From Heliocidaris erythrogramma (lineage: Eukaryota; Echinodermata; Echinoidea; Camarodonta; Echinometridae): a stretch of DNA of 64,000 nucleotides. The notes beneath the pieces were generated by a model that did not search any database, was not told the DNA's origin, and was given only the letters and a program-made list of their open reading frames with translations. The stretch is from positions 3,592,873 through 3,656,872 of the forward strand of contig CM046853.1 in assembly GCA_025617745.1 (NCBI GenBank), in the 5' to 3' direction. This document shows, one piece after another, positions 1 to 64,000 of this stretch. Position 1 is the stretch's first letter. The number at the start of each line of letters is the position of its first letter. Both the position numbers and the translations under genes were made by a program.

Positions 1-299
1 CTTACTCTATCTTCTTAATTGTGTATCTTCTCACCCCCCTAAAAGAGAGAAGCTTCTTGTTTACATGTACATTTCATCATAAAATTCATAAACTGGGTAG
101 AATGAATTAAAAACAGATGTGACTTCTGTGGAAAACAAATAACAAAACAGGATGAAGAAGATTCATTAGACAAGATGAAAAGACTCCTGGTGCAAGGAAA
201 ATCTTTAGTTTTTCATCCCTTTTCATTCCAATCAGCTTATTCTCATAAAGATTCTAACATATCTATTCATAACAATATTGCTTTATTTTACATGCTTAC

Positions 300-576
300 C
301 TTGGTCCCATTGGCGGTGACATCATGAATACTTGTGAAATCACAAACAACAAAGGCTACAAGATAAGTACTCATAGGAACAGTGGTTTGGTATGTATCCA
401 GGAGGAAAGTCTGCTGATATGATTCATTCTTGGTTATAGCTGGCATGTTGAACAGTGTGATATGATCCTCATCATGGACTATCTTCATTGAGAACTTGGC
501 TTTCATTGATGGCTCATCAAAACATGGGAATGCCATGCGAGCTGAGGTTGCTTCAAATTGTGTAGAAGCCATTGTT
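300..576 (-). CDS. M1 aminopeptidase exon 2, duplicate copy
   Basis: This 277-nt exon is the copy of 17017-17293. Its acceptor (TTTTCAG) and donor (AAG|GTAAGC) are intact. It encodes the conserved M1 segment with [11 protein letters not shown] followed by the strand that ends in MSTYLVAF. The one amino-acid difference is Asn-Glu-Ser here against Asn-Glu-Thr in the other copy; both keep an N-glycosylation sequon. Exons 3-5 of this copy would lie left of the window. Exon 1 would fall about 360 bases past the point where the N gap begins, so this is an isolated exon here. Confidence 0.9.
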
Positions 577-2670
577 CTGAAAATATATCAATATTGATTA
601 TGCTTAACATATTTCTTATAAAGCATTAACTGCATAATGACTTTTTTTTTCAAAAATTGCAAAATGAATTATGCAATAATTCTAATTGATTTCAAAATTT
701 CAGGTACCATACCTTGTTCATATCTCACAAGATACTGGCTGAATGTATTTATAAGAAGTTAATTGTCACATGAAGTGCCATCATATTAAGAATCAACAAT
801 CACACAAGAATTGAAAACATAAATACCATCATGGAGAAATACCTTCAAAATTCATTAAGCATCAACAAGACAGGTAGTGATCTTAAAACCTCACGACTTA
901 AAGGGGGAGTCCAACCTGGTATTCAATTGATTTGAATACATGTAAATGAGTATATATTGAGAGAAACAGATTAGTGAAGGTTTGAGCAAATAAGGAAGTT
1001 ATGATTTTTAAAGTTGTAATCAATCAAATACAAATTGTCATTGGTGACTTATCTTGCAAGCTCCTCTCCCATTTGCTCTATATAGAAAATTTCATAAATT
1101 AGTTGCCAATGAAAGAATGAAAGGATGTGTGCAATGATTATATCAATGTTGCCTGTATGATTAAATATTCTCTTTAGAAAAAGTAGACATTTACAATATT
1201 TTTTAGTACAGGGCAAATGGGAAAGGACCTTGCGAGATATGTCACAGAGTTGCAAATTTGTGTTGGAATGATTACAACTTCAAAAATTCATAACTTTCTT
1301 ATTTCTTATCAGATTTTGCTCAAGCTTTCAACGATCCTTTAATTTTTCTCCTTCTTTTAAAAACCAACTTGAAATCAGGGTAGACTATCCCTTAATAATT
1401 TGCCACAAATTACTTATGTATCCAAATCTTTGCTATCTATGTATTTTTCAATTCAGTAAATTATTCACTTTTGGATCTTATATCTAATTACTTGGGATAA
1501 ATTTATTTATCTACAAAGAAATACTTGTGCAAAATTAGAAATATTAAAATAAAAGCAATAAAAAGTAAATGATAATACAATGTGGTGTTTGTTCAGCCTG
1601 CTGTTTATTTGATACCCTCACATATCTCCACCTTCCTCTCATTATGTAAATGAGTCTATTAGATAGCAAACCGAGTGACTGTGCGGTTAAGATACGGGTT
1701 GATAGACAACCGATGCTTTGGGGATGATTGTCCCAGATACAAAACCACTATTTGATACTGTGAGATTGATTTGTTTTTCTCATGCACACAAATTATTCAA
1801 ATACATGTAGTGCTCTATTTCCTTTATTGTACATGTCAACGGGAAAAACAGCATGTTTTCCATAAAGCTAGTGAGGGACCAGAACTATATACTGTTCATG
1901 GAATTATTTCATCTTGAAAAAGTGAAATAAAAAATCAATTATCATTTTTTTCAATTCTGGGTAGGTGGCCTACCATAATAATTTTGTTATGGATCCAAGC
2001 CAAATATTGGTGGTCTGAATGAATGCATCAGACCAGGCCATGCTAATTTGGAGGGTTCTGAGTGACAATTTGGGATCTGCATCATGTAAGCAGACCCCAT
2101 TAGTATCAAGCACTAGACACGTACCTTACGCATGACATCGTAAGTAGCATTCTGCATCCATATGTATATCCCAAATTACAATTCTGTGATAATGACAAAA
2201 CTACAACATTGTGTACTTTTTACTCTAATGAATTCCATTAACATTTCCAGACAGTAGTAACGTTCTTCTATGTATTCTATGTACAGCTAAAATATAATCA
2301 TATTTTCCTACCGGGTAATAACAATTTCATATAATTTACAAGGGCCTGGCAAACATAATGACTATCCAACTGAAATGCCTTACACTGTAGGGCTTGATGG
2401 CATTAAAATTCAATTGAGCAAGGAAGGCAGTTTTCTACCTTCCCAAGCCCCCTGGGCTAGCTCTCAAGATGTGAGTGTCTGATGAAAGCACAAAATGGAT
2501 GCTGATTCATAAATGAGTCAAGCTCCTCTTCATACACTGCCTTCAATTTTTGAGCAATGTCGCAAGTGTTCTTACTCTGCGTGAAAAATATGCTTTGCAA
2601 ATATTTATCAATAATAGCATTCATACTATAGCAAAACTATGATTTTAGTATGCTTTGCATACATTTAATA
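577..2670. other. Intron 1 sequence, no gene seen
   Basis: AT-rich intronic sequence of duplication copy 1 (partner 17294-19414). I see no splice-bounded exon, RNA gene or transposon ends. Short ORFs here, such as one at 1049-1255, have no recognisable similarity. Confidence 0.6.
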
Positions 2671-2953
2671 TTAATAATAATAATAATAGACATTTATAAC
2701 GCGCCATCTATCTAGGTAACCTATTCCGAGGCGCGGAAGTACTACTATTACCCTGGCTTTAGCCGAGCTGCCCTAAGGCGCTAAAAGCATTCAAGGAATA
2801 AATTCCTACCAGGTACCCGTTTACTACACCTGGGTGGAGAGTGGCAAATGTAGATTAATATCTTGCCAAAGGACATTAGTGCCGCGGCGGGACTTGAACT
2901 GCGAACCATGTGATCCACAGTCCCGAGACGTATCCACTAGACCACGACACCTT
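2671..2953 (-). repeat. tRNA-derived SINE with ATT tail
   Basis: Read on the minus strand it starts with a tRNA-like head (about 2885-2953): A-box-like TGGTCTAGTGG, B-box-like AGTTCAAGTCC. A body follows that includes GGCGCGTTATAAATG, and it ends in a run of ATT triplets (2671-2689). The layout is that of tRNA-derived SINEs known from echinoderms; the exact family is not assigned. The partner is at 19415-19701. Confidence 0.8.
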
Positions 2954-5298
2954 TTCATGCTCTCCATACAAAATAGCCACACAAAAAAGTAAAGCCAAAC
3001 AGAGTTTAATAATTGAGTGTTCAGCATATTGAACTTATACATGTGAATGCCCCCACCCCCTTTACCTGTTTATAAGTTTGCATAATTAACTAGCATTCAC
3101 AAGTGGTCAGAAAAAAGTGATAATATTCAGTGCACCAGGTGCCCCATAAAACTAAGTTTAGTAACTGATCAGACAATCAATCAATTGCTGGTACTAATGA
3201 TATTTTGCAATCAGTTGCATATTATACAGTCACATAGCGATCAATCACAAGATAGCAGTCAATGGCTAATTTTTTGTGTATTACAGGCCCCTGGATATTC
3301 TCCTTACATGTACAGTACATTGTACAATTTTCAACCATCAGAATTTTTTTAAAGATATGTAAATTCAATGAATGGATGCGTGCTTGTAACTCAAATATAA
3401 TGGATCTCCCCCTCTTTTTTTTTTTTAACCCATACTTGCATATATTTTTTAGTTCACAAATATTTAGAAAAGGTGGCATGAGCAAATTGTTTTTAAAATC
3501 ATATTTGGTTTGCTTGAAACCCGTTTTATCCTTTTCCCGTGCCATGCATATTCAGTTGTATTTACCTGGTTTCAAAATTTTCTAGTTTCCTATAAAATAT
3601 TCACTTCTTGCACTAAATTATGGATTCTCTAAATCTACTTCTGGCAGGAAATTAGCAATTTCATGCACAATACTAACAATATTGGTCAATTACATTTCAT
3701 TTTTGTTAAATTTATCATATCAAGAATGACAATCAAAGAGTGCATTCTTCTAAGCGCACAATGTTTTGACATTTATAAGACGGCAGCAAGGAAATCATTA
3801 TCCCATTAAATCTTGAATGCCTACTAAAAAAATGGCATGTATTAACTGCATGAACACTGTACATTGTATGCACTGATAACCTTAATTGATATCACGATCT
3901 GCATTAATGAATATGAGAAGTCATAATGTGTTTAATGTACTGCTTTTCATTAATATGAAAAAAAAATTACATTTCAAAACTACCCCGAGGCTAGACATTC
4001 TCTAATGTTAAAAGTGAATGTGGTGCTTCCTTGGTTATTGTGAGGCACACATAGCATTTATCTCCTATCTGTATGGTAGTATCTTGAGTTGTTTAATTTC
4101 ATTATTTCATCAGGAAATCTATAAAAACTTTAAGACAATTCCCCAAGAGATTCTTTGGTATCAATATAAAGAATGAATTCAAAAAGTATATTTCAGTTTC
4201 ACAACTCCTCAATAATTTGCTACAAACTACTTTTGTACAGAATCTTTGCTATCTTACATGTAGTTTTCAATTCAATAAATTATTAACTTTGGAATCTTTA
4301 ATATTTAATGAATATGTAGATTTTTTTTTTACATGAACGTGTAGATCTAGGTTTCAAAATAAGGCCTCGGGTCTATTCTTGACCTTGTTTCTCTCTAAAG
4401 TGTCCACTTTGTCACTTGTTTGTAGGCCCCAGCTATTTGTTGGGTGCAGGTGTTTCCATTGTGATTGATGAATCTATATTCTATCGCATAAATGGAGACC
4501 TGAAATCTAACATATGTTGTCAAAGTAAAAGATGTTATTCGTTTGCACAGGAAATTACCACGAGCCATCCAGTCAAATCAATATCGATTGATTGTTGTGT
4601 TGTCTCCAGACATGATGAAAATGCCACAACTACAATACCATTCCATGCCCAGTGCAGGATCAAAAACGACATCAATCTCTACGTACATGCACAGTGTACA
4701 ACTGTACATGTACTAATACACATGCATGATATCTGTCCTCTACATCCTCACAGTACCATACTGTCATTAATGACAAATACAATTAGAACAAACTGTACAG
4801 TGTGTTTGAAAGTCGATGATACAACAAGGTAGCACGAGAGGAGAACAAAATTAGAGGTTCCACTGTCATTGATGGATGTAGGTCAATGAACAACAAATCA
4901 TTATTAAGAGGAATGACACCTACAAATAACCCTATCAAAACATCCATTCTCAAAATTCAAAGATTCAACTACAAGATCTCTCCTTAAAATATACCTATTG
5001 CAGACTGCAAATGTGCATGCACTAAAGCCCTCAAGTGAAACTTACATGTACCTAGCACACATTTTATGACTATACATACTGCATTTAAATTAACTACATG
5101 AATACATGTAACTCCACTGAGTATCAATTACTCATCAATACTCAAAACTAGTCATCATAGCCATCATCATAGGTACCCATGCATGCCACATACATGTATG
5201 CACTCGCATTTCTGAGTCTCTCGAAACAAGGCTACAACATGGAGAAATGTTCTTTCACGATTATAACATTACATTACCCCTGTAACAGTAGAGTATTA
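2954..5298. other. Intron 1 sequence, no gene seen
   Basis: No coding exon or structured RNA recognised. The two overlapping opposite-strand ORFs near 3222-3585 and the ORF at 4416-4832 are low-complexity, lack family signatures and are not supported as genes. Confidence 0.55.
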
Positions 5299-5560
5299 TG
5301 AATCACAAGGGACATGGTTCAAATCACTTTAACAGCACTAAAATTAACATCCTTTGGCAATACATTAATCTACTCTCAACCACGGTGAGGTAAATGGGTA
5401 CCCTATAGGAAGAAATTCCTTGAATACTTGAGTGCCTTATCATGGATGCTCGGGTAAAAGCAGGGCATACTATATAACGCGCAGTACAGAGCTTTATGTA
5501 TTACCGTTTTTGTCGTTTGCATTATTTTTATGATTATTGTTATTATTATTAATATCGTTA
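5299..5560 (+). repeat. Degraded SINE copy, plus orientation
   Basis: This aligns with the body of the SINE at 2671-2953 read on its own strand: the ACATCCTTTGGCAA block, the GGTGAGGTAAATGGGTACC block and a tail rich in ATT triplets around 5520-5560. The tRNA head is eroded. The duplicate is near 22026-22290. Confidence 0.6.
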
Positions 5561-5849
5561 TCATTATTAATTTTGTTGATACATCAATTTATAATTGAAC
5601 AAAAAAGGAACAGAGGGAAAACAAATCACATTTTGACAATAGAAGAAAATACACAACACAAAGACAACAGGTTATAAGTTAAAGCTAAGGACTTGACCAA
5701 ATTAATGGTCCATGCAGAGCAGTAAGCATAAAAAATAACAACTAAATAGTTCCACCATCAATCATAAAAGTAAATTTTACAGTTCGGCTTTTACAAATTC
5801 TAACTGGTAAAATAAAATACTACTATGCTTTAATCCAATCGTTGAGTTT

Positions 5850-6622
5850 TTGAATAACAATAAAGGCTTTGGATATAAATTGAACAAAGGAAACTTCATC
5901 ACTGCCCTATTTGCTGATGATTTTTGTTCAATTACAGGAAATAAAAGGTCACATCAGTGTCTCGTAAATTACATACCAGTTCTTGGGAATGAAATTGAAA
6001 CCAACAAAATGCAATTCACTATCAATAGTAGGAGGTTCCCCCCACCGAAGTCACGTTTAGCCTAGACGGGGTCGATTTATCGGCCTGGAACAAGATGATA
6101 TATTAAATTCCCTACATGCTGTCAGGACATGGGGTGGATTTTGAACTTTTTCTTTGAAGAATAGATTTTACATCTTTTGGTTTAATTGGGTTCCTATTGA
6201 AGTGCGATGTTGGTGGAGTAGGCTGTCATTTCCAAGATACATCCTGGGAATATATTCTCTGCCAAGGTGGACTAAGTCGGGTGTAGACGTTTCTTCAGCT
6301 TCCTTGCCTAATCCATCGCTTTCGGCTCACAACAGTTGAATTGTTTACAGTTCACATAACTTGGTTCGATATGGAGGATGCATTTGGTTCTGTTCCGCAT
6401 GATTTAATTGAGTTCACACTGTTACATTATGATATTCCACAACCTATACGCAATTGCATTCAGAACTTGTACTCTTCTCTAACTGGATGTGTATCGACTG
6501 ACGAATTGACTTCGCAACCATTCAAGTTTAAGAAGGGAATTTTTCAAGGTAATCCACTTTCCCTCCTTAAATTTATTATTATTATCATCATTATTATTAG
6601 ATGTACATTAACAAAAATTTAA
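5850..6622 (+). pseudogene. Non-LTR retrotransposon RT fragments in permuted order
   Basis: Two reverse-transcriptase pieces lie on the plus strand. The right piece (6341-6622) has a [14 protein letters not shown] palm segment and a [13 protein letters not shown] segment, which belong early in RT. The left piece (5850-6065) has [17 protein letters not shown] with the FADD catalytic motif, which should follow the right piece. Order is therefore reversed, and stops and an AT microsatellite interrupt both. It is a dead, rearranged LINE remnant lying in intron 1. The duplicate is at 22577-23349. Confidence 0.75.
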
Positions 6623-6704
6623 TATCAAAGATCTTAGCTGAAACTTGATTAGCTAGATTGGCTAGCCAATGAATTAGATCTCTGTCACACCAATGTGATG
6701 ACTG

Positions 6705-7204
6705 NNNNNNNNNNNNNNNNNNNNNNNNNNNNNNNNNNNNNNNNNNNNNNNNNNNNNNNNNNNNNNNNNNNNNNNNNNNNNNNNNNNNNNNNNNNNNNNN
6801 NNNNNNNNNNNNNNNNNNNNNNNNNNNNNNNNNNNNNNNNNNNNNNNNNNNNNNNNNNNNNNNNNNNNNNNNNNNNNNNNNNNNNNNNNNNNNNNNNNNN
6901 NNNNNNNNNNNNNNNNNNNNNNNNNNNNNNNNNNNNNNNNNNNNNNNNNNNNNNNNNNNNNNNNNNNNNNNNNNNNNNNNNNNNNNNNNNNNNNNNNNNN
7001 NNNNNNNNNNNNNNNNNNNNNNNNNNNNNNNNNNNNNNNNNNNNNNNNNNNNNNNNNNNNNNNNNNNNNNNNNNNNNNNNNNNNNNNNNNNNNNNNNNNN
7101 NNNNNNNNNNNNNNNNNNNNNNNNNNNNNNNNNNNNNNNNNNNNNNNNNNNNNNNNNNNNNNNNNNNNNNNNNNNNNNNNNNNNNNNNNNNNNNNNNNNN
7201 NNNN
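6705..7204. other. Assembly gap of exactly 500 N
   Basis: A run of 500 N. The round length suggests a placeholder, so the true distance between the flanking contigs is unknown. Left flank belongs to duplication copy 1; right flank starts different sequence. The apparent ORFs reading through it are artefacts. Confidence 0.99.
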
Positions 7205-8029
7205 ACATTAACGATAGCCCGCTAGCCAATGGCTAGTAAAAATCACAGCGGACGAGCCAAAATCTTAAGTTTCTAGTCCGTATGGCTAGCCAAAATATCA
7301 CTCTAGACAGTGTCGCACGAAGCGATGCTCATTGTCGACACACCCGACAATGATTCAAATTCAAAGAATTAATAATCTTACTTTGTCTTTGGAGAGCTGA
7401 ATGGAACACGTTTGTTCGATGCAAAAAAAAAAAACAATATGAAATGATGAGAGTGTGATATTAGTTATTGCGAATTAAGTAGGAACACTCGTACTCATGC
7501 CCGTATTTATCATGTTCAATTATACAATTGTCAAATTGACAATGCAGAGAGAGTCAAGAATATTATCGTAAACTTCAGTTCGTAACGACAAAACGATTTT
7601 TCCATAGAGAAAGCACAGGTAAAGCGCGACGTCCTCCGCGAGCGAATTAGCGAAAGTTAGCCAACAGTTTGAACTTTGAAGTCGCCTTCACGTTCTCTGC
7701 TAGTATATATGCTGTACGTTACGGAGTTTCTTTTTTTATTTGCTTTTTTCATGGTGGCTACGGTAGTCAAAAATCTAGCGGACTACAAATCGATGCACCG
7801 AATTTGCCAAAACGTATTCGGGATTCGATGTCTTCGATCGAACACCGGCTAACCAATCGATTCGACTCAGGCTTAATTGAAAATATGTATTACAAACATC
7901 TCCAAGATTGTAATTGAAAGAATCAAAACAATTACCTGTACAGGATTTCCTGGGAAATGGTATAAGATCCTGTCATGATACTTAAAAGACAATGCAATAA
8001 AAACATTTCGTTTTAACAAACGATCTTAC
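7205..8029. other. Contig start beyond exon 5, no exon 6 found
   Basis: This stretch lies downstream of M1 exon 5 on the minus strand. I found no splice-bounded segment continuing the aminopeptidase. A plus-strand ORF at 7669-7917 encodes 82 residues I do not recognise. The GGCTAGCC palindrome recurs near 7225-7295 and also just left of the gap. Confidence 0.45.
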
Positions 8030-8143
8030 CATGTGCCACTCAGGTCTGAAATGATCAGCTCCGATGTATTCCACAAATGTTGCAAATCCTTCATTAAGCC
8101 ACAGATCATTCCACCATTCCATCGTCACCAAATTACCAAACCA
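8030..8143 (-). CDS. M1 aminopeptidase exon 5
   Basis: A 114-nt exon (38 codons, phase 0 at both ends) with acceptor CACCACAG and donor ATG|GTAAGAT. It starts [11 protein letters not shown] directly after HELAHQ of exon 4 and carries LNEGFATF, whose Glu is the third zinc ligand. It ends in PEWHM, mid-domain. This is the last coding exon visible. Confidence 0.93.
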
Positions 8144-11100
8144 CTGTGGTGAAAGATGATCAAACCAAACAGTAAATTACAGTTCAAATGTAAAAGAAAA
8201 TAGAAGGAAGCATGCAATTTTAATGAAACAGCATTTCTAATTTATTTATTATTCATTTCATATCATAAATCATGGTCTTATGTTCAGAAATATTTTTTTT
8301 CCACAAAGCTCTGATAGTGCTCTGTGGTAGATTAAAAAAAAAAAAATTATCACAAAAACACTGAAAACAATTACATGTTTTGACAAATCTAACCTTGCGC
8401 AATGCATGAACAATGTAGTCATAGTAATTAAGTGAAATGGAAATCTAACAACAATAAACCAAATTATGGCTCTTGTTATTCCCATTTAAAAACAAACAAT
8501 AAAAATAAAAATTTGAGACAGAAATTTGTAAATCAGGTTCATGTAAATTTGTAAAAAATTGAGAGATATACAAAAAAAAAGATGAATATGACTTCTATAT
8601 GCCTCCACCTAAATTCACTTACGATCATGACTCAAACAGTTCTTGAAATATTGTGATAATCATAAAAATAAGCCTACAATTACATGTTAAATGACCTCTT
8701 TGACCTTTGACCTAACAATCCAAAGTCCGATCACTTTATCTCCTCAAAGTCACACATACAAAAAAAATTGAGATATGGTGATTAAAAAACTAACAAATCT
8801 TTAAATTTCATGCATACATGTATTGATCATTGACCTTTGACCTACGTTAACAAAAATTCAATCAGTTTGTCTCAATATGGTGATGCATACGAGTACCAAG
8901 TTTAAAGTTGATGGCTCAATTGTTAAAGAGATATTGTAATAAGGAGGCTAAATACATGAAATTTCATGGTTAATGACCTCTATAACCTGCGACCTTTCAC
9001 CTCCAAAATATTATCAGTTCGTCTTACTACAGTGATTCATACTAGCACCTAGTTTGAAGTTCATATCTCAAATGGTTCTTGAGATATCATACTAATGAGG
9101 CAAATGCCTGAAATTTCAGAAATTGACTTCTGTATTAAACCTTTGACCTACATTATCGCAAATCTAATCTTATCATCTTCCTATGGTGATACATACTTGC
9201 ACCAAATTTGAAGTTCATATCTGAAATGGTTCTTGAGATATAACATTAACGAGAAAGTGGGACGGAAGGACAATCTGAAAACAATGCCCTCGGCACCACC
9301 TTCGGTGGGCAGAGGAATTTTAGAGTTATATGCAGTTATAATGTGATAACTTACTTTTATATACTCAGAAGGCAATTTTTCAACAAATTCTTACTTAAAG
9401 AGAGCTACCTAAACTACTGCATACTGAACCAATTTGCAGTTTTAAAAGCAAGAAACAAATCATACAAACATTCATTGGTGTAAGTCACTTTCGTATGATA
9501 CTGTGATTTATTATTCCTGGTTAACAAGTGCACAAGAAATGTGAAATCAGTTTCTTACAATGGAAATAGGAGGATTGGGATTTTGAATGAGCATGTTTTA
9601 TGGCCTTGCCATTAGAAATCTGTTTGTGGTTTGGCAGAATATTCAGAGGTATCATTTTTAGTTTCATATCCATTTCAAATGATACCACTGCTATGAAACA
9701 CAATTGAATGTCGTGTTAAGTTTTCTGGGGTTGATTTTGTGTAAGCTAACTATCCACAAATTATTTCTTCAGGTCTCGGGTACCCTTTAAAGAAAGCTTT
9801 TCAATACTTTTCTTAGTTTTCTCCAATCTGAGAAATCATTTTACACTTTTATGAATTTTCTCAAATCTGTATTCTTTCTTATAACTTTAATATCCACCCA
9901 TTGATGGATGAACACATATTTAATTTTATAATTTGCATGTAATAAAGAACAACTAAGGTATAATTCAGGACTCCATAATAGCTTTTGTCAATAGGGATGC
10001 ATATTGAGATTTCCCAGTATAACTGATCACTGTTTATATGATAGGGAGAATTGTAAAGGCTGTCAATACCTGATGTGCTAGTTCATGTGTAATGGTGACT
10101 ACAATCCATGCTTCTTGTGGAGTAGATGTGACATTAGGCTTGTATAGGACTGATGCTCCTCGGTATGTGATAAGACCCCAGTTCTCCATTGCTCCTGCTG
10201 CAAAGTCTGGGATAGCTATCATATCTACAAATATTGAAAAAAGGACATGATTATCATCAATACATGCATTAAAATTCTAACAAAGAAGCAAAATTACTAA
10301 CATTACATTATTGAAAAACAAGTGTAACGTAATTAACCGAACATTTGCAGGATTTGCAGGGTTGGCAGAAAGTATGTTTCTTCATCTAAAGTTTTGATAC
10401 TGTATGTGTGCATTGTTGTACAGTGAAACCTGTCTATAAAGACCAAGGGAGACAAAATAGCGGTCTTTATAAGCAGGTGGTCTTTATGGACAGGTTCCTT
10501 TTATAGTACATGTTTTAATAAGAAATACTTTTCAAGGGAAACAAAAACTATGGTCTTTATAGACAGGTGGTCGCTAAAGCAGGTTTGACTGTATTAACTG
10601 AAACTCATTTACCCCAACACCTGCAGTAAGAGAACAGAAGCTAAAGATTTAACTCAAAACCTCCCAAAATGTAATGTGAGTAACCATGAAATTGCCATAT
10701 GCACTATAGAGGTAAGTTATTAAATGAAGAAACTTAATGGGAGGAATTTCAATTTGTAGGCAAGCAATACTCCCAGTGTTAAAGATTGTATGCTTGATCT
10801 GTAATGAAAATCACAAGTCAGAAAACTAACTTCTGTCCACAGTGGACTGTTTAATATTAACAATTCAGAAAATAGATGATCTTGGTTCATGATTTGTGAT
10901 TTGGTCGTGAACCAGAATAGCCTGGTGGTCAAGGCACTGCCCGGCAAGCAGTAGATGACAGGTTCGAATCCCGCTGGTTCCCTTTTTTGACTTGTGATTT
11001 TCATTACAGATAGAGAATATGATCTTTAACATTGGGAGTAATGCCTAAAATTTGTTTACATCTGGAAATAAGGTTTATTATAAGAGGCATAAATTATGAA

Positions 11101-14100
11101 AACTAGAGCAACTTCTATTTTTATTTCTTCTGCATAAGATGTTGTTGTTACTTATTTGCTCAGAACATACATGAAGATACAGAAGGGGCATTCACATACA
11201 GAGCAAATAGTGACATTTAGATATTGATTTTTTAATCGAGAATTAAATCTCACTTTTTTCATGCATGTGAATATTGAGATTCTGATTGCAATCAAGATCT
11301 CAATATTATAGGGCCGAGCATTGTGCTTTTGAACAAAGTGAGATTTGAATATTAATATTTTATCCCTGACATTGCACCATGTGAGAAAGAAAAAAAGAAA
11401 GAAAATACAATATCATAATGATTTACAGAAAAGAAAGAGAAGAGGATAGATAGAAATAAACAAAGAAATACATAAGGCAAAAGAAGAGGATAGAAAGAAA
11501 AAGAAAGAAATACAAAAGCAAGGATAGAAAGAAAGAAATGACAAAAGGAGAAGAAGAAAAAAGGGTAAAAAGGAAGTTCACAGAGAAAAATACAAATTAG
11601 AACATTGGTTTAAGAAGGCTGCTGTTGAGAGTGGAGACTGCTGCACTTGGTGGATAGCATTGTGAGTGAGATTTGAATTGTGAACAAAATCTTACTTTTG
11701 TGTGTGTGAATGCACCTACACAGTGAATCAAACATCAAATGTGATGCATCTCTTAAGGATACAGCGTGCCTCGTGAGAGTGATAAACATGTTTTTCTTTT
11801 GCTGTCACTGCTTAATCTCCCTTTCTCCCCCATGTTTACGCATTTTCTGTCTACCGCCTCTTCTCTCTCTCTCTCTCTCTAGGTGTTTGTCTATCTTTGC
11901 CAATCTGTGCCTACATGTCTCTCTATGACTTGAAAATGGCTGAGAAAATTGTGAGGAATGAAAAATGTCTATCACAGTTCATTATAAAGGTAATCAATGT
12001 ATGTAACATGGGTCCTGAGGGTGTGCCACTATACCATATTATATGAGAAATTTATGATCACAGTCATAATTAAAGAGTCATAATACGTCATGCACAGTGT
12101 GCTCCTCATTATATACATGAAAACAACTTCTAGAAAGCAATCAGTCTGAAATTTACTGGAGCCATGAACAGGAAATCCTGCCTAGAAATTTGAAAACTGA
12201 ACTACAGAATATTTCGGCTAGGAATGGCTTTTTATTTTTTCCTTTAAAAAGAAATATGCACATGCACTTTGCTTTTTCCTTTCTCATAAAATGTAGTTTA
12301 TGCTACATTTACAGTATAGCAAATAGGAGAAAACATTTGAATCTGACCTACGAGAGTTCATTCATTATCATGATTTCTATGAAACTGTGAAACACAGATG
12401 TAGATTCACCAGGAATCACAGATAAAGAAAATGAAGTCAAAATTACATGAGAGCCATTTCATATTCAATCACTAATCCATTTGTATGAAAATAAAAATCA
12501 GAGCTATCAGCTTTTCATTAAAATCAAATTGATCTGAGAAATTGACAGCTTTTTTTTTGGGGGGGGGGGATGAGCAGTGCATTAATAATAATACCGTACA
12601 AACAATGTAGGCTCTCGTAACAAAATTGGAAGACTAAAGTTTCTTATATTTGCTGAGTTTGATTGGAAAGCAGTCGTCTGGTCAGATTTAAAACAGCATC
12701 TACAACATGTAGTAACTGGTATTGAAAGTGTGCATTTCCATACATGTGACCTGGCTATGTGCCACCACCCAATGGCATACCAATCATCAGGTGTGAAACC
12801 AGGATAAATTTCAAGTACACACCCACACAAAGAACTCAAAATCAATACTGACAACACTATAATAATAGATAGTACAAATGTAATGTACATGCTAATATGG
12901 GTTCAAATTTGCTAGCTCACATCTTGTTCAAATGCTACATATTTTCTTAAATATTGATCTAAATTCCCCCCCCCCCCCAAACCTGCTTTTTGCTAAATCT
13001 ATGCCATTAAAGTTACAATCAGATATATACACTGTATACTAAAAAAAAAATAATTAAGTGGCAAGAGTCAGATTTTGAGTATGGGTTCTCCATTTGATTG
13101 GCAAATGGGTCATAAAGTAATCCATGATCATTTGCAGGTAAATATTTTTATTCCTACAAATATGCTAGAAATTAAAAAAAAAAGTATTCATGTATTTTTT
13201 AAAGTATTTAAATGTACATGTACACCGAGTTTCAATCACATGTTGGGGAAAACAATTAAAGTTCTCATACTGAATTTCAAGATATTGGATTTAAGTTTCA
13301 TATCATTTCTGGATTTAAGTTTCATATCATTTCCATGGTCCTAAACTAAGTACATTCTGTCATATACATGTATCTAAAAAACAATTTGTTATAGTGTCTT
13401 AGTTTCAAAAGCTCTCATTGTATTTGTTAGGATCTGATGAGATGCACATTGACAACAGAGAAGTATTCAGTTTTAGTAGACACTGATTAACAATGTGGAT
13501 GTAGACTCTTGTAGAGAATTTCATATGGGTTTTCTATCTAGTCTGTCTTGTTAGGAAAGACCCTCATAGCAAAGAAAAATATAACCTAAACATAATAATT
13601 TTTTTAAAAACCAGGAATTTACAAAATAAACAAGAATTTTTTTTCTGTCACTTCACATTTAATGTTCTGCTCATTCATTCATTCATTCATGTCGATATCA
13701 ACAAACTCTCTTATGCTTCTGTTATTATCAAATCAACAGACTCTAATGATAGATGGCTTGTGACTGCCAACAATTCAATCTACTGCAACAAGGGTAAATA
13801 TGTAAATCTTCTGCTTGCTTGATGCCATTTCTTCGGCTTAATGGCATAATAATCCAGCCTGAAAACTGAAATTGTTTTGGCACTATCCAGGAAAATCCAT
13901 CTTCATTTAGTCTCTACATCAAGACAATGTTTACATTTTGTCATCTTCTCTTCTAGCTGTTGCAATTTTTGTAAGGGCGGGTCAACTGATTCTTATTTTG
14001 TACTTTCTTAAAGGCTATCTTGTTTTATCGAAGCCTTAATCACACATTTATCTTAATGAATGCCCTTTTTTATGTAATGTTATTATCTGTGAATCAAATG

Positions 14101-17100
14101 TAAAGTCTGGTATTAAGGATAAAACATAATCCATTACAGCACCATAAAGTGTGCATTAGAAAGGCTAGGGTATGGACTGAATAAAGATAATACCTGATGT
14201 ATTTTGAACATGAACTGACACTCTGGATGTGTTCAAAGAAATACATGTCAAAATTGTTTTTGTCTATTGACTATTAATTTATGCTTAATGGAATATTATA
14301 CTTATCATTGACATGGTAATAGCATTTTCAACTTTTTTTATAAAAAGAAAATTAACCAATGGGGGAATTTGGTGTAAAGGGGAATTTGTTGATTCGCCAT
14401 AACATTTTGGGCACTAATTTTCCCCTTTCCATAGGGGTAGGAATTATTCTATCTATACAAGCGTAGAGGGTGCCAAAGTACTTATATTGCTACAAAAGTT
14501 TAATTCGGTAGGGAGAACTAATTTTCGTATAATAGAACATGAAAATCTTTATGTATAACTCTGTGGGACCTACAAATGTAACGTCTGAGGTTGGACTTTA
14601 ATAGGGCAAAGCGAGTTTTCTTGATTAGTTTGGGGATTTACTAAAAATACCTTATCGTACACAAAGGCAGTTCTTATACAATTCTTTTTGCCATAAATCC
14701 AAATTTAATCAAATTAATTCTAAACATACAGTACATTTAACATTTTAATTGCACTAATTCTCCCTAACGTCAGTTCGCTCTGATATAATAGAAAAAAGAA
14801 AATTTTCACTGTTGTTGATATGAAGTACATCTAGTTTGTAATCTGAGAGAATGATAGAAAGGAATAGAATGAGCAATTCTGTCATGCATTATTCCAAGTA
14901 TTGGTCACAAACCTGGTTGGAACAGGGCATGTTCTATGACATCCAATACCATTGCTATCTAGATAATGGGTCACGATTCAAGACATTCAGTTGCAATGTC
15001 CTAGATAGCGAAAGCCTCCCTTCATCTCATCAACTAAGTGATGAACATATTGGAGCACTAAATTCAAGCTGAATGTTTTATGCAGAATGCTATTTTCTTT
15101 TTTAATAAACCATGCATTTCTCTCCATCTACATGTAATGTACATTTATGTACATGATGGGAACACGTGTGTGAGTAATCCTCTCTGTATTTATACATTTT
15201 CACGGGATATGATGCAAAATTAGCTCAAAGTTTTACACACATTATGAAAACAGAGAAAAAAATTCTCCAAAATAATGATGAAAAAGAATGATACAAAATG
15301 TGGAGGTATTGTAGTCTATTTGATAACTTGTCAGACTGTGGATCACAATGTACCCCCTCTAATGGAACTAACATCCTTTAGCACAACATTTACCAACAAA
15401 TGCCGTACTTTACAGAGGTGAGGTTTAAAAGGGCACAGGTAGGTAAATATTCCTTGCATGTTCAAGAGACTCATTAAAGTCATCTAGATAAAGCCAGAGT
15501 AATACATTCATGCAACTACTTGTATTGATGTTACATGTATGTAAATACATCTCTTAACACAATAAAACTTTGCAAGACATGTCATATCTAGCGAATCTTT
15601 ACCAGAGGACAACTTAATGATTCAATCATATACTAGCTAGAAGACATACCTTGTTTGGGTAGAGGATATGATATGTCAAAGAATGTCTCATAGAAAGGAA
15701 TAGTCTTTTTGACAACTTCAAGAGCTACGTCTGCTTGGCTGATCTGATCAACAGGGGCATACATGGCAACCTACAAAAACAACAACAGAAGCACTATTAA
15801 CATTATTACAAAATGTACCACATATTTTGATATATTTTATTCCACTCTTATTCTTGTTAAGTTCTCATGCGTTATACTCATGTTTTTTCTGCGTACTGTC
15901 TGAATAAGGGGGGGGGGGGGGGGGGGGGGGGTGGAGAGAAATGATGACATGAGGGGTCATATCCTAAATAAGGACCAGTGGAAGTCTTATTGATTTGCCC
16001 CCTGTGGTCACAATCCATCAATATAAAAGAGATTGCTTTCTGTACACAAGGTTTTGGGTCTGATTCACTTCACTTCAAGAGTTGCAGCTGTATTAACACA
16101 GACACCATTATATTATCATCTGCTTTGTTTTGTTTGTTGCAAACAATTAACAGTTTTGACTGGATGATTTAAAGCAATAATTAGCATCATGTGTCAAAAT
16201 AAATATTATGAACAATTGTATGAGCAAATACATGTACACTGAGATTTTTTTTACAAATGAACCCCCCCCCCCCCCCCCAGTTTGACAAACTTCAAGTGAA
16301 ATAAGTAAAACAAAAAAACATCAATAAACTACTATGGTATCTAAGACTTGTACTCAAATTGGTGCAAAAATAGAATTCATTCAATATCCACACCTTACTG
16401 CTATATAGTATTCAGTATAGATCTATGTTGGATAATTCAAGTGGCTGCTTTTGAGAAAAGAGAGTCTAAATGGGTGAATTCATAATAAAAATTGCTACAC
16501 TACTGTGGCATCCATACTGGTGAGATAGAAAAACCCATTACTACATTAACAATCATGTGTAAAGTACTTCAGGTATTATGAGACCACAGGCACTACACTC
16601 CTCCATGATGCAACGTACATGTAATGTAGGATTAAGTCCAGGGAATTATTTCTTGGTCCATTGGGCAAACATCTGACCAAGAGGGTTGCACTCTCTGACT
16701 CTATCTCATTATCTTCTCTTACTCTATCTTCTTAATTGTGTATCTTCTCATCCCCCTAAAAGAGAGAAGCTTCTTGTTTACATGTACATTTCATCATAAA
16801 ATTCATAAACTGGGTAGAATGAATTAAAAACAGATGTGACTTCTGTGGAAAACAAATAACAAAACAGGATGAAGAAGATTCATTAGACAAGATGAAAAGA
16901 CTCCTGGTGCAAGGAAAATCTTTAGTTTTTCATCCCTTTTCATTCCAATCAGCTTATTCTCATAAAGATTCTAACATATCTATTCATAACAATATTGCTT
17001 TATTTTACATGCTTACCTTGGTCCCATTGGCGGTGACATCATGAATACTTGTGAAATCACAAACAACAAAGGCTACAAGATAAGTACTCATAGGAACAGT

Positions 17101-20100
17101 GGTTTGGTATGTATCCAGGAGGAAAGTCTGCTGATATGTTTCATTCTTGGTTATAGCTGGCATGTTGAACAGTGTGATATGATCCTCATCATGGACTATC
17201 TTCATTGAGAACTTGGCTTTCATTGATGGCTCATCAAAACATGGGAATGCCATGCGAGCTGAGGTTGCTTCAAATTGTGTAGAAGCCATTGTTCTGAAAA
17301 TATATCAATATTGATTATGCTTAACATATTTCTTATGAAGCATTAACTGCATAATGACTTTTTTTTCAAAAATTGCAAAATGGATTATGCAATAATTCTA
17401 ATTGATTTCAAAATTTCAGGTACCATACCTTGTTCATATCTCACAAGATACTGGCTGAATGTATTTATAAGAAGTTAATTGTCACATGAAGTGCCATCAT
17501 ATTAAGAATCAACAATCACACAAGAATTGAAAACATAAATACCATCATGGAGAAATACCTACATGCGTAATTTCAAAATTCATTAAGCATCAACAAGACA
17601 GGTAGTGATCTTAAAACCTCACGACTTAAAGGGGGAGTCCAACCTGGTATTCAATTGATTTGAATACATGTAAATGAGTATATATTGAGAGAAACAGATT
17701 AGTGAAGGTTTGAGCAAATAAGGAAGTTATGATTTTTAAAGTTGTAATCAATCAAACACAAATTGTCATTGGTGACTTATCTTGCAAGCTCCTCTCCCAT
17801 TTGCTCTATATAGAAAATTTCATAAATTAGTTGCCAATGAAAGAATGAAAGGATGTGTGCAATGATTATATCAATGTTGCCTGTATGATTAAATATTCTC
17901 TTTAGAAAAAGTAGACATTTACAATATTTTTTAGTACAGGGCAAATGGGAAAGGACCTTGCGAGATATGTCACAGAGTTGCAAATTTGTGTTGGAATGAT
18001 TACAACTTCAAAAATTCATAACTTTCTTATTTCTTATCAGATTTTGCTCAAGCTTTCAACGATCCTTTAATTTTTCTCCTTCTTTTAAAAACCAACTTGA
18101 AATCAGGGTAGACTATCCCTTAATAATTTGCCACAAATTACTTATGTATCCAAATCTTTGCTATCTACATGTATTTTTCAATTCAGTAAATTATTCACTT
18201 TTGGATCTTATATCTAATTACTTGGGATAAATTTATTTATCTACAAAGAAATACTTGTGCAAAATTAGAAAGGAAAGACAAATATTAAAATAAAAGCAAT
18301 AAAAAGTAAATGATAATACAATGTGGTGTTTGTTCAGCCTGCTGTTTATTTGATACCCTCACATATCTCCACCTTCCTCTCATTATGTAAATGAGTCTAT
18401 TAGATAGCAAACCGAGTGACTGTGCGGTTAAGATACGGGTTGATAGACAACCGATGCTTTGGGGATGATTGTCCCAGATACAAAACCACTATTTGATACT
18501 GTGAGATTGATTTGTTTTTCTCATGCACACAAATTATTCAAATACATGTAGTGCTCTATTTCCTTTATTGTACATGTCAACGGGAAAAACAGCATGTTTT
18601 CCATAAAGCTAGTGAGGGACCAGAACTATATACTGTTCATGGAATTATTTCATCTTGAAAAAGTGAAATAAAAAATCAATTATCATTTTTTTCAATTCTG
18701 GGTAGGTGGCCTACCATAATAATTTTGTTATGGATCCAAGCCAAATATTGGTGGTCTGAATGAATGCATCAGACCAGGCCATGCTAGTTTGGAGGGTTCT
18801 GAGTGACAATTTGGGATCTGCATCATGTAAGCAGACCCCATTAGTATCAAGCACTAGACACGTACCTTACGCATGACATCGTAAGTAGCATTCTGCATCC
18901 ATATGTATATCCCAAATTACAATTCTGTGATAATGACAAAACTACAACATTGTGTACTTTTTACTCTAATGAATTCCATTAACATTTCCAGACAGTAGTA
19001 ACGTTCTTGTATTCTATGTATTCTATGTACAGCTAAAATATAATCATATTTTCCTACCGGGTAATAACAATTTCATATAATTTACAAGGCCTGGCAAACA
19101 TAATGACTATCCAACTGAAATGCCTTACACTGTAGGGCTTGATGGCATTAAAATTCAATTGAGCAAGGAAGGCAGTTTTCTACCTTCCCAAGCCCCTGGG
19201 CTAGCTCTCAAGATGTGAGTGTCTGATGAAAGCACAAAATGGATGCTGATTCATAAATGAGTCAAGCTCCTCTTCATACACTGCCTTCAATTTTTGAGCA
19301 ATGTCGCAAGTGTTCTTACTCTGCGTGAAAAATATGCTTTGCAAATATTTATCAATAATAGCATTCATACTATAGCAAAACTATGATTTTAGTATGCTTT
19401 GCATACATTTAATATTAATAATAATAATAATAATAGACATTTATAACGCGCCATCTATCTAGGTAACCTATTCCGAGGCGCGGAAGTACTACTATTACCC
19501 TGGCTTTAGCCGAGCTGCCCTAAGGCGCTAAAAGCATTCAAGGAATAAATTCCTACCAGGTACCCGTTTACTACACCTGGGTGGAGAGTGGCAAATGTAG
19601 ATTAATATCTTGCCAAAGGACATTAGTGCCGCGGCGGGACTTGAACCGCGAACCATGTGATCCACAGTCCCGAGACGTATCCACTAGACCACGACACCTT
19701 TTCATGCTCTCCATACAAAATAGCCACACAAAAAAGTAAAGCCAAACAGAGTTTAATAATTGAGTGTTCAGCATATTGAACTTATACATGTGAATGCCCC
19801 CACCCCCTTTACCTGTTTATAAGTTTGCATAATTAACTAGCATTCACAAGTGGTCAGAAAAAAGTGATAATATTCAGTGCACCAGGTGCCCCATAAAACT
19901 AAGTTTAGTAACTGATCAGACAATCAATCAATCGCTGGTACTAATGATATTTTGCAATCAGTTGCATATTATACAGTCACATAGCGATCAATCACAAGAT
20001 AGCAGTCAATGGCTAATTTTTTGTGTATTACAGGCCCCTGGATATTCTCCTTACATGTACAGTACATTGTACAATTTTCAACCATCAGAATTTTTTTAAA

Positions 20101-23100
20101 GATATGTAAATTCAATGAATGGATGCGTGCTTGTAACTCAAATATAATGGATCTCCCCCTCTTTTTTTTTTTTAACCCATACTTGCATATATTTTTTAGT
20201 TCACAAATATTTAGAAAAGGTGGCATGAGCAAATTGTTTTTAAAATCATATTTGGTTTGCTTGAAACCCGTTTTATCCTTTTCCCGTGCCATGCATATTC
20301 AGTTGTATTTACCTGGTTTCAAAATTTTCTAGTTTCCTATAAAATATTCACTTCTTGCACTAAATTATGGATTCTCTAAATCTACTTCTGGCAGGAAATT
20401 AGCAATTTCATGCACAATACTAACAATATTGGTCAATTACATTTCATTTTTGTTAAATTTATCATATCAAGAATGACAATCAAAGAGTGCATTCTTCTAA
20501 GCGCACAATGTTTTGACATTTATAAGACGGCAGCAAGGAAATCATTATCCCATTAAATCTTGAATGCCTACTAAAAAAATGGCATGTATTAACTGCATGA
20601 ACACTGTACATTGTATGCACTGATAACCTTAATTGATATCACGATCTGCATTAATGAATATGAGAAGTCATAATGTGTTTAATGTACTGCTTTTCATTAA
20701 TATGAAAAAAAAATTACATTTCAAAACTACCCCGAGGCTAGACATTCTCTAATGTTAAAAGTGAATGTGGTGCTTCCTTGGTTATTGTGAGGCACACATA
20801 GCATTTATCTCCTATCTGTATGGTAGTATCTTGAGTTGTTTAATTTCATTATTTCATCAGGAAATCTATAAAAACTTTAAGACAATTCCCCAAGAGATTC
20901 TTTGGTATCAATATAAAGAATGAATTCAAAAAGTATATTTCAGTTTCACAACTCCTCAATAATTTGCTACAAACTACTTTTGTACAGAATCTTTGCTATC
21001 TTACATGTAGTTTTCAATTCAATAAATTATTAACTTTGGAATCTTTAATATTTAATGAATATGTAGATTTTTTTTTTAACATGAACGTGTAGATCTAGGT
21101 TTCAAAATAAGGCCTCGGGTCTATTCTTGACCTTGTTTCTCTCTAAAGTGTCCACTTTGTCACTTGTTTGTTGGGTGCAGGTGTTTCCATTGTGATTGAT
21201 GAATCTATATTCTATCGCATAAATGGAGACCTGAAATCTAACATATGTTGTCAAAGTAAAAGATGTTATTCGTTTGCACAGGAAATTACCACGAGCCATC
21301 CAGTCAAATCATATCGATTGATTGTTGTGTTGTCTCCAGACATGATGAAAATGCCACAACTACAATACCATTCCATGCCCAGTGCAGGATCAAAAACGAC
21401 ATCAATCTCTACGTACATGCACAGTGTACAACTGTACATGTACTAATACACATGCATGATATCTGTCCTCTACATCCTCACAGTACCATACTGTCATTAA
21501 TGACAAATACAATTAGAACAAACTGTACAGTGTGTTTGAAAGTCGATGATACAACAAGGTAGCACGAGAGGAGAACAAAATTAGAGGTTCCACTGTCATT
21601 GATGGATGTAGGTCAATGAACAACAAATCATTATTAAGAGGAATGACACCTACAAATAACCCTATCAAAACATCCATTCTCAAAATTCAAAGATTCAACT
21701 ACAAGATCTCTCCTTAAAATATACCTATTGCAGACTGCAAATGTGCATGCACTAAAGCCCTCAAGTGAAACTTACATGTACCTAGCACACATTTTATGAC
21801 TATACATACTGCATTTAAATTAACTACATGAATACATGTAACTCCACTGAGTATCAATTACTCATCAATACTCAAAACTAGTCATCATAGCCGTCATCAT
21901 AGGTACCCATGCATGCCACATACATGTATGCACTCGCATTTCTGAGTCTCTCGAAACAAGGCTACAACATGGAAAAATGTTCTTTCACGATTATAACATT
22001 ATATTACCCCTGTAACGGTAGAGTATTATGAATCACAAGGGACATGGTTTTAACAGCACTACAACTAACATCCTTTGGCAATACATTAATCTACTCTCAA
22101 CCACGGTGAGGTAAATGGGTACCTTATAGGAAGAAATTCCTTGAATACTTGCTGAGTGCCTTATCATGGATGCTCGGGTAAAAGCAGGGCATACTATATA
22201 ACGCGCAGTACAGAGCTTTATGTATTACCGTTTTTGTCGTTTGCATTATTTTTATGATTATTGTTATTATTATTAATATCGTTATCATTATTAATTTTGT
22301 TGATACATCAATTTATAATTGAACAAAAAAGGAACAGAGGGAAAACAAATCACATTTTGACAATAGAAGAAAATACACAACACAAAGACAACAGGTTATA
22401 AGTTAAAGCTAAGGACTTGACCAAATTAATGGTCCATGCAGAGCAGTAAGCATAAAAAATAACAACAACTAAATAGTTCCACCATCAATCATAAAAGTAA
22501 ATTTTACAGTTCGGCTTTTACAAATTCTAACTGGTAAAATAAAATACTACTATGCTTTAATCCAATCGTTGAGTTTTTGAATAACAATAAAGGCTTTGGA
22601 TATAAATTGAACAAAGGAAACTTCATCACTGCCCTATTTGCTGATGATTTTTGTTCAATTACAGGAAATAAAAGGTCACATCAGTGTCTCGTAAATTACA
22701 TACCAGTTCTTGGGAATGAAATTGAAACCAACAAAATGCAATTCACTATCAATAGTAGGAGGTTCCCCCCACCGAAGTCACGTTTAGCCTAGACGGGGTC
22801 GATTTATCGGCCTGGAACAAGATGATAAATTAAATTCCCTACATGCTGTCAGGACATGGGGTGGATTTTGAACTTTTTCTTTGAAGAATAGATTTTACAT
22901 CTTTTGGTTTAATTGGGTTCCTATTGAAGTGCGATGTTGGTGGAGTAGGCTGTCATTTCCAAGATACATCCTGGGAATATATTCTCTGCCAAGGTGGACT
23001 AAGTCGGGTGTAGACGTTTCTTCAGCTTCCTTGCCTAATCCATCTCTTTCGGCTCACAACAGTTGAATTGTTTACAGTTCACATAACTTGGTTCGATATG

Positions 23101-24575
23101 GAGGATGCATTTGGTTCTGTTCCGCATGATTTAATTGAGTTCACACTGTTACATTATGATATTCCACAACCTATACGCAATTGCATTCAGAACTTGTACT
23201 CTTCTCTAACTGGATGTGTATCGACTGACGAATTGACTTCGCAACCATTCAAGTTTAAGAAGGGAATTTTTCAAGGTAATCCACTTTCCCTCCTTAAATT
23301 TATTATTATTATCATCATTATTATTAGATGTACATTAACAAAAATTTAATATCAAAGATCTTAGCTGAAACTTGATTAGCTAGATTGGCTAGCCAATGAA
23401 TTAGATCTCTGTCACACCAATGTGATGACTGTTTATATTTGATCTGATTGAACTTGATCCTATTTTTCAAATAGGCTTATCTTCTCATTCATTCATTTAT
23501 TCATTTTTTTTCCTGTCACTACTCTAATGATAGAGTTATCAGAATAGATAAAAACATAAAAAGTTCATCAACTTGTAATAATGTACGTTATCGTATTGGT
23601 CCCAGGCTACAGAAAATGATTTTTTTGTGAGAAAAAAAAATCTCTGGTAAAGCAGTAAGCCCCCCCCCCCCCCCAAAAAATAAAATAAAAAGGGTTCTCA
23701 AATTTTTTAGGAGAACTTTCAGTTAAAGAATCTCTTGCAAAGAAAATGGGTTTTAAAATTATGTCATGGCTTAGATCCCATACTTACACTGGACTACCAT
23801 CCTTTTTATATGAGCTCCTGTAGAACCCGGCCAGACCATCTGCTAGAGTGTAGTTGAACGTCAAATTCAGGATGCAGTGGACATCACTGCTAACTGGTTT
23901 CTGAAAATGAACAGATATCTGCTGGTGTTTCTTGTAGATTAGGAGCTTCTCTACAGCAACAGATCTCTCTGGTTGATCAACCAGCCCTACCGAGTCAGGC
24001 TTGATGATATCCATGTCTTTGGCATGCAGGATAATGAAGGACACCTCCGCTGTTGTGTTAAAGTGAATGGAAACATTTCCCTGTACTTCAAATGTTGTCA
24101 GGTTGGGATGTAAGAAGATCTCATATTCAAAGGGCTTAGCAGACGAAGGGAGCCGAATTTGATCCCATGGAAAGGGTTCTCCATTTGTTGCAGTCGCTTG
24201 CGTGGGAGCCACTGTAGTTGGTGGTGCCTTTTCCTTTGATGTAGAAGCTGATACTGTGGTAGGTAGCTCTGTTGGAGAGTTAGTTGTTGCTTTGCTTTCT
24301 TGGGCATCATTATGGCACTTGACACCATGTTTGTCCAGTTCATAGATTGTAAGAGATGCTATAAGAAACATTACCAGCAGCATGATAACCAGTACTGCAA
24401 TCACTTTGTTCTTTGTACAGTTTGTGCTTGGGAGTCGCACCCGTGATTTAGTCCTAGCTCTAGAGGGCTCAATCTGTACCTCCACCTCTTCCCGTGGCTT
24501 GAATCCATCTGGCTGGGAATCCAGATCAAACTGATCACTAACATCATCGTTCTGCAGCTGTCTGTACGACGTCAT
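8030..24575 (-). CDS. M1 zinc aminopeptidase, type II membrane ectoenzyme (5' half)
   Basis: The joined coding exons are 24575-23788, 17293-17017, 15770-15650, 10224-10070 and 8143-8030: 1455 nt, 485 codons, with every junction in phase. Residues 1-57 form an acidic cytoplasmic tail, about 58-78 a transmembrane signal anchor, and about 91-132 a Ser/Thr/Pro-rich stalk. The M1 N-terminal domain follows, with several N-glycosylation sequons. GAMEN is at 406-410, HELAH at 442-446, and the third zinc ligand Glu465 lies 18 residues after HELAH. M1 ectopeptidases of this class remove N-terminal residues from peptides outside the cell. Family members run about 950 residues, so roughly half is missing beyond 8030. 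Substrate preference (neutral or acidic) cannot be read from what is present. Confidence 0.93.
8563..9322. repeat. Tandem-repeat-bearing dispersed element with DR1 words (copy 1)
   Basis: Diverged units of about 130-150 bp, each with a block like TGACCTTTGACCTAC, then TATGGTGATACATACT and TTGAAGTTCATATCT. It opens near TATGCCTCCACCTAAATTC and closes with a short CCACC-TTCG-GGTGG hairpin at about 9296-9310. Related copies are at 36830-37680 and 44187-45010. Perfect TGACCTTTGACCT words lie at 8701-8713 and 8831-8843. It sits in intron 4 of the aminopeptidase gene. Confidence 0.75.
10070..10224 (-). CDS. M1 aminopeptidase exon 4 (GAMEN and HELAH)
   Basis: A 155-nt exon with acceptor ATATTTGTAG and donor CATCAG|GTATTG. 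Its first two bases complete an Asp codon begun in exon 3. It encodes the substrate-binding [12 protein letters not shown] and the zinc motif HELAH, so it holds most of the catalytic centre. It ends in phase 0 and joins exon 5 without loss. Confidence 0.95.
10419..10593. mobile_element. Small TIR element (MITE)
   Basis: Ends are TACAGTGAAACCT on the left and the inverse of TACAGTCAAACCT on the right. Internal copies of GGTCTTTATAGACAGG in both orientations make it a foldback. TA at the borders would fit a Tc1/mariner-type target. The same terminal sequence bounds an element at 37843-38027. Confidence 0.65.
10766..11044. repeat. Foldback with 58-bp arms enclosing a tRNA-like sequence
   Basis: The left arm (about 10768-10828) and right arm (about 10987-11043) are near-perfect inverted repeats, both containing CTGTAATGAAAATCACAAGT on their own strands. 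The tRNA-like sequence at 10909-10980 lies in the loop. The whole thing sits in intron 3 of the aminopeptidase gene. It looks like a non-autonomous element; no target-site duplication was identified. Confidence 0.7.
10909..10980 (+). other. tRNA-like sequence, probably not a functional tRNA
   Basis: A 72-nt segment with a perfect 7-bp acceptor stem (GAACCAG/CTGGTTC), a D-arm with GCC/GGC pairing and a 5-bp anticodon stem (ACTGC/GCAGT) around the loop CCGGCAA, giving anticodon GGC (Ala). The B box GGTTCGAATCC is perfect, and a T6 Pol III terminator follows at 10984. Against function, position 33 is C rather than U and the T-stem pairs poorly. A tRNA-derived repeat head is the likeliest reading. 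Confidence 0.5.
11045..15307. other. Intron 3, no gene seen
   Basis: AT-rich intron with simple repeats: GAAA-rich 11390-11560, a CT run 11860-11880, G-run near 12557, C-run near 12967 and an ATTC run near 13675. I find no splice-bounded coding exon here. The short ORFs, for example 12582-12890 and 14851-15072, match nothing I recognise. Confidence 0.5.
15308..15540 (+). repeat. Diverged tRNA-derived SINE
   Basis: Same layout as the SINE at 2671-2953 in the opposite orientation: a tRNA-like GTCTATTTGATAAC...GACTGTGGATCAC head, an ACTAACATCCTTTAGCA block, a GAGGTTTAAAAGGGCACAGGT block and an AAGCCAGAGTAATAC block. Strongly diverged and inactive. Confidence 0.6.
15650..15770 (-). CDS. M1 aminopeptidase exon 3
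   Basis: A 121-nt exon with acceptor GTTTTTGTAG and donor AACAAG|GTATGTC. It encodes [20 protein letters not shown] through ISYPLPKQ, the stretch before the catalytic domain that is conserved across M1 ectopeptidases. It starts in phase 0 and ends after one base of the Asp codon finished by exon 4. Confidence 0.93.
17017..17293 (-). CDS. M1 aminopeptidase exon 2
   Basis: A 277-nt exon with acceptor TTTTCAG and donor AAG|GTAAGC. Its first base completes the Val codon split from exon 1, giving [16 protein letters not shown], the expected M1 continuity. It contains [17 protein letters not shown] and ends ANGTK in phase 0 before exon 3. The surrounding introns are about 6.5 kb (upstream) and 1.2 kb (downstream). 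Confidence 0.95.
19415..19701 (-). repeat. tRNA-derived SINE with ATT tail (duplicate)
   Basis: Second copy of the SINE at 2671-2953, one ATA triplet longer in its tail. The B-box region differs by one base (ACTTGAACCGCG here, ACTTGAACTGCG there). Confidence 0.8.
22026..22290 (+). repeat. Degraded SINE copy (duplicate)
   Basis: Counterpart of 5299-5560, with a short deletion after GACATGGTT and a three-base insertion near 22151. Confidence 0.55.
22577..23349 (+). pseudogene. Non-LTR RT fragments (duplicate)
   Basis: Counterpart of 5850-6622, with FADD at about 22637-22648 and the palm pieces at 23068-23349. Translations are identical to the first copy, so the rearranged order predates the divergence of the two copies. 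Confidence 0.75.
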
Positions 24576-24600
24576 TGTGAATGCTTGCCACCCACGGTAT
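23788..24600 (-). CDS. M1 aminopeptidase exon 1 (coding)
   Basis: The exon begins at 24600 after a strong acceptor with a pyrimidine tract (TTTTTAACTGTCCTCAG), so an untranslated first exon must lie upstream. The start is taken at ATG 24575-24573 (MTSYRQLQ), because the upstream in-frame Met lies beyond the acceptor, in the intron. It encodes the cytoplasmic tail, the membrane anchor ([19 protein letters not shown]), the Thr-rich stalk and the first part of the M1 N-domain ending [15 protein letters not shown]. The donor is CCAGT|GTAAGTA, phase 2. Confidence 0.93.
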
Positions 24601-27260
24601 CTGAGGACAGTTAAAAAGAAAAATCTATAAATTGAAAACAATCACCAGTCTAAGTATAGCATTGATCCTTCAAAATAGTTTTTCCATAGACCAGTTTACT
24701 ACTGCATTTAAATTCCATGTATACTTCTTGAACAAAATTTGCTCATGACATCTCACAAAGATGGCCAGATGCATGCCAGATATAGCAACAATGAATGTAT
24801 ACAAGAAGGATTCCACTGTTAAAAATGCCTATCCTATTATACATACATTGTAACAGGTGAATGAAATAGCTCGTCATTAAAGGACAAGTAACCCCACGTG
24901 ATATTCTAGATGCACCTATTGTCTGCTACGTCTTTCCATGGAGGCTGCCATTTTGTGCATGACACGGATCATTAGGTACCATATGCATTGATAATAGCCT
25001 ACCTTTACAACAGATACGTCGCTTTGTTCTGATTGTATTACGATTGTTATTGGCCATGGGCCTAGATAATTGACGACCCATGAGTTCTAATAGCCATCCT
25101 GTAAAGCAGATTCCTCGCTTTGTTTTGGTATTGTTACGATTGTCTCCGTCCTTGACGTCAATTCTCCGTCCTTGACGTATATTTTTTATGAAGTATATTT
25201 TTTATGAACAAATTAAGACCTTTTAAAAAATATATAAAACTAAACTTACATTTCAGAATATGTGACTTTATCTAATATATATTTGTCCTCTAAAAATCAA
25301 TTACAAGTTAACGATGAAGGAAATTTTACTTGGGATGAAAAATATGTTCGTGTACACATAAAGTAATGGCAGCCCCCTTATTATTGCTAGCAGACGATAA
25401 CTTGGCTGGAAAATAGTGATTTATATCTATATCCTGTGTTTTTACATGAAATTGCATGTATCAAATAAGAGGCATATACTACACCATTCAAAATAAGCTA
25501 ATTCATACGCTGAGGTTAATTTCCCTTTAAGGGCTATTGGGCTATTGGAACAAACGTTCATAAATTTCATTAGCAAACAGAGCATTGTACATGTTCTTTC
25601 TCTTTTTTTAGAATAGAACATAATAGAATCAACTAAGGTGGTTCAACATAATATACATGGTCCCTTTAACTTTTTTCTTTGATATATGAATGTTTCTTCC
25701 AACTCCATTTATCACAATGAGTTCACTGCTTACACTATTCTGAGTGCCTTTGTTAAAAAAATTCCTGGGCTTGACCTAATGTATATGTACATTGTAGTTT
25801 GTACATAGTCTCCCACCAACTTCCATGATGATGTAGGTGAATCTTCATGTCAATCAGTAAGATCAGCCAAGGAATGTTTCACTATGTGATGCAAAAGGTG
25901 ATTATATGAAACTGGACCACAGTATTTTCAGGCTCATGCATCTATTGGCTACATGTACATGGTAAGCAGACTAATTAGGCTCTTTACACTTGATTTTTTA
26001 AACCCGTACTATTACCCCCGATTGTTTCGATTTTTTTTCTCACATGAGCGCTTAGCCCCATCTTTTTGCGTTTAGCCCCACTTTTGCTGGGGCTAACCTA
26101 GACCGGAGTCTGCCCCAGCCACTCCCTTTGGAGTCCATCGTTATGCGCTTACCGGTACCTGTTGCGCTACAAATGTTTGGCACATTGCACCGGAGCTCTG
26201 CACTCTTGTGCATTACTTTTCCTTTGGCCAAAGTTCAATGAAAATATCACAACCACACAACATAAAATCACCAACTCTACTCATACTTCCATGAAAATTA
26301 ATAAACTTACAATAAGAGTGATAATTTGTGTTTTTTTGGCAAAAAATGTGATATACAGTAACGAATGATCTTTTCTCAGTGCTTGTCTCTCAAAACACTA
26401 GAGTGCATATGTACATTGTATAAGAGCCAATCACCATTGTGCATATGCAAGCAGTAGTGCTTCAACACCAATTAAGATTGGACTCAAATCATATATTCAA
26501 ATCATATATCAATCCACACTTGTAAGAAACACATTCTTCTATTGGCATTTCCTAGATAAAAAGACTAAAATTATCATCAGGGCTGAGCATAATAGAAATA
26601 GATTATCAAGAAATTGCCACCTACATGTAGCTAAAATAGTATATGTGTAGTGAAATATAATCATACCTTAGTCTTTCAATCACGTTCATGTTGTTTAACT
26701 TGCCTAATAAAGTTAACTTGCCTAATAAAGTGTACTTGCCATATACAGCTCTGTGTTGTTATAACATGAAATACATGGTATTATAAATCACTCACAAATG
26801 CAATGGTGAAGAAAGCATACCTACATGTGCTCTCTACGCTTTGAAAGCTAACTTACATTGGTTAACTTGTACATGTATGCACACGCTACATGAAAAATAC
26901 CAGAAAGCCTGCCTGTTTTCATTGTTAGCATATTCACAGTTCAATGAGCATTAGTGTTTGAACTGCAGTCATTGGTAACCTTCTGTAAATCAGGGCTCGA
27001 CACTAGCAGAGGTCAAAGTCCCCCAAAATGATGTGTTGGACCACCAAATTTGAAAAAAGGCAAGGAAATGGTAGTCCCATGGTGACCACCAAAAATTATG
27101 AATCCTCCCCAAAACAAAGGAAGAGCTCAACACGATGTGTTCAAATGCGTTGCACATTTTCACAAAACGTTTGCGTGGTGATGATAAACGGCGAGTGCTA
27201 GTGATGCGCATGTGACATGATTGTTTAAATTACTATATTGTAATCTTGCATTTAATTTGA
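24601..27260. other. Upstream flank of the aminopeptidase gene, no exon found
   Basis: This should hold the 5' intron and possibly the 5' UTR exon and promoter, but I could not pin either. A perfect CRE palindrome TGACGTCA occurs near 25155 inside a short direct duplication (CTCCGTCCTTGACGT twice). ORFs at 26162-26368 and 26990-27211 are unrecognised. A TE-like GGGCTCGACACTAGC word starts at 26995. Confidence 0.4.
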
Positions 27261-27770
27261 ACATAAACTCTGCCATGTAAAAGTTGGTTAGACATTTAAA
27301 AAAACTGGCTTTAATTTCACTTTAATTGTAGTTCAATGCTGAAACCTCATGCCACAATTCGTTCTCTAGTAAAAGACATTTGTATTCTTTTATTTAATTT
27401 GATTTTTTGTTAGATTCCTGTTTCAAAAAGTTGGTTTTGGTGTCAAAATATTGAATTTCTCTGAATATCCTTCCTTCTCAAACACGTATAAGTCACGCGA
27501 GTCACATTCACGATTGCAAAAAAGCATCATGTGACTAAACATGTACTTGAGAATGAAGAATAATTGAAGAAATTCAATAATTTGACACCAAATCTGAATT
27601 ATTGCAACAGGAATTCCATAAAAAATCGTATTAAAGAATACAGAATACAGAATATAAATATGTCTTTTACTGGAGAATAAATTAAGGCATGAGATTTTAG
27701 CTCTGATCTAGAATAAAAGTGAAATTCAAGTCAAAGTGTCTAACCAATTTTTTCGTAGTAGAATTTATGT
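27261..27770. mobile_element. Imperfect long foldback element
   Basis: Two arms of about 230 bp, starting ACATAAACTC on the left and mirrored by GAATTTATGT on the right, pair around a centre near 27515. Inner matching pieces include TTGGTTAGACA/TGTCTAACCAA, AAAAGACAT/ATGTCTTTT and ATTGAATTTCT/AGAAATTCAAT. It contains no coding capacity and looks like a degenerate palindromic MITE. Confidence 0.65.
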
Positions 27771-28160
27771 ACATTAAGTGCTAGCATTTCTATTGGGATT
27801 TGTGTCGTGCGCCTGTAATCCAGCTACCAGTGGTAGTTATAAACTGATTCAGCGGACCCAGGTTCGAGACTGAGTCACGTCTTTCGGATGGTGACGTTAA
27901 AGGTCGGTCCCAGACGTAAATAATCATATCTGATTGATACACGTCTGTAAAAACCCAATTCCACACACACACACACACACATTGAGCAGAATTAGGTGAT
28001 ATAATTTTTTTTTTAATGTTTTTATTGGATAAAACAGTCAATTAAATAAAAGTACAAAATACATAAAGTACATGTACATCACAAGTACAAAAGAGAAGCT
28101 CAAAAAATAAAAGGTCACCAGTTTGAAACAATGTGCAAATGAAAACAGTTCTAGTAACAA
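27771..28160. other. tRNA-like repeat remnant and CA repeat
   Basis: A B-box-like AGGTTCGAGACTG at about 27860 suggests a tRNA-derived SINE remnant, followed by a CA microsatellite (27962-27981). No gene recognised. Confidence 0.35.
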
Positions 28161-28674
28161 CTAGAAATATCACTGAAGATGATGATTAATACCCCCGCCC
28201 CGTGAGAACAGCCTTTCTTGACTTTTGGTCGAAAACTGAGGAAGTAGTTCGATCCGCAATGTGTTTCCTTGATTTTCTGCCATAAATATGCCGTTACCAT
28301 GGCAACGCATATTCCGACTCATCCGAAAAACATGTCTTGCACATCTTCCCATCAAGACCAATGTGTGTACCAAATTTCATGACTTTCGGTCAAAAACTGA
28401 GGAAGTAGTTCGATCCGCAAGCTGTTTTCCTTGATTTTCTGCCATAAATATGCCGTTACCATGGCAACGCAGATTCCGACTGATCCGAAAAATATGTCTT
28501 GCACATCTTCCCACCAAGACCAATGTGTGTACCAAATTTCATGACTTTCGGTCAAAAACTGAGGAAGTAGTTCAATCCGCAAGATTTGCAACGGACCGAC
28601 CGACCGCCCGACCGACCGCCCAACCATCGACTGATTCCAGTATACCCCCTTCAAACTTCGTTTGGCGGGGTATA
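28161..28674 (-). mobile_element. Helentron/pearl-like non-autonomous element, copy 1
   Basis: On the minus strand it starts with a hairpin (TATACCCCGCC ... GGGGGTATA), carries two to three tandem units of about 165 bp (each with ATGCCGTTACCATGGCAACG and GAAGTAGTTCGATCCGCAAG), and ends TTTCTAG followed by T. A terminal hairpin, central tandem repeats, CTAG end and no target duplication are the hallmarks of Helentron-associated elements. The family assignment is inferred. A second copy is at 49990-50503. Confidence 0.65.
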
Positions 28675-28989
28675 ATAATAATCGATGAAGGAATAGTGGA
28701 ACAGCAGGATAAAGATATTTAACCTTCAGACTCACAGCTTGAAAACAATTTTTTTGAAAATGAAGACCCAATTTACCATTGTTTGAAGCAATAAATTAGC
28801 TTTTGAAATCAGATTAACCAGGTCTAGAAGTACATGTAGGTTTCGGAATTACGTTACAACACACTTGCTGAGTAAATCATAAATGAAAACGTTCATGCAA
28901 ACAGTCTGTATATGGACAAGAAATGTATTTAACATCATTACTTTCTACTTTTTGTACTTCATTGTTAACTATTATTATTTTTAAATTTT

Positions 28990-29181
28990 GTTAATTGAAC
29001 TTTACCAAAATACTTGTTTTTTTTTCTGTTGTGGGTCAGGCTCGACTAGCACTTGCTATTATCTGGCCCCTTTTACCAACCAATGCTTTTCTTCCTTTAT
29101 ATGTAAATATCATTTTATAAAAAAATGTATTGTGCTTAAATGTTGCTGGTGGTGATTAATCAATCAATCAATCAATCAATG
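28990..29181 (+). mobile_element. LINE 3' end with CAAT-repeat tail
   Basis: Sequence ending in six tandem ATCA/CAAT units (29157-29181) after a TTATATGTAAATATCATTTTATAA stretch typical of LINE 3' UTRs. No ORF remains. Low-confidence call. Confidence 0.35.
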
Positions 29182-30226
29182 ATATATTCTGATCGATTAG
29201 GTGATAATTTAAGCTTCAATCACCACCTAGCTCCCTGATCATAGGGATCTGAGGTCTGGTTTTTTCAGGCTTCACTTTTTTATGGTGCAAGCTAGTGCAG
29301 TCATTAATCAAGTGGAAATATTTTCGCAAGCTGTTAAATTTGCATCCCAACAACTCACAAAATTCACGTAAATAACAGCATTTACAGTATGTGAAAGTGA
29401 AAGGTCAAGCGCATGTGATGAAATGTAGGCCTAGACCAATTTCAGACAAATTAAAACTTATTGGCCTAGAAGTAGATGTATTACAATCGACTGCATTTGC
29501 GCCCCCAGCTAATATTTGCTATGTGGCAGTATAGCAACATGATGACTGATGAGTTGATGTGACAAAGGATTCTGAAAATGAGTAAGTACATATTGGTTTA
29601 TCAAACAAAACTTGTTTGAATTCAAACGCCTATTCCAGTTTGATAATAATTGGGCCAAGTTGGAGGTAGGAAAGTAAAAAAAAATTCATAAACTAGTATA
29701 TAAAAAAACAAAATAATAAATAAACAAATTTCCTAGGAAAGGTTTATGTACCCCTGGACCCCCTTTTCTGCCACTGATTTTCATCATTCACTTGATTCTA
29801 TTTGGGGGCACGTACCCAACGACGATTGACAAAATGTGAAGGTTTGAAAAAAAAAATGACGATCTAATAAAAGAGTATAGTATAGGCCTCTACATCTATT
29901 TTTATTGTCATTATCAGAAGAGAAGCAATGTTGAGAAGAGGAAAGTGCAAAGAGTGGCGTGATGCTCCCATATCCATGTACATACATGTATGTGCAATAC
30001 AGAGAGCGAATACGAGTAACATCATCGCGCACTCTGACCAAGTGCGGCATCCGACTTAACGCCAATCTACCTGCAGCTTTTGCGATGAGTCATCGATGAA
30101 CATGTCTAGTTTGCAGGCACAAACCCTGGTCAGTCGTAAAAGAGTCTGCGCTGTAAGACTTCCATACACCATGTACTAGAGCTGCTCCTGACCATTTGGT
30201 AGCTGGTTTAGGCTTCTCTCAACACA
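29182..30226. other. No gene seen
   Basis: AT-rich intergenic sequence. ORF 29784-30065 is unrecognised and not supported by family motifs. Confidence 0.5.
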
Positions 30227-31605
30227 ATGATTACAAATGTAACGCAGAGAAATGTCAGTGTAATAAAACGAGCGAAGGATTATTTACCATTAACATCTTT
30301 AAAGATGCTGTATAATGCACTCGTGTTGCCTCACTTTGATTATTGTTCCTCTGTGTGGTCAAATCAATATAAGGAACAAAGGTATAAGCTTCAGAAAACG
30401 AGCTGCTAGAATAATTTCAAACAAAAGTTATGAGACTCCATCAAGTGAATTAATTAGCAATCTGAAATGGATGCCGATTGAGAAACGATTTGAATTTCAG
30501 CGTGTTACTATGATGTTCAAGTGTACACACAATTTGGCACCATCCTATTTACAAGGAAGTTTAGTTAAAGTAAGTGACATTCATCAGTATCATACGAGGC
30601 AGGCAGATGAAGGTTTACTTTCTGTGCCAAAGTATAAAACAGAATGCTTTAAACATAGCCCCCTCGTATCTTCAATTATAGCATGGAATCAGTTGGACAG
30701 ATCACTAAAAATGGCAAGCTCTGTGAACACATTTAAATATATGTTCAAAAGATCTTGCAATATCTGTTCGCAATAAGAATGGCAAGCGGAATTTTATTCA
30801 GTTTTTACCTGAAGTTTCACTCCCATTCCTTATCGCATTTCTACGCATTCTCTTGTGAAAACAAAGGATTGGTTTGATTCGTTTACATAACAGCATGGTA
30901 AATGAGTCACTTGATGCTATTTTATAATTGTCTTCATCAGAAATATGTCATTTTTTGTTGCCCTGATTTGCAAAATATGTTTGATGGTTTGTTTCTTTGC
31001 CCAAAAATGTACGATGACATAATGCTTTTCAAAATGTATGAATGATTTCATATCATTTATAATCAATAATAGATAATGTGTATTTTATTGTTTCATAAGA
31101 GACACTGTACATTCGATTGCTATACTACAATTATATTACATGCAATCATTGTGTAATCTTTGAATAAGTATACTACCCTATAATATGTTTTGTAAATATA
31201 ACAATTCTGTTTCTATACTGAGCTAAAGTAGGCCTAGTCTTTATACTTCTTGTATGTACTTTCAAAACTATACAATGCCATTTCAAAATAACTCATATAT
31301 AAATGGTTATTTTAGAAAATATCACCGTCTATACATTAGGAATTAAGATGATAGGAATGTGCAACAATTTCAACATTTTCGTAAAACCAATGTTGATTAC
31401 GAGGATACCATATTCTTTGTATTTACATGTTTATATATACATATATATTTATGTTCTTATCTATTTTTGTTATGAGTTTATTTTCATGATTTTGTTGGCT
31501 ATTATTGTTACTTACTATTGCTATCAGGGCCTCATGGAAGACCACCAATATTGGTGATAATGAGTCACCCTGTATAAATATCAGAAATAAATAAATAAAT
31601 GATTT
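30227..31605 (+). pseudogene. 3' end of a CR1/L2-type LINE
   Basis: Two overlapping frames (30227-30409 and about 30390-30776) form the C-terminal RT region: LYNALVLPHFDYCSSVW, then KRAARIISNKSYETPSSELI, LKWMPIEKRFEFQRVTMMFK, HTRQADEGLL and a final WNQLDRSLK. The switch between frames is one frameshift near 30395. About 800 bp of 3' UTR follow and end in GATAATGAGTCACCCTG and an AATA-repeat tail (31588-31605). It is 5' truncated and dead. Confidence 0.85.
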
Positions 31606-34600
31606 TCTGATAAAGTGTCAAATTAGGGTCTGTGCTTGCAAACTAGAATATGTCTATGCGAGCTGCGCTCGCACATGTGCAATTGTACACAAATCCCATT
31701 GACTCATAAAATTTTCACTTAGCGAGTTGGAAGTGATGGCTTATTTTCATTTCCCCCGACCTGAATTTTCGGAAATATGTATGAAATGAGGTAAGAAATG
31801 AAAACTGATATTGTGAAGAACATTTTTTGTGTGAAAGATATGTATAATTAAGTCGAAACGGTGAAATTTTGATTATTAACATTGGAAAGTGGCTCGGTGT
31901 GTTTGACACCTGAAACCTTCCAGTAAGCCCGGGTCGACCTGTCTGAAAGAATGCGTTCGCGATAGGCTTAAATGATATTCAATAAAAAAGTCAATAGTAG
32001 ATCCAGGGTCTGAGAGATGGGAATATCTTCATCTGCAAAGAGCCAATGCGAGGTACATGTATCCAATCCAATATACATATACATGTTACTAAATGTACAC
32101 CCTACTAACCAGAAATATTCAGAATTGAACATCCCAAAATGCCAGTTCATTAATATCATATATGGTAAAGGACAGTACATGTACATGTATTCCGGTGAAA
32201 TCCCTAATGTTAAGGTACATAGGCATTACAATCACACAGGATCTGAAGTGGAACCGACAATATTGCCTCTGACAGAGAGCAAACAACATCTTGCCTTCTT
32301 ACAGAAAAACATAAAGATCGTCTCTCCTGCACCTAACACTATAGCATACAAAGCAGTCTAAGTATTCCTCTTTTCTTTTTTCTTTTTTTATGGAACTCTG
32401 TTAGTAATAAAAGAACGACTTTGGTGGAGCCCACAAAAGCTCTTTAACCCTTTCAGGACAGGAATTATTTAAGGGCTAAATTGATCACATTTTGTTCTTC
32501 AAATTGGCAACTGTGTTAGCTTTGTCAAAAAGTTGAAAAATTGCCAATTTTAATGAAAAACAATGATTTTGAACCTCTCAATATGTTGCCAATTTAGGGA
32601 CTTTAAAGTTTATTCTCTTTTTTAAAATTCCTGGCATCAAATGCAATATGGTTATGCAACAAAATTTTGTGCAGAAATTTTTGCTCTTTTTACTCATGCA
32701 TCTAGTATGTGTTTTTGAGCTCTGAATCAAAAGTTATTGAGCCAAACCACAAAATGTGGTCAATTGCCTTATTTCCAGAAGTAAGAACTCCTTCTTTTTT
32801 TCATATTTTTTAAAGAAATAGCTTCAAGAGCTAAATCACTAATTCTTCCTCTTCAGGTGCTCTTATTGTCATGCCTGTGTATTAATTTTTTTTTCACTGG
32901 CAAGACACTCATCTCCATTAGTAGAATTCACATAGCACCTTGTGGGACCCCTTCAAAATGATGTACAGTATTGATCAGCTGAAAGTGGTGAGAAGACAAG
33001 CTAGCATAACACTTCAAGTGTTGACAATGTTCAAGTAACTGGAAAGGCCTTGCCTACAAGTAACCTGTTGGAAGTTCCTAGAACACTTGAGACTTTGACG
33101 TTGATTACTGAACACACTAGACATGTACATGTATCTATAAAAAGGCAAATCAAACGTATTACCAAGTATTTTGGAATTGGATTATTGAATTATAAACACA
33201 GACTGACATAAAATTCTATTATTCTGCTGACTATTTTTTCTGATCAAAGCTGTATGAGGACTATCAGTTTGATAGTCATTGACATACTAAAATCTTAGAT
33301 GTGGTCAGTAACATATGATAGGCCAGGAGCCTGTCCAGAAAAAGTCACCCCATTTTACCCACAAGATTTGACCCCTTTTCTCAGACCATTGAGAAAAGGG
33401 TTGTCAGCCTCACCTAGCCATCAGGTTTAGCCCTCAGAGCCCCCAAAAGAGACCCATAAGGGGGTCGATTTTACCACATCTTGCCCATGCACCAAACTTT
33501 GTCAGTAGGAAGTAGTATGGCTGGACATTACAAAACACAAAAAAAACTTACAAAAATTTTGTCGGATGGGGTGTCAGATACATGTACATGTAGCCCCTAA
33601 AAATTGGGGTAATTTTTTCCCCCTTGTTCAGGGACCAAACTTTATCAGAAGAGCGAGCTTCGGGTGTACATTTAAAAAATATAACAAAAGAAATGCCCAG
33701 GGCAGTCTCGCCTTCATTAATAGCGCAACTATTGGGGCAAAACTTTGGTGAAAAATCAAAGGCTGGGGGTACTTAAAGGGTACTGCCCCTGGACCTGAGC
33801 CCCCCCCCCCTTCAATTAAGATTTATTGGACAGTGAAGTTCATTTGAAATCAAGCTGTGTGTTTTAAGAAAGCAGAATATGTGTACATGAAATATTTGGC
33901 ATTGGGACACTTTTGGGGTGCTGCCCCTCCATCAGAACCCTTGAAGATAATCATCTACTATACTTGAAACATTTTAATTCTCCTTCCCCTAAGAATCATT
34001 CCTACCTACATGTAATTTGGTTACATTCTACAGGTAGCAATAGGTTATACAGATAAAAGAATGTCCACTTGGTGTCACAGGCTCTTGGGGGCGTAATGCC
34101 CCCCCCCCCCCCCCTTCGACTCCCTCCTTAAGGACTATGTACCCTATTTGCATTAATTTAGATCCTCTTTGCCTAAGGATGATTCTTACCTAATTTGGTT
34201 TAAACCCAGCCAAGCATTTAAAAATCTCATTTTCACAATAAGGCACTTTAGAGGTGGTACCTGTTTAATAAATTGAAGTCTACTTCCTCTAAGGACGTTA
34301 CGTACCAAATTTGCAACAGGGCTTAATAAAGAAGAAGAAGCAAAAATTAATCTAATTACTGCCATTATTAGTGCTCTTCTGGGTGGTGCCCCAAGACTTT
34401 ACCCCCCCCCCCCCCCACCCCATAATGGTAGGTACCCCATCTGTATTGATTTAGACCCTCCTTGCCTAAGGATGATACCTGCCAATTTTGGTTGAAATCT
34501 ACTAACCAGCAAAGTTTTGGGAAGAAGTCAAATGTATGTGTACAATACATGTACATACGTACATATACTGTATGGAGAGACAAAAGTGAATTTTACCAAA

Positions 34601-35283
34601 AACTTATTAACCGAATTAAACTGTCAGTAGGTGACCTTTAATGTGATGAAAATGTAAGATTGGGGTATTCATTTGAAGAGGAGAACATAAAGACAATTCC
34701 CACCAAGAATGATGACAAGTTTCAAAGAACTTGAACAAATACTTTTGAAATAATGTAAAAATTCAAAAACTTAACCTCAGGTTAAGGTTTTGGAACACAA
34801 TTTAATTCAATTGACCTTTGACCTTGACTTTTGACCTGAAATTTGTTCCACTTTAGTTGTGATACTCTACAACCCTTGTGTGCAAGTTTCATGAAAATTG
34901 AACATATAATTTTGAAATGAGAGCATTTCCAAAATTGTTGCCGCCGCCGCTTTTCCGAGCCTATGCCTCGCTTTTTACTTACCGGTACGCAGGCGCGACA
35001 AAAACTGACAAAATTGTCCATCGGGAAGGGGTGTCAAACCCCCTGCAACAAAAACACCAAAGTGCCCTTTGACAATGCTTTGCCCCCAAAATGCTCTGTA
35101 TGTAAAGGAAAACAATTTTCTTACCTTCTGACTATGATGATAACTCAAAGGTGTTTGATTCAATTCAATTCAAATTCACATAACATCATTTTGAGTATAA
35201 TAACCTTCTTGAGGTGCAATTTGGTGTTAATTGGTCTTTTGGTTAATAAGTTATTAAATTGTGAAAAATGTATTGCTTTCTCA
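31606..35283. other. No gene seen; homopolymer-rich
   Basis: Contains C-runs at about 33800, 34100 and 34402, and a loose repeat (TTAGAYCCTCYTTGCCTAAGGATGAT at about 34159 and 34451). A perfect DR1 word lies at 34812-34824. ORFs in this stretch are short and unrecognised. Confidence 0.5.
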
Positions 35284-35518
35284 AAAGAAGCCCAAAGAAT
35301 ATTGTCAGGATTATGTAAACACACCCATTGTCAATCTGCACTTGTCTGACAAGACACAATACAGGAGCTTGTCATGCATCTGTGGTATGTGCCTGCCAGA
35401 CTGAAATGTACTATTCATGTGTTAATTATACCAAGCAAGCTCCTCTATTACATGTATGCCTTGTTAGATGGTCAATGGGTGTGTTTATATAATCCTGACA
35501 ATATTTTGGGCTACTTTT
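35284..35518. repeat. Foldback with 45-bp outer arms
   Basis: Outer arms at 35284-35330 and 35473-35518 are inverted copies (ATTGTCAGGATTATGTAAAC on the left). An inner pair (CAGGAGCTTG near 35364 and CAAGCTCCTC near 35435) extends the hairpin. No protein is encoded. Confidence 0.75.
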
Positions 35519-36396
35519 GAATGTGCAACCAAAGCTCTCCATCACAAGATGTACACGTATAAGCCAGTTTGTAGAGCTCTATAGATGCAATTTGAACATG
35601 AGCAGATAAAGGTCATCTGTGACAAATCTAACTTCCACTTGATACATGCACAAATATGTCATGTATAGGTAGTTAAATTCAATTATGCACAATGGTACAA
35701 GTCATGTACATGCTATGATACCCAGAGGGAGAAACAAAATCAATTCATGAGGCACTTCTATCATTCGGTCACAAAGTTCACAAAAAAAAGGAACCTCTCC
35801 ATGTTTAAAAGATCTGTGGATATTTGGGGTCATTTGTGACATACATGTAAGACAAATTGGTCTATTGGCTAAATCAATAGACGGGATTTGTAAAAACACC
35901 CGATACAAGGCAAAGGCTAATCCTACATGTACAACTGTTTGACAATTTTTGCATGGTGCATCACAATAAATTGAGCATAGGATTTACTGAAACCTTGCTC
36001 AATGAACTGCATAGCTTTTATATCATGTTTGGGCATGGATAACTGTTTTGCTAACACACAATAATAAGCTCATATCCACCATTCCACTATGATTCATGTA
36101 ACATATATATGAAGAAAATTTCTGTTTTAAAATCTTCTGGGAAATCTTTATCAAATGCATGTCTTCCTTATCATCACTGATTTAGTGAAGGTATTGAAAT
36201 AGTAGACTATGGCATAGAAAGAATTAGTTAGCAAATTTATTCTTTTTATTTTGGAGGAAACACAATTTCACTTGAGTGACTTATGTGACATATTGCAAAA
36301 TGCAATACGTTCAATGCGCCAAATTTCTGCCTTGACTAAACAATGAGAATATCACTTTCGTTTGCCAAAAAGAATGAGCAATTTCCCTTTATATTT

Positions 36397-36645
36397 GTGA
36401 TATTGGCCCATATTCTCGAAAGTGGCCTAACTTAAGCCAGGCTTAGCTTAAGCACTGATTTATTGAAGGCCATCCATCAACCCCTGTAGGTCCTAACAAA
36501 ATAAAAAATATTTAGAGGGAGTCTACATGGTGATTTTGTAGGATTAAAAGTGGGCGACATTTGGCTTTCCATAATTCAGTGGCCTGATTCTACTTGGGCA
36601 GGGGCTTGAAGTTAGGCACCTTTCGAAAATACAGGCCATTATCAC
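36397..36645. mobile_element. MITE with about 35-bp TIRs
   Basis: The left end GTGATATTGGCCCATATTCT and the inverse of the right end GTGATAATGGCCTGTATTTT match closely and continue through CGAAAG and GCCTAACTT. Total length 249 bp, no ORF. Confidence 0.7.
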
Positions 36646-36829
36646 TATTTGGAAATTGGGGTTCAGTCAGCTTCAAAATCAAGATTTGTATTCATTTATT
36701 AATACCAGTGCTGTAGGACTCGAGTCCCTATTTCTCGGGACTCAGACTCGAGCCACAAGGACTCGACCATTGGTGACCAGTATCTTTTCTGTTTCCGCTA
36801 TAATTTTAGCTCAAACAAGATGAATGCGA

Positions 36830-37680
36830 CTGCATCTCCTATATGCCTCCATCTAAATTCAGTTGATGGCTCAAACTGTTCTTGAAATATTGTGATAACC
36901 AGAATAAAAAGCCTCTAATTACATGTTAATTGACCTTGTTGACATTTGACCTTACACCTTATAACACGAAAGTCTGATCACTTTATCTCCTCCTAGTCAT
37001 GAATACAAAATAGTTGAGATATAGTGATAACCTGTCACCTTTTACCTACTGAACAAAAACCTAATCAGTTTGTCTCATTATGGTGATGCATACTAGTTCC
37101 AAGTTTGAAGGTAATGGATCAAATGGTTCTTGAAATATCATATTAAGGCTAAAACCTGCAATTTCAGAACTGACCTCCATGAGCTTTGACCTTTGACCTA
37201 CGTATCCAAAATCTAATCAGATCGTCTCTCTATGGTGATACATGTATACTAGTTCCAAGTTTGAAGTTCATACCTCAAACGGTTCTTGAGATATCGCGTT
37301 AACAAGGCTAACACCTGCAATTTCAGAAATTGACCTGTGACTTTTGACCTTTGACCTACATACCCCAAAATCTAATCAGATCCTCTTCCTATGGTGATAC
37401 ACACTAGCACCAAGTCTAAAGTTCATACCTCAAATGGTTCTTGAGTTATCGCTAGAACGAGCCTAACACCTGAAATTTCAGAAATTGGCCTCTGTGACTT
37501 TGACCTTTGACCTCCATGTACTTACCCCAAAATCTAATCAGATCGTCTTCCTATTATGGTGATACACACTAACACCAAGTTTGAAGTTCATACCTGATGT
37601 ATTTCTTGAGTTATCGCTAGAACAAGAAAGCGGGACGGATGGACAACCCAAAAACATAATGCCTCCGGCACCACCTATGA
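36830..37680. repeat. Tandem-repeat-bearing dispersed element with DR1 words (copy 2)
   Basis: Same family as 8563-9322, with about five units. Perfect TGACCTTTGACCT words lie at 37187-37199, 37345-37357 and 37501-37513. It ends with CGGGACGGATGGACAACC and an ATGCCTCCGGCACCACCT terminus. Confidence 0.75.
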
Positions 37681-37842
37681 CCTATGATACGTACACTAAC
37701 ACCAAGTCTAAAGTTCATACCCCAAATGGTTCTTGAGTTATCGCTTTCTTTACAAATTAATACAAGAATAACACCTGTCCCTGCACTTCATTATTTCATA
37801 TCTGTTATGGCATTTAGTGAATTGAAATGGTTTAATTGGCTA

Positions 37843-38027
37843 TACAGTCAAACCTCATGACAAGGTCCTTCCTTAGGACTAGAGAAATCCCCTCTTTATG
37901 TTGAAGCCTTGTTATATCGGAACAAAAGGGCAGTTAAATACAGGGAATTGGGACAAGAGAAGTTGCCTTGTAACGAAGGTTTTTTTTTCCGCTTTATCAG
38001 TGCCCTTTATATACAGGTTGCACTGTA
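37843..38027. mobile_element. Small TIR element (MITE)
   Basis: Ends TACAGTCAAACCT on the left and the inverse of TACAGTGCAACCT on the right; internal TTGTTATATCGG/TTGTAACGAAGG blocks. Related to 10419-10593. Confidence 0.6.
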
Positions 38028-38608
38028 CTAAAATTCATTCATGAAGTGCAGTCATTTTATAATTACGTAAATTTGATTATTAAGTACATGTATGATGGGG
38101 GGACCTAAAGCTACGCACTTTGTTTTCAGCAGCTAAAAGGTCACATAAATCACTGGCTTGTCACCAATTTCATTCCACATTCTGGATATTCTAAAGTTGA
38201 TTTGTGGAGAAAATTACGATGGGTGAAAGTCAATAATGCACGTTTTCAGGTCGATATCAATGCCGATGTCAAATTTTGTTCTTAAAAATGAAGGGGTCCT
38301 AAAGCTACGCACATGCAATAAATGAATGCAAATCTTGATATTGAAATCGACTGTGTGTATCGCGTGTGTGTTTTAGCCTGATTTGAACGCGTTGCATTGC
38401 GCGTGTATGTGATTTGTATGGTGCGTAGCTTTAGGACCCGCGTAGCTTTAGGACCCCTTGCCATACACTCCGAAGACTGGATAGGTTAAATGCCATTTGG
38501 TCAATATTCATGTAATAGCTAATAATAGTTTCAATTAGGACCAGTTATATTGTTCCTCAGCTTATGATTAAATAATTACACACAACTGCACAGTTCCTAT
38601 TAGCCCCG
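38028..38608. other. No gene seen; repeated AGCTTTAGGACCC words
   Basis: CCTAAAGCTACGCAC (about 38104 and 38297) and its inverse GTGCGTAGCTTTAGGACC (about 38421) frame a region of about 350 bp, suggesting a degenerate inverted-repeat element. No gene recognised. Confidence 0.4.
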
Positions 38609-38635
38609 GGACGCTGCCACGAAGTGGCAGCGTCC
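38609..38635. repeat. Perfect 12-bp hairpin, 3-nt loop
   Basis: GGACGCTGCCAC, loop GAA, GTGGCAGCGTCC. GC-rich in an AT-rich background. Function unknown. Confidence 0.85.
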
Positions 38636-38840
38636 TGAGTGAAACCAGTACGATTCGGTGGGTCTCACAATTTACCAATGTTCAAATAAACATTGAAAAT
38701 ATGGCATTATATGTTATTTTTTTAAATTAAAGTATCATATATACGATGCCACTAACCTAAACAGACCTTCCGCAAATCAGCTTTTCCTAAAAAATGTGTA
38801 GAATCGATGAATGTCACTTTTTACTCTCAATTTTCGAAAT

Positions 38841-39180
38841 CAGTCCCATTCGCCATGTTGTTGAAGCAGAAACGAAAATAGGCACTTGCGCATGCGCCTA
38901 TGAATATTTATTACAATGACGCCATAGTTTTCGTCACAGGAATAATGAATATTCATATATCCACCGTGATCCGCCGATCTCTCGAGCCCACTCGTCTAAT
39001 GAATATTCATAACCTCCCTTCTTGTCTGTGTATTATCGTGGAGCTGCTGACGCATGCGCATTGCAAGCAAAACACCGACCTACGGAAATTTTTAGTACAG
39101 GTTCTTGGAGATAAATATGCCTTTTTTTGTATCATCCTCATTGAAAAGAAAGACGACAGTCAATCGTTAAGTTTTGTAAG
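38841..39180 (+). promoter_or_regulatory. Promoter-like stretch with possible first exon
   Basis: A CpG-richer island with a YY1-type CGCCATGTTG (38851), two NRF1-type words (TGCGCATGCGCC at 38887 and TGACGCATGCGCA at 39048) and two copies of AATGAATATTCAT (38944 and 38998). A consensus donor GTAAGT begins at 39176. This is what a housekeeping promoter and its first exon look like, but no downstream coding exon was found, so the call is tentative. Confidence 0.35.
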
Positions 39181-39285
39181 TACCTAAAGTAGCCTAAAAT
39201 CAATTAATGTCATGTTTCATGGTTTTCATTTTGACAAACGACCTTGTAATTAAGAGAGATCCAAGCAATCGAAGGACTGCTGATC

Positions 39286-39314
39286 GCAGCCCGAACACTA
39301 CGTGTTCGGGCTGC
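39286..39314. repeat. Perfect 13-bp hairpin, 3-nt loop
   Basis: GCAGCCCGAACAC, loop TAC, GTGTTCGGGCTGC. Same design as the hairpin at 38609-38635, different sequence. Confidence 0.85.
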
Positions 39315-41750
39315 CGCAGTAAAGTTCCTATAGGCTATAGCATGTTGTTATACATGTACATGTACATTTGTCATCTTTATGATGTTCATTGCAAAATGAC
39401 TCAATTATGCAAATCCATGTTGCTGTAGGCCCCTATGCACTTTTTGCAATTGTTATCTGAAATGTTAATTCTTTATTGTTTCATTGTTCATCACAGTGAA
39501 CGGTCATTGTTCGTCATTGTATTTCGTTATCGTTCACTATTGGTTGACGTCAGATTGGCCATAGACGAGATGGAGTAAAGGACTTGAAACATCAAAAAGG
39601 TGCCAAGGACTCTTTGTGTGTGACAAGTTTGGATGACGAGTTGACAATATCTGTTCTTTGTGACACACAACTCACAAGCACGGCTTTCATCATGTTCATT
39701 CATCTGCAAGAAAGTTAAGCCCAACAGTTACTACTACTAGTCTAGGCTAAGCCTAAGGAGTGACAGAGACCATGGAGGCAGAGTAAAACAGAAGAAGAAG
39801 AAGACATGGAAGAAGAAAAAGAAAAAGGTCAATTTTTGTTTGCTCGCTCGCAAGTAGATTTCTTCAGAAATTGTGTCCTGTATGCCGATGACTATGTACT
39901 TTTGTAGTAATAAATATGTTCAGCCCTCAAATTACGCCACTGGACAAGATAACCTGCATCTGCCACACTACGCATCACCACCTGTGATCCCCCCTGTGAT
40001 CATACCTTACTGGCACTGCAGACTCCGGCATCGATCTCCTATCTTCCTCAACAAAATATGTGGAAGCTCCAGATGCAGCCGTGTCACGGGGCTCGCTTGG
40101 CCTACGGAGCAGCTCAGGCAAAGCAAAGCCCCGTACAGGCGCTAGGCCCCGACGGGCGCCGAGTCGGCGCCGAGTCAGCGCCGAGCTGCAAATTAGACCA
40201 CACTAATACAAAAATAAACAATAATTTCCAATAATAATCAGTCAAACTGACAACTACTACTTTATACATACCGGATAATGAAAAACTGAACGTTATATCT
40301 CGCCAGACTCGCCTTCCTTTAACAATAAAATTTTGATGCTGACGATGTTCTTCCAAGTTCTAGCAAGTTGACTAATTCTACGGCCACCGATATCAGATTA
40401 TCGATCATCCAAATCGATAGCTGTGCTGGCTGTGCATGTGATGCATCTATTTTTAAACAAGGTTATATTTTTTTCCTCTCAACAAAATTGCAAGTAAAGT
40501 TTCACATTTCATACTTGATTACAAATAAATCTTCACATAAACATAATTGCAAATAAAGTTTCACATTTCTAGTAGGCATAATTACAAATGAAGTTTGCAT
40601 TAAATGATTCTGAATACAGTATTCAAGAAAAATATAATATAATGTATACATCAACTTATGTCTAGAGGTTGATCAATATGTTGGTTACTTGAAAAAGTAT
40701 TGGTGAAAGTGTCTGAATCTGAATCCCATGTTTTCGTGGAGAAAACAACTTTTCATTTTATTCTTATCTACATGTATACAAGACTTGTTCTTACCATTTA
40801 CCGAAGAAAGATATTTAATCATGATGTATATACTCTTCAACTTTTAAATTAATATGAGTATGAGAGGTGATGGAAAAGAAGAGTGGTAACATTTCCCAGA
40901 ATTCATGGTAAAAGTATCTTATTTTCAAAGAAATTTCCATTAAATCTTTCCTCCCACAACTTTTATTTTCCGAGGTTCTGCAATGTATACCGAAGACAAC
41001 TCAACTTCACCATATGGGCCCCAGCAATTTGAGGGGATTCCAACATCTTTAAAATTGAATGGACTATATGCTAATTCTGAAACAAATTGCTATTGTAATA
41101 GATTGTGAATGAGATTATATTGGCTTGGGGATCAAGTAACAATATCAATCTACCTGTTAAAATATTGTTGAATATGGTCTATATTCTTACATTTGCAAAC
41201 TTATTTCAAAAGATCCCCACTTCCTGATTTTTTAAAAGAATAAAATCTAGATCAATATATTCATACAATTCTTGGGATATGTTTTTTTTTAAATCTAGAA
41301 TTTAACTTGCCTCTACACTTAATTGAAGATATGATTTTTTTTCATTTGACATTTTAGAACTGGAAATAGAAGCAAGAAAGAAGCACTAGAAGTACACATA
41401 CATTAGAAGTTATCTCGAATGCATCCCATATGTGATGGGAAAAAATTAATTTGTGTTTTGCTTTAGACAACTATAAAAATATAGGTCATAATTTGTCATA
41501 TTATGTTTCCTTTTTAATATGTGTCCATTATGATTATGCTGCGGGGAAGCATTGTTTTCTGCGGCACAGATTGGGGCATGGTGCGTGTTGATCCTATGGG
41601 AAATATGTTCTTTCCCTTCTGAATAGTGTCTGCACGTGAGACTAGTCATGTTTCAACTTTGAAAGAGACTACAAGTATCGGACTTGTATTTTCTTACTCA
41701 GTTTCACCTTATTTTTAAATCAGCAAAAGAAAATTTCGCAATATATTCCT
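39315..41750. other. No gene seen
   Basis: Contains a purine-rich GAAGAAGAAG stretch (39790-39830) after an ATGGAGGCAGAG, a GGCGCCGAGTC direct repeat (40155-40190) and repeated AAAGTTTCACATTTC words near 40500-40570. No exon could be bounded with confidence. Confidence 0.4.
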
Positions 41751-41815
41751 CTGCCGAGATTCGAACTCGTGGTCCTTTCATCGATAGCGCACCAGATTAT
41801 CTGATTGTGCCACAC
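41751..41815 (-). repeat. tRNA-derived sequence (SINE head)
   Basis: On the minus strand GGCACAATCAGATAATCTGG leads to an intact T-arm (CGAG-TTCGAAT-CTCG). The acceptor and D stems do not pair well, so it is a tRNA-derived repeat rather than a tRNA gene. Confidence 0.45.
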
Positions 41816-42359
41816 AGAACAGCTGCTGTTGTTGTTGTTGTTTTAAAATAGGCAAACTAGTCAATTTTGACTATTGTTGCCTTACTAAATTGCTCTTTTC
41901 ACTTATACTTTGTTTGTTGATCCGTGGGTCTAACTTTAGTTTTTGTTAGAAAGGTACAGATTCCAGGATACCATGCAGGACCGCCACTCCTGCCCTGATT
42001 TTACAACGTTATCCTGACAAGCCCGCTCGAGGTACATTTCGAGGGCGTCTTAGGAATACAAGTATTCCCTATGTCTCTCAAACGTGAGCAGGGGGCGCTC
42101 TTTCTGATTCCTCATAGAACCTGATTAGAAAATCCGAATATATATATATGCTCAATGGCCTTGCTCGTTTTATCATATCCATACAGTTTGTTTTCATGAA
42201 TATTCATGCGACTAGTCTTGACGGAATAAACCGTATTATGAGCAATTTGAGGCATTAGTCTGTAAATCAAGACCCCTTTTTAAAAAAAAGCCCCAATATG
42301 TGCCGCAGAAAAAAATAACGCTCCCTGGAAAGAGGATGCTAAAAACAATATCCTAAAAA

Positions 42360-42600
42360 GAAGGGGGTAACTTCGCTAGTCATAAGGACCGCTATTAATA
42401 AGGACCACTTATTCATAAGGATCGCTATCCATAACGCGTGACTAAATGAATAGCGGATTGGTATGAATAGCAGTCCTAAATAGCGAGCAAACCATAGACA
42501 AATTACCTCGCTATTCATAAGGACCTCCATTCAAAAGGACCCCTATTGCTACGAATAGCGGTCCTTACGAATAGCGAGCGGACCCAAAAAGTAGTACTGT
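42360..42600. repeat. Palindromic array of CGCTATTC-TAAGGACC motifs
   Basis: Six or so copies of a motif like CGCTATTCATAAGGACC occur in both orientations (for example 42388, 42412, 42511, 42557), giving a multi-hairpin block. Possibly a MITE; boundaries uncertain. Confidence 0.5.
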
Positions 42601-44186
42601 AGATGTACATTATCAGAAGGAAATTTCACTCGTTGTTATTCCGAGTAAACCATGCCACTAACAGTTTACTAGTCCTTTTACAGGCATCTCCTCTTGTCAG
42701 CCTCCTCCTCAAGTGTTGTTTTAATCAACTACATCCCTCATTTTCAGGCAGTATCTTTCATACTCCTCTCATTATCTCCTCTAGTTATTCATCTCAATAT
42801 CCTGCACAACTACTGAACAATCACTATTTCTGCTCTTTTAAACCACTTTTGATCTTACTTTGCTTCTTCCTAAAAAAATTTAAAATAATTATCTATTCCA
42901 TCTGAATGGAACCTTAAACATCCTTGGAACCTCACCCCCCCCCCCCCCCCCCCCCCCCCCCCGCTCCTCTCTCCTCTCTCTCACATACACAGAGCTCAAA
43001 TAGCATCGTAACAAAATGTGTAAATGTTTATGAAACTTTTCCAAGTTTCTCATAAATGAATACCCAGTACTCTGCTTTTACTGTCCTACTCAAATCTCTT
43101 CTTCAAAAAAATCTCTCTCCTCCAATACAATAACAAGGAAAAACTGAAAAGGAAGCAATTTGGTCAAGTGTTTTTTGATATATTTGTTTTTTTAGTTGTA
43201 CAATTTGGAGTTCATACATATATTTTTCATTAATCAAAATTGCACAACATAGGAGACATAATAGCCCATGGCAAAGTCAAACTAATGGTCAACAAAATGG
43301 ATAATGGCGCTATAGAAATCTTATGTATTATTATTATTAAAAATAATAAAATTACATTTTCAAAACCTACTTTCAGGCCACACTGATGTGATATTCAGTA
43401 ATATTGATGAAAATTATTATAATTTTACACATGCCAAGACACAACTTCTTCATAGTTGTGATTATATCTGTATGAGAGACGGGGAAAATGTCTAATTCAT
43501 TCATACCTTGTGTTAGTTATGACAATGACATTTGGATGATGATGGCAAGAGAATTATAACAATATATTTTACTGCTAAATGTAATGACTTTAACCTGGAC
43601 TTACCTAGTTCACTGATTAATAGATTGCTAATTGTTAACCTCTTTTAACCCTAAATGGATGGGGGAGGGGGGGGGGGGGGGCCCTCCCCCATCTGCAAAT
43701 TTTGCGATCACTTTCAGCGTTTTGAAAAGCTTGCCCCGCGACTTCAAGACTTTTTTCTTTAAAGTCTTGTGCATCTTTTGGTACCAAATTTGCGTATACC
43801 TTTGGCAATTATGGTGTTACCTAACATTTAGACATCACATGTCAACAAAAAATGGCAGATTCATATAGATTTATTTGTATAACGCATAGGGTTTAGGAGG
43901 ATTCTAATGTGTTGCTTCTTTTTACTGCATAGTGTTTTGAACAATTTAAACCTGAACTGAAGTTGAAATTAACTTTTCTAAGTGTAACAAATTACAAAAA
44001 AAAGAAGGAATAAAACAATACAGTTATTAACATAAGTAATAGAAATAAATACATAAGAAATATTAATTTATGCACATAATTTGCATAAATTAACACAAAA
44101 TAAAATAGGAGAGTCATGGAGGGCAATACTGATAAAAAATGAAAAAAAACTAGATGAATTCTCAACTTGTGTGCAGTCAAAATGTA
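42601..44186. other. No gene seen
   Basis: Simple repeats including a 26-base C run (42936-42961), an ATT run near 43330 and a G run near 43670. ORFs at 42603-42905 and 43632-43868 are not recognised. Confidence 0.5.
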
Positions 44187-45010
44187 TGCCTCCGCCCTTG
44201 CCAGATTAGAAATATATCGCACGTTTATGTTTTGTTTTAAATTTGATTGAACCAGAATAACATGCCTCTAATTACATGTTTTGACATATGACCTTACACC
44301 TTATAACCCAAAAATCGGATCACTTTATGTCCTCCTAGTCATGAATACAAAATAGCTGAGATATGGTGATAACATAGGTAACCCAGAATAAAAAGCCTCT
44401 AATTACATTAATTGACCTCTTTGACATTTGACCTTACGCCTTATACCCAAAAGTCTGATCACTTTATCTCCTCCTAATCATGAATACAAAATAGTTAAAA
44501 TATGGTGATAACAAAGGTAAAACATTAATTTCACCTACACATGTATAATGACCTCTATGACCCGTCACCTTTGACCTACATGTACGTGAACAAAAATCTA
44601 ATCAGTTCGTCTCATTATGGTGATGCATACTAGTTCCAATTTTTGAAGTTAATGGATCAAATGGTTCTTGAGATATCACGTTAAGGCTAAAACCTGCAAT
44701 TTCAGAATTGACCACTATGACCTTTGACCTACGTGTCCCAAAATCTTATCAGATCTTCTTTCTATGGTGATACATACTAGTACTAAGTTTGAAGTTCATA
44801 CCTCAAATGGTTCTTGAGATATCGCGTCAACAAGGCTAACACCTGCAATTTCAGAAATTGACCTGTGACTTTTGACCTTTGACCTACATACCCCAAAATC
44901 TATTCAGATCCCTCTTCCTATGGTGATACATACTAGCACCAAGTTTGAAGTTCATTCCTCATGTGGTTCTTGAGTTATCGCTAGAACGAGGCCAACACCT
45001 GAAATTATTT
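44187..45010. repeat. Tandem-repeat-bearing dispersed element with DR1 words (copy 3)
   Basis: Third copy of the 8563/36830 family. Perfect TGACCTTTGACCT words lie at 44718-44730 and 44873-44885. The right terminus seems truncated after GCTAGAACGAGGC. Confidence 0.7.
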
Positions 45011-45822
45011 TTTCAGGTGGTTGGTACACTTTAATTCATGTCCTTTCTCTAGAGTGCATTAGTTACAATAATAAAAGTTTTACCAAAGACTGGTCCTTTA
45101 AAGTTAAAATCAATGTTGTGAAAAAAAATACTATAGAAATAAAAAAGAATAGAAATTTTGTTACACAAAACAAACAGGAAACTGCATTGGATCAATATGA
45201 ATGAAAGTGAGTACATTAGCAGTTATATGTCATTTTTTTAGGAAAGAAAAGAGAATTGATTTTGGTTAATTAATATGAGAAAGCATTTCATGTAACCAAA
45301 TGTGAAAACAAATGCATGACGTAAGAAGAACAATGATCACTCGATTCCATGGCCATCACTATACACTGTAGTTAACATGTCATCACATCTCTGCTCACAA
45401 CATAAATCTATGAGTAAATAGACAGAAAAAGGGAGAACAAAAGAACAAACAATCAATACATTTCAATTGTTTAGGAAACCTTGGATCCTGTCAAGCAGCA
45501 AAGCAGGGCAAAAACATACATGAAAGCAGAGACAGATTTATGTATGAAACCTTTAAAATAAACTGTGGGATAAAATTGTTAGAGCGCAAAAATTTGCCAC
45601 GGCAGCCCATTTTTTTCTACAGAAAAATTGATAGAATTCATGCGAACAAAATTTATTTTCTTACAATGAAGCTTCAAGGTAAAGTATCCAATTATCTCAG
45701 TGATGACCTAATTAGTACATCTTGTATCTAGGCTTTCATGAACTAAATGAGGGGGGGGAGGAGGAAGATACAATTTCCTACAAGATGTTCCATTCAAGGA
45801 TAATCAGGAATGTCTACATATA
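45011..45822. other. No gene seen
   Basis: AT-rich sequence between repeats; the ORF at 45540-45731 is unrecognised. Confidence 0.5.
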
Positions 45823-47108
45823 TACAGGGGAATCTCAATATAACGAGGCTGTCAGGATCGAAGAATTTTCGTTGTTATAACCATTATCTTGTTATATCAG
45901 AACATAGGTTAAAATGCTAAATGTACACTAATAATAAATGCACCGAATTCTGCTGCCGCTGCTTAACCCTAATAGGCCCGGGGGGGGGGGGGGGATTCCG
46001 CCCCCCTCGACGTTTCGCGTAATATGTTCGCATCGCGAAAAGCAGTCACCACGCCGCTTCACTACTTTTTTCTTTCAAGTCTTGCGCAACTTTTGAGACC
46101 AAATTTGTGATGTCCACGCGTGCAGTTCAGGAGTTACGCAACATTTCGTAAGTGCATGTCAGACCCAAAATTGCTCAAAAACGTGATTTCGTGTACAAAT
46201 CCAATGCAAATTGTGTTTCCAGCTAAAATTCATAAATGTTTCATTATTTTTACTTTTACTGTTTAAAAACAATTAATTTTATGTTGTTTATGATTAAAAT
46301 AGTGTCGCCGACGAATTCCATCGAAAAAACAATAAAAAACAAAGTCAAAAAACAAAGAAATACATAAGAAATTAAAAAAACAATAAAATACATAAGAAAA
46401 AAAGGATTTTACCGAATTTTTTTTTTGGTTTATTTGATCAGAATCTGACAAAGAGTCTCTATACAAAAAATTAGTTTTGGGGCTTTATTTAATTAATAAG
46501 AGCAAACCATTAATTTTATGCATAAATTAGCATAATTAATTAGTTGTGACATTTTTTGGAGAAATTGACTATACAGTTTTGTAGATTACGTGGTCGGCGA
46601 CGTGTTTGTCGATTTTTCGTTGCGAATGCGCGGTGGACGGCCGAGATCTTAAGGGGGGCGGAATCAGCCCCCCCCCCCCCGGCTGTGAGACGAGTCTAAA
46701 TAACCCGGCTCTATTAGGGTTAAACATCCATTTGATAGCTTTGAAGTCATTAATAATAGCGATAAAAAGGTCTATGTTTTGTGGTACAGTTAAAAGGACA
46801 CACCGCATCGTCTGCGGCCACTCAAATGGCGCGATATCTCTTCCCTATGCATACTTGGGTGTGTCCAGCTGAATGATTTTGTCCATTTGAGGCGCAGTGA
46901 AATTTACTTGCTCGTTATAATGGGAATGATTGCCCATCTTTTTCTTTGTTTTAGAGCAATGAGATTTAGCTAATTATAGTTGATATCTCGTTACAAATGT
47001 TTGTGCTGCCTTAGAGTTACATGCAAGTAAAATTGGAACTGTGAAAACATCCTCGTTATAACCATTACCTCGTTATAGCCAACCTTGTTATGTCAAGTTT
47101 TCCCTGTA
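45823..47108. mobile_element. TIR element with a second TIR element nested inside
   Basis: Outer ends are TACAGGGGAATCT and the inverse of TACAGGGAAAACT, with TCGTTATAACCATTA words near both ends. Inside, 45963-46722 is bounded by TTAACCCTAATAGGCCCGG and the inverse of TTAACCCTAATAGAGCCGG and contains long G and C runs. A lone outer-type end lies at 51052, and inner-type ends near 43644 and 48258. None encodes a transposase. Confidence 0.65.
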
Positions 47109-47382
47109 TTCAAAACATGGTGTATATAGAAACAATTTTCGTAATATAATGGATAATTTTGTTTGATTCATCTTTTCTACTTTTCAATATTTATATTTCA
47201 TCAGCAATAACGATTACTTGTACTAACTTCAGATTTTGAAACTTGTTCTTAGATAATTTTTAAAAATAAACCTACATCTGACCAAATCTATTACCATCTC
47301 ATGCTCTAATCAAAGGTGTAGTTTATTACTGCTAAATTGTTAAGATAACTCATTATATTTTGAATGTTGTGAATTTCTGGTT

Positions 47383-47480
47383 AGTTTCCAAGTCAGATAC
47401 TATCTAGCAAAAGGGTGAATTCATAGGAATTGTAGATTCCTCTTCAAACCCCAATGTTGTTTACATCACTCTTAGAAACT
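47383..47480 (-). ncRNA. Box C/D snoRNA, family C copy 1
   Basis: Box C GTGATGT (47469-47463), box D CTGA (47396-47393), terminal stem AGTTTC/GAAACT. It keeps the guide GCTAGATAGTA one base before box D and the conserved GGGGTTTGAAGAGGAAT block. The exon expected about 85 nt downstream (near 47298) could not be fixed. Confidence 0.82.
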
Positions 47481-47657
47481 GTCAGCTCAGAAATGACATG
47501 TGTAGCGATCTTGCAAACTACTAGCACAGATGAGGAAATATTTTCATTAAAAATGCCCCACCACCATAATTAATCACATCATCAAGCTGTAGTCATTCAT
47601 TTCTTAGAATACCCTTTATAAATGTATTGAGAAATAAATCAAGGAGAGAAGGCATAC

Positions 47658-47737
47658 CTGCTTTAAATGGCTTTCTTTTCAGAATTTTTGTGGCATCTTT
47701 TCCAATGAAATATCATCCAGGGCCAGAGGAGAATAAT
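47658..47737 (-). ncRNA. Host-gene exon, x type (80 nt)
   Basis: Acceptor TTTTTTCCATGATAG, donor AAAGCAG|GTATGCC. Alignable with the exon at 48812-48873 through GATGCCACAAAAATT. No sustained reading frame across neighbours. Confidence 0.7.
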
Positions 47738-47822
47738 CTATCATGGAAAAAACAAACCAAAAATGTTCATAACATTCAATACTAGAATTTAAATGTACTT
47801 TTTCAACTAACACAGGTTTGGT

Positions 47823-47925
47823 GAGTTTTTAAAAGTCAGATACTATCTAGCAGTGGGTGAATTCATAGGAATGATCAATTCCTCTTCAAACCCCAAGGTT
47901 GTGTACATCATTATCTTGAAAACTC
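47823..47925 (-). ncRNA. Box C/D snoRNA, family C copy 2
   Basis: Box C-like ATGATGT, box D CTGA, terminal stem GAGTTTT/AAAACTC (7 bp). Compared with copy 3, two stem pairs change on both sides (U-A to G-C and C-G to U-A), so pairing is conserved while sequence is not. It ends 86 nt before the exon at 47737. Confidence 0.86.
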
Positions 47926-48811
47926 ATAGACATCTTATAAGATTTTTAACCCCTTCCATGCCACCATATTTTTGAGCAATTGTCAAAAATTAACTTTCAA
48001 GAGTTGAATATCAACTTTCAATGAGTTTTTTTCCTGACCAAACTGGGCAAAGGTTTATTGCATAGGAATAAACAATATATTGGAGGCATAGGTTTCTGTA
48101 TGAGAAAGAATTTTCAAGCCATTCTGAGCCTAAACAAAATGTTCAACACTCACATATTTGGGCGAGATTTGCCGCCCACGGCAATTAATATTTTTTAAAG
48201 AATATGAACCAACCTCATCAACAAGTCACAGTGGTACATCTTCAAATCTCTAAAAATACCTTAAACCCTAATCAGGCCTGGATATTTTGGCTATGCCACA
48301 GCCGGGGGGAGGGTGGACTCTGCCCCCTGAGATCTCGACAGTTGACCGCGCGATCGTGCCGAAAATCAGCAAGCACATCGTCCACAACATAATCTACAAA
48401 ACTGTATAGTTAAATGCTCCGAAATAATTTCACATTAATTGTGCTAATTTGTGCGTGAAATCAGAATTTTGCTCTAAATCATTAAATAAAGCTAAAAAAA
48501 ATTGCTGATTTTTGGTCTAGACACTCTTTCCAGTATTCTTAGCAAATATACTTGGAAAAAAATTTGGTATTAAGACCGATTTCTTTTGTAACTTATTGTA
48601 TTTTAAACTTATGTACCTTTTGTTTGTTATTTTTTAATGAAATTTGTCAGGGACAATTTGCGATTATAAACAGCATAAAATAAATTAATTTTAATCAGTA
48701 AAAATAAAAATATTAATTTATAAATTTTGGCTGAAAACACATTTTTCAGCAATTTTTGGCCTGACGAGCAAGAAGAAGAAAAAAAAGGAGAGAGAGAGAG
48801 AGAAGGCATAC

Positions 48812-48873
48812 CTACTTTTAATCAATTTTTTGTGGCCACTTATCCAATCAGATAAATCACCAAGAGTACTGAC
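48812..48873 (-). ncRNA. Host-gene exon, x type (62 nt)
   Basis: Acceptor CATATTCTTACAG, donor AAAGTAG|GTATGCC. Confidence 0.75.
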
Positions 48874-48956
48874 CTGTAAGAATATGAAGAAAAAAAGAGA
48901 TTAATACTATTTGATATCACAGATTCAGCAAGTCAATTAAATATCATGATTTTGGT

Positions 48957-49057
48957 TAGTTTCCAAGTCAGATACTATCTAGCAGAGGGTGAATTCACAG
49001 GAATCGTTGATTCCTCTTCAAACCCCAACATTGTGTACATCACTCTATTGGAAACTA
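48957..49057 (-). ncRNA. Box C/D snoRNA, family C copy 3
   Basis: Box C GTGATGT, box D CTGA, and a perfect 10-bp terminal stem TAGTTTCCAA/TTGGAAACTA. The guide GCTAGATAGTA before box D complements the conserved 28S segment UACUAUCUAGCGAAACC (recalled from memory) over 11 bases. It ends 84 nt before the exon at 48873. Confidence 0.9.
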
Positions 49058-49252
49058 CAAGGTTGGATATCACATGTGCCACAATCTTACAATTCTCTAT
49101 CATTGATAAGCTTTTAATGTAATGAACCCATCACTTCCCAAAAATTGCGCGTAAAAAGGATGTCTTGAAAGTATCTTGAAAATGTAGGATTTTCATAGAT
49201 GGTTTTTTTTTTATACAATTTTCAAGATTGTAACATTATTCCAATTTTTTTT

Positions 49253-49296
<44 letters not shown>

Positions 49297-49580
49297 GGTG
49301 AGGTGAAGGGGTCACAATGACTGTCAAAACCATCCTTGTAAAAGGTCCTATAACACAAAATTTAGGACTAAAGAGTATCCTTGCATTATTCTTTTGCTTA
49401 ATATTTTCTATGATTTATGCAAATTAGATACCAATCTGGGAAATTTATATATTGATATTTCATTACATAAAATTTTGGCCAAATGCTGATTTACAAAATT
49501 ATCTATTTCTCTTTGCTCCGACATAAGGATTCTTGCCAAGTAATTTAAAAAAAAAGAAAAAAAAGAGAACTGTAACTTAC

Positions 49581-49624
49581 TTGGGCTTTTCTTCGCTCTT
49601 GTTGGCACCATTCTCCGAGTCAAA
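49581..49624 (-). ncRNA. Host-gene exon, x3 (44 nt)
   Basis: Acceptor TTCTTCCTCCACATTTATGCAG has an excellent pyrimidine tract; the donor is CCCAA|GTAAGT. Alone it would read FDSENGANKSEEKP, but joining it to the next exon meets a stop after 11 codons. Confidence 0.78.
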
Positions 49625-49768
49625 CTGCATAAATGTGGAGGAAGAAACAACAAATTTGAATGATTGTAATGCTTTATGAAAGGTCTGAACACACTATTTA
49701 ATATATTCTATCCTGTATAAAAGATACAGAGACCACTGTCCCAAAATAGAGATTTCCTTTGTTTAAAT

Positions 49769-49865
49769 CATTCAGTATCAGATTAGAGTTGACAGCATGG
49801 TTGACGAGGTATTTTTGGACCAATCCTCCTCAAGAGTCTAACGGATAATCATCATCCACTGAATG
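49769..49865 (-). ncRNA. Box C/D snoRNA, family A copy 1
   Basis: Box C ATGATGA (49855-49849), box D CTGA (49781-49778), 8-bp terminal stem CATTCAGT/ACTGAATG. Internal GTTAGACTC and TTGGTCC segments complement adjoining pieces of 28S rRNA. It ends 145 nt before exon 49624. Confidence 0.92.
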
Positions 49866-49989
49866 AAAATAAAAGAATCTGGTACCTCAATTCCAAGCAA
49901 TACTTTGCATTTCATCCCTTTGAAATGAAGGAGATCCCTTGAAAAAACTAGAATAAAATGAATAAACAACTTTATGAAACTAAAAGTAA

Positions 49990-50503
49990 CTAGAAATATC
50001 ACTGAAGATGATGATTAATACCCCCGCCCCGTGACAACAGCCTTTCTTGACTTTTGGTCGAAAACTGAGGAAGTAGTTCGATCCGCAAGATTTTTCCCTG
50101 ATTTACTGCCGTAGATATGCCGTTTCCATGGCAACGCAGCTTCCGACACATCAAAAAAATATGTTGTACACATCTTCCCAGTAAGACCAATGTGTGTACC
50201 AAATTTCATGACTTTCGGTCAAAAACTAAGTAGTTCGATCCGCAAGGCGTTTCCTTGATTTTCTGCCATAAATATGCCGTTACCATGGCAATGCAGATTC
50301 CGACTCATCCGAAAAATATGTCTTGCACATCTTCCCACCAAGACCAATGTGTGTACCAAATTTCATGACTTTCGGTCAAAAACTGAGGAAGTAGTTCGAT
50401 CCGCAAGATTTGCAACGGACCGACCGACCGCCCGCCCGCCCGACCGCCCAACCATCGACTGATTCCTATATACCCCCTTCAAACTTCGTTTGGCGGGGGT
50501 ATA
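49990..50503 (-). mobile_element. Helentron/pearl-like element, copy 2
   Basis: Near-identical to 28161-28674, with the same CTAG end followed by T and the same TATACCCC hairpin end. It has inserted into the host-gene intron between the exon at 50848 and snoRNA A1. Confidence 0.65.
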
Positions 50504-50847
50504 AATGTAACTTAACTTCAATAACATGCCATTATTCCTTTTTTCTAAACTTGTTTTTTAGGAATGGCACATAATCAAGCAAAACCAGAAAAATGTCTTT
50601 TCCAAGGACTTCATTGTGCATGGAAACTCTAAAATATAAGCCAAAAGGATTACCCCCCCCCCCCGTAATTTACATTGAGCTACCAGTAATGCTGATATCA
50701 ATTTCTTTTGATGCTACAAAAGCGCCATGAGCACCCAGCATAGGTGGATACTAGTGCTATAAAAGAAGCCATCATCAAGTGCATACATGTAGATACAAGA
50801 AATGGATCTAGTTTTATCAGACGGCCTACTTTGGATAAATGTCTTAC

Positions 50848-50994
50848 CAAGAGGACAGCAGTACACCGACGTGGTTTGAACTCAGGACCTCATATTTTCC
50901 AGAAAACTGCCTTATCAACTAAGCCAGCACACATCTAGCGGTTGAATGTTGAATGTGCACCAAGATAGGTCTTCATCAAAAGAGAAATTTCAAG
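50848..50994 (-). ncRNA. Host-gene exon w1, tRNA-derived (147 nt)
   Basis: Acceptor CAAATCTACGGATAG, donor TTG|GTAAGAC. Inside is a tRNA-like core: A-box-like TGGCTTAGTTGATAAGGC and B-box-like GAGTTCAAACC. The same relic is visible in the exons at 53800, 55813, 61679 and 62901. Confidence 0.75.
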
Positions 50995-51303
50995 CTATCC
51001 GTAGATTTGAGAAAAAAGTGAGAGAAAAAAAATAGTATAAAGATCAAGGTACAGGGAAAACTCGACATAACAAGGTCGGTTATAACGATGCTAAATCTCA
51101 TGCCTCATCTCATGCCTCTAAAACAAAGATTGGTAATCATTCCCGTTATAACTAGCAAGCAAATTTCACTGGGCCTCAAATGGACAAAGGCATTCAGCTG
51201 GAGAATGCGTTCACTGGGTGATTTCACGCTCTGTGTTGGTGTTTAGAGCGAAAATTATCCTAAAATCGAGCTCAAACACCGATGTTCAGATTAAGAAGCC
51301 GAT

Positions 51304-51362
51304 ACCGATATCCTAACAATGCGCATCAATATCCTAACAATGCGCATCAATATCCTAACAAT
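51304..51362. repeat. 21-bp tandem repeat interrupted by a MITE
   Basis: Units of ATATCCTAACAATGCGCATCA; the array resumes at 52020 beyond the inserted element. Confidence 0.8.
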
Positions 51363-52019
51363 CAGAGCTGCCAACCTCTGGCCAAGCTTTTCCATACACG
51401 CCAAGCTGAAAAGTCGTATTTTGGCGATGAAATCCGTAATTTTTTGCAAGTCCCCAAATACCAAATTTTTAAACTGCAACTGCCACCAAAATTGTATAAG
51501 TTAGATCTAAAAATGTCCTAAAATTACTCTTTATGACACCCCAATAATTATCAATGGGAATAATATAATTATCTAGATCTAGAAACATAAAAAACCAGCT
51601 AAAAACTCACGTTCCCTATTCATCCTTTCGATTCCACATACTGCCGCCTTACACCAAGCAGCAGCCGCGCCGTGCTGCCCGCGGGCTAGGCTGGCCGGCT
51701 GCCTTACCGCCTCGGTGTGTAAGAGCAGCCGCACCGATAGCGCTTGAGCTAGAAGTTTGCATGTGCGGTGAAAGGTACGTTCGCAGTCTCCTTTCTGTAT
51801 GCACTTTAGGTACGTACACAGTGCGGAGTTCCGGGAACGGCGAAAATAATACAATATGAGTGTGAAAGTATGAGTGATAACAAATACATGTGCGCAACGT
51901 ATAATACGAATAGCGCATAATCAGATTTCTTCAAATCCGTAATTTTTGGGCGACATTCCGTACTTCCGTAGTTAATTTCCGTACCAATTACGGAAAATCC
52001 GTACTAGTTGGCAGCTCTG
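51363..52019. mobile_element. DNA transposon (MITE), 657 bp, with target duplication
   Basis: Perfect 13-bp TIRs (CAGAGCTGCCAAC) flanked by the direct repeat AACAAT (51357-51362 and 52020-52025). Removing the element and one repeat restores the 21-bp tandem unit. Inside is a GC-rich core (51645-51730) and no transposase. The CAGAG end resembles hAT, but hAT normally duplicates eight bases, so the superfamily is open. Confidence 0.85.
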
Positions 52020-52025
52020 AACAAT

Positions 52026-53123
52026 GCGCATCGATAGCCTAACACTGGCAATGACGTCAGCACCATTTTTAACGAAGGAAAAAAAATTGTTTAAAACTAT
52101 TTAGTTATTAGTCTAGAATATCGTTAAATTACACGAGTAGTCCGGTAATTCTAAAAGAAATAATTATTTGATCTAGAGTGCAGTAAGAAACTTCACAGAA
52201 ATGGATAGTCTCGACAAGAACAGTAAGTTTAGATATGATTTCTCTCGAGTTTCTCACTTGCAGCAGAAAATGCTACGGTAGCTAATGCAGCTAGACGCCA
52301 GATCGGACGGCGTAGCACGTACAGGGCAAACAGCCAAATTTCAGCAGACGATTATTAACAAAAAATAAACACCTGCAACCGGAACTACGTAAAAAAAATC
52401 AGAGGTCAACACCTACCACCGACTTATTTTTTTTCTCATTTCATAGTCGGTGTCAGATCACGATTTCACGGCAAAATAGAAACTAACACCAACCAAATAC
52501 CAACACCGAGGGTGAAATCACCCACTGAACTTACAAATACGAGCATAAGTGAAGACATATCGGGCCATTTGGGGGGGGGGGGGATCTTTTTATTCGTACC
52601 ACAGCAGAGTGAGCCCAGCCCCGAAATTTTTTCATACCATGAGTGCGCGCTATTCTGACATGTGCAGTTCATGTACCAATACCCTTAGCTTTCATCAACA
52701 ACGTGGACGGTATACGGACATTCATGAACTCCGAAGTGCGATGGTAGTTGGAGACTTAGCGTTGGAAAATAATGCTTGTAACGCATTTCAAGATATGGTC
52801 CGATGTTTTATTATTTAATTCAGAGTATTAATATATTATTAGTGCCTTCATAGCTATCAAATGAGTATATAAGCAGTGGCAGAAGAACTTGGTATGTTCA
52901 TTTTTAATATACATGGAGAATCTAGTCCTATAAGTGCATATTCATGTATGTTCTGATATATTGCGATATCAGCTTTAACGAGGAAATCCTGCGGCCCTGA
53001 CAGCCTCTCTATATCGTATTTCTCATCTGACAATGCATTTTTTTCACAACTAGTAAAAGAAAAAAGTCTCTGCTGATATTTAGAATATAAAACTAACAGA
53101 AGTGGGACAGTTATGAAAAATTA
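52026..53123. other. Host-gene intron sequence, no feature
   Basis: Expanded intron between snoRNA B1 and exon w1. It contains a G run near 52570 and GAGGAAATCCTGCGGCCCTGACAG near 52980, related to the 45823 element family. No exon or snoRNA seen. Confidence 0.5.
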
Positions 53124-53209
53124 ATGAGAGTCAACATCAGATTCATGTTTGACAGCATGGTTGTTCAGACCAATAGGGAAATTTGAATCATCACTTTCAA
53201 GACTCTCAT
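53124..53209 (-). ncRNA. Box C/D snoRNA, family B copy 1
   Basis: Perfect box C GTGATGA (53194-53188), D' CTGA (53168-53165), box D CTGA (53140-53137), 9-bp terminal stem ATGAGAGTC/GACTCTCAT. The D' guide is AATTTCCCTATTGGT; I could not match it to an rRNA from memory. It shares AACCATGCTGTCAA with family A. Transposon insertions have pushed the next exon about 2.1 kb away. Confidence 0.9.
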
Positions 53210-53379
53210 AATATTGTCATATTCAAGACTTTCATAATAATGTAATCCTTATTATGAGACAAGTCAGCTTATGCTTGCACAGAATTTGAAAACCAAAGGA
53301 ACAACCCAGGTCGATTTATGCTACAGTATACAAGTGATGTATGTACAAGTATGTGCATATCCTAAAGCATATTTCTTAC

Positions 53380-53429
53380 CTCTTATTTCTGCAAGTTCCT
53401 TATCAGCCTAATCTCTTCCATGTTGACTG
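53380..53429 (-). ncRNA. Host-gene exon y1 (50 nt)
   Basis: Donor AG|GTAAGAA. The ancestral acceptor CAG is mutated to CAT, and a TTAG 20 nt further in is the probable replacement, so this exon is shorter than its 70-nt relatives. Confidence 0.65.
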
Positions 53430-53540
53430 CTAACTTGCCATGAATGAAAAGAATAAGAGAAAGACGAGCATAAATGTTTTTACTTTTCACTTGTACATTT
53501 CTTTTCTTATTTAGGGTTAAGACAAGTTGAAATCTATCTA

Positions 53541-53624
53541 TCATTCGGTACCAAACTAGAGTTGACAGAATAGTTTGGACCAATCCTACTCAAGAGTCTT
53601 AACAGATAATCATCATCTGAATGA
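53541..53624 (-). pseudogene. Decayed box C/D snoRNA, family A copy 2
   Basis: Box C ATGATGA survives, but box D is lost (CTGA replaced by TTGG), the guide has an extra A (GTTAAGACTC) and about 15 bases of the centre are missing. Confidence 0.75.
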
Positions 53625-53799
53625 AAAAAGCTGAATTTAAAGTTTTATTTGGTCTATATTCTACACCTCAACTCTCTTTGTGCATTCAACTAGACTCCTA
53701 AGAGAATAATTAAACATATATGTTTATAAGTTACAAACCAAGATGCATACAACTTGAGTAGTATTTAACTCATTAAGAAAACAAGGACTAATGTCTTAC

Positions 53800-53923
53800 C
53801 CCCAAAACAGAAGTGTGACATCCTGGTCTGAACATAAGAGCTATTTGTAGAAAACTGCTGTATCAACTATTAAAGTGATCAGAAGTGCAGCACACCTGGT
53901 CTCCATCAAGAAAATATTTAGAG
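53800..53923 (-). ncRNA. Host-gene exon w2 (124 nt)
   Basis: Acceptor TCTCTGTTAATACATAG, donor GGGG|GTAAGAC. Starts 101 nt after snoRNA B2. Confidence 0.75.
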
Positions 53924-54023
53924 CTATGTATTAACAGAGAAAAAGAAAGAAAAATCAAAAATAAATAAAATCTATTAGCATTTGATACATAAAGCTAAGG
54001 GGATAATAAGTTTATGTCTAGTA

Positions 54024-54109
54024 ATGTGAGTCAAGATCAGATTCATGTTTGACAGCATCGTTGTTCAGACCAATAGGGAAATTTGAATCATCACTTCCAA
54101 GACTCTCAT
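54024..54109 (-). ncRNA. Box C/D snoRNA, family B copy 2
   Basis: Box C GTGATGA, D' and D CTGA all intact; the terminal stem has one mismatch (ATGTGAGTC against GACTCTCAT). Confidence 0.88.
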
Positions 54110-54239
54110 AATACTTTCAGATTCAAGACTTCAAGCAACAACTTAGGTCCATAAGTGACATAGCATACAAATGGACTACTACCTTATAAGGTAATGGGTA
54201 TACATCTCAAAAATGGCCAAATTCAAGCATTTTTCTTAC

Positions 54240-54309
54240 CTCTTATTTCTGCAAATTTCTCACTCAGACTTCTCTCTTCCATGTAGACTGCTGACAGGCC
54301 AGGGACACA
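54240..54309 (-). ncRNA. Host-gene exon y2 (70 nt)
   Basis: Acceptor TTCCTTCTTTTCAG, donor AGAG|GTAAGAA. It contains ACATGGAAGAGAG, but 70 nt is not a multiple of three. Confidence 0.82.
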
Positions 54310-54392
54310 CTGAAAAGAAGGAATACATACTATTTTTCACCTACCAGTACATTCCTTGTTTTCTAAGTAAAAACTAATTGACCTCTATTGAT

Positions 54393-54489
54393 CATTCAGA
54401 ATCAGCTTAGAGTTGACAGCATGGTTGATGAGGTATTTTTGGACCAATCCTCCTCAAGAGTCTAACGGATAATCATCATTAACTGAATG
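54393..54489 (-). ncRNA. Box C/D snoRNA, family A copy 3
   Basis: Box C ATGATGA (54479-54473), box D CTGA (54405-54402), stem CATTCAG/CTGAATG. It ends 84 nt before exon 54309. Identical in its core to copy 6. Confidence 0.92.
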
Positions 54490-54787
54490 AAACTGATCAA
54501 TTTGATATTTCAATTCTAAGTAGTATCCGTAAATTTTTTTCACTAATCATATATCTTCTAAATGTTTTCTATTCATTGTATTCACAATATATTAAACATA
54601 ATGTCACAAGTCTGCTTAAATATTGTGTAAGAAGCAAAATTAAAGCTAAAATTAAAATTAAAACAATTAAAACTTATGCTTTTTAATAAATAAAATGGGA
54701 AGACTGAGTAAAATACAAGGTACATACATGCATAACCCAGAAATGTCTAAAACTGAGCATTTATATTTCTCTTTCTCTTAGTCTTAC

Positions 54788-54858
54788 CTCCTATCTCTGC
54801 AAGAATTCTCAATATGACACATTTCTTCCATGTTGACGGCTAACAGACCAAGGATGCA
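54788..54858 (-). ncRNA. Host-gene exon z1 (71 nt)
   Basis: Acceptor GCTTTATCCAG, donor AGGAG|GTAAGAC. Homologous to the y exons through CAACATGGAAGA. Confidence 0.8.
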
Positions 54859-54950
54859 CTGGATAAAGCAAGATAAACAGAAATCATTTTTTTTTTGCAC
54901 TTGTACATTCCTCTTCTAATTTTATTTTAAAGTCAAGACAATATTTTGAT

Positions 54951-55047
54951 CATTCACTATCAGATTAGGGTTGACAGCATGGTTGATGAGGTATTTTTGG
55001 ACCAATCCTCCTCAAGAGTCTAACGGATAATCATCATTAACTGAATG
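54951..55047 (-). ncRNA. Box C/D snoRNA, family A copy 4
   Basis: Box C ATGATGA, box D CTGA, stem CATTCA/TGAATG (6 bp, seventh pair lost). 93 nt before exon 54858. Confidence 0.9.
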
Positions 55048-55491
55048 AAATTGATCAATTTGATATTTCAATTCTAGGTAGTATCCGTAATTTCTTTTTC
55101 ACTAATCATATATGTTCTAAATGTTTTCTATTCATTGTAATACGACACTGGTAAAATTATCCCCTTCTAGAATTTGTTTAAAGTCGTAGAACTGCATATA
55201 AACAGCAAAATTAAAGAAACATTTTTAAAAGGATGCTTATTACACAAAGCGAATTCCATATCAACTTTAGGAAAGTTGTTTTGTTTGAATCATCATTTTC
55301 AAAACTCACAACATATTGAACATAATTAATGTAACAAGTCTGCTTAAATCTTGTGTAAGAAGCGAAATTGAAGCTAACAATTAAAACTAATTCATTCTTT
55401 AATAAATAAATTTAGAACTAAGTAAAATACAATGTACATACATGCATAACTCAGAATCGACCAAAAATGAGCATATATCTTTTTCTCTTAC

Positions 55492-55561
55492 CTCCTATCT
55501 CTGCAAGTTTCTCAATATGACACATTTCTTCCATGTTGACTACTGATAGACCAAGGATTCA
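55492..55561 (-). ncRNA. Host-gene exon z2 (70 nt)
   Basis: Acceptor GCTTTATCCAG, donor AGGAG|GTAAGAG. The first codon in the frame shared with z1 is TGA, further evidence against coding. Confidence 0.8.
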
Positions 55562-55658
55562 CTGGATAAAGCAAAATATAACAGAAATCATCAATTTTTT
55601 TTTGCACTTGTACATTCCTCTTCTAATTTTATTTTAAAGTCAAGACAACATTTTGATC

Positions 55659-55752
55659 ATTCAGTATCAGATTAGGGTTGACAGCATGGTTGATGAGGTT
55701 TTTTGGACCAATCCTCCTCAAGAGTCTAACGGATAATCATCATTAACTGAAT
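55659..55752 (-). ncRNA. Box C/D snoRNA, family A copy 5
   Basis: Box C ATGATGA, box D CTGA, stem ATTCAGT/ACTGAAT. 98 nt before exon 55561. Confidence 0.9.
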
Positions 55753-55812
55753 AGAAGTAGTACAACTGGAGTACTATATGACTCATTACGGAAATAGGGA
55801 CTAATGTCTTAC

Positions 55813-55937
55813 TAGAAGTGTGACATCCTGATCAGAACCTAAGACCTGTTGGTTTGTAGAAAACTGCTGTATCAACTATTAAAGTGATCAGAACTGCAGC
55901 ACAACTGGTCTCCCATCAAGGAAATATTTTGAGCTAT
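55813..55937 (-). ncRNA. Host-gene exon w3 (125 nt)
   Basis: Acceptor TCTCTCCTATCCATAG, donor TCTA|GTAAGAC. Starts 99 nt after snoRNA B3. Confidence 0.75.
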
Positions 55938-56035
55938 CTATGGATAGGAGAGAAAAAAGAAAAATTACAAATAAATAAATCCTGTTAGCATTTGATACAT
56001 AAAGTTTGGGGAATAGTATGTTTATGTCTAGTAAT

Positions 56036-56113
56036 GAGTCAAGATCAGATTCATGTTTGACAGCAAGGTTGTTCAGACCAATAGGGAAATTTGAATCATC
56101 ATTTTCAAGACTC
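56036..56113 (-). ncRNA. Box C/D snoRNA, family B copy 3
   Basis: Box C ATGATGA, D' and D CTGA. The terminal stem is cut to GAGTC/GACTC by a two-base deletion, so processing may be weaker. Confidence 0.8.
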
Positions 56114-56601
56114 TCACAATACTTTCACTTTCAAGACAATGTTGAGTTCTGGGAAAGGTGAACAATTTGTGAGCTTTCTCATTCCTTATAATGTCAGTTG
56201 CAAGAACATAATAGAAATGTTCCCTGATAAGTATTGCTCTTCAAATGTCCTCATATTCAAAATATCTGAAGTGTGTGAGCCGAACATTCATGCCACATGT
56301 GTGTGCTGTCCCATATACCAATTTCTATGTTCAGTGCATCTGCTTTTTAGTGAGAATTGGTCAATTTCTTATAATTTTGATGATTCCAAAACATCACAGT
56401 ATACAGCAGTTCTTATGTACACATGTTCAACCTTTCTCAATTGCTCTGAAACAGTTTCAGTGTAATCGCATGAGCAAATCTCAACTTTATCTTTAAGCAA
56501 TAACTTGGGTCAGTTTGTGATATATCATACAAATGGACTACTACCTTATAAGGTAAAGAGTATACATCTCAAACATGGCCAAATTCAAGCATTTTTCTTA
56601 C

Positions 56602-56671
56602 CTCTTATTTCGGCAAATTTCTTATTCAGACTTCTCTCTTCCATGTAGACTGCTGACAGGCCAGGGACACA
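56602..56671 (-). ncRNA. Host-gene exon y3 (70 nt)
   Basis: Acceptor TTCCTTCTTTTCAG, donor AGAG|GTAAGAA; differs from y2 at a few bases. Confidence 0.82.
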
Positions 56672-57407
56672 CTGAAAAGAAGGAATACATACTATTTTTC
56701 ACTTACCAGTACATTCCTTGTTTTCTAAGTAAAAACTAATTAACTAGTGCTATAATTGTTTATGTATTTTAACCACTATTGCTTCCCTCAACAGGATTTC
56801 ATGTTTCTCTCCTCAACGTGTTCATTACCTTTGTTTTTTGTTTTTTTTTGTTGTTTCATTCATTATATTCATCATTAGAATACTCATTCTGATGTCATTA
56901 TTTCACCCTTTTTTCCACAGGTATGTTTTAAATTAATGTCTTTCCTCAACAGGATGACTTGTTTCTCTCCTCAGATTTTCTCCGACAGGATTTCATGTTT
57001 CTCTCCTCAATTTGTTCATTATCATTTTCTCTTAATTTCTTTCATAACAATTATTATTAGTATACTCATTCTGTTGTCAATATTTCACCTTTTCCATATG
57101 TATGTTTTAACCTTAATTTCTTTCCCCAACAGGATGTCATGTTTCTCTCCACAGATTACCTACGGTCCCAATCCCCCTTTTGTTTCCAGCTTATCCAGAC
57201 GGTTAATTGATTTCTCAGTCCTATTGTTCACTTGCTTTCAATGTTTTCTTTTCAACACAGGATTCGTTTGATGTCACTTATCCTTTCAATGCAGGTACCT
57301 TGATGTTATTTATCCTTTCAATGTAGGTACTTTGATGTTACTGTTACTATTTCTTTCTATGTTATGTGTTTGCATCCATTTTATTTATTGAATTGCTGCT
57401 TCATATA

Positions 57408-58222
57408 CACTAAAGGAAAAAAGAAACTTATAAAAGTTCAAGAGATCACCAAATTAAATTCTCTGCATGGAAATGTACCAAATTTGGATATAATGTTGAT
57501 TCAATGCATGGCTTTAAATGACAGTCAATAACAAAAAGTTTTCTTCAATGCCACAAAAGAAATGTGCACTGAAGCAAAGGACTCTCTAATCCCAAAGTCA
57601 CAAAGACAAACTGCAGCCTTGTACACCATATGCATGTCAATGAATGAAACAAAAGAATTTCAAAAGGGATTTGCAAGTTCATATCCAAACAGATTAATAG
57701 CCAGTATGTCCACCTCTAGCTTGCTGGCAAGCTGTACACCGTCTTCGCATGCTTCCGATCAGATTCGCGATGGTAGCCTGGGGAACATTGTTCCATTCCT
57801 CTTGCAGTGCTGCAATGAGCGTCTCCCTATTGATGGGTTGATTGTCACGCCTTGACACACGTCGCCCAAGCTCTTCCCAGAGATGTTCAATTGGGGAAAG
57901 GTCTGGTGAACGGGCGAACCATGGCAGAACATCAATATCCTCTTGCTCGAGGGGTGCAAATCCCTTTTGAAATTCTTTTGTTTCATTCATTGACATGCAT
58001 ATGGTGTACAAGACTGCAGTTTATCTTTGTGACTTTGGGATTAGAGAGTCCTTTGTTTCAGTGCACATTTCTTTTGTGGCATTGAAGAAACCTTTTTGTT
58101 ATTGACTGTCATTTAAAGCCATGCATTGAATCAACATTATATCCAAATTTGGTACATTTCCATGCAGAGAATTTAATTTGGTGATCTCTTGAACTTTTAT
58201 AAGTTTCTTTTTTCCTTTAGTG
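57408..58222. mobile_element. Tc1-like foldback element with 266-bp arms
   Basis: Arms 57408-57673 and 57957-58222 are inverted repeats with only a few mismatches, starting CACTAAAGGAAAAAAGAAAC and flanked by TA on both sides, the Tc1/mariner target. The spacer holds the end of a transposase. Confidence 0.88.
57694..57960 (-). pseudogene. Tc1-like transposase C-terminal fragment
   Basis: Reads WFARSPDLSPIEHLWEELGR followed by RRDNQPINRETLIAALQEEWNNVP-type sequence and a C-terminal SMRRRCTACQQARGG. The SPDLxPIEHLWEEL segment carries the last catalytic acidic residue of the DDE domain. The N-terminal DNA-binding domain and the first two acidic residues are absent, so it is inactive. Confidence 0.85.
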
Positions 58223-58391
58223 TATAAATTCTGCTGATTTATTCGCTCTTCTCATTCTCCTGACGACGGCCAGAGCATTCTGACCGGAACGTGGAGTTAT
58301 TCCAACTCACATGGTTGTACCGCAAACCTTTTTCTGAATTACAACTTCACCATGCAAACCTTCAAATCCTATATAATTGACCTCTATTGAT

Positions 58392-58488
58392 CATTCAGAA
58401 TCAGCTTAGAGTTGACAGCATGGTTGATGAGGTATTTTTGGACCAATCCTCCTCAAGAGTCTAACGGATAATCATCATTAACTGAATG
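58392..58488 (-). ncRNA. Box C/D snoRNA, family A copy 6
   Basis: Same boxes and CATTCAG/CTGAATG stem as copy 3. The downstream insertion now separates it from its acceptor by about 1.7 kb. Confidence 0.9.
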
Positions 58489-58786
58489 AAACTGATCAAT
58501 TTGATATTTCAATTCTAAGTAGTATCCGTAAATTTTTTTCACTAATCATATATCTTCTAAATGTTTTCTATTCATTGTATTCACAATATATTAAACATAA
58601 TGTCACAAGTCTGCTTAAATATTGTGTAAGAAGCAAAATTAAAGCTAAAATTAAAATTAAAACAATTAAAACTTATGCTTTTTAATAAATAAAATGGGAA
58701 GACTGAGTAAAATACAAGGTACATACATGCATAACCCAGAAATGTCTAAAACTGAGCATTTATATATCTCTTTCTCTTAGTCTTAC

Positions 58787-58857
58787 CTCCTATCTCTGCA
58801 AGAATTCTCAATATGACACATTTCTTCCATGTTGACGGCTAACAGACCAAGGATGCA
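58787..58857 (-). ncRNA. Host-gene exon z3 (71 nt)
   Basis: Sequence identical to z1 with the same splice sites. Confidence 0.8.
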
Positions 58858-58949
58858 CTGGATAAAGCAAGATAAACAGAAATCATTTTTTTTTTGCACT
58901 TGTACATTCCTCTTCTAATTTTATTTTAAAGTCAAGACAATATTTTGAT

Positions 58950-59046
58950 CATTCACTATCAGATTAGGGTTGACAGCATGGTTGATGAGGTATTTTTGGA
59001 CCAATCCTCCTCAAGAGTCTAACGGATAATCATCATTAACTGAATG
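58950..59046 (-). ncRNA. Box C/D snoRNA, family A copy 7
   Basis: Counterpart of copy 4, with box C ATGATGA, box D CTGA and stem CATTCA/TGAATG. 93 nt before exon 58857. Confidence 0.9.
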
Positions 59047-59214
59047 AAATTGATCAATTTGATATTTCAATTCTAGGTAGTATCCGTAATTTCTTTTTCA
59101 CTAATCATATATGTTCTAAATGTTTTCTATTCATTGTAATACGACACTGGTAAAATTATCCCCTTCTAGAATTTGTTTAAAGTCGTAGAACTGCATATAA
59201 ACAGCAATATTAAA

Positions 59215-61082
59215 CTAGAAATGTGCATTCCTCGTGCCGCGCAATGCGAAATGTATCCCCCGGCGCTGGTAGCGATTTGAAGGAGGGACAAAGACCCTCC
59301 CCCATCCCCTCCCTCAAACAAAAGGATGGTGTAGAAATTGCCGCCAGTGGCCCGGAATATTGTCAACACCAGGAGCAGCATTACCAAAACGATTTGTGTA
59401 GATTAGAGTATAATGCATTTTTATAGAAAATTCGGAAGAAATATGACCTCAGAGCGCACATAAGACATCCACTAAAATATGACCTTTGATCCTATGAAAG
59501 ACGGAACACTAGAGGCAGCATCACCAAAAACTGTAGAGGTGTAATCTATAATGGACCTACATACAAAATTTGAATGAAATCCGTCAAGAAATGCAGAAGT
59601 AAGAGTGCACAAAAGGGACAAATGAGCTTTGACCCTATAAAGGATGGAACAATGAGGGCAGCATCACCAAACAGTAAAGATGTGTAGATTATACCAAGAT
59701 ACATCTCCATACAAAATTTGAAAGAAATCCATCAAGAAATGTGGCCTGCAGAGTGAACTCACGCCATCCCTTGAAGTATGACCTTTGACCCTATAAAAGA
59801 CGGGACACTGGTGGCAGCATCACCAAAAACTACAGGTTTTTAGATTACACCAAGGGACACCTTCATGCAAAATTTGAACGCAATCCGTCAAGAAATGCAG
59901 AAGTAAGAGTGCAAGAAATGGAAAAATGACCTTTGACCCTATAAAGGACGGAACAATGAGGGCAGCATCACCAAAAATTAAATATGTGTAGATTATACCA
60001 AGATACATCTCCATACAAAATTTGAATGAAATCCGTCAAGAAATGCAGAAGTAAGAGTGCACAAAATGGACAAATGAGCTTTGACCCTATAAAGGACGGA
60101 ACAATGAGGGCAGCATCACCAAACAGTAAAGATGTGTAGATTATACCAAGATACATCTCCATACAAAATTTGAAAGAAATCCATCAAGAAATGTGGCCTG
60201 CAGAGTGAACTCACGCCATCCCTTGAAGTATGACCTTTGACCCTATAAAAGACGGGACACTGGTGGCAGCATCACCAAAAACTACAGGTTTTTAGATTAC
60301 ACCAAGGGACACCTTCATGCAAAATTTGAACGAAATCCGTCAAGAAATGCAGAAGTAAGAGTGCAAGAAATGGAAAAATGACCTTTGACCCTATAAAGGA
60401 CGGAACAATGAGGGCAGCATCACGAAAAATTAAACATGTGTAGATTATACCAAGATACATCTCCATACAAAATTTGAACAAAATCCATTGAGAAATGTGG
60501 CCTGCAGAGTGCACTCACGACATGTCCTGAAGTATGACCTTTGACCCTATAAAAGACGGGACACTGGGGGCAGCATCACCAAACACTATAGGTTTTTAAA
60601 TTACACCAAGAGACACCTTCATGTAAAATTTGAACAAAATCCGTTGAGAAATGTGACCGCCAGAGCGCACACAAGAGTACACACAAGACATCTATCAAAA
60701 TATGACCTTTGACCCTATAAAAGACGGAACACTGGGGGCAGCATCACCAAAATCTATAGGGTTCCAGATTTTACCAAGAGACACCTTCATACAAAATTTG
60801 AACAAAATCCGTTGAGAAATGTGACCGCTAGAGCGCACACAAACTTTCCCCAAAAATATGGCCTTTTACCCTATAAAAGACGGAACACTGGGGGCAGCAT
60901 CACCAGAAACTATAGGGGTCCAGATTTTACCAAGATACACGTCCATAGGAAGTCTGAAAGAAATTCGTCGAGAAATGTGACCGCTAGAGCGCACACAAGA
61001 ATGTGACGCGGCGGCGGCGGCGGCGGCGGCGAAACGCTGCTGAATCCAAAGTATCCTCCGGCATACTGCCGGGGGATACAAT
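59215..61082 (-). mobile_element. 1.87 kb Helentron/pearl-like element with tandem core
   Basis: On the minus strand it starts ATTGTATCCCCCGGCAGTATG, forming a hairpin with TGCCGGAGGATAC, carries about ten diverged units of about 150 bp (each with TGACCTTTGACCCTATAAA and GGCAGCATCACCAAA), and ends TTTCTAG followed by T. The empty site in unit I near 55225 shows insertion without target duplication. A GCC/GGC trinucleotide run sits at 61009-61031. Confidence 0.75.
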
Positions 61083-61357
61083 AAACATTTTTAAAAGGAT
61101 GCTTATTACACAAAGCGAATTCCATATCAACTTTAGGAAAGTTGTTTTGTTTGAATCATCATTTTCAAAACTCACAACATATTGAACATAATTAATGTAA
61201 CAAGTCTGCTTAAATCTTGTGTAAGAAGCGAAATTAAAGCTTACAATTAAAACTAATTCATGCTTTGTAATAAATAAATTGAACTAAGTAAAATACAAGG
61301 TACATACATGCATAACCCAGAATCGACCAAAAATGAGCATATATCTATTTCTCTTAC

Positions 61358-61427
61358 CTCCTATCTCTGCAAGTTTCTCAATATGACACATTTCTTCCAT
61401 GTTGACTACTGATAGACCAAGGATTCA
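61358..61427 (-). ncRNA. Host-gene exon z4 (70 nt)
   Basis: Identical to z2, including the initial TGA. Confidence 0.8.
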
Positions 61428-61524
61428 CTGGATAAAGCAAAATATAACAGAAATCATCAATTTTTTTTTGCACTTGTACATTCCTCTTCTAATTTTATTT
61501 TAAAGTCAAGACAACATTTTGATC

Positions 61525-61618
61525 ATTCAGTATCAGATTAGGGTTGACAGCATGGTTGATGAGGTTTTTTTGACCAATCCTCCTCAAGAGTCTAACGGAT
61601 AATCATCATTAACTGAAT
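61525..61618 (-). ncRNA. Box C/D snoRNA, family A copy 8
   Basis: Box C ATGATGA, box D CTGA, stem ATTCAGT/ACTGAAT. The accessory TTGGTCC is changed to TTGGTCA. Confidence 0.88.
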
Positions 61619-61678
61619 AGAAGTAGTACAACTGGAGTTACATATGACTCATTACGGAAATAGGGACTAATGTCTTAC

Positions 61679-61803
61679 TAGAAGTGTGACATCCTGATCA
61701 GAACCTAAGACCTGTTGGTTTGTAGAAAACTGCTGTATCAACTATTAAAGTGATCAGAACTGCAGCACAACTGGTCTCCGATCAAGGAAATATTTTGAGC
61801 TAT
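61679..61803 (-). ncRNA. Host-gene exon w4 (125 nt)
   Basis: Acceptor TCTCTCCTATCCATAG, donor TCTA|GTAAGAC; counterpart of w3. Confidence 0.75.
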
Positions 61804-61899
61804 CTATGGATAGGAGAGAAAAAAAAAAATTACAAATAGATAAAATCTGTTAGCATTTTATACATAAAGCTTGGGGAATAGTATGTTTATTTCTAGTAA

Positions 61900-61983
61900 T
61901 GAGAGTCAAGATCAGATTCATGTTTGACAGCAAGGTTGTTCAGACCAATAGGGAAATTTGAATCATCATTTTCAAGACTCTCA
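61900..61983 (-). ncRNA. Box C/D snoRNA, family B copy 4
   Basis: Box C ATGATGA, D' and D CTGA, 8-bp stem TGAGAGTC/GACTCTCA. 97 nt before exon w4. Confidence 0.9.
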
Positions 61984-62478
61984 CAATACTTTCACTTTCA
62001 AGACTTTAAAGACAAGGTTCAGTTCTGGGAAAGGTGACAAATTTGTGAGCTTTAGTTTCTCATTCCTTTTAATGTCAGTTGCAAGAACATCATAATAGAA
62101 ATGTTCCCTGATAAGTATTGCTCTTCAAATGTCCTCATATTCAAAATATCTGAAGTGTGTGAGCCGAACATTCATGCCACATGTGTGTGCTGTCCCATAT
62201 ACCAATTTCTATGTTCAGTGCATCTGCTTTTCAGTGAGATTTGGTAAATTTCTTATAATTTTGATGATTCCAGAACATCACAGTATACAGCAGTTCTTAT
62301 GTACACATGATCAACCTTTCTCATTGCTCAGTTTCTTTCAGTGTAATCGCATGAGCAAAACTCAACTTTATCTTTAATAACTTGGGTCAATTTGTGATAT
62401 ATCATACAAATGGACTACTACCTTATAAGGTAAAGAGTATACATCTCAAACATGGCCAAATTCAAGCATTTTTCTTAC

Positions 62479-62548
62479 CTCTTATTTCTGCCAATTTCTT
62501 ATTCAGACTTCTCTCTTCCATGTTGACTGCTGACAGGCCAGGGACGCA
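62479..62548 (-). ncRNA. Host-gene exon y4 (70 nt)
   Basis: Acceptor CCTTTTTTTCAG, donor AGAG|GTAAGAA. Confidence 0.82.
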
Positions 62549-62631
62549 CTGAAAAAAAGGAGAGACATATTATTTTTCACTTACCAGTACATTCCTTGTT
62601 TTCTAAGTAAAACTAATTGACCTCTATTGAT

Positions 62632-62728
62632 CATTCAGAATCAGATTCAAGTTGACAGCATGGTTGGTGAGGTATTTTTGGACCAATCCTCCTCAAGAGT
62701 CTAACGGATAATCATCATCAACTGAATG
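62632..62728 (-). ncRNA. Box C/D snoRNA, family A copy 9
   Basis: Box C ATGATGA, box D CTGA, stem CATTCAG/CTGAATG; GTTAGACTC and TTGGTCC intact. 84 nt before exon y4. Confidence 0.92.
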
Positions 62729-62900
62729 AAAGTAGATCAACTTAATATTTTTATTTGGGACATATTCTATACTTTATCTCTCTAAACAGGTGAATATCTT
62801 TGTCTCTGCTATGAAGGTACATGTGTACGTGTACATGTATGCTTTGAAGTATGGATACGGTACCTACTATTCAAAAAGCAAATGGGGATTAATGCCTTAC

Positions 62901-63044
62901 CAAAGGAAAAGAAGCACACCTTGGTTTTGAACCCAGGACTTCTTGGTAGACTTCTGCTCTATGAACTAAGTCATCACACCTCTCATTACAGAATGGTCAT
63001 CTGCAGCACAACTGATCCCCAAGAATATGAAGAACTTTGGCTAT
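62901..63044 (-). ncRNA. Host-gene exon w5, tRNA-derived (144 nt)
   Basis: Acceptor TTTCTTTTGTATTCATAG, donor TTTG|GTAAGGC. It has the clearest tRNA core of the series: A-box-like TGACTTAGTTCATAGAGC and B-box-like GGGTTCAAAACC. Confidence 0.75.
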
Positions 63045-63123
63045 CTATGAATACAAAAGAAATTAAGAATAAACAAATAATAAAAACAAAAAGCTGGGAG
63101 AGGTTTTTCTCTTTGGTCTTGTA

Positions 63124-63210
63124 ATGAAAGTATAATACATCAGATTCATTTTTGACAGCATGGTTGTTCAGACCAATAGGGAAATTTGAATCATCACTTT
63201 CAAGACTCAT
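63124..63210 (-). ncRNA. Box C/D snoRNA, family B copy 5 (weak stem)
   Basis: Box C GTGATGA (63197-63191), D' CTGA, box D CTGA (63143-63140). The terminal stem pairs only partly. 80 nt before exon w5. Confidence 0.75.
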
Positions 63211-63270
63211 AACACTTTCACATAAAAATGTATAAATCCTACACAAGACCGAAATTTAGCATTTTCTTAC

Positions 63271-63321
63271 CTCTTATTCCTGCAAGTTTTTTAATCACTA
63301 TCATCTCTTCCATGGTGAATG
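63271..63321 (-). ncRNA. Host-gene exon y5 (51 nt)
   Basis: Donor AGAG|GTAAGAA. As in y1, the ancestral acceptor CAG became CAT, and TAATCAG about 20 nt in is the probable acceptor. It holds CACCATGGAAGAG, a good Kozak context opening a 14-codon frame to the donor. Confidence 0.65.
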
Positions 63322-63426
63322 CTGATTAGCCAAGGATGAAAAAAAATAATTAAAAAAAAAAAAATCTGTATTTTTCACTGGAATGCTCTTCTTATCTCAA
63401 ATCCAAGCAACTTTTCCTCTATTCAT

Positions 63427-63474
63427 CACTCAGTATCAGACCAGAGTTGACAGCATGGTTGATGAGGTATTTTT
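63427..63474 (-). pseudogene. Truncated box C/D snoRNA, family A copy 10
   Basis: The 3' half of a family A snoRNA with box D CTGA (63439-63436) and ACCATGCTGTCAACTCTGG. It stops abruptly at 63474, where unrelated sequence replaces the box C half. Its place about 105 nt before exon y5 fits an intronic snoRNA. Confidence 0.8.
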
Positions 63475-64000
63475 CATGGATCCGGATGGACAAAATGCTC
63501 ACCCTTATTCCCTGGCTTAACCAATCCCGCTCAAAACTGATTTTATATCTACCTAGAAAACAGATGGCAGACTTAGCTGTACACGCTCCTTGGCTTATCA
63601 ATCTGGTACTGGCCTACGGAGCTGTTACATGGGATCCATACATTGTGTGTGGAGGCACACCACGAATAGTGGTCATATTGACCACTACGAATACAATATG
63701 CAAAAATAGTTGGTATTTTCTGTCGCGTGTAGTAAAGGTATGGGGGGGAAAATAAGATAAATATGTTAAATACTTGCTTTCAAATTCAGGCCTTAAAAAT
63801 CTCACTCCTACCTCAAATGGCCGTTAGGAAGAACTTTTGATATTTTCAGCAAAAGTCAAGTCAAAATCTTGTCCAAAACCGGAGAAATCCCCGCCGATTT
63901 GTTTCGCGATCGCGTGTTGTTTACATACTGCCGATGTCTTAGACTAAAATCGGCCAATAAAATTTTTGTCCACGAAGAAACTCGGGATCGCAAGCGCACA
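63475..64000. other. Unidentified sequence beyond the snoRNA breakpoint
   Basis: Begins CATGGATCCGGATGGAC. A plus-strand ORF (63447-63755) runs through it and is richer in ordinary residues than its neighbours, but I do not recognise it. It could be a transposon inserted into snoRNA A10 or the edge of a deletion. Confidence 0.4.

Follow-up and report, generated by a model that had tools for sequence, protein, structure and literature searches.

The minus strand of a 64 000-nucleotide window (the whole stretch of Heliocidaris erythrogramma DNA that was analysed) carries, at positions 47383–63474, 16 intact and four decayed copies of box C/D snoRNAs interleaved with short splice-bounded exons. 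The intact copies belong to three families, A, B and D, with eight, five and three members, respectively. The locus is very probably an SNHG/GAS5-type non-coding host gene, a kind that is already well known. This assignment is based on the intronic position of the snoRNAs and their spacing from the 3′ splice site, on conserved cores within poorly conserved introns, on exons that are less conserved than these cores, on the lack of a long open reading frame and on guides with plausible rRNA targets.

Box C/D units were located with a pattern that required RTGATG[A/T] as box C, CTGA as box D and a stem closing the unit. In 46500–64000 the scan returned 14 units on the minus strand and one on the plus strand, and in 1–46499 it returned none on either strand; 200 dinucleotide shuffles gave a mean of 0.56 units and a maximum of four. 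An earlier, stricter version of the scan gave 11, 0 and 0 units (shuffle mean 0.28). The strand, coordinates and architecture given in the preliminary description are borne out. Boxes, correct spacing and a closing stem were found by the scan in 14 of the 16 intact copies; the total is 16 because homology brings in two B copies in which the boxes are present and the stems do not reach the threshold of the scan. The preliminary description had counted about 17 snoRNA units, which is close, but the last of them (ending at 63474) is a dead A copy. In genome-wide DNA searches, complete copies of A, B and D were confined to this locus.

Coordinates of the snoRNAs run from the start of box C to the end of box D, and all copies lie on the minus strand. 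The intact A copies, all found by the scan, are at 62641–62718, 61533–61609, 58959–59036, 58401–58478, 55667–55743, 54960–55037, 54402–54479 and 49778–49855, the last with a 10-bp closing stem. The B copies at 61912–61969, 54037–54094 and 53137–53194 were also found by the scan, and those at 63140–63197 and 56045–56102 (the latter with a 2-nt deletion) are the two added by homology. Family D was found by the scan at 48968–49043, 47836–47911 and 47393–47469. The decayed copies were recognized by homology: an A copy at 63425–63474 that lacks box C and retains the 3′ half alone, a degenerate A copy at 53540–53627 that has lost box D and carries an internal deletion, and two B stubs at 61150–61183 and 55284–55317 in which just the box C half is kept.

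The preliminary description had also proposed a covariance-model search for C/D snoRNAs; the Rfam scan gave no family at the gathering score, and the top-ranking C/D matches at the locus had E values of 4.3 and 9.8. An Rfam match is not a defining trait of the box C/D class as a whole. Plus-strand Rfam matches to mir-2335 and mir-2849 (E values of 4.7–7.1) overlap snoRNA A or fall outside and were judged to be due to chance. When folding was compared with shuffles, one A copy and two D copies were moderately stable (z of about −2), and the single B copy that was folded was no more stable than its shuffles (163 of 200 as good). Compensatory changes were seen in one of 32, none of 21 and none of 34 pairs, the copies being too alike.

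The exon model comprises 16 internal exons, each bordered by AG and GT, and the 5′ end of the gene lies outside it; the preliminary description had listed about 17 mini-exons. All are on the minus strand. The commonest type (type 1) is 70 nt (62479–62548, 61358–61427, 56602–56671, 55492–55561 and 54240–54309) or 71 nt (58787–58857 and 54788–54858) in length, with a 51-nt form that uses an alternative acceptor (63271–63321) and a degenerate 54-nt form (53380–53433). Type 2 exons were modelled at 62901–63044 (144 nt), 61679–61803 and 55813–55937 (125 nt each) and 53800–53923 (124 nt). The remaining modelled exons are one of 44 nt (49581–49624) between the A copy ending at 49855 and the D copy ending at 49043, one of 62 nt (48812–48873) after the same D copy and one of 80 nt (47658–47737) after the D copy ending at 47911. 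A candidate start of the terminal exon, picked by eye at 47322–47331 on the same strand, has a weak acceptor with AATAAA 4 nt inside. Strings resembling an A box and a B box were seen by eye in type 2 exons, and an origin from a tRNA-derived SINE was considered; it was rejected, as neither ARAGORN nor Rfam reported a tRNA and the only three genome matches of a type 2 exon, in a search that skips very common words, all lay at this locus. The 10 kb upstream, inspected by eye in the course of looking for a 5′ TOP promoter, are full of repeats, and the 5′ end of the gene was not found.

Measured from box D, the next modelled 3′ splice site lies 92–105 nt away in six of the eight A copies, 94 and 98 nt in two D copies and 108 and 113 nt in two of three measured B copies. 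The snoRNAs thus sit a little further from the splice site than the 80–100 nt suggested beforehand. The other two A copies are 153 and 1729 nt away, the larger gap following the copy at 58401–58478 because a stretch has been inserted there. The third measured B copy has no modelled exon nearby and has a candidate acceptor approximately 87 nt away; for the remaining two B copies distances of about 95 and 107 nt were obtained by hand. The proposal of one snoRNA per intron fits the majority of the modelled introns; it fails for the one between exons 61427–61358 and 58857–58787, where a B stub and an A copy occur together with an insertion.

Targets were predicted by scanning six guide regions against a large-subunit (LSU) rRNA proxy, with 400 shuffles each. 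The proxy is a contaminant LSU sequence that is not of animal origin; when three stretches of the yeast table were compared with it, all 21 modified residues, including C663 and U2347, had the expected base. Two further sequences, with LSU only at their ends, were left out. The box D guide of family D forms duplexes of 12 and 15 nt (1/400 and 0/400 shuffles as good), the longer in the copy at 47393–47469. The D′ guide of family B forms a 12-nt duplex (5/400), which is not significant alone given the six regions tested, and the D′ guide of family A one of 9 nt (49/400). In family A there is also a TTGGTCC stretch that is complementary to GGACCAA next to the target, a string found once in the proxy. 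The other guide regions were at chance level (262 and 381 of 400 shuffles as good for box D of A, 362 for box D of B and 255 for D′ of D). On the proxy, the case for an antisense element immediately 5′ of box D or D′, with a +5 residue that is methylated in some organism, is strong for D, supported for A and tentative for B. Two other pairings were set aside: that of B with the GGACCAA stretch through TTGGTC, which reaches only about 5–6 bp, and that of the D′ region of D with proxy U915 (which would correspond to Arabidopsis Um676), the best hit of that region, which 255 of 400 shuffles equal and for which the proxy letters are possibly unconserved; the latter was left out of the three targets counted.

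Each of the three targets counted appears as a row in a table that compares mapped methylation sites across species; given about 90 LSU rows (counted by hand) and six guide regions, the probability of at least three chance matches is about 0.00035. With high confidence, family D is predicted to target the LSU U equivalent to yeast Um2347. In tomato and tobacco this site has been mapped as well, as Um2350; its human column is blank in Table 2 of PMC11542601, and a combined Um/pseudouridine entry for it is marked as conserved in human in PMC8307265. Family A is likely, with only slightly less confidence, to target the LSU C equivalent to yeast Cm663 and human Cm1340. For family B the chances are about even that the predicted target, the LSU A equivalent to yeast A2934 and Arabidopsis Am2935 beside the A-loop, is correct; in the cross-species table Am2935 is mapped in Arabidopsis, blank for yeast and human and unmapped in tomato and tobacco. 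Own-species rDNA was sought with 17-nt and 24-nt patterns, the 5.8S family and 2.5 kb of LSU, which returned fragments only; two 18S patterns gave no hits among viral contigs. The D target is present at three of the six places where own-species 28S fragments were found, and searches for the exact target strings of A and B gave no match in the genome, which seems to lack full rDNA.

Two other readings of the array as a whole were weighed against that of a working host gene. The locus could be a tandem array built from snoRNA-derived copies that are mostly dead: a repeat that has been duplicated, in which the C/D boxes are fossils and only a few copies still work. Clear decay is seen in four of the 20 copies, the array contains two inserted stretches and some duplicates are 99.76% identical over 841 nt, so that recent duplication alone could account for part of the similarity. 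Among 41 pairs of intact copies, however, the C-to-D cores are 0.87–1.00 identical, and the intron flanks reach only 0.33–0.73 in 37 pairs (0.74–0.97 in the four recent-duplicate pairs); for the old copies the comparison is 0.87–0.98 in the cores against 0.33–0.73 in the flanks. Type 1 exons of different subtypes are likewise only 0.70–0.76 identical, compared with at least 0.92 for A cores, and the guide adjoining D′ (A and B) or D (D) is invariant among intact copies. A mostly dead array is accordingly improbable. The idea that genuine snoRNAs are passengers in a protein-coding or otherwise functional mRNA is marginally less probable still. Four of the seven full type 1 exons are stop-free in one frame, and further coding exons could exist upstream of a model that has no 5′ end. 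Against this, the longest ATG open reading frame of the spliced 16-exon model is 41 amino acids (shuffle mean 54), exon lengths of 70, 71 and 125 nt shift the frame, as had been claimed for the 70- and 71-nt exons, and stops fall in different frames in the three type 1 subtypes. The modelled spliced RNA conforms to the non-coding, SNHG/GAS5-type transcript that the preliminary description envisaged.

A further alternative concerns the targets and is less easily set aside, although we consider it unlikely: B, A or both may act on a non-LSU target (18S rRNA, an snRNA or an mRNA), like orphan SNORD115/116. The guide scan covered LSU only, and the figure of 5/400 for B precedes correction for six regions. 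On the other side, in each of the three chosen duplexes the +5 rule points to a residue that is methylated in other eukaryotes, which favours LSU guides.

In the proposed mechanism, a minus-strand long non-coding RNA gene would be transcribed and spliced, and each excised intron would be debranched and its ends trimmed back to leave one box C/D snoRNA. The mature snoRNA would guide fibrillarin to 2′-O-methylate LSU rRNA, A and B through the D′ guide and D through the box D guide, each at its own residue. As judged from sequence, the host gene is one that has been enlarged by local duplication of an intron–exon module; such duplication would supply more copies, with element insertions and decay to follow.

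The locus resembles the gas5-like vertebrate gene that is called a hotspot of within-gene snoRNA expansion in the chicken study (PMC2653536): both have one C/D snoRNA per intron, short exons of low conservation, no long open reading frame and growth by within-gene duplication. SNHG/GAS5 genes hold many different snoRNAs, whereas three families (eight, five and three intact copies) are found here; the likeness is one of kind, and no kinship to GAS5 is claimed. In the SNORD115 and SNORD116 arrays, too, a single non-coding host carries many near-identical C/D copies in its introns; those copies are orphans, whereas the members of the present array are predicted rRNA guides. Family A shares its predicted residue (human Cm1340, formerly 1327; yeast Cm663) with human SNORD104 and yeast snR58; the likeness claimed is one of residue, and A has no Rfam match. 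It differs from them in an extra stretch of 7 nt, complementary to the rRNA immediately 5′ of the main duplex. A likeness claimed by residue likewise links D to yeast snR65 (Um2347), and B is compared by site only with the Arabidopsis guide for 25S Am2935.

It is possible, if somewhat doubtful, that in animals B and D guide two LSU methylations outside the well-known vertebrate set, Am2935 (Arabidopsis) and Um2347 (yeast). Were this so, one lineage would keep in a single gene, in five and three copies, machinery for sites thought to be fungal or plant-specific, alongside eight copies for a site shared by human and yeast, and copy number might then set the methylation level. Animal rRNA methylation near the peptidyl-transferase centre would have sites that human/yeast comparisons have missed, with guides that lie in one gene and can be counted and removed together. 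The growth of a non-coding host gene by module duplication can also be dissected cleanly at this locus, in which dead, new and identical copies are found together.

The 64 kb window was scanned for units that combine boxes C and D with a closing stem; the rest of the window, both strands and 200 shuffled sequences served as controls. The minus strand of 46500–64000 gave 14 such C/D units, the plus strand of the same interval gave one and positions 1–46499 gave none on either strand, while the shuffled sequences gave a mean of 0.56 and a maximum of 4. A stricter earlier scan returned 11, 0 and 0 units, respectively, with a shuffle average of 0.28. The minus-strand C/D array proposed in the preliminary description was thus borne out. 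BLAST with one copy per kind resolved three snoRNA families. Family A has eight intact and two decayed copies, the latter at 63474–63425 (minus strand, without box C) and 53627–53540 (minus strand, without a proper box D). Family B has five intact copies, two of them with stems under the scan threshold, and two stubs that keep just the box-C half. Family D has three intact copies, giving 16 intact and four decayed copies overall. The whole genome (1.06 Gb, 26 contigs), in which the window occupies 3592873–3656872 of contig C1, was then searched with very common words skipped, so that match counts are lower bounds. Family A gave at least ten matches, family D at least three and the type-2 exon (one of two recurring classes of short exon) at least three, all inside the window; family B gave at least six, five of them in the window and the sixth a 39 nt match on contig C18 to the downstream flank only.

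On the minus strand the repeating unit runs from A through a type-1 exon and B to a type-2 exon. Sixteen internal exons fit a model with AG and GT borders, which omits candidate exons between 53380 and 49624. Type-1 exons measure 70 or 71 nt in seven full copies, and two further copies are shorter. A candidate last exon starting at 47331 (minus strand), read by eye, has AATAAA just inside. The longest ATG-initiated reading frame in the joined exons is 41 amino acids, under the shuffle mean of 54, which supports the earlier claim of a non-coding spliced RNA. Spacing is a little longer than the 80–100 nt claimed for most copies: the distance from box D to the 3′ splice site is 94 and 98 nt in two D copies and 92–105 nt in six of the eight A copies; among three B copies measured, two have 108 and 113 nt. 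The 5′ end of the host gene was sought and not found; the first copy is a truncated A and the sequence upstream is repeat-rich. By eye, an inverted repeat (window ∼63570–63640 and ∼1960–2030 of the upstream sequence L009) brackets ∼2.4 kb of sequence lying upstream of the array's first snoRNA, and the interval between its arms is perhaps an element inserted between promoter and first snoRNA. Strings resembling pol III A and B boxes occur in type-2 exons and a related stretch (53–54, 55.8–55.9, 61.7–61.8 and 50.85–50.95 kb); no tRNA was called in them.

Blocks 62621–58374 and 56744–54375 are duplicates in which one stretch of 1553 nt is 95.2% identical and another of 841 nt is 99.76% identical; older duplicates in the array are 70–86% alike. 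The first block is interrupted by ∼1.87 kb (61079–59215), which holds internal repeats of roughly 150/300 nt, and is followed by ∼1.63 kb (58373–56745), both absent from the other block. Judged from the sequence, both stretches resemble insertions in snoRNA introns, and the 58373–56745 stretch appears to have moved the A copy at 58478 1.7 kb from its splice site. Across 41 pairwise comparisons among intact copies, with the four decayed ones excluded, identity is 0.87–1.00 in the core from box C to box D; in the intron flanks it is 0.33–0.73 in 37 pairs and 0.74–0.97 in four recent pairs. Type-1 exons of different subtypes lie between core and flank (0.70–0.76), as expected where host exons matter little. 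The D′ guides of A and B and the box D guide of D are invariant among intact copies; the box D guide of A varies. Compensatory stem changes are nearly nil (1/32, 0/21 and 0/34 pairs) and a single folded B copy was not more stable than shuffles; neither supports the snoRNA case.

Complete rDNA appears to be missing from the genome, and an LSU proxy was therefore used: L018, a contig of eukaryotic LSU sequence that came from a bacterial MAG, and the first 125 bases of L029, an IMG/VR contig. Six guide regions in eight versions were tested for anchored duplexes against this proxy, with 400 shuffles each. The box D guide of D formed duplexes of 12 and 15 nt (equalled by 1/400 and 0/400 shuffles), the D′ guide of B one of 12 nt including one G–U pair (5/400) and the D′ guide of A one of 9 nt (49/400). 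The remaining regions did no better than chance: of 400 shuffles, 262 and 381 matched the box D guide of A, 362 the box D guide of B and 255 the D′ guide of D. In family A, TTGGTCC is also complementary to GGACCAA, 1 nt 5′ of the main duplex and found once in the proxy; the A copy at 61609 lacks the final C of TTGGTCC. Accessory pairing with rRNA occurs in some C/D guides, and this pairing fits it. The +5 rule places the predicted target of A at L018 C914, that of D at L018 U2716 and that of B at L029 A22. All 21 yeast-modified residues in 645–663, 2314–2421 and 2921–2975, taken from the available part of a modification table (PMC8307265), match the expected proxy base with a constant offset per stretch; the predicted targets are therefore equivalent to yeast C663 (A), U2347 (D) and A2934 (B). 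With about 90 LSU rows, counted by hand, in the accessible cross-species table (PMC11542601), the probability that at least three of six guides fall on listed residues by chance is about 0.00035. In 28S fragments of H. erythrogramma itself the D target is present at three of six places; those of A and B were not confirmed in the species' own rRNA.

As far as the accessible portions of the sources go, C663 is Cm in yeast (guide snR58) and Cm1340, formerly 1327, in human (guide SNORD104; PMC5597630, PMC3766210, PMC11542601). U2347 is Um in yeast (guide snR65) and also in tomato and tobacco, with the human entry blank (PMC11542601); PMC8307265 marks its combined Um/pseudouridine entry for U2347 as human-conserved. 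A2934 corresponds to Arabidopsis Am2935, counting from Am2947 as yeast Am2946, and is blank in yeast and human and unmapped in tomato or tobacco (PMC11542601). The available chicken list (PMC2653536), with positions converted from C3330 and C3991, has no guide for the U2347 or A2934 equivalents, and literature searches on snR65 homologues in Drosophila and on Am2935 gave nothing further.

Several observations concern other sequences. Short 28S fragments of ∼50–80 nt, drawn from almost one and the same part of the gene, lie on contigs C4, C8, C7, C21 and C13 (L023, L024, L026, L027 and L028); 28S-targeting retroelements may have left them behind. L018, L019 and L020 were deposited as bacterial MAGs yet carry eukaryotic LSU rRNA, in L019 and L020 at the ends only with a long insert between. 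L029 passes from eukaryotic LSU rRNA (1–125) into phage-like sequence and is probably a chimera. At 23784–24641 (minus strand) lies an open reading frame that resembles the first exon of an M1 aminopeptidase. It includes a transmembrane-like stretch and a peptidase M1 N-terminal domain (E = 1.4e-16 in Pfam), and its closest PDB match is human-type ERAP2; together with the splice-like structure, this exon suggests an animal genome.

Among the papers listed on such genes in echinoderms, sea urchins or invertebrates, no description evidently matches this locus. The simplest account of the sequence is that the locus would be an SNHG/GAS5-type non-coding host gene devoted to three LSU guides. Such a host gene is ordinary in kind and, as sequence, well supported; one or two of its predicted targets may be surprising.
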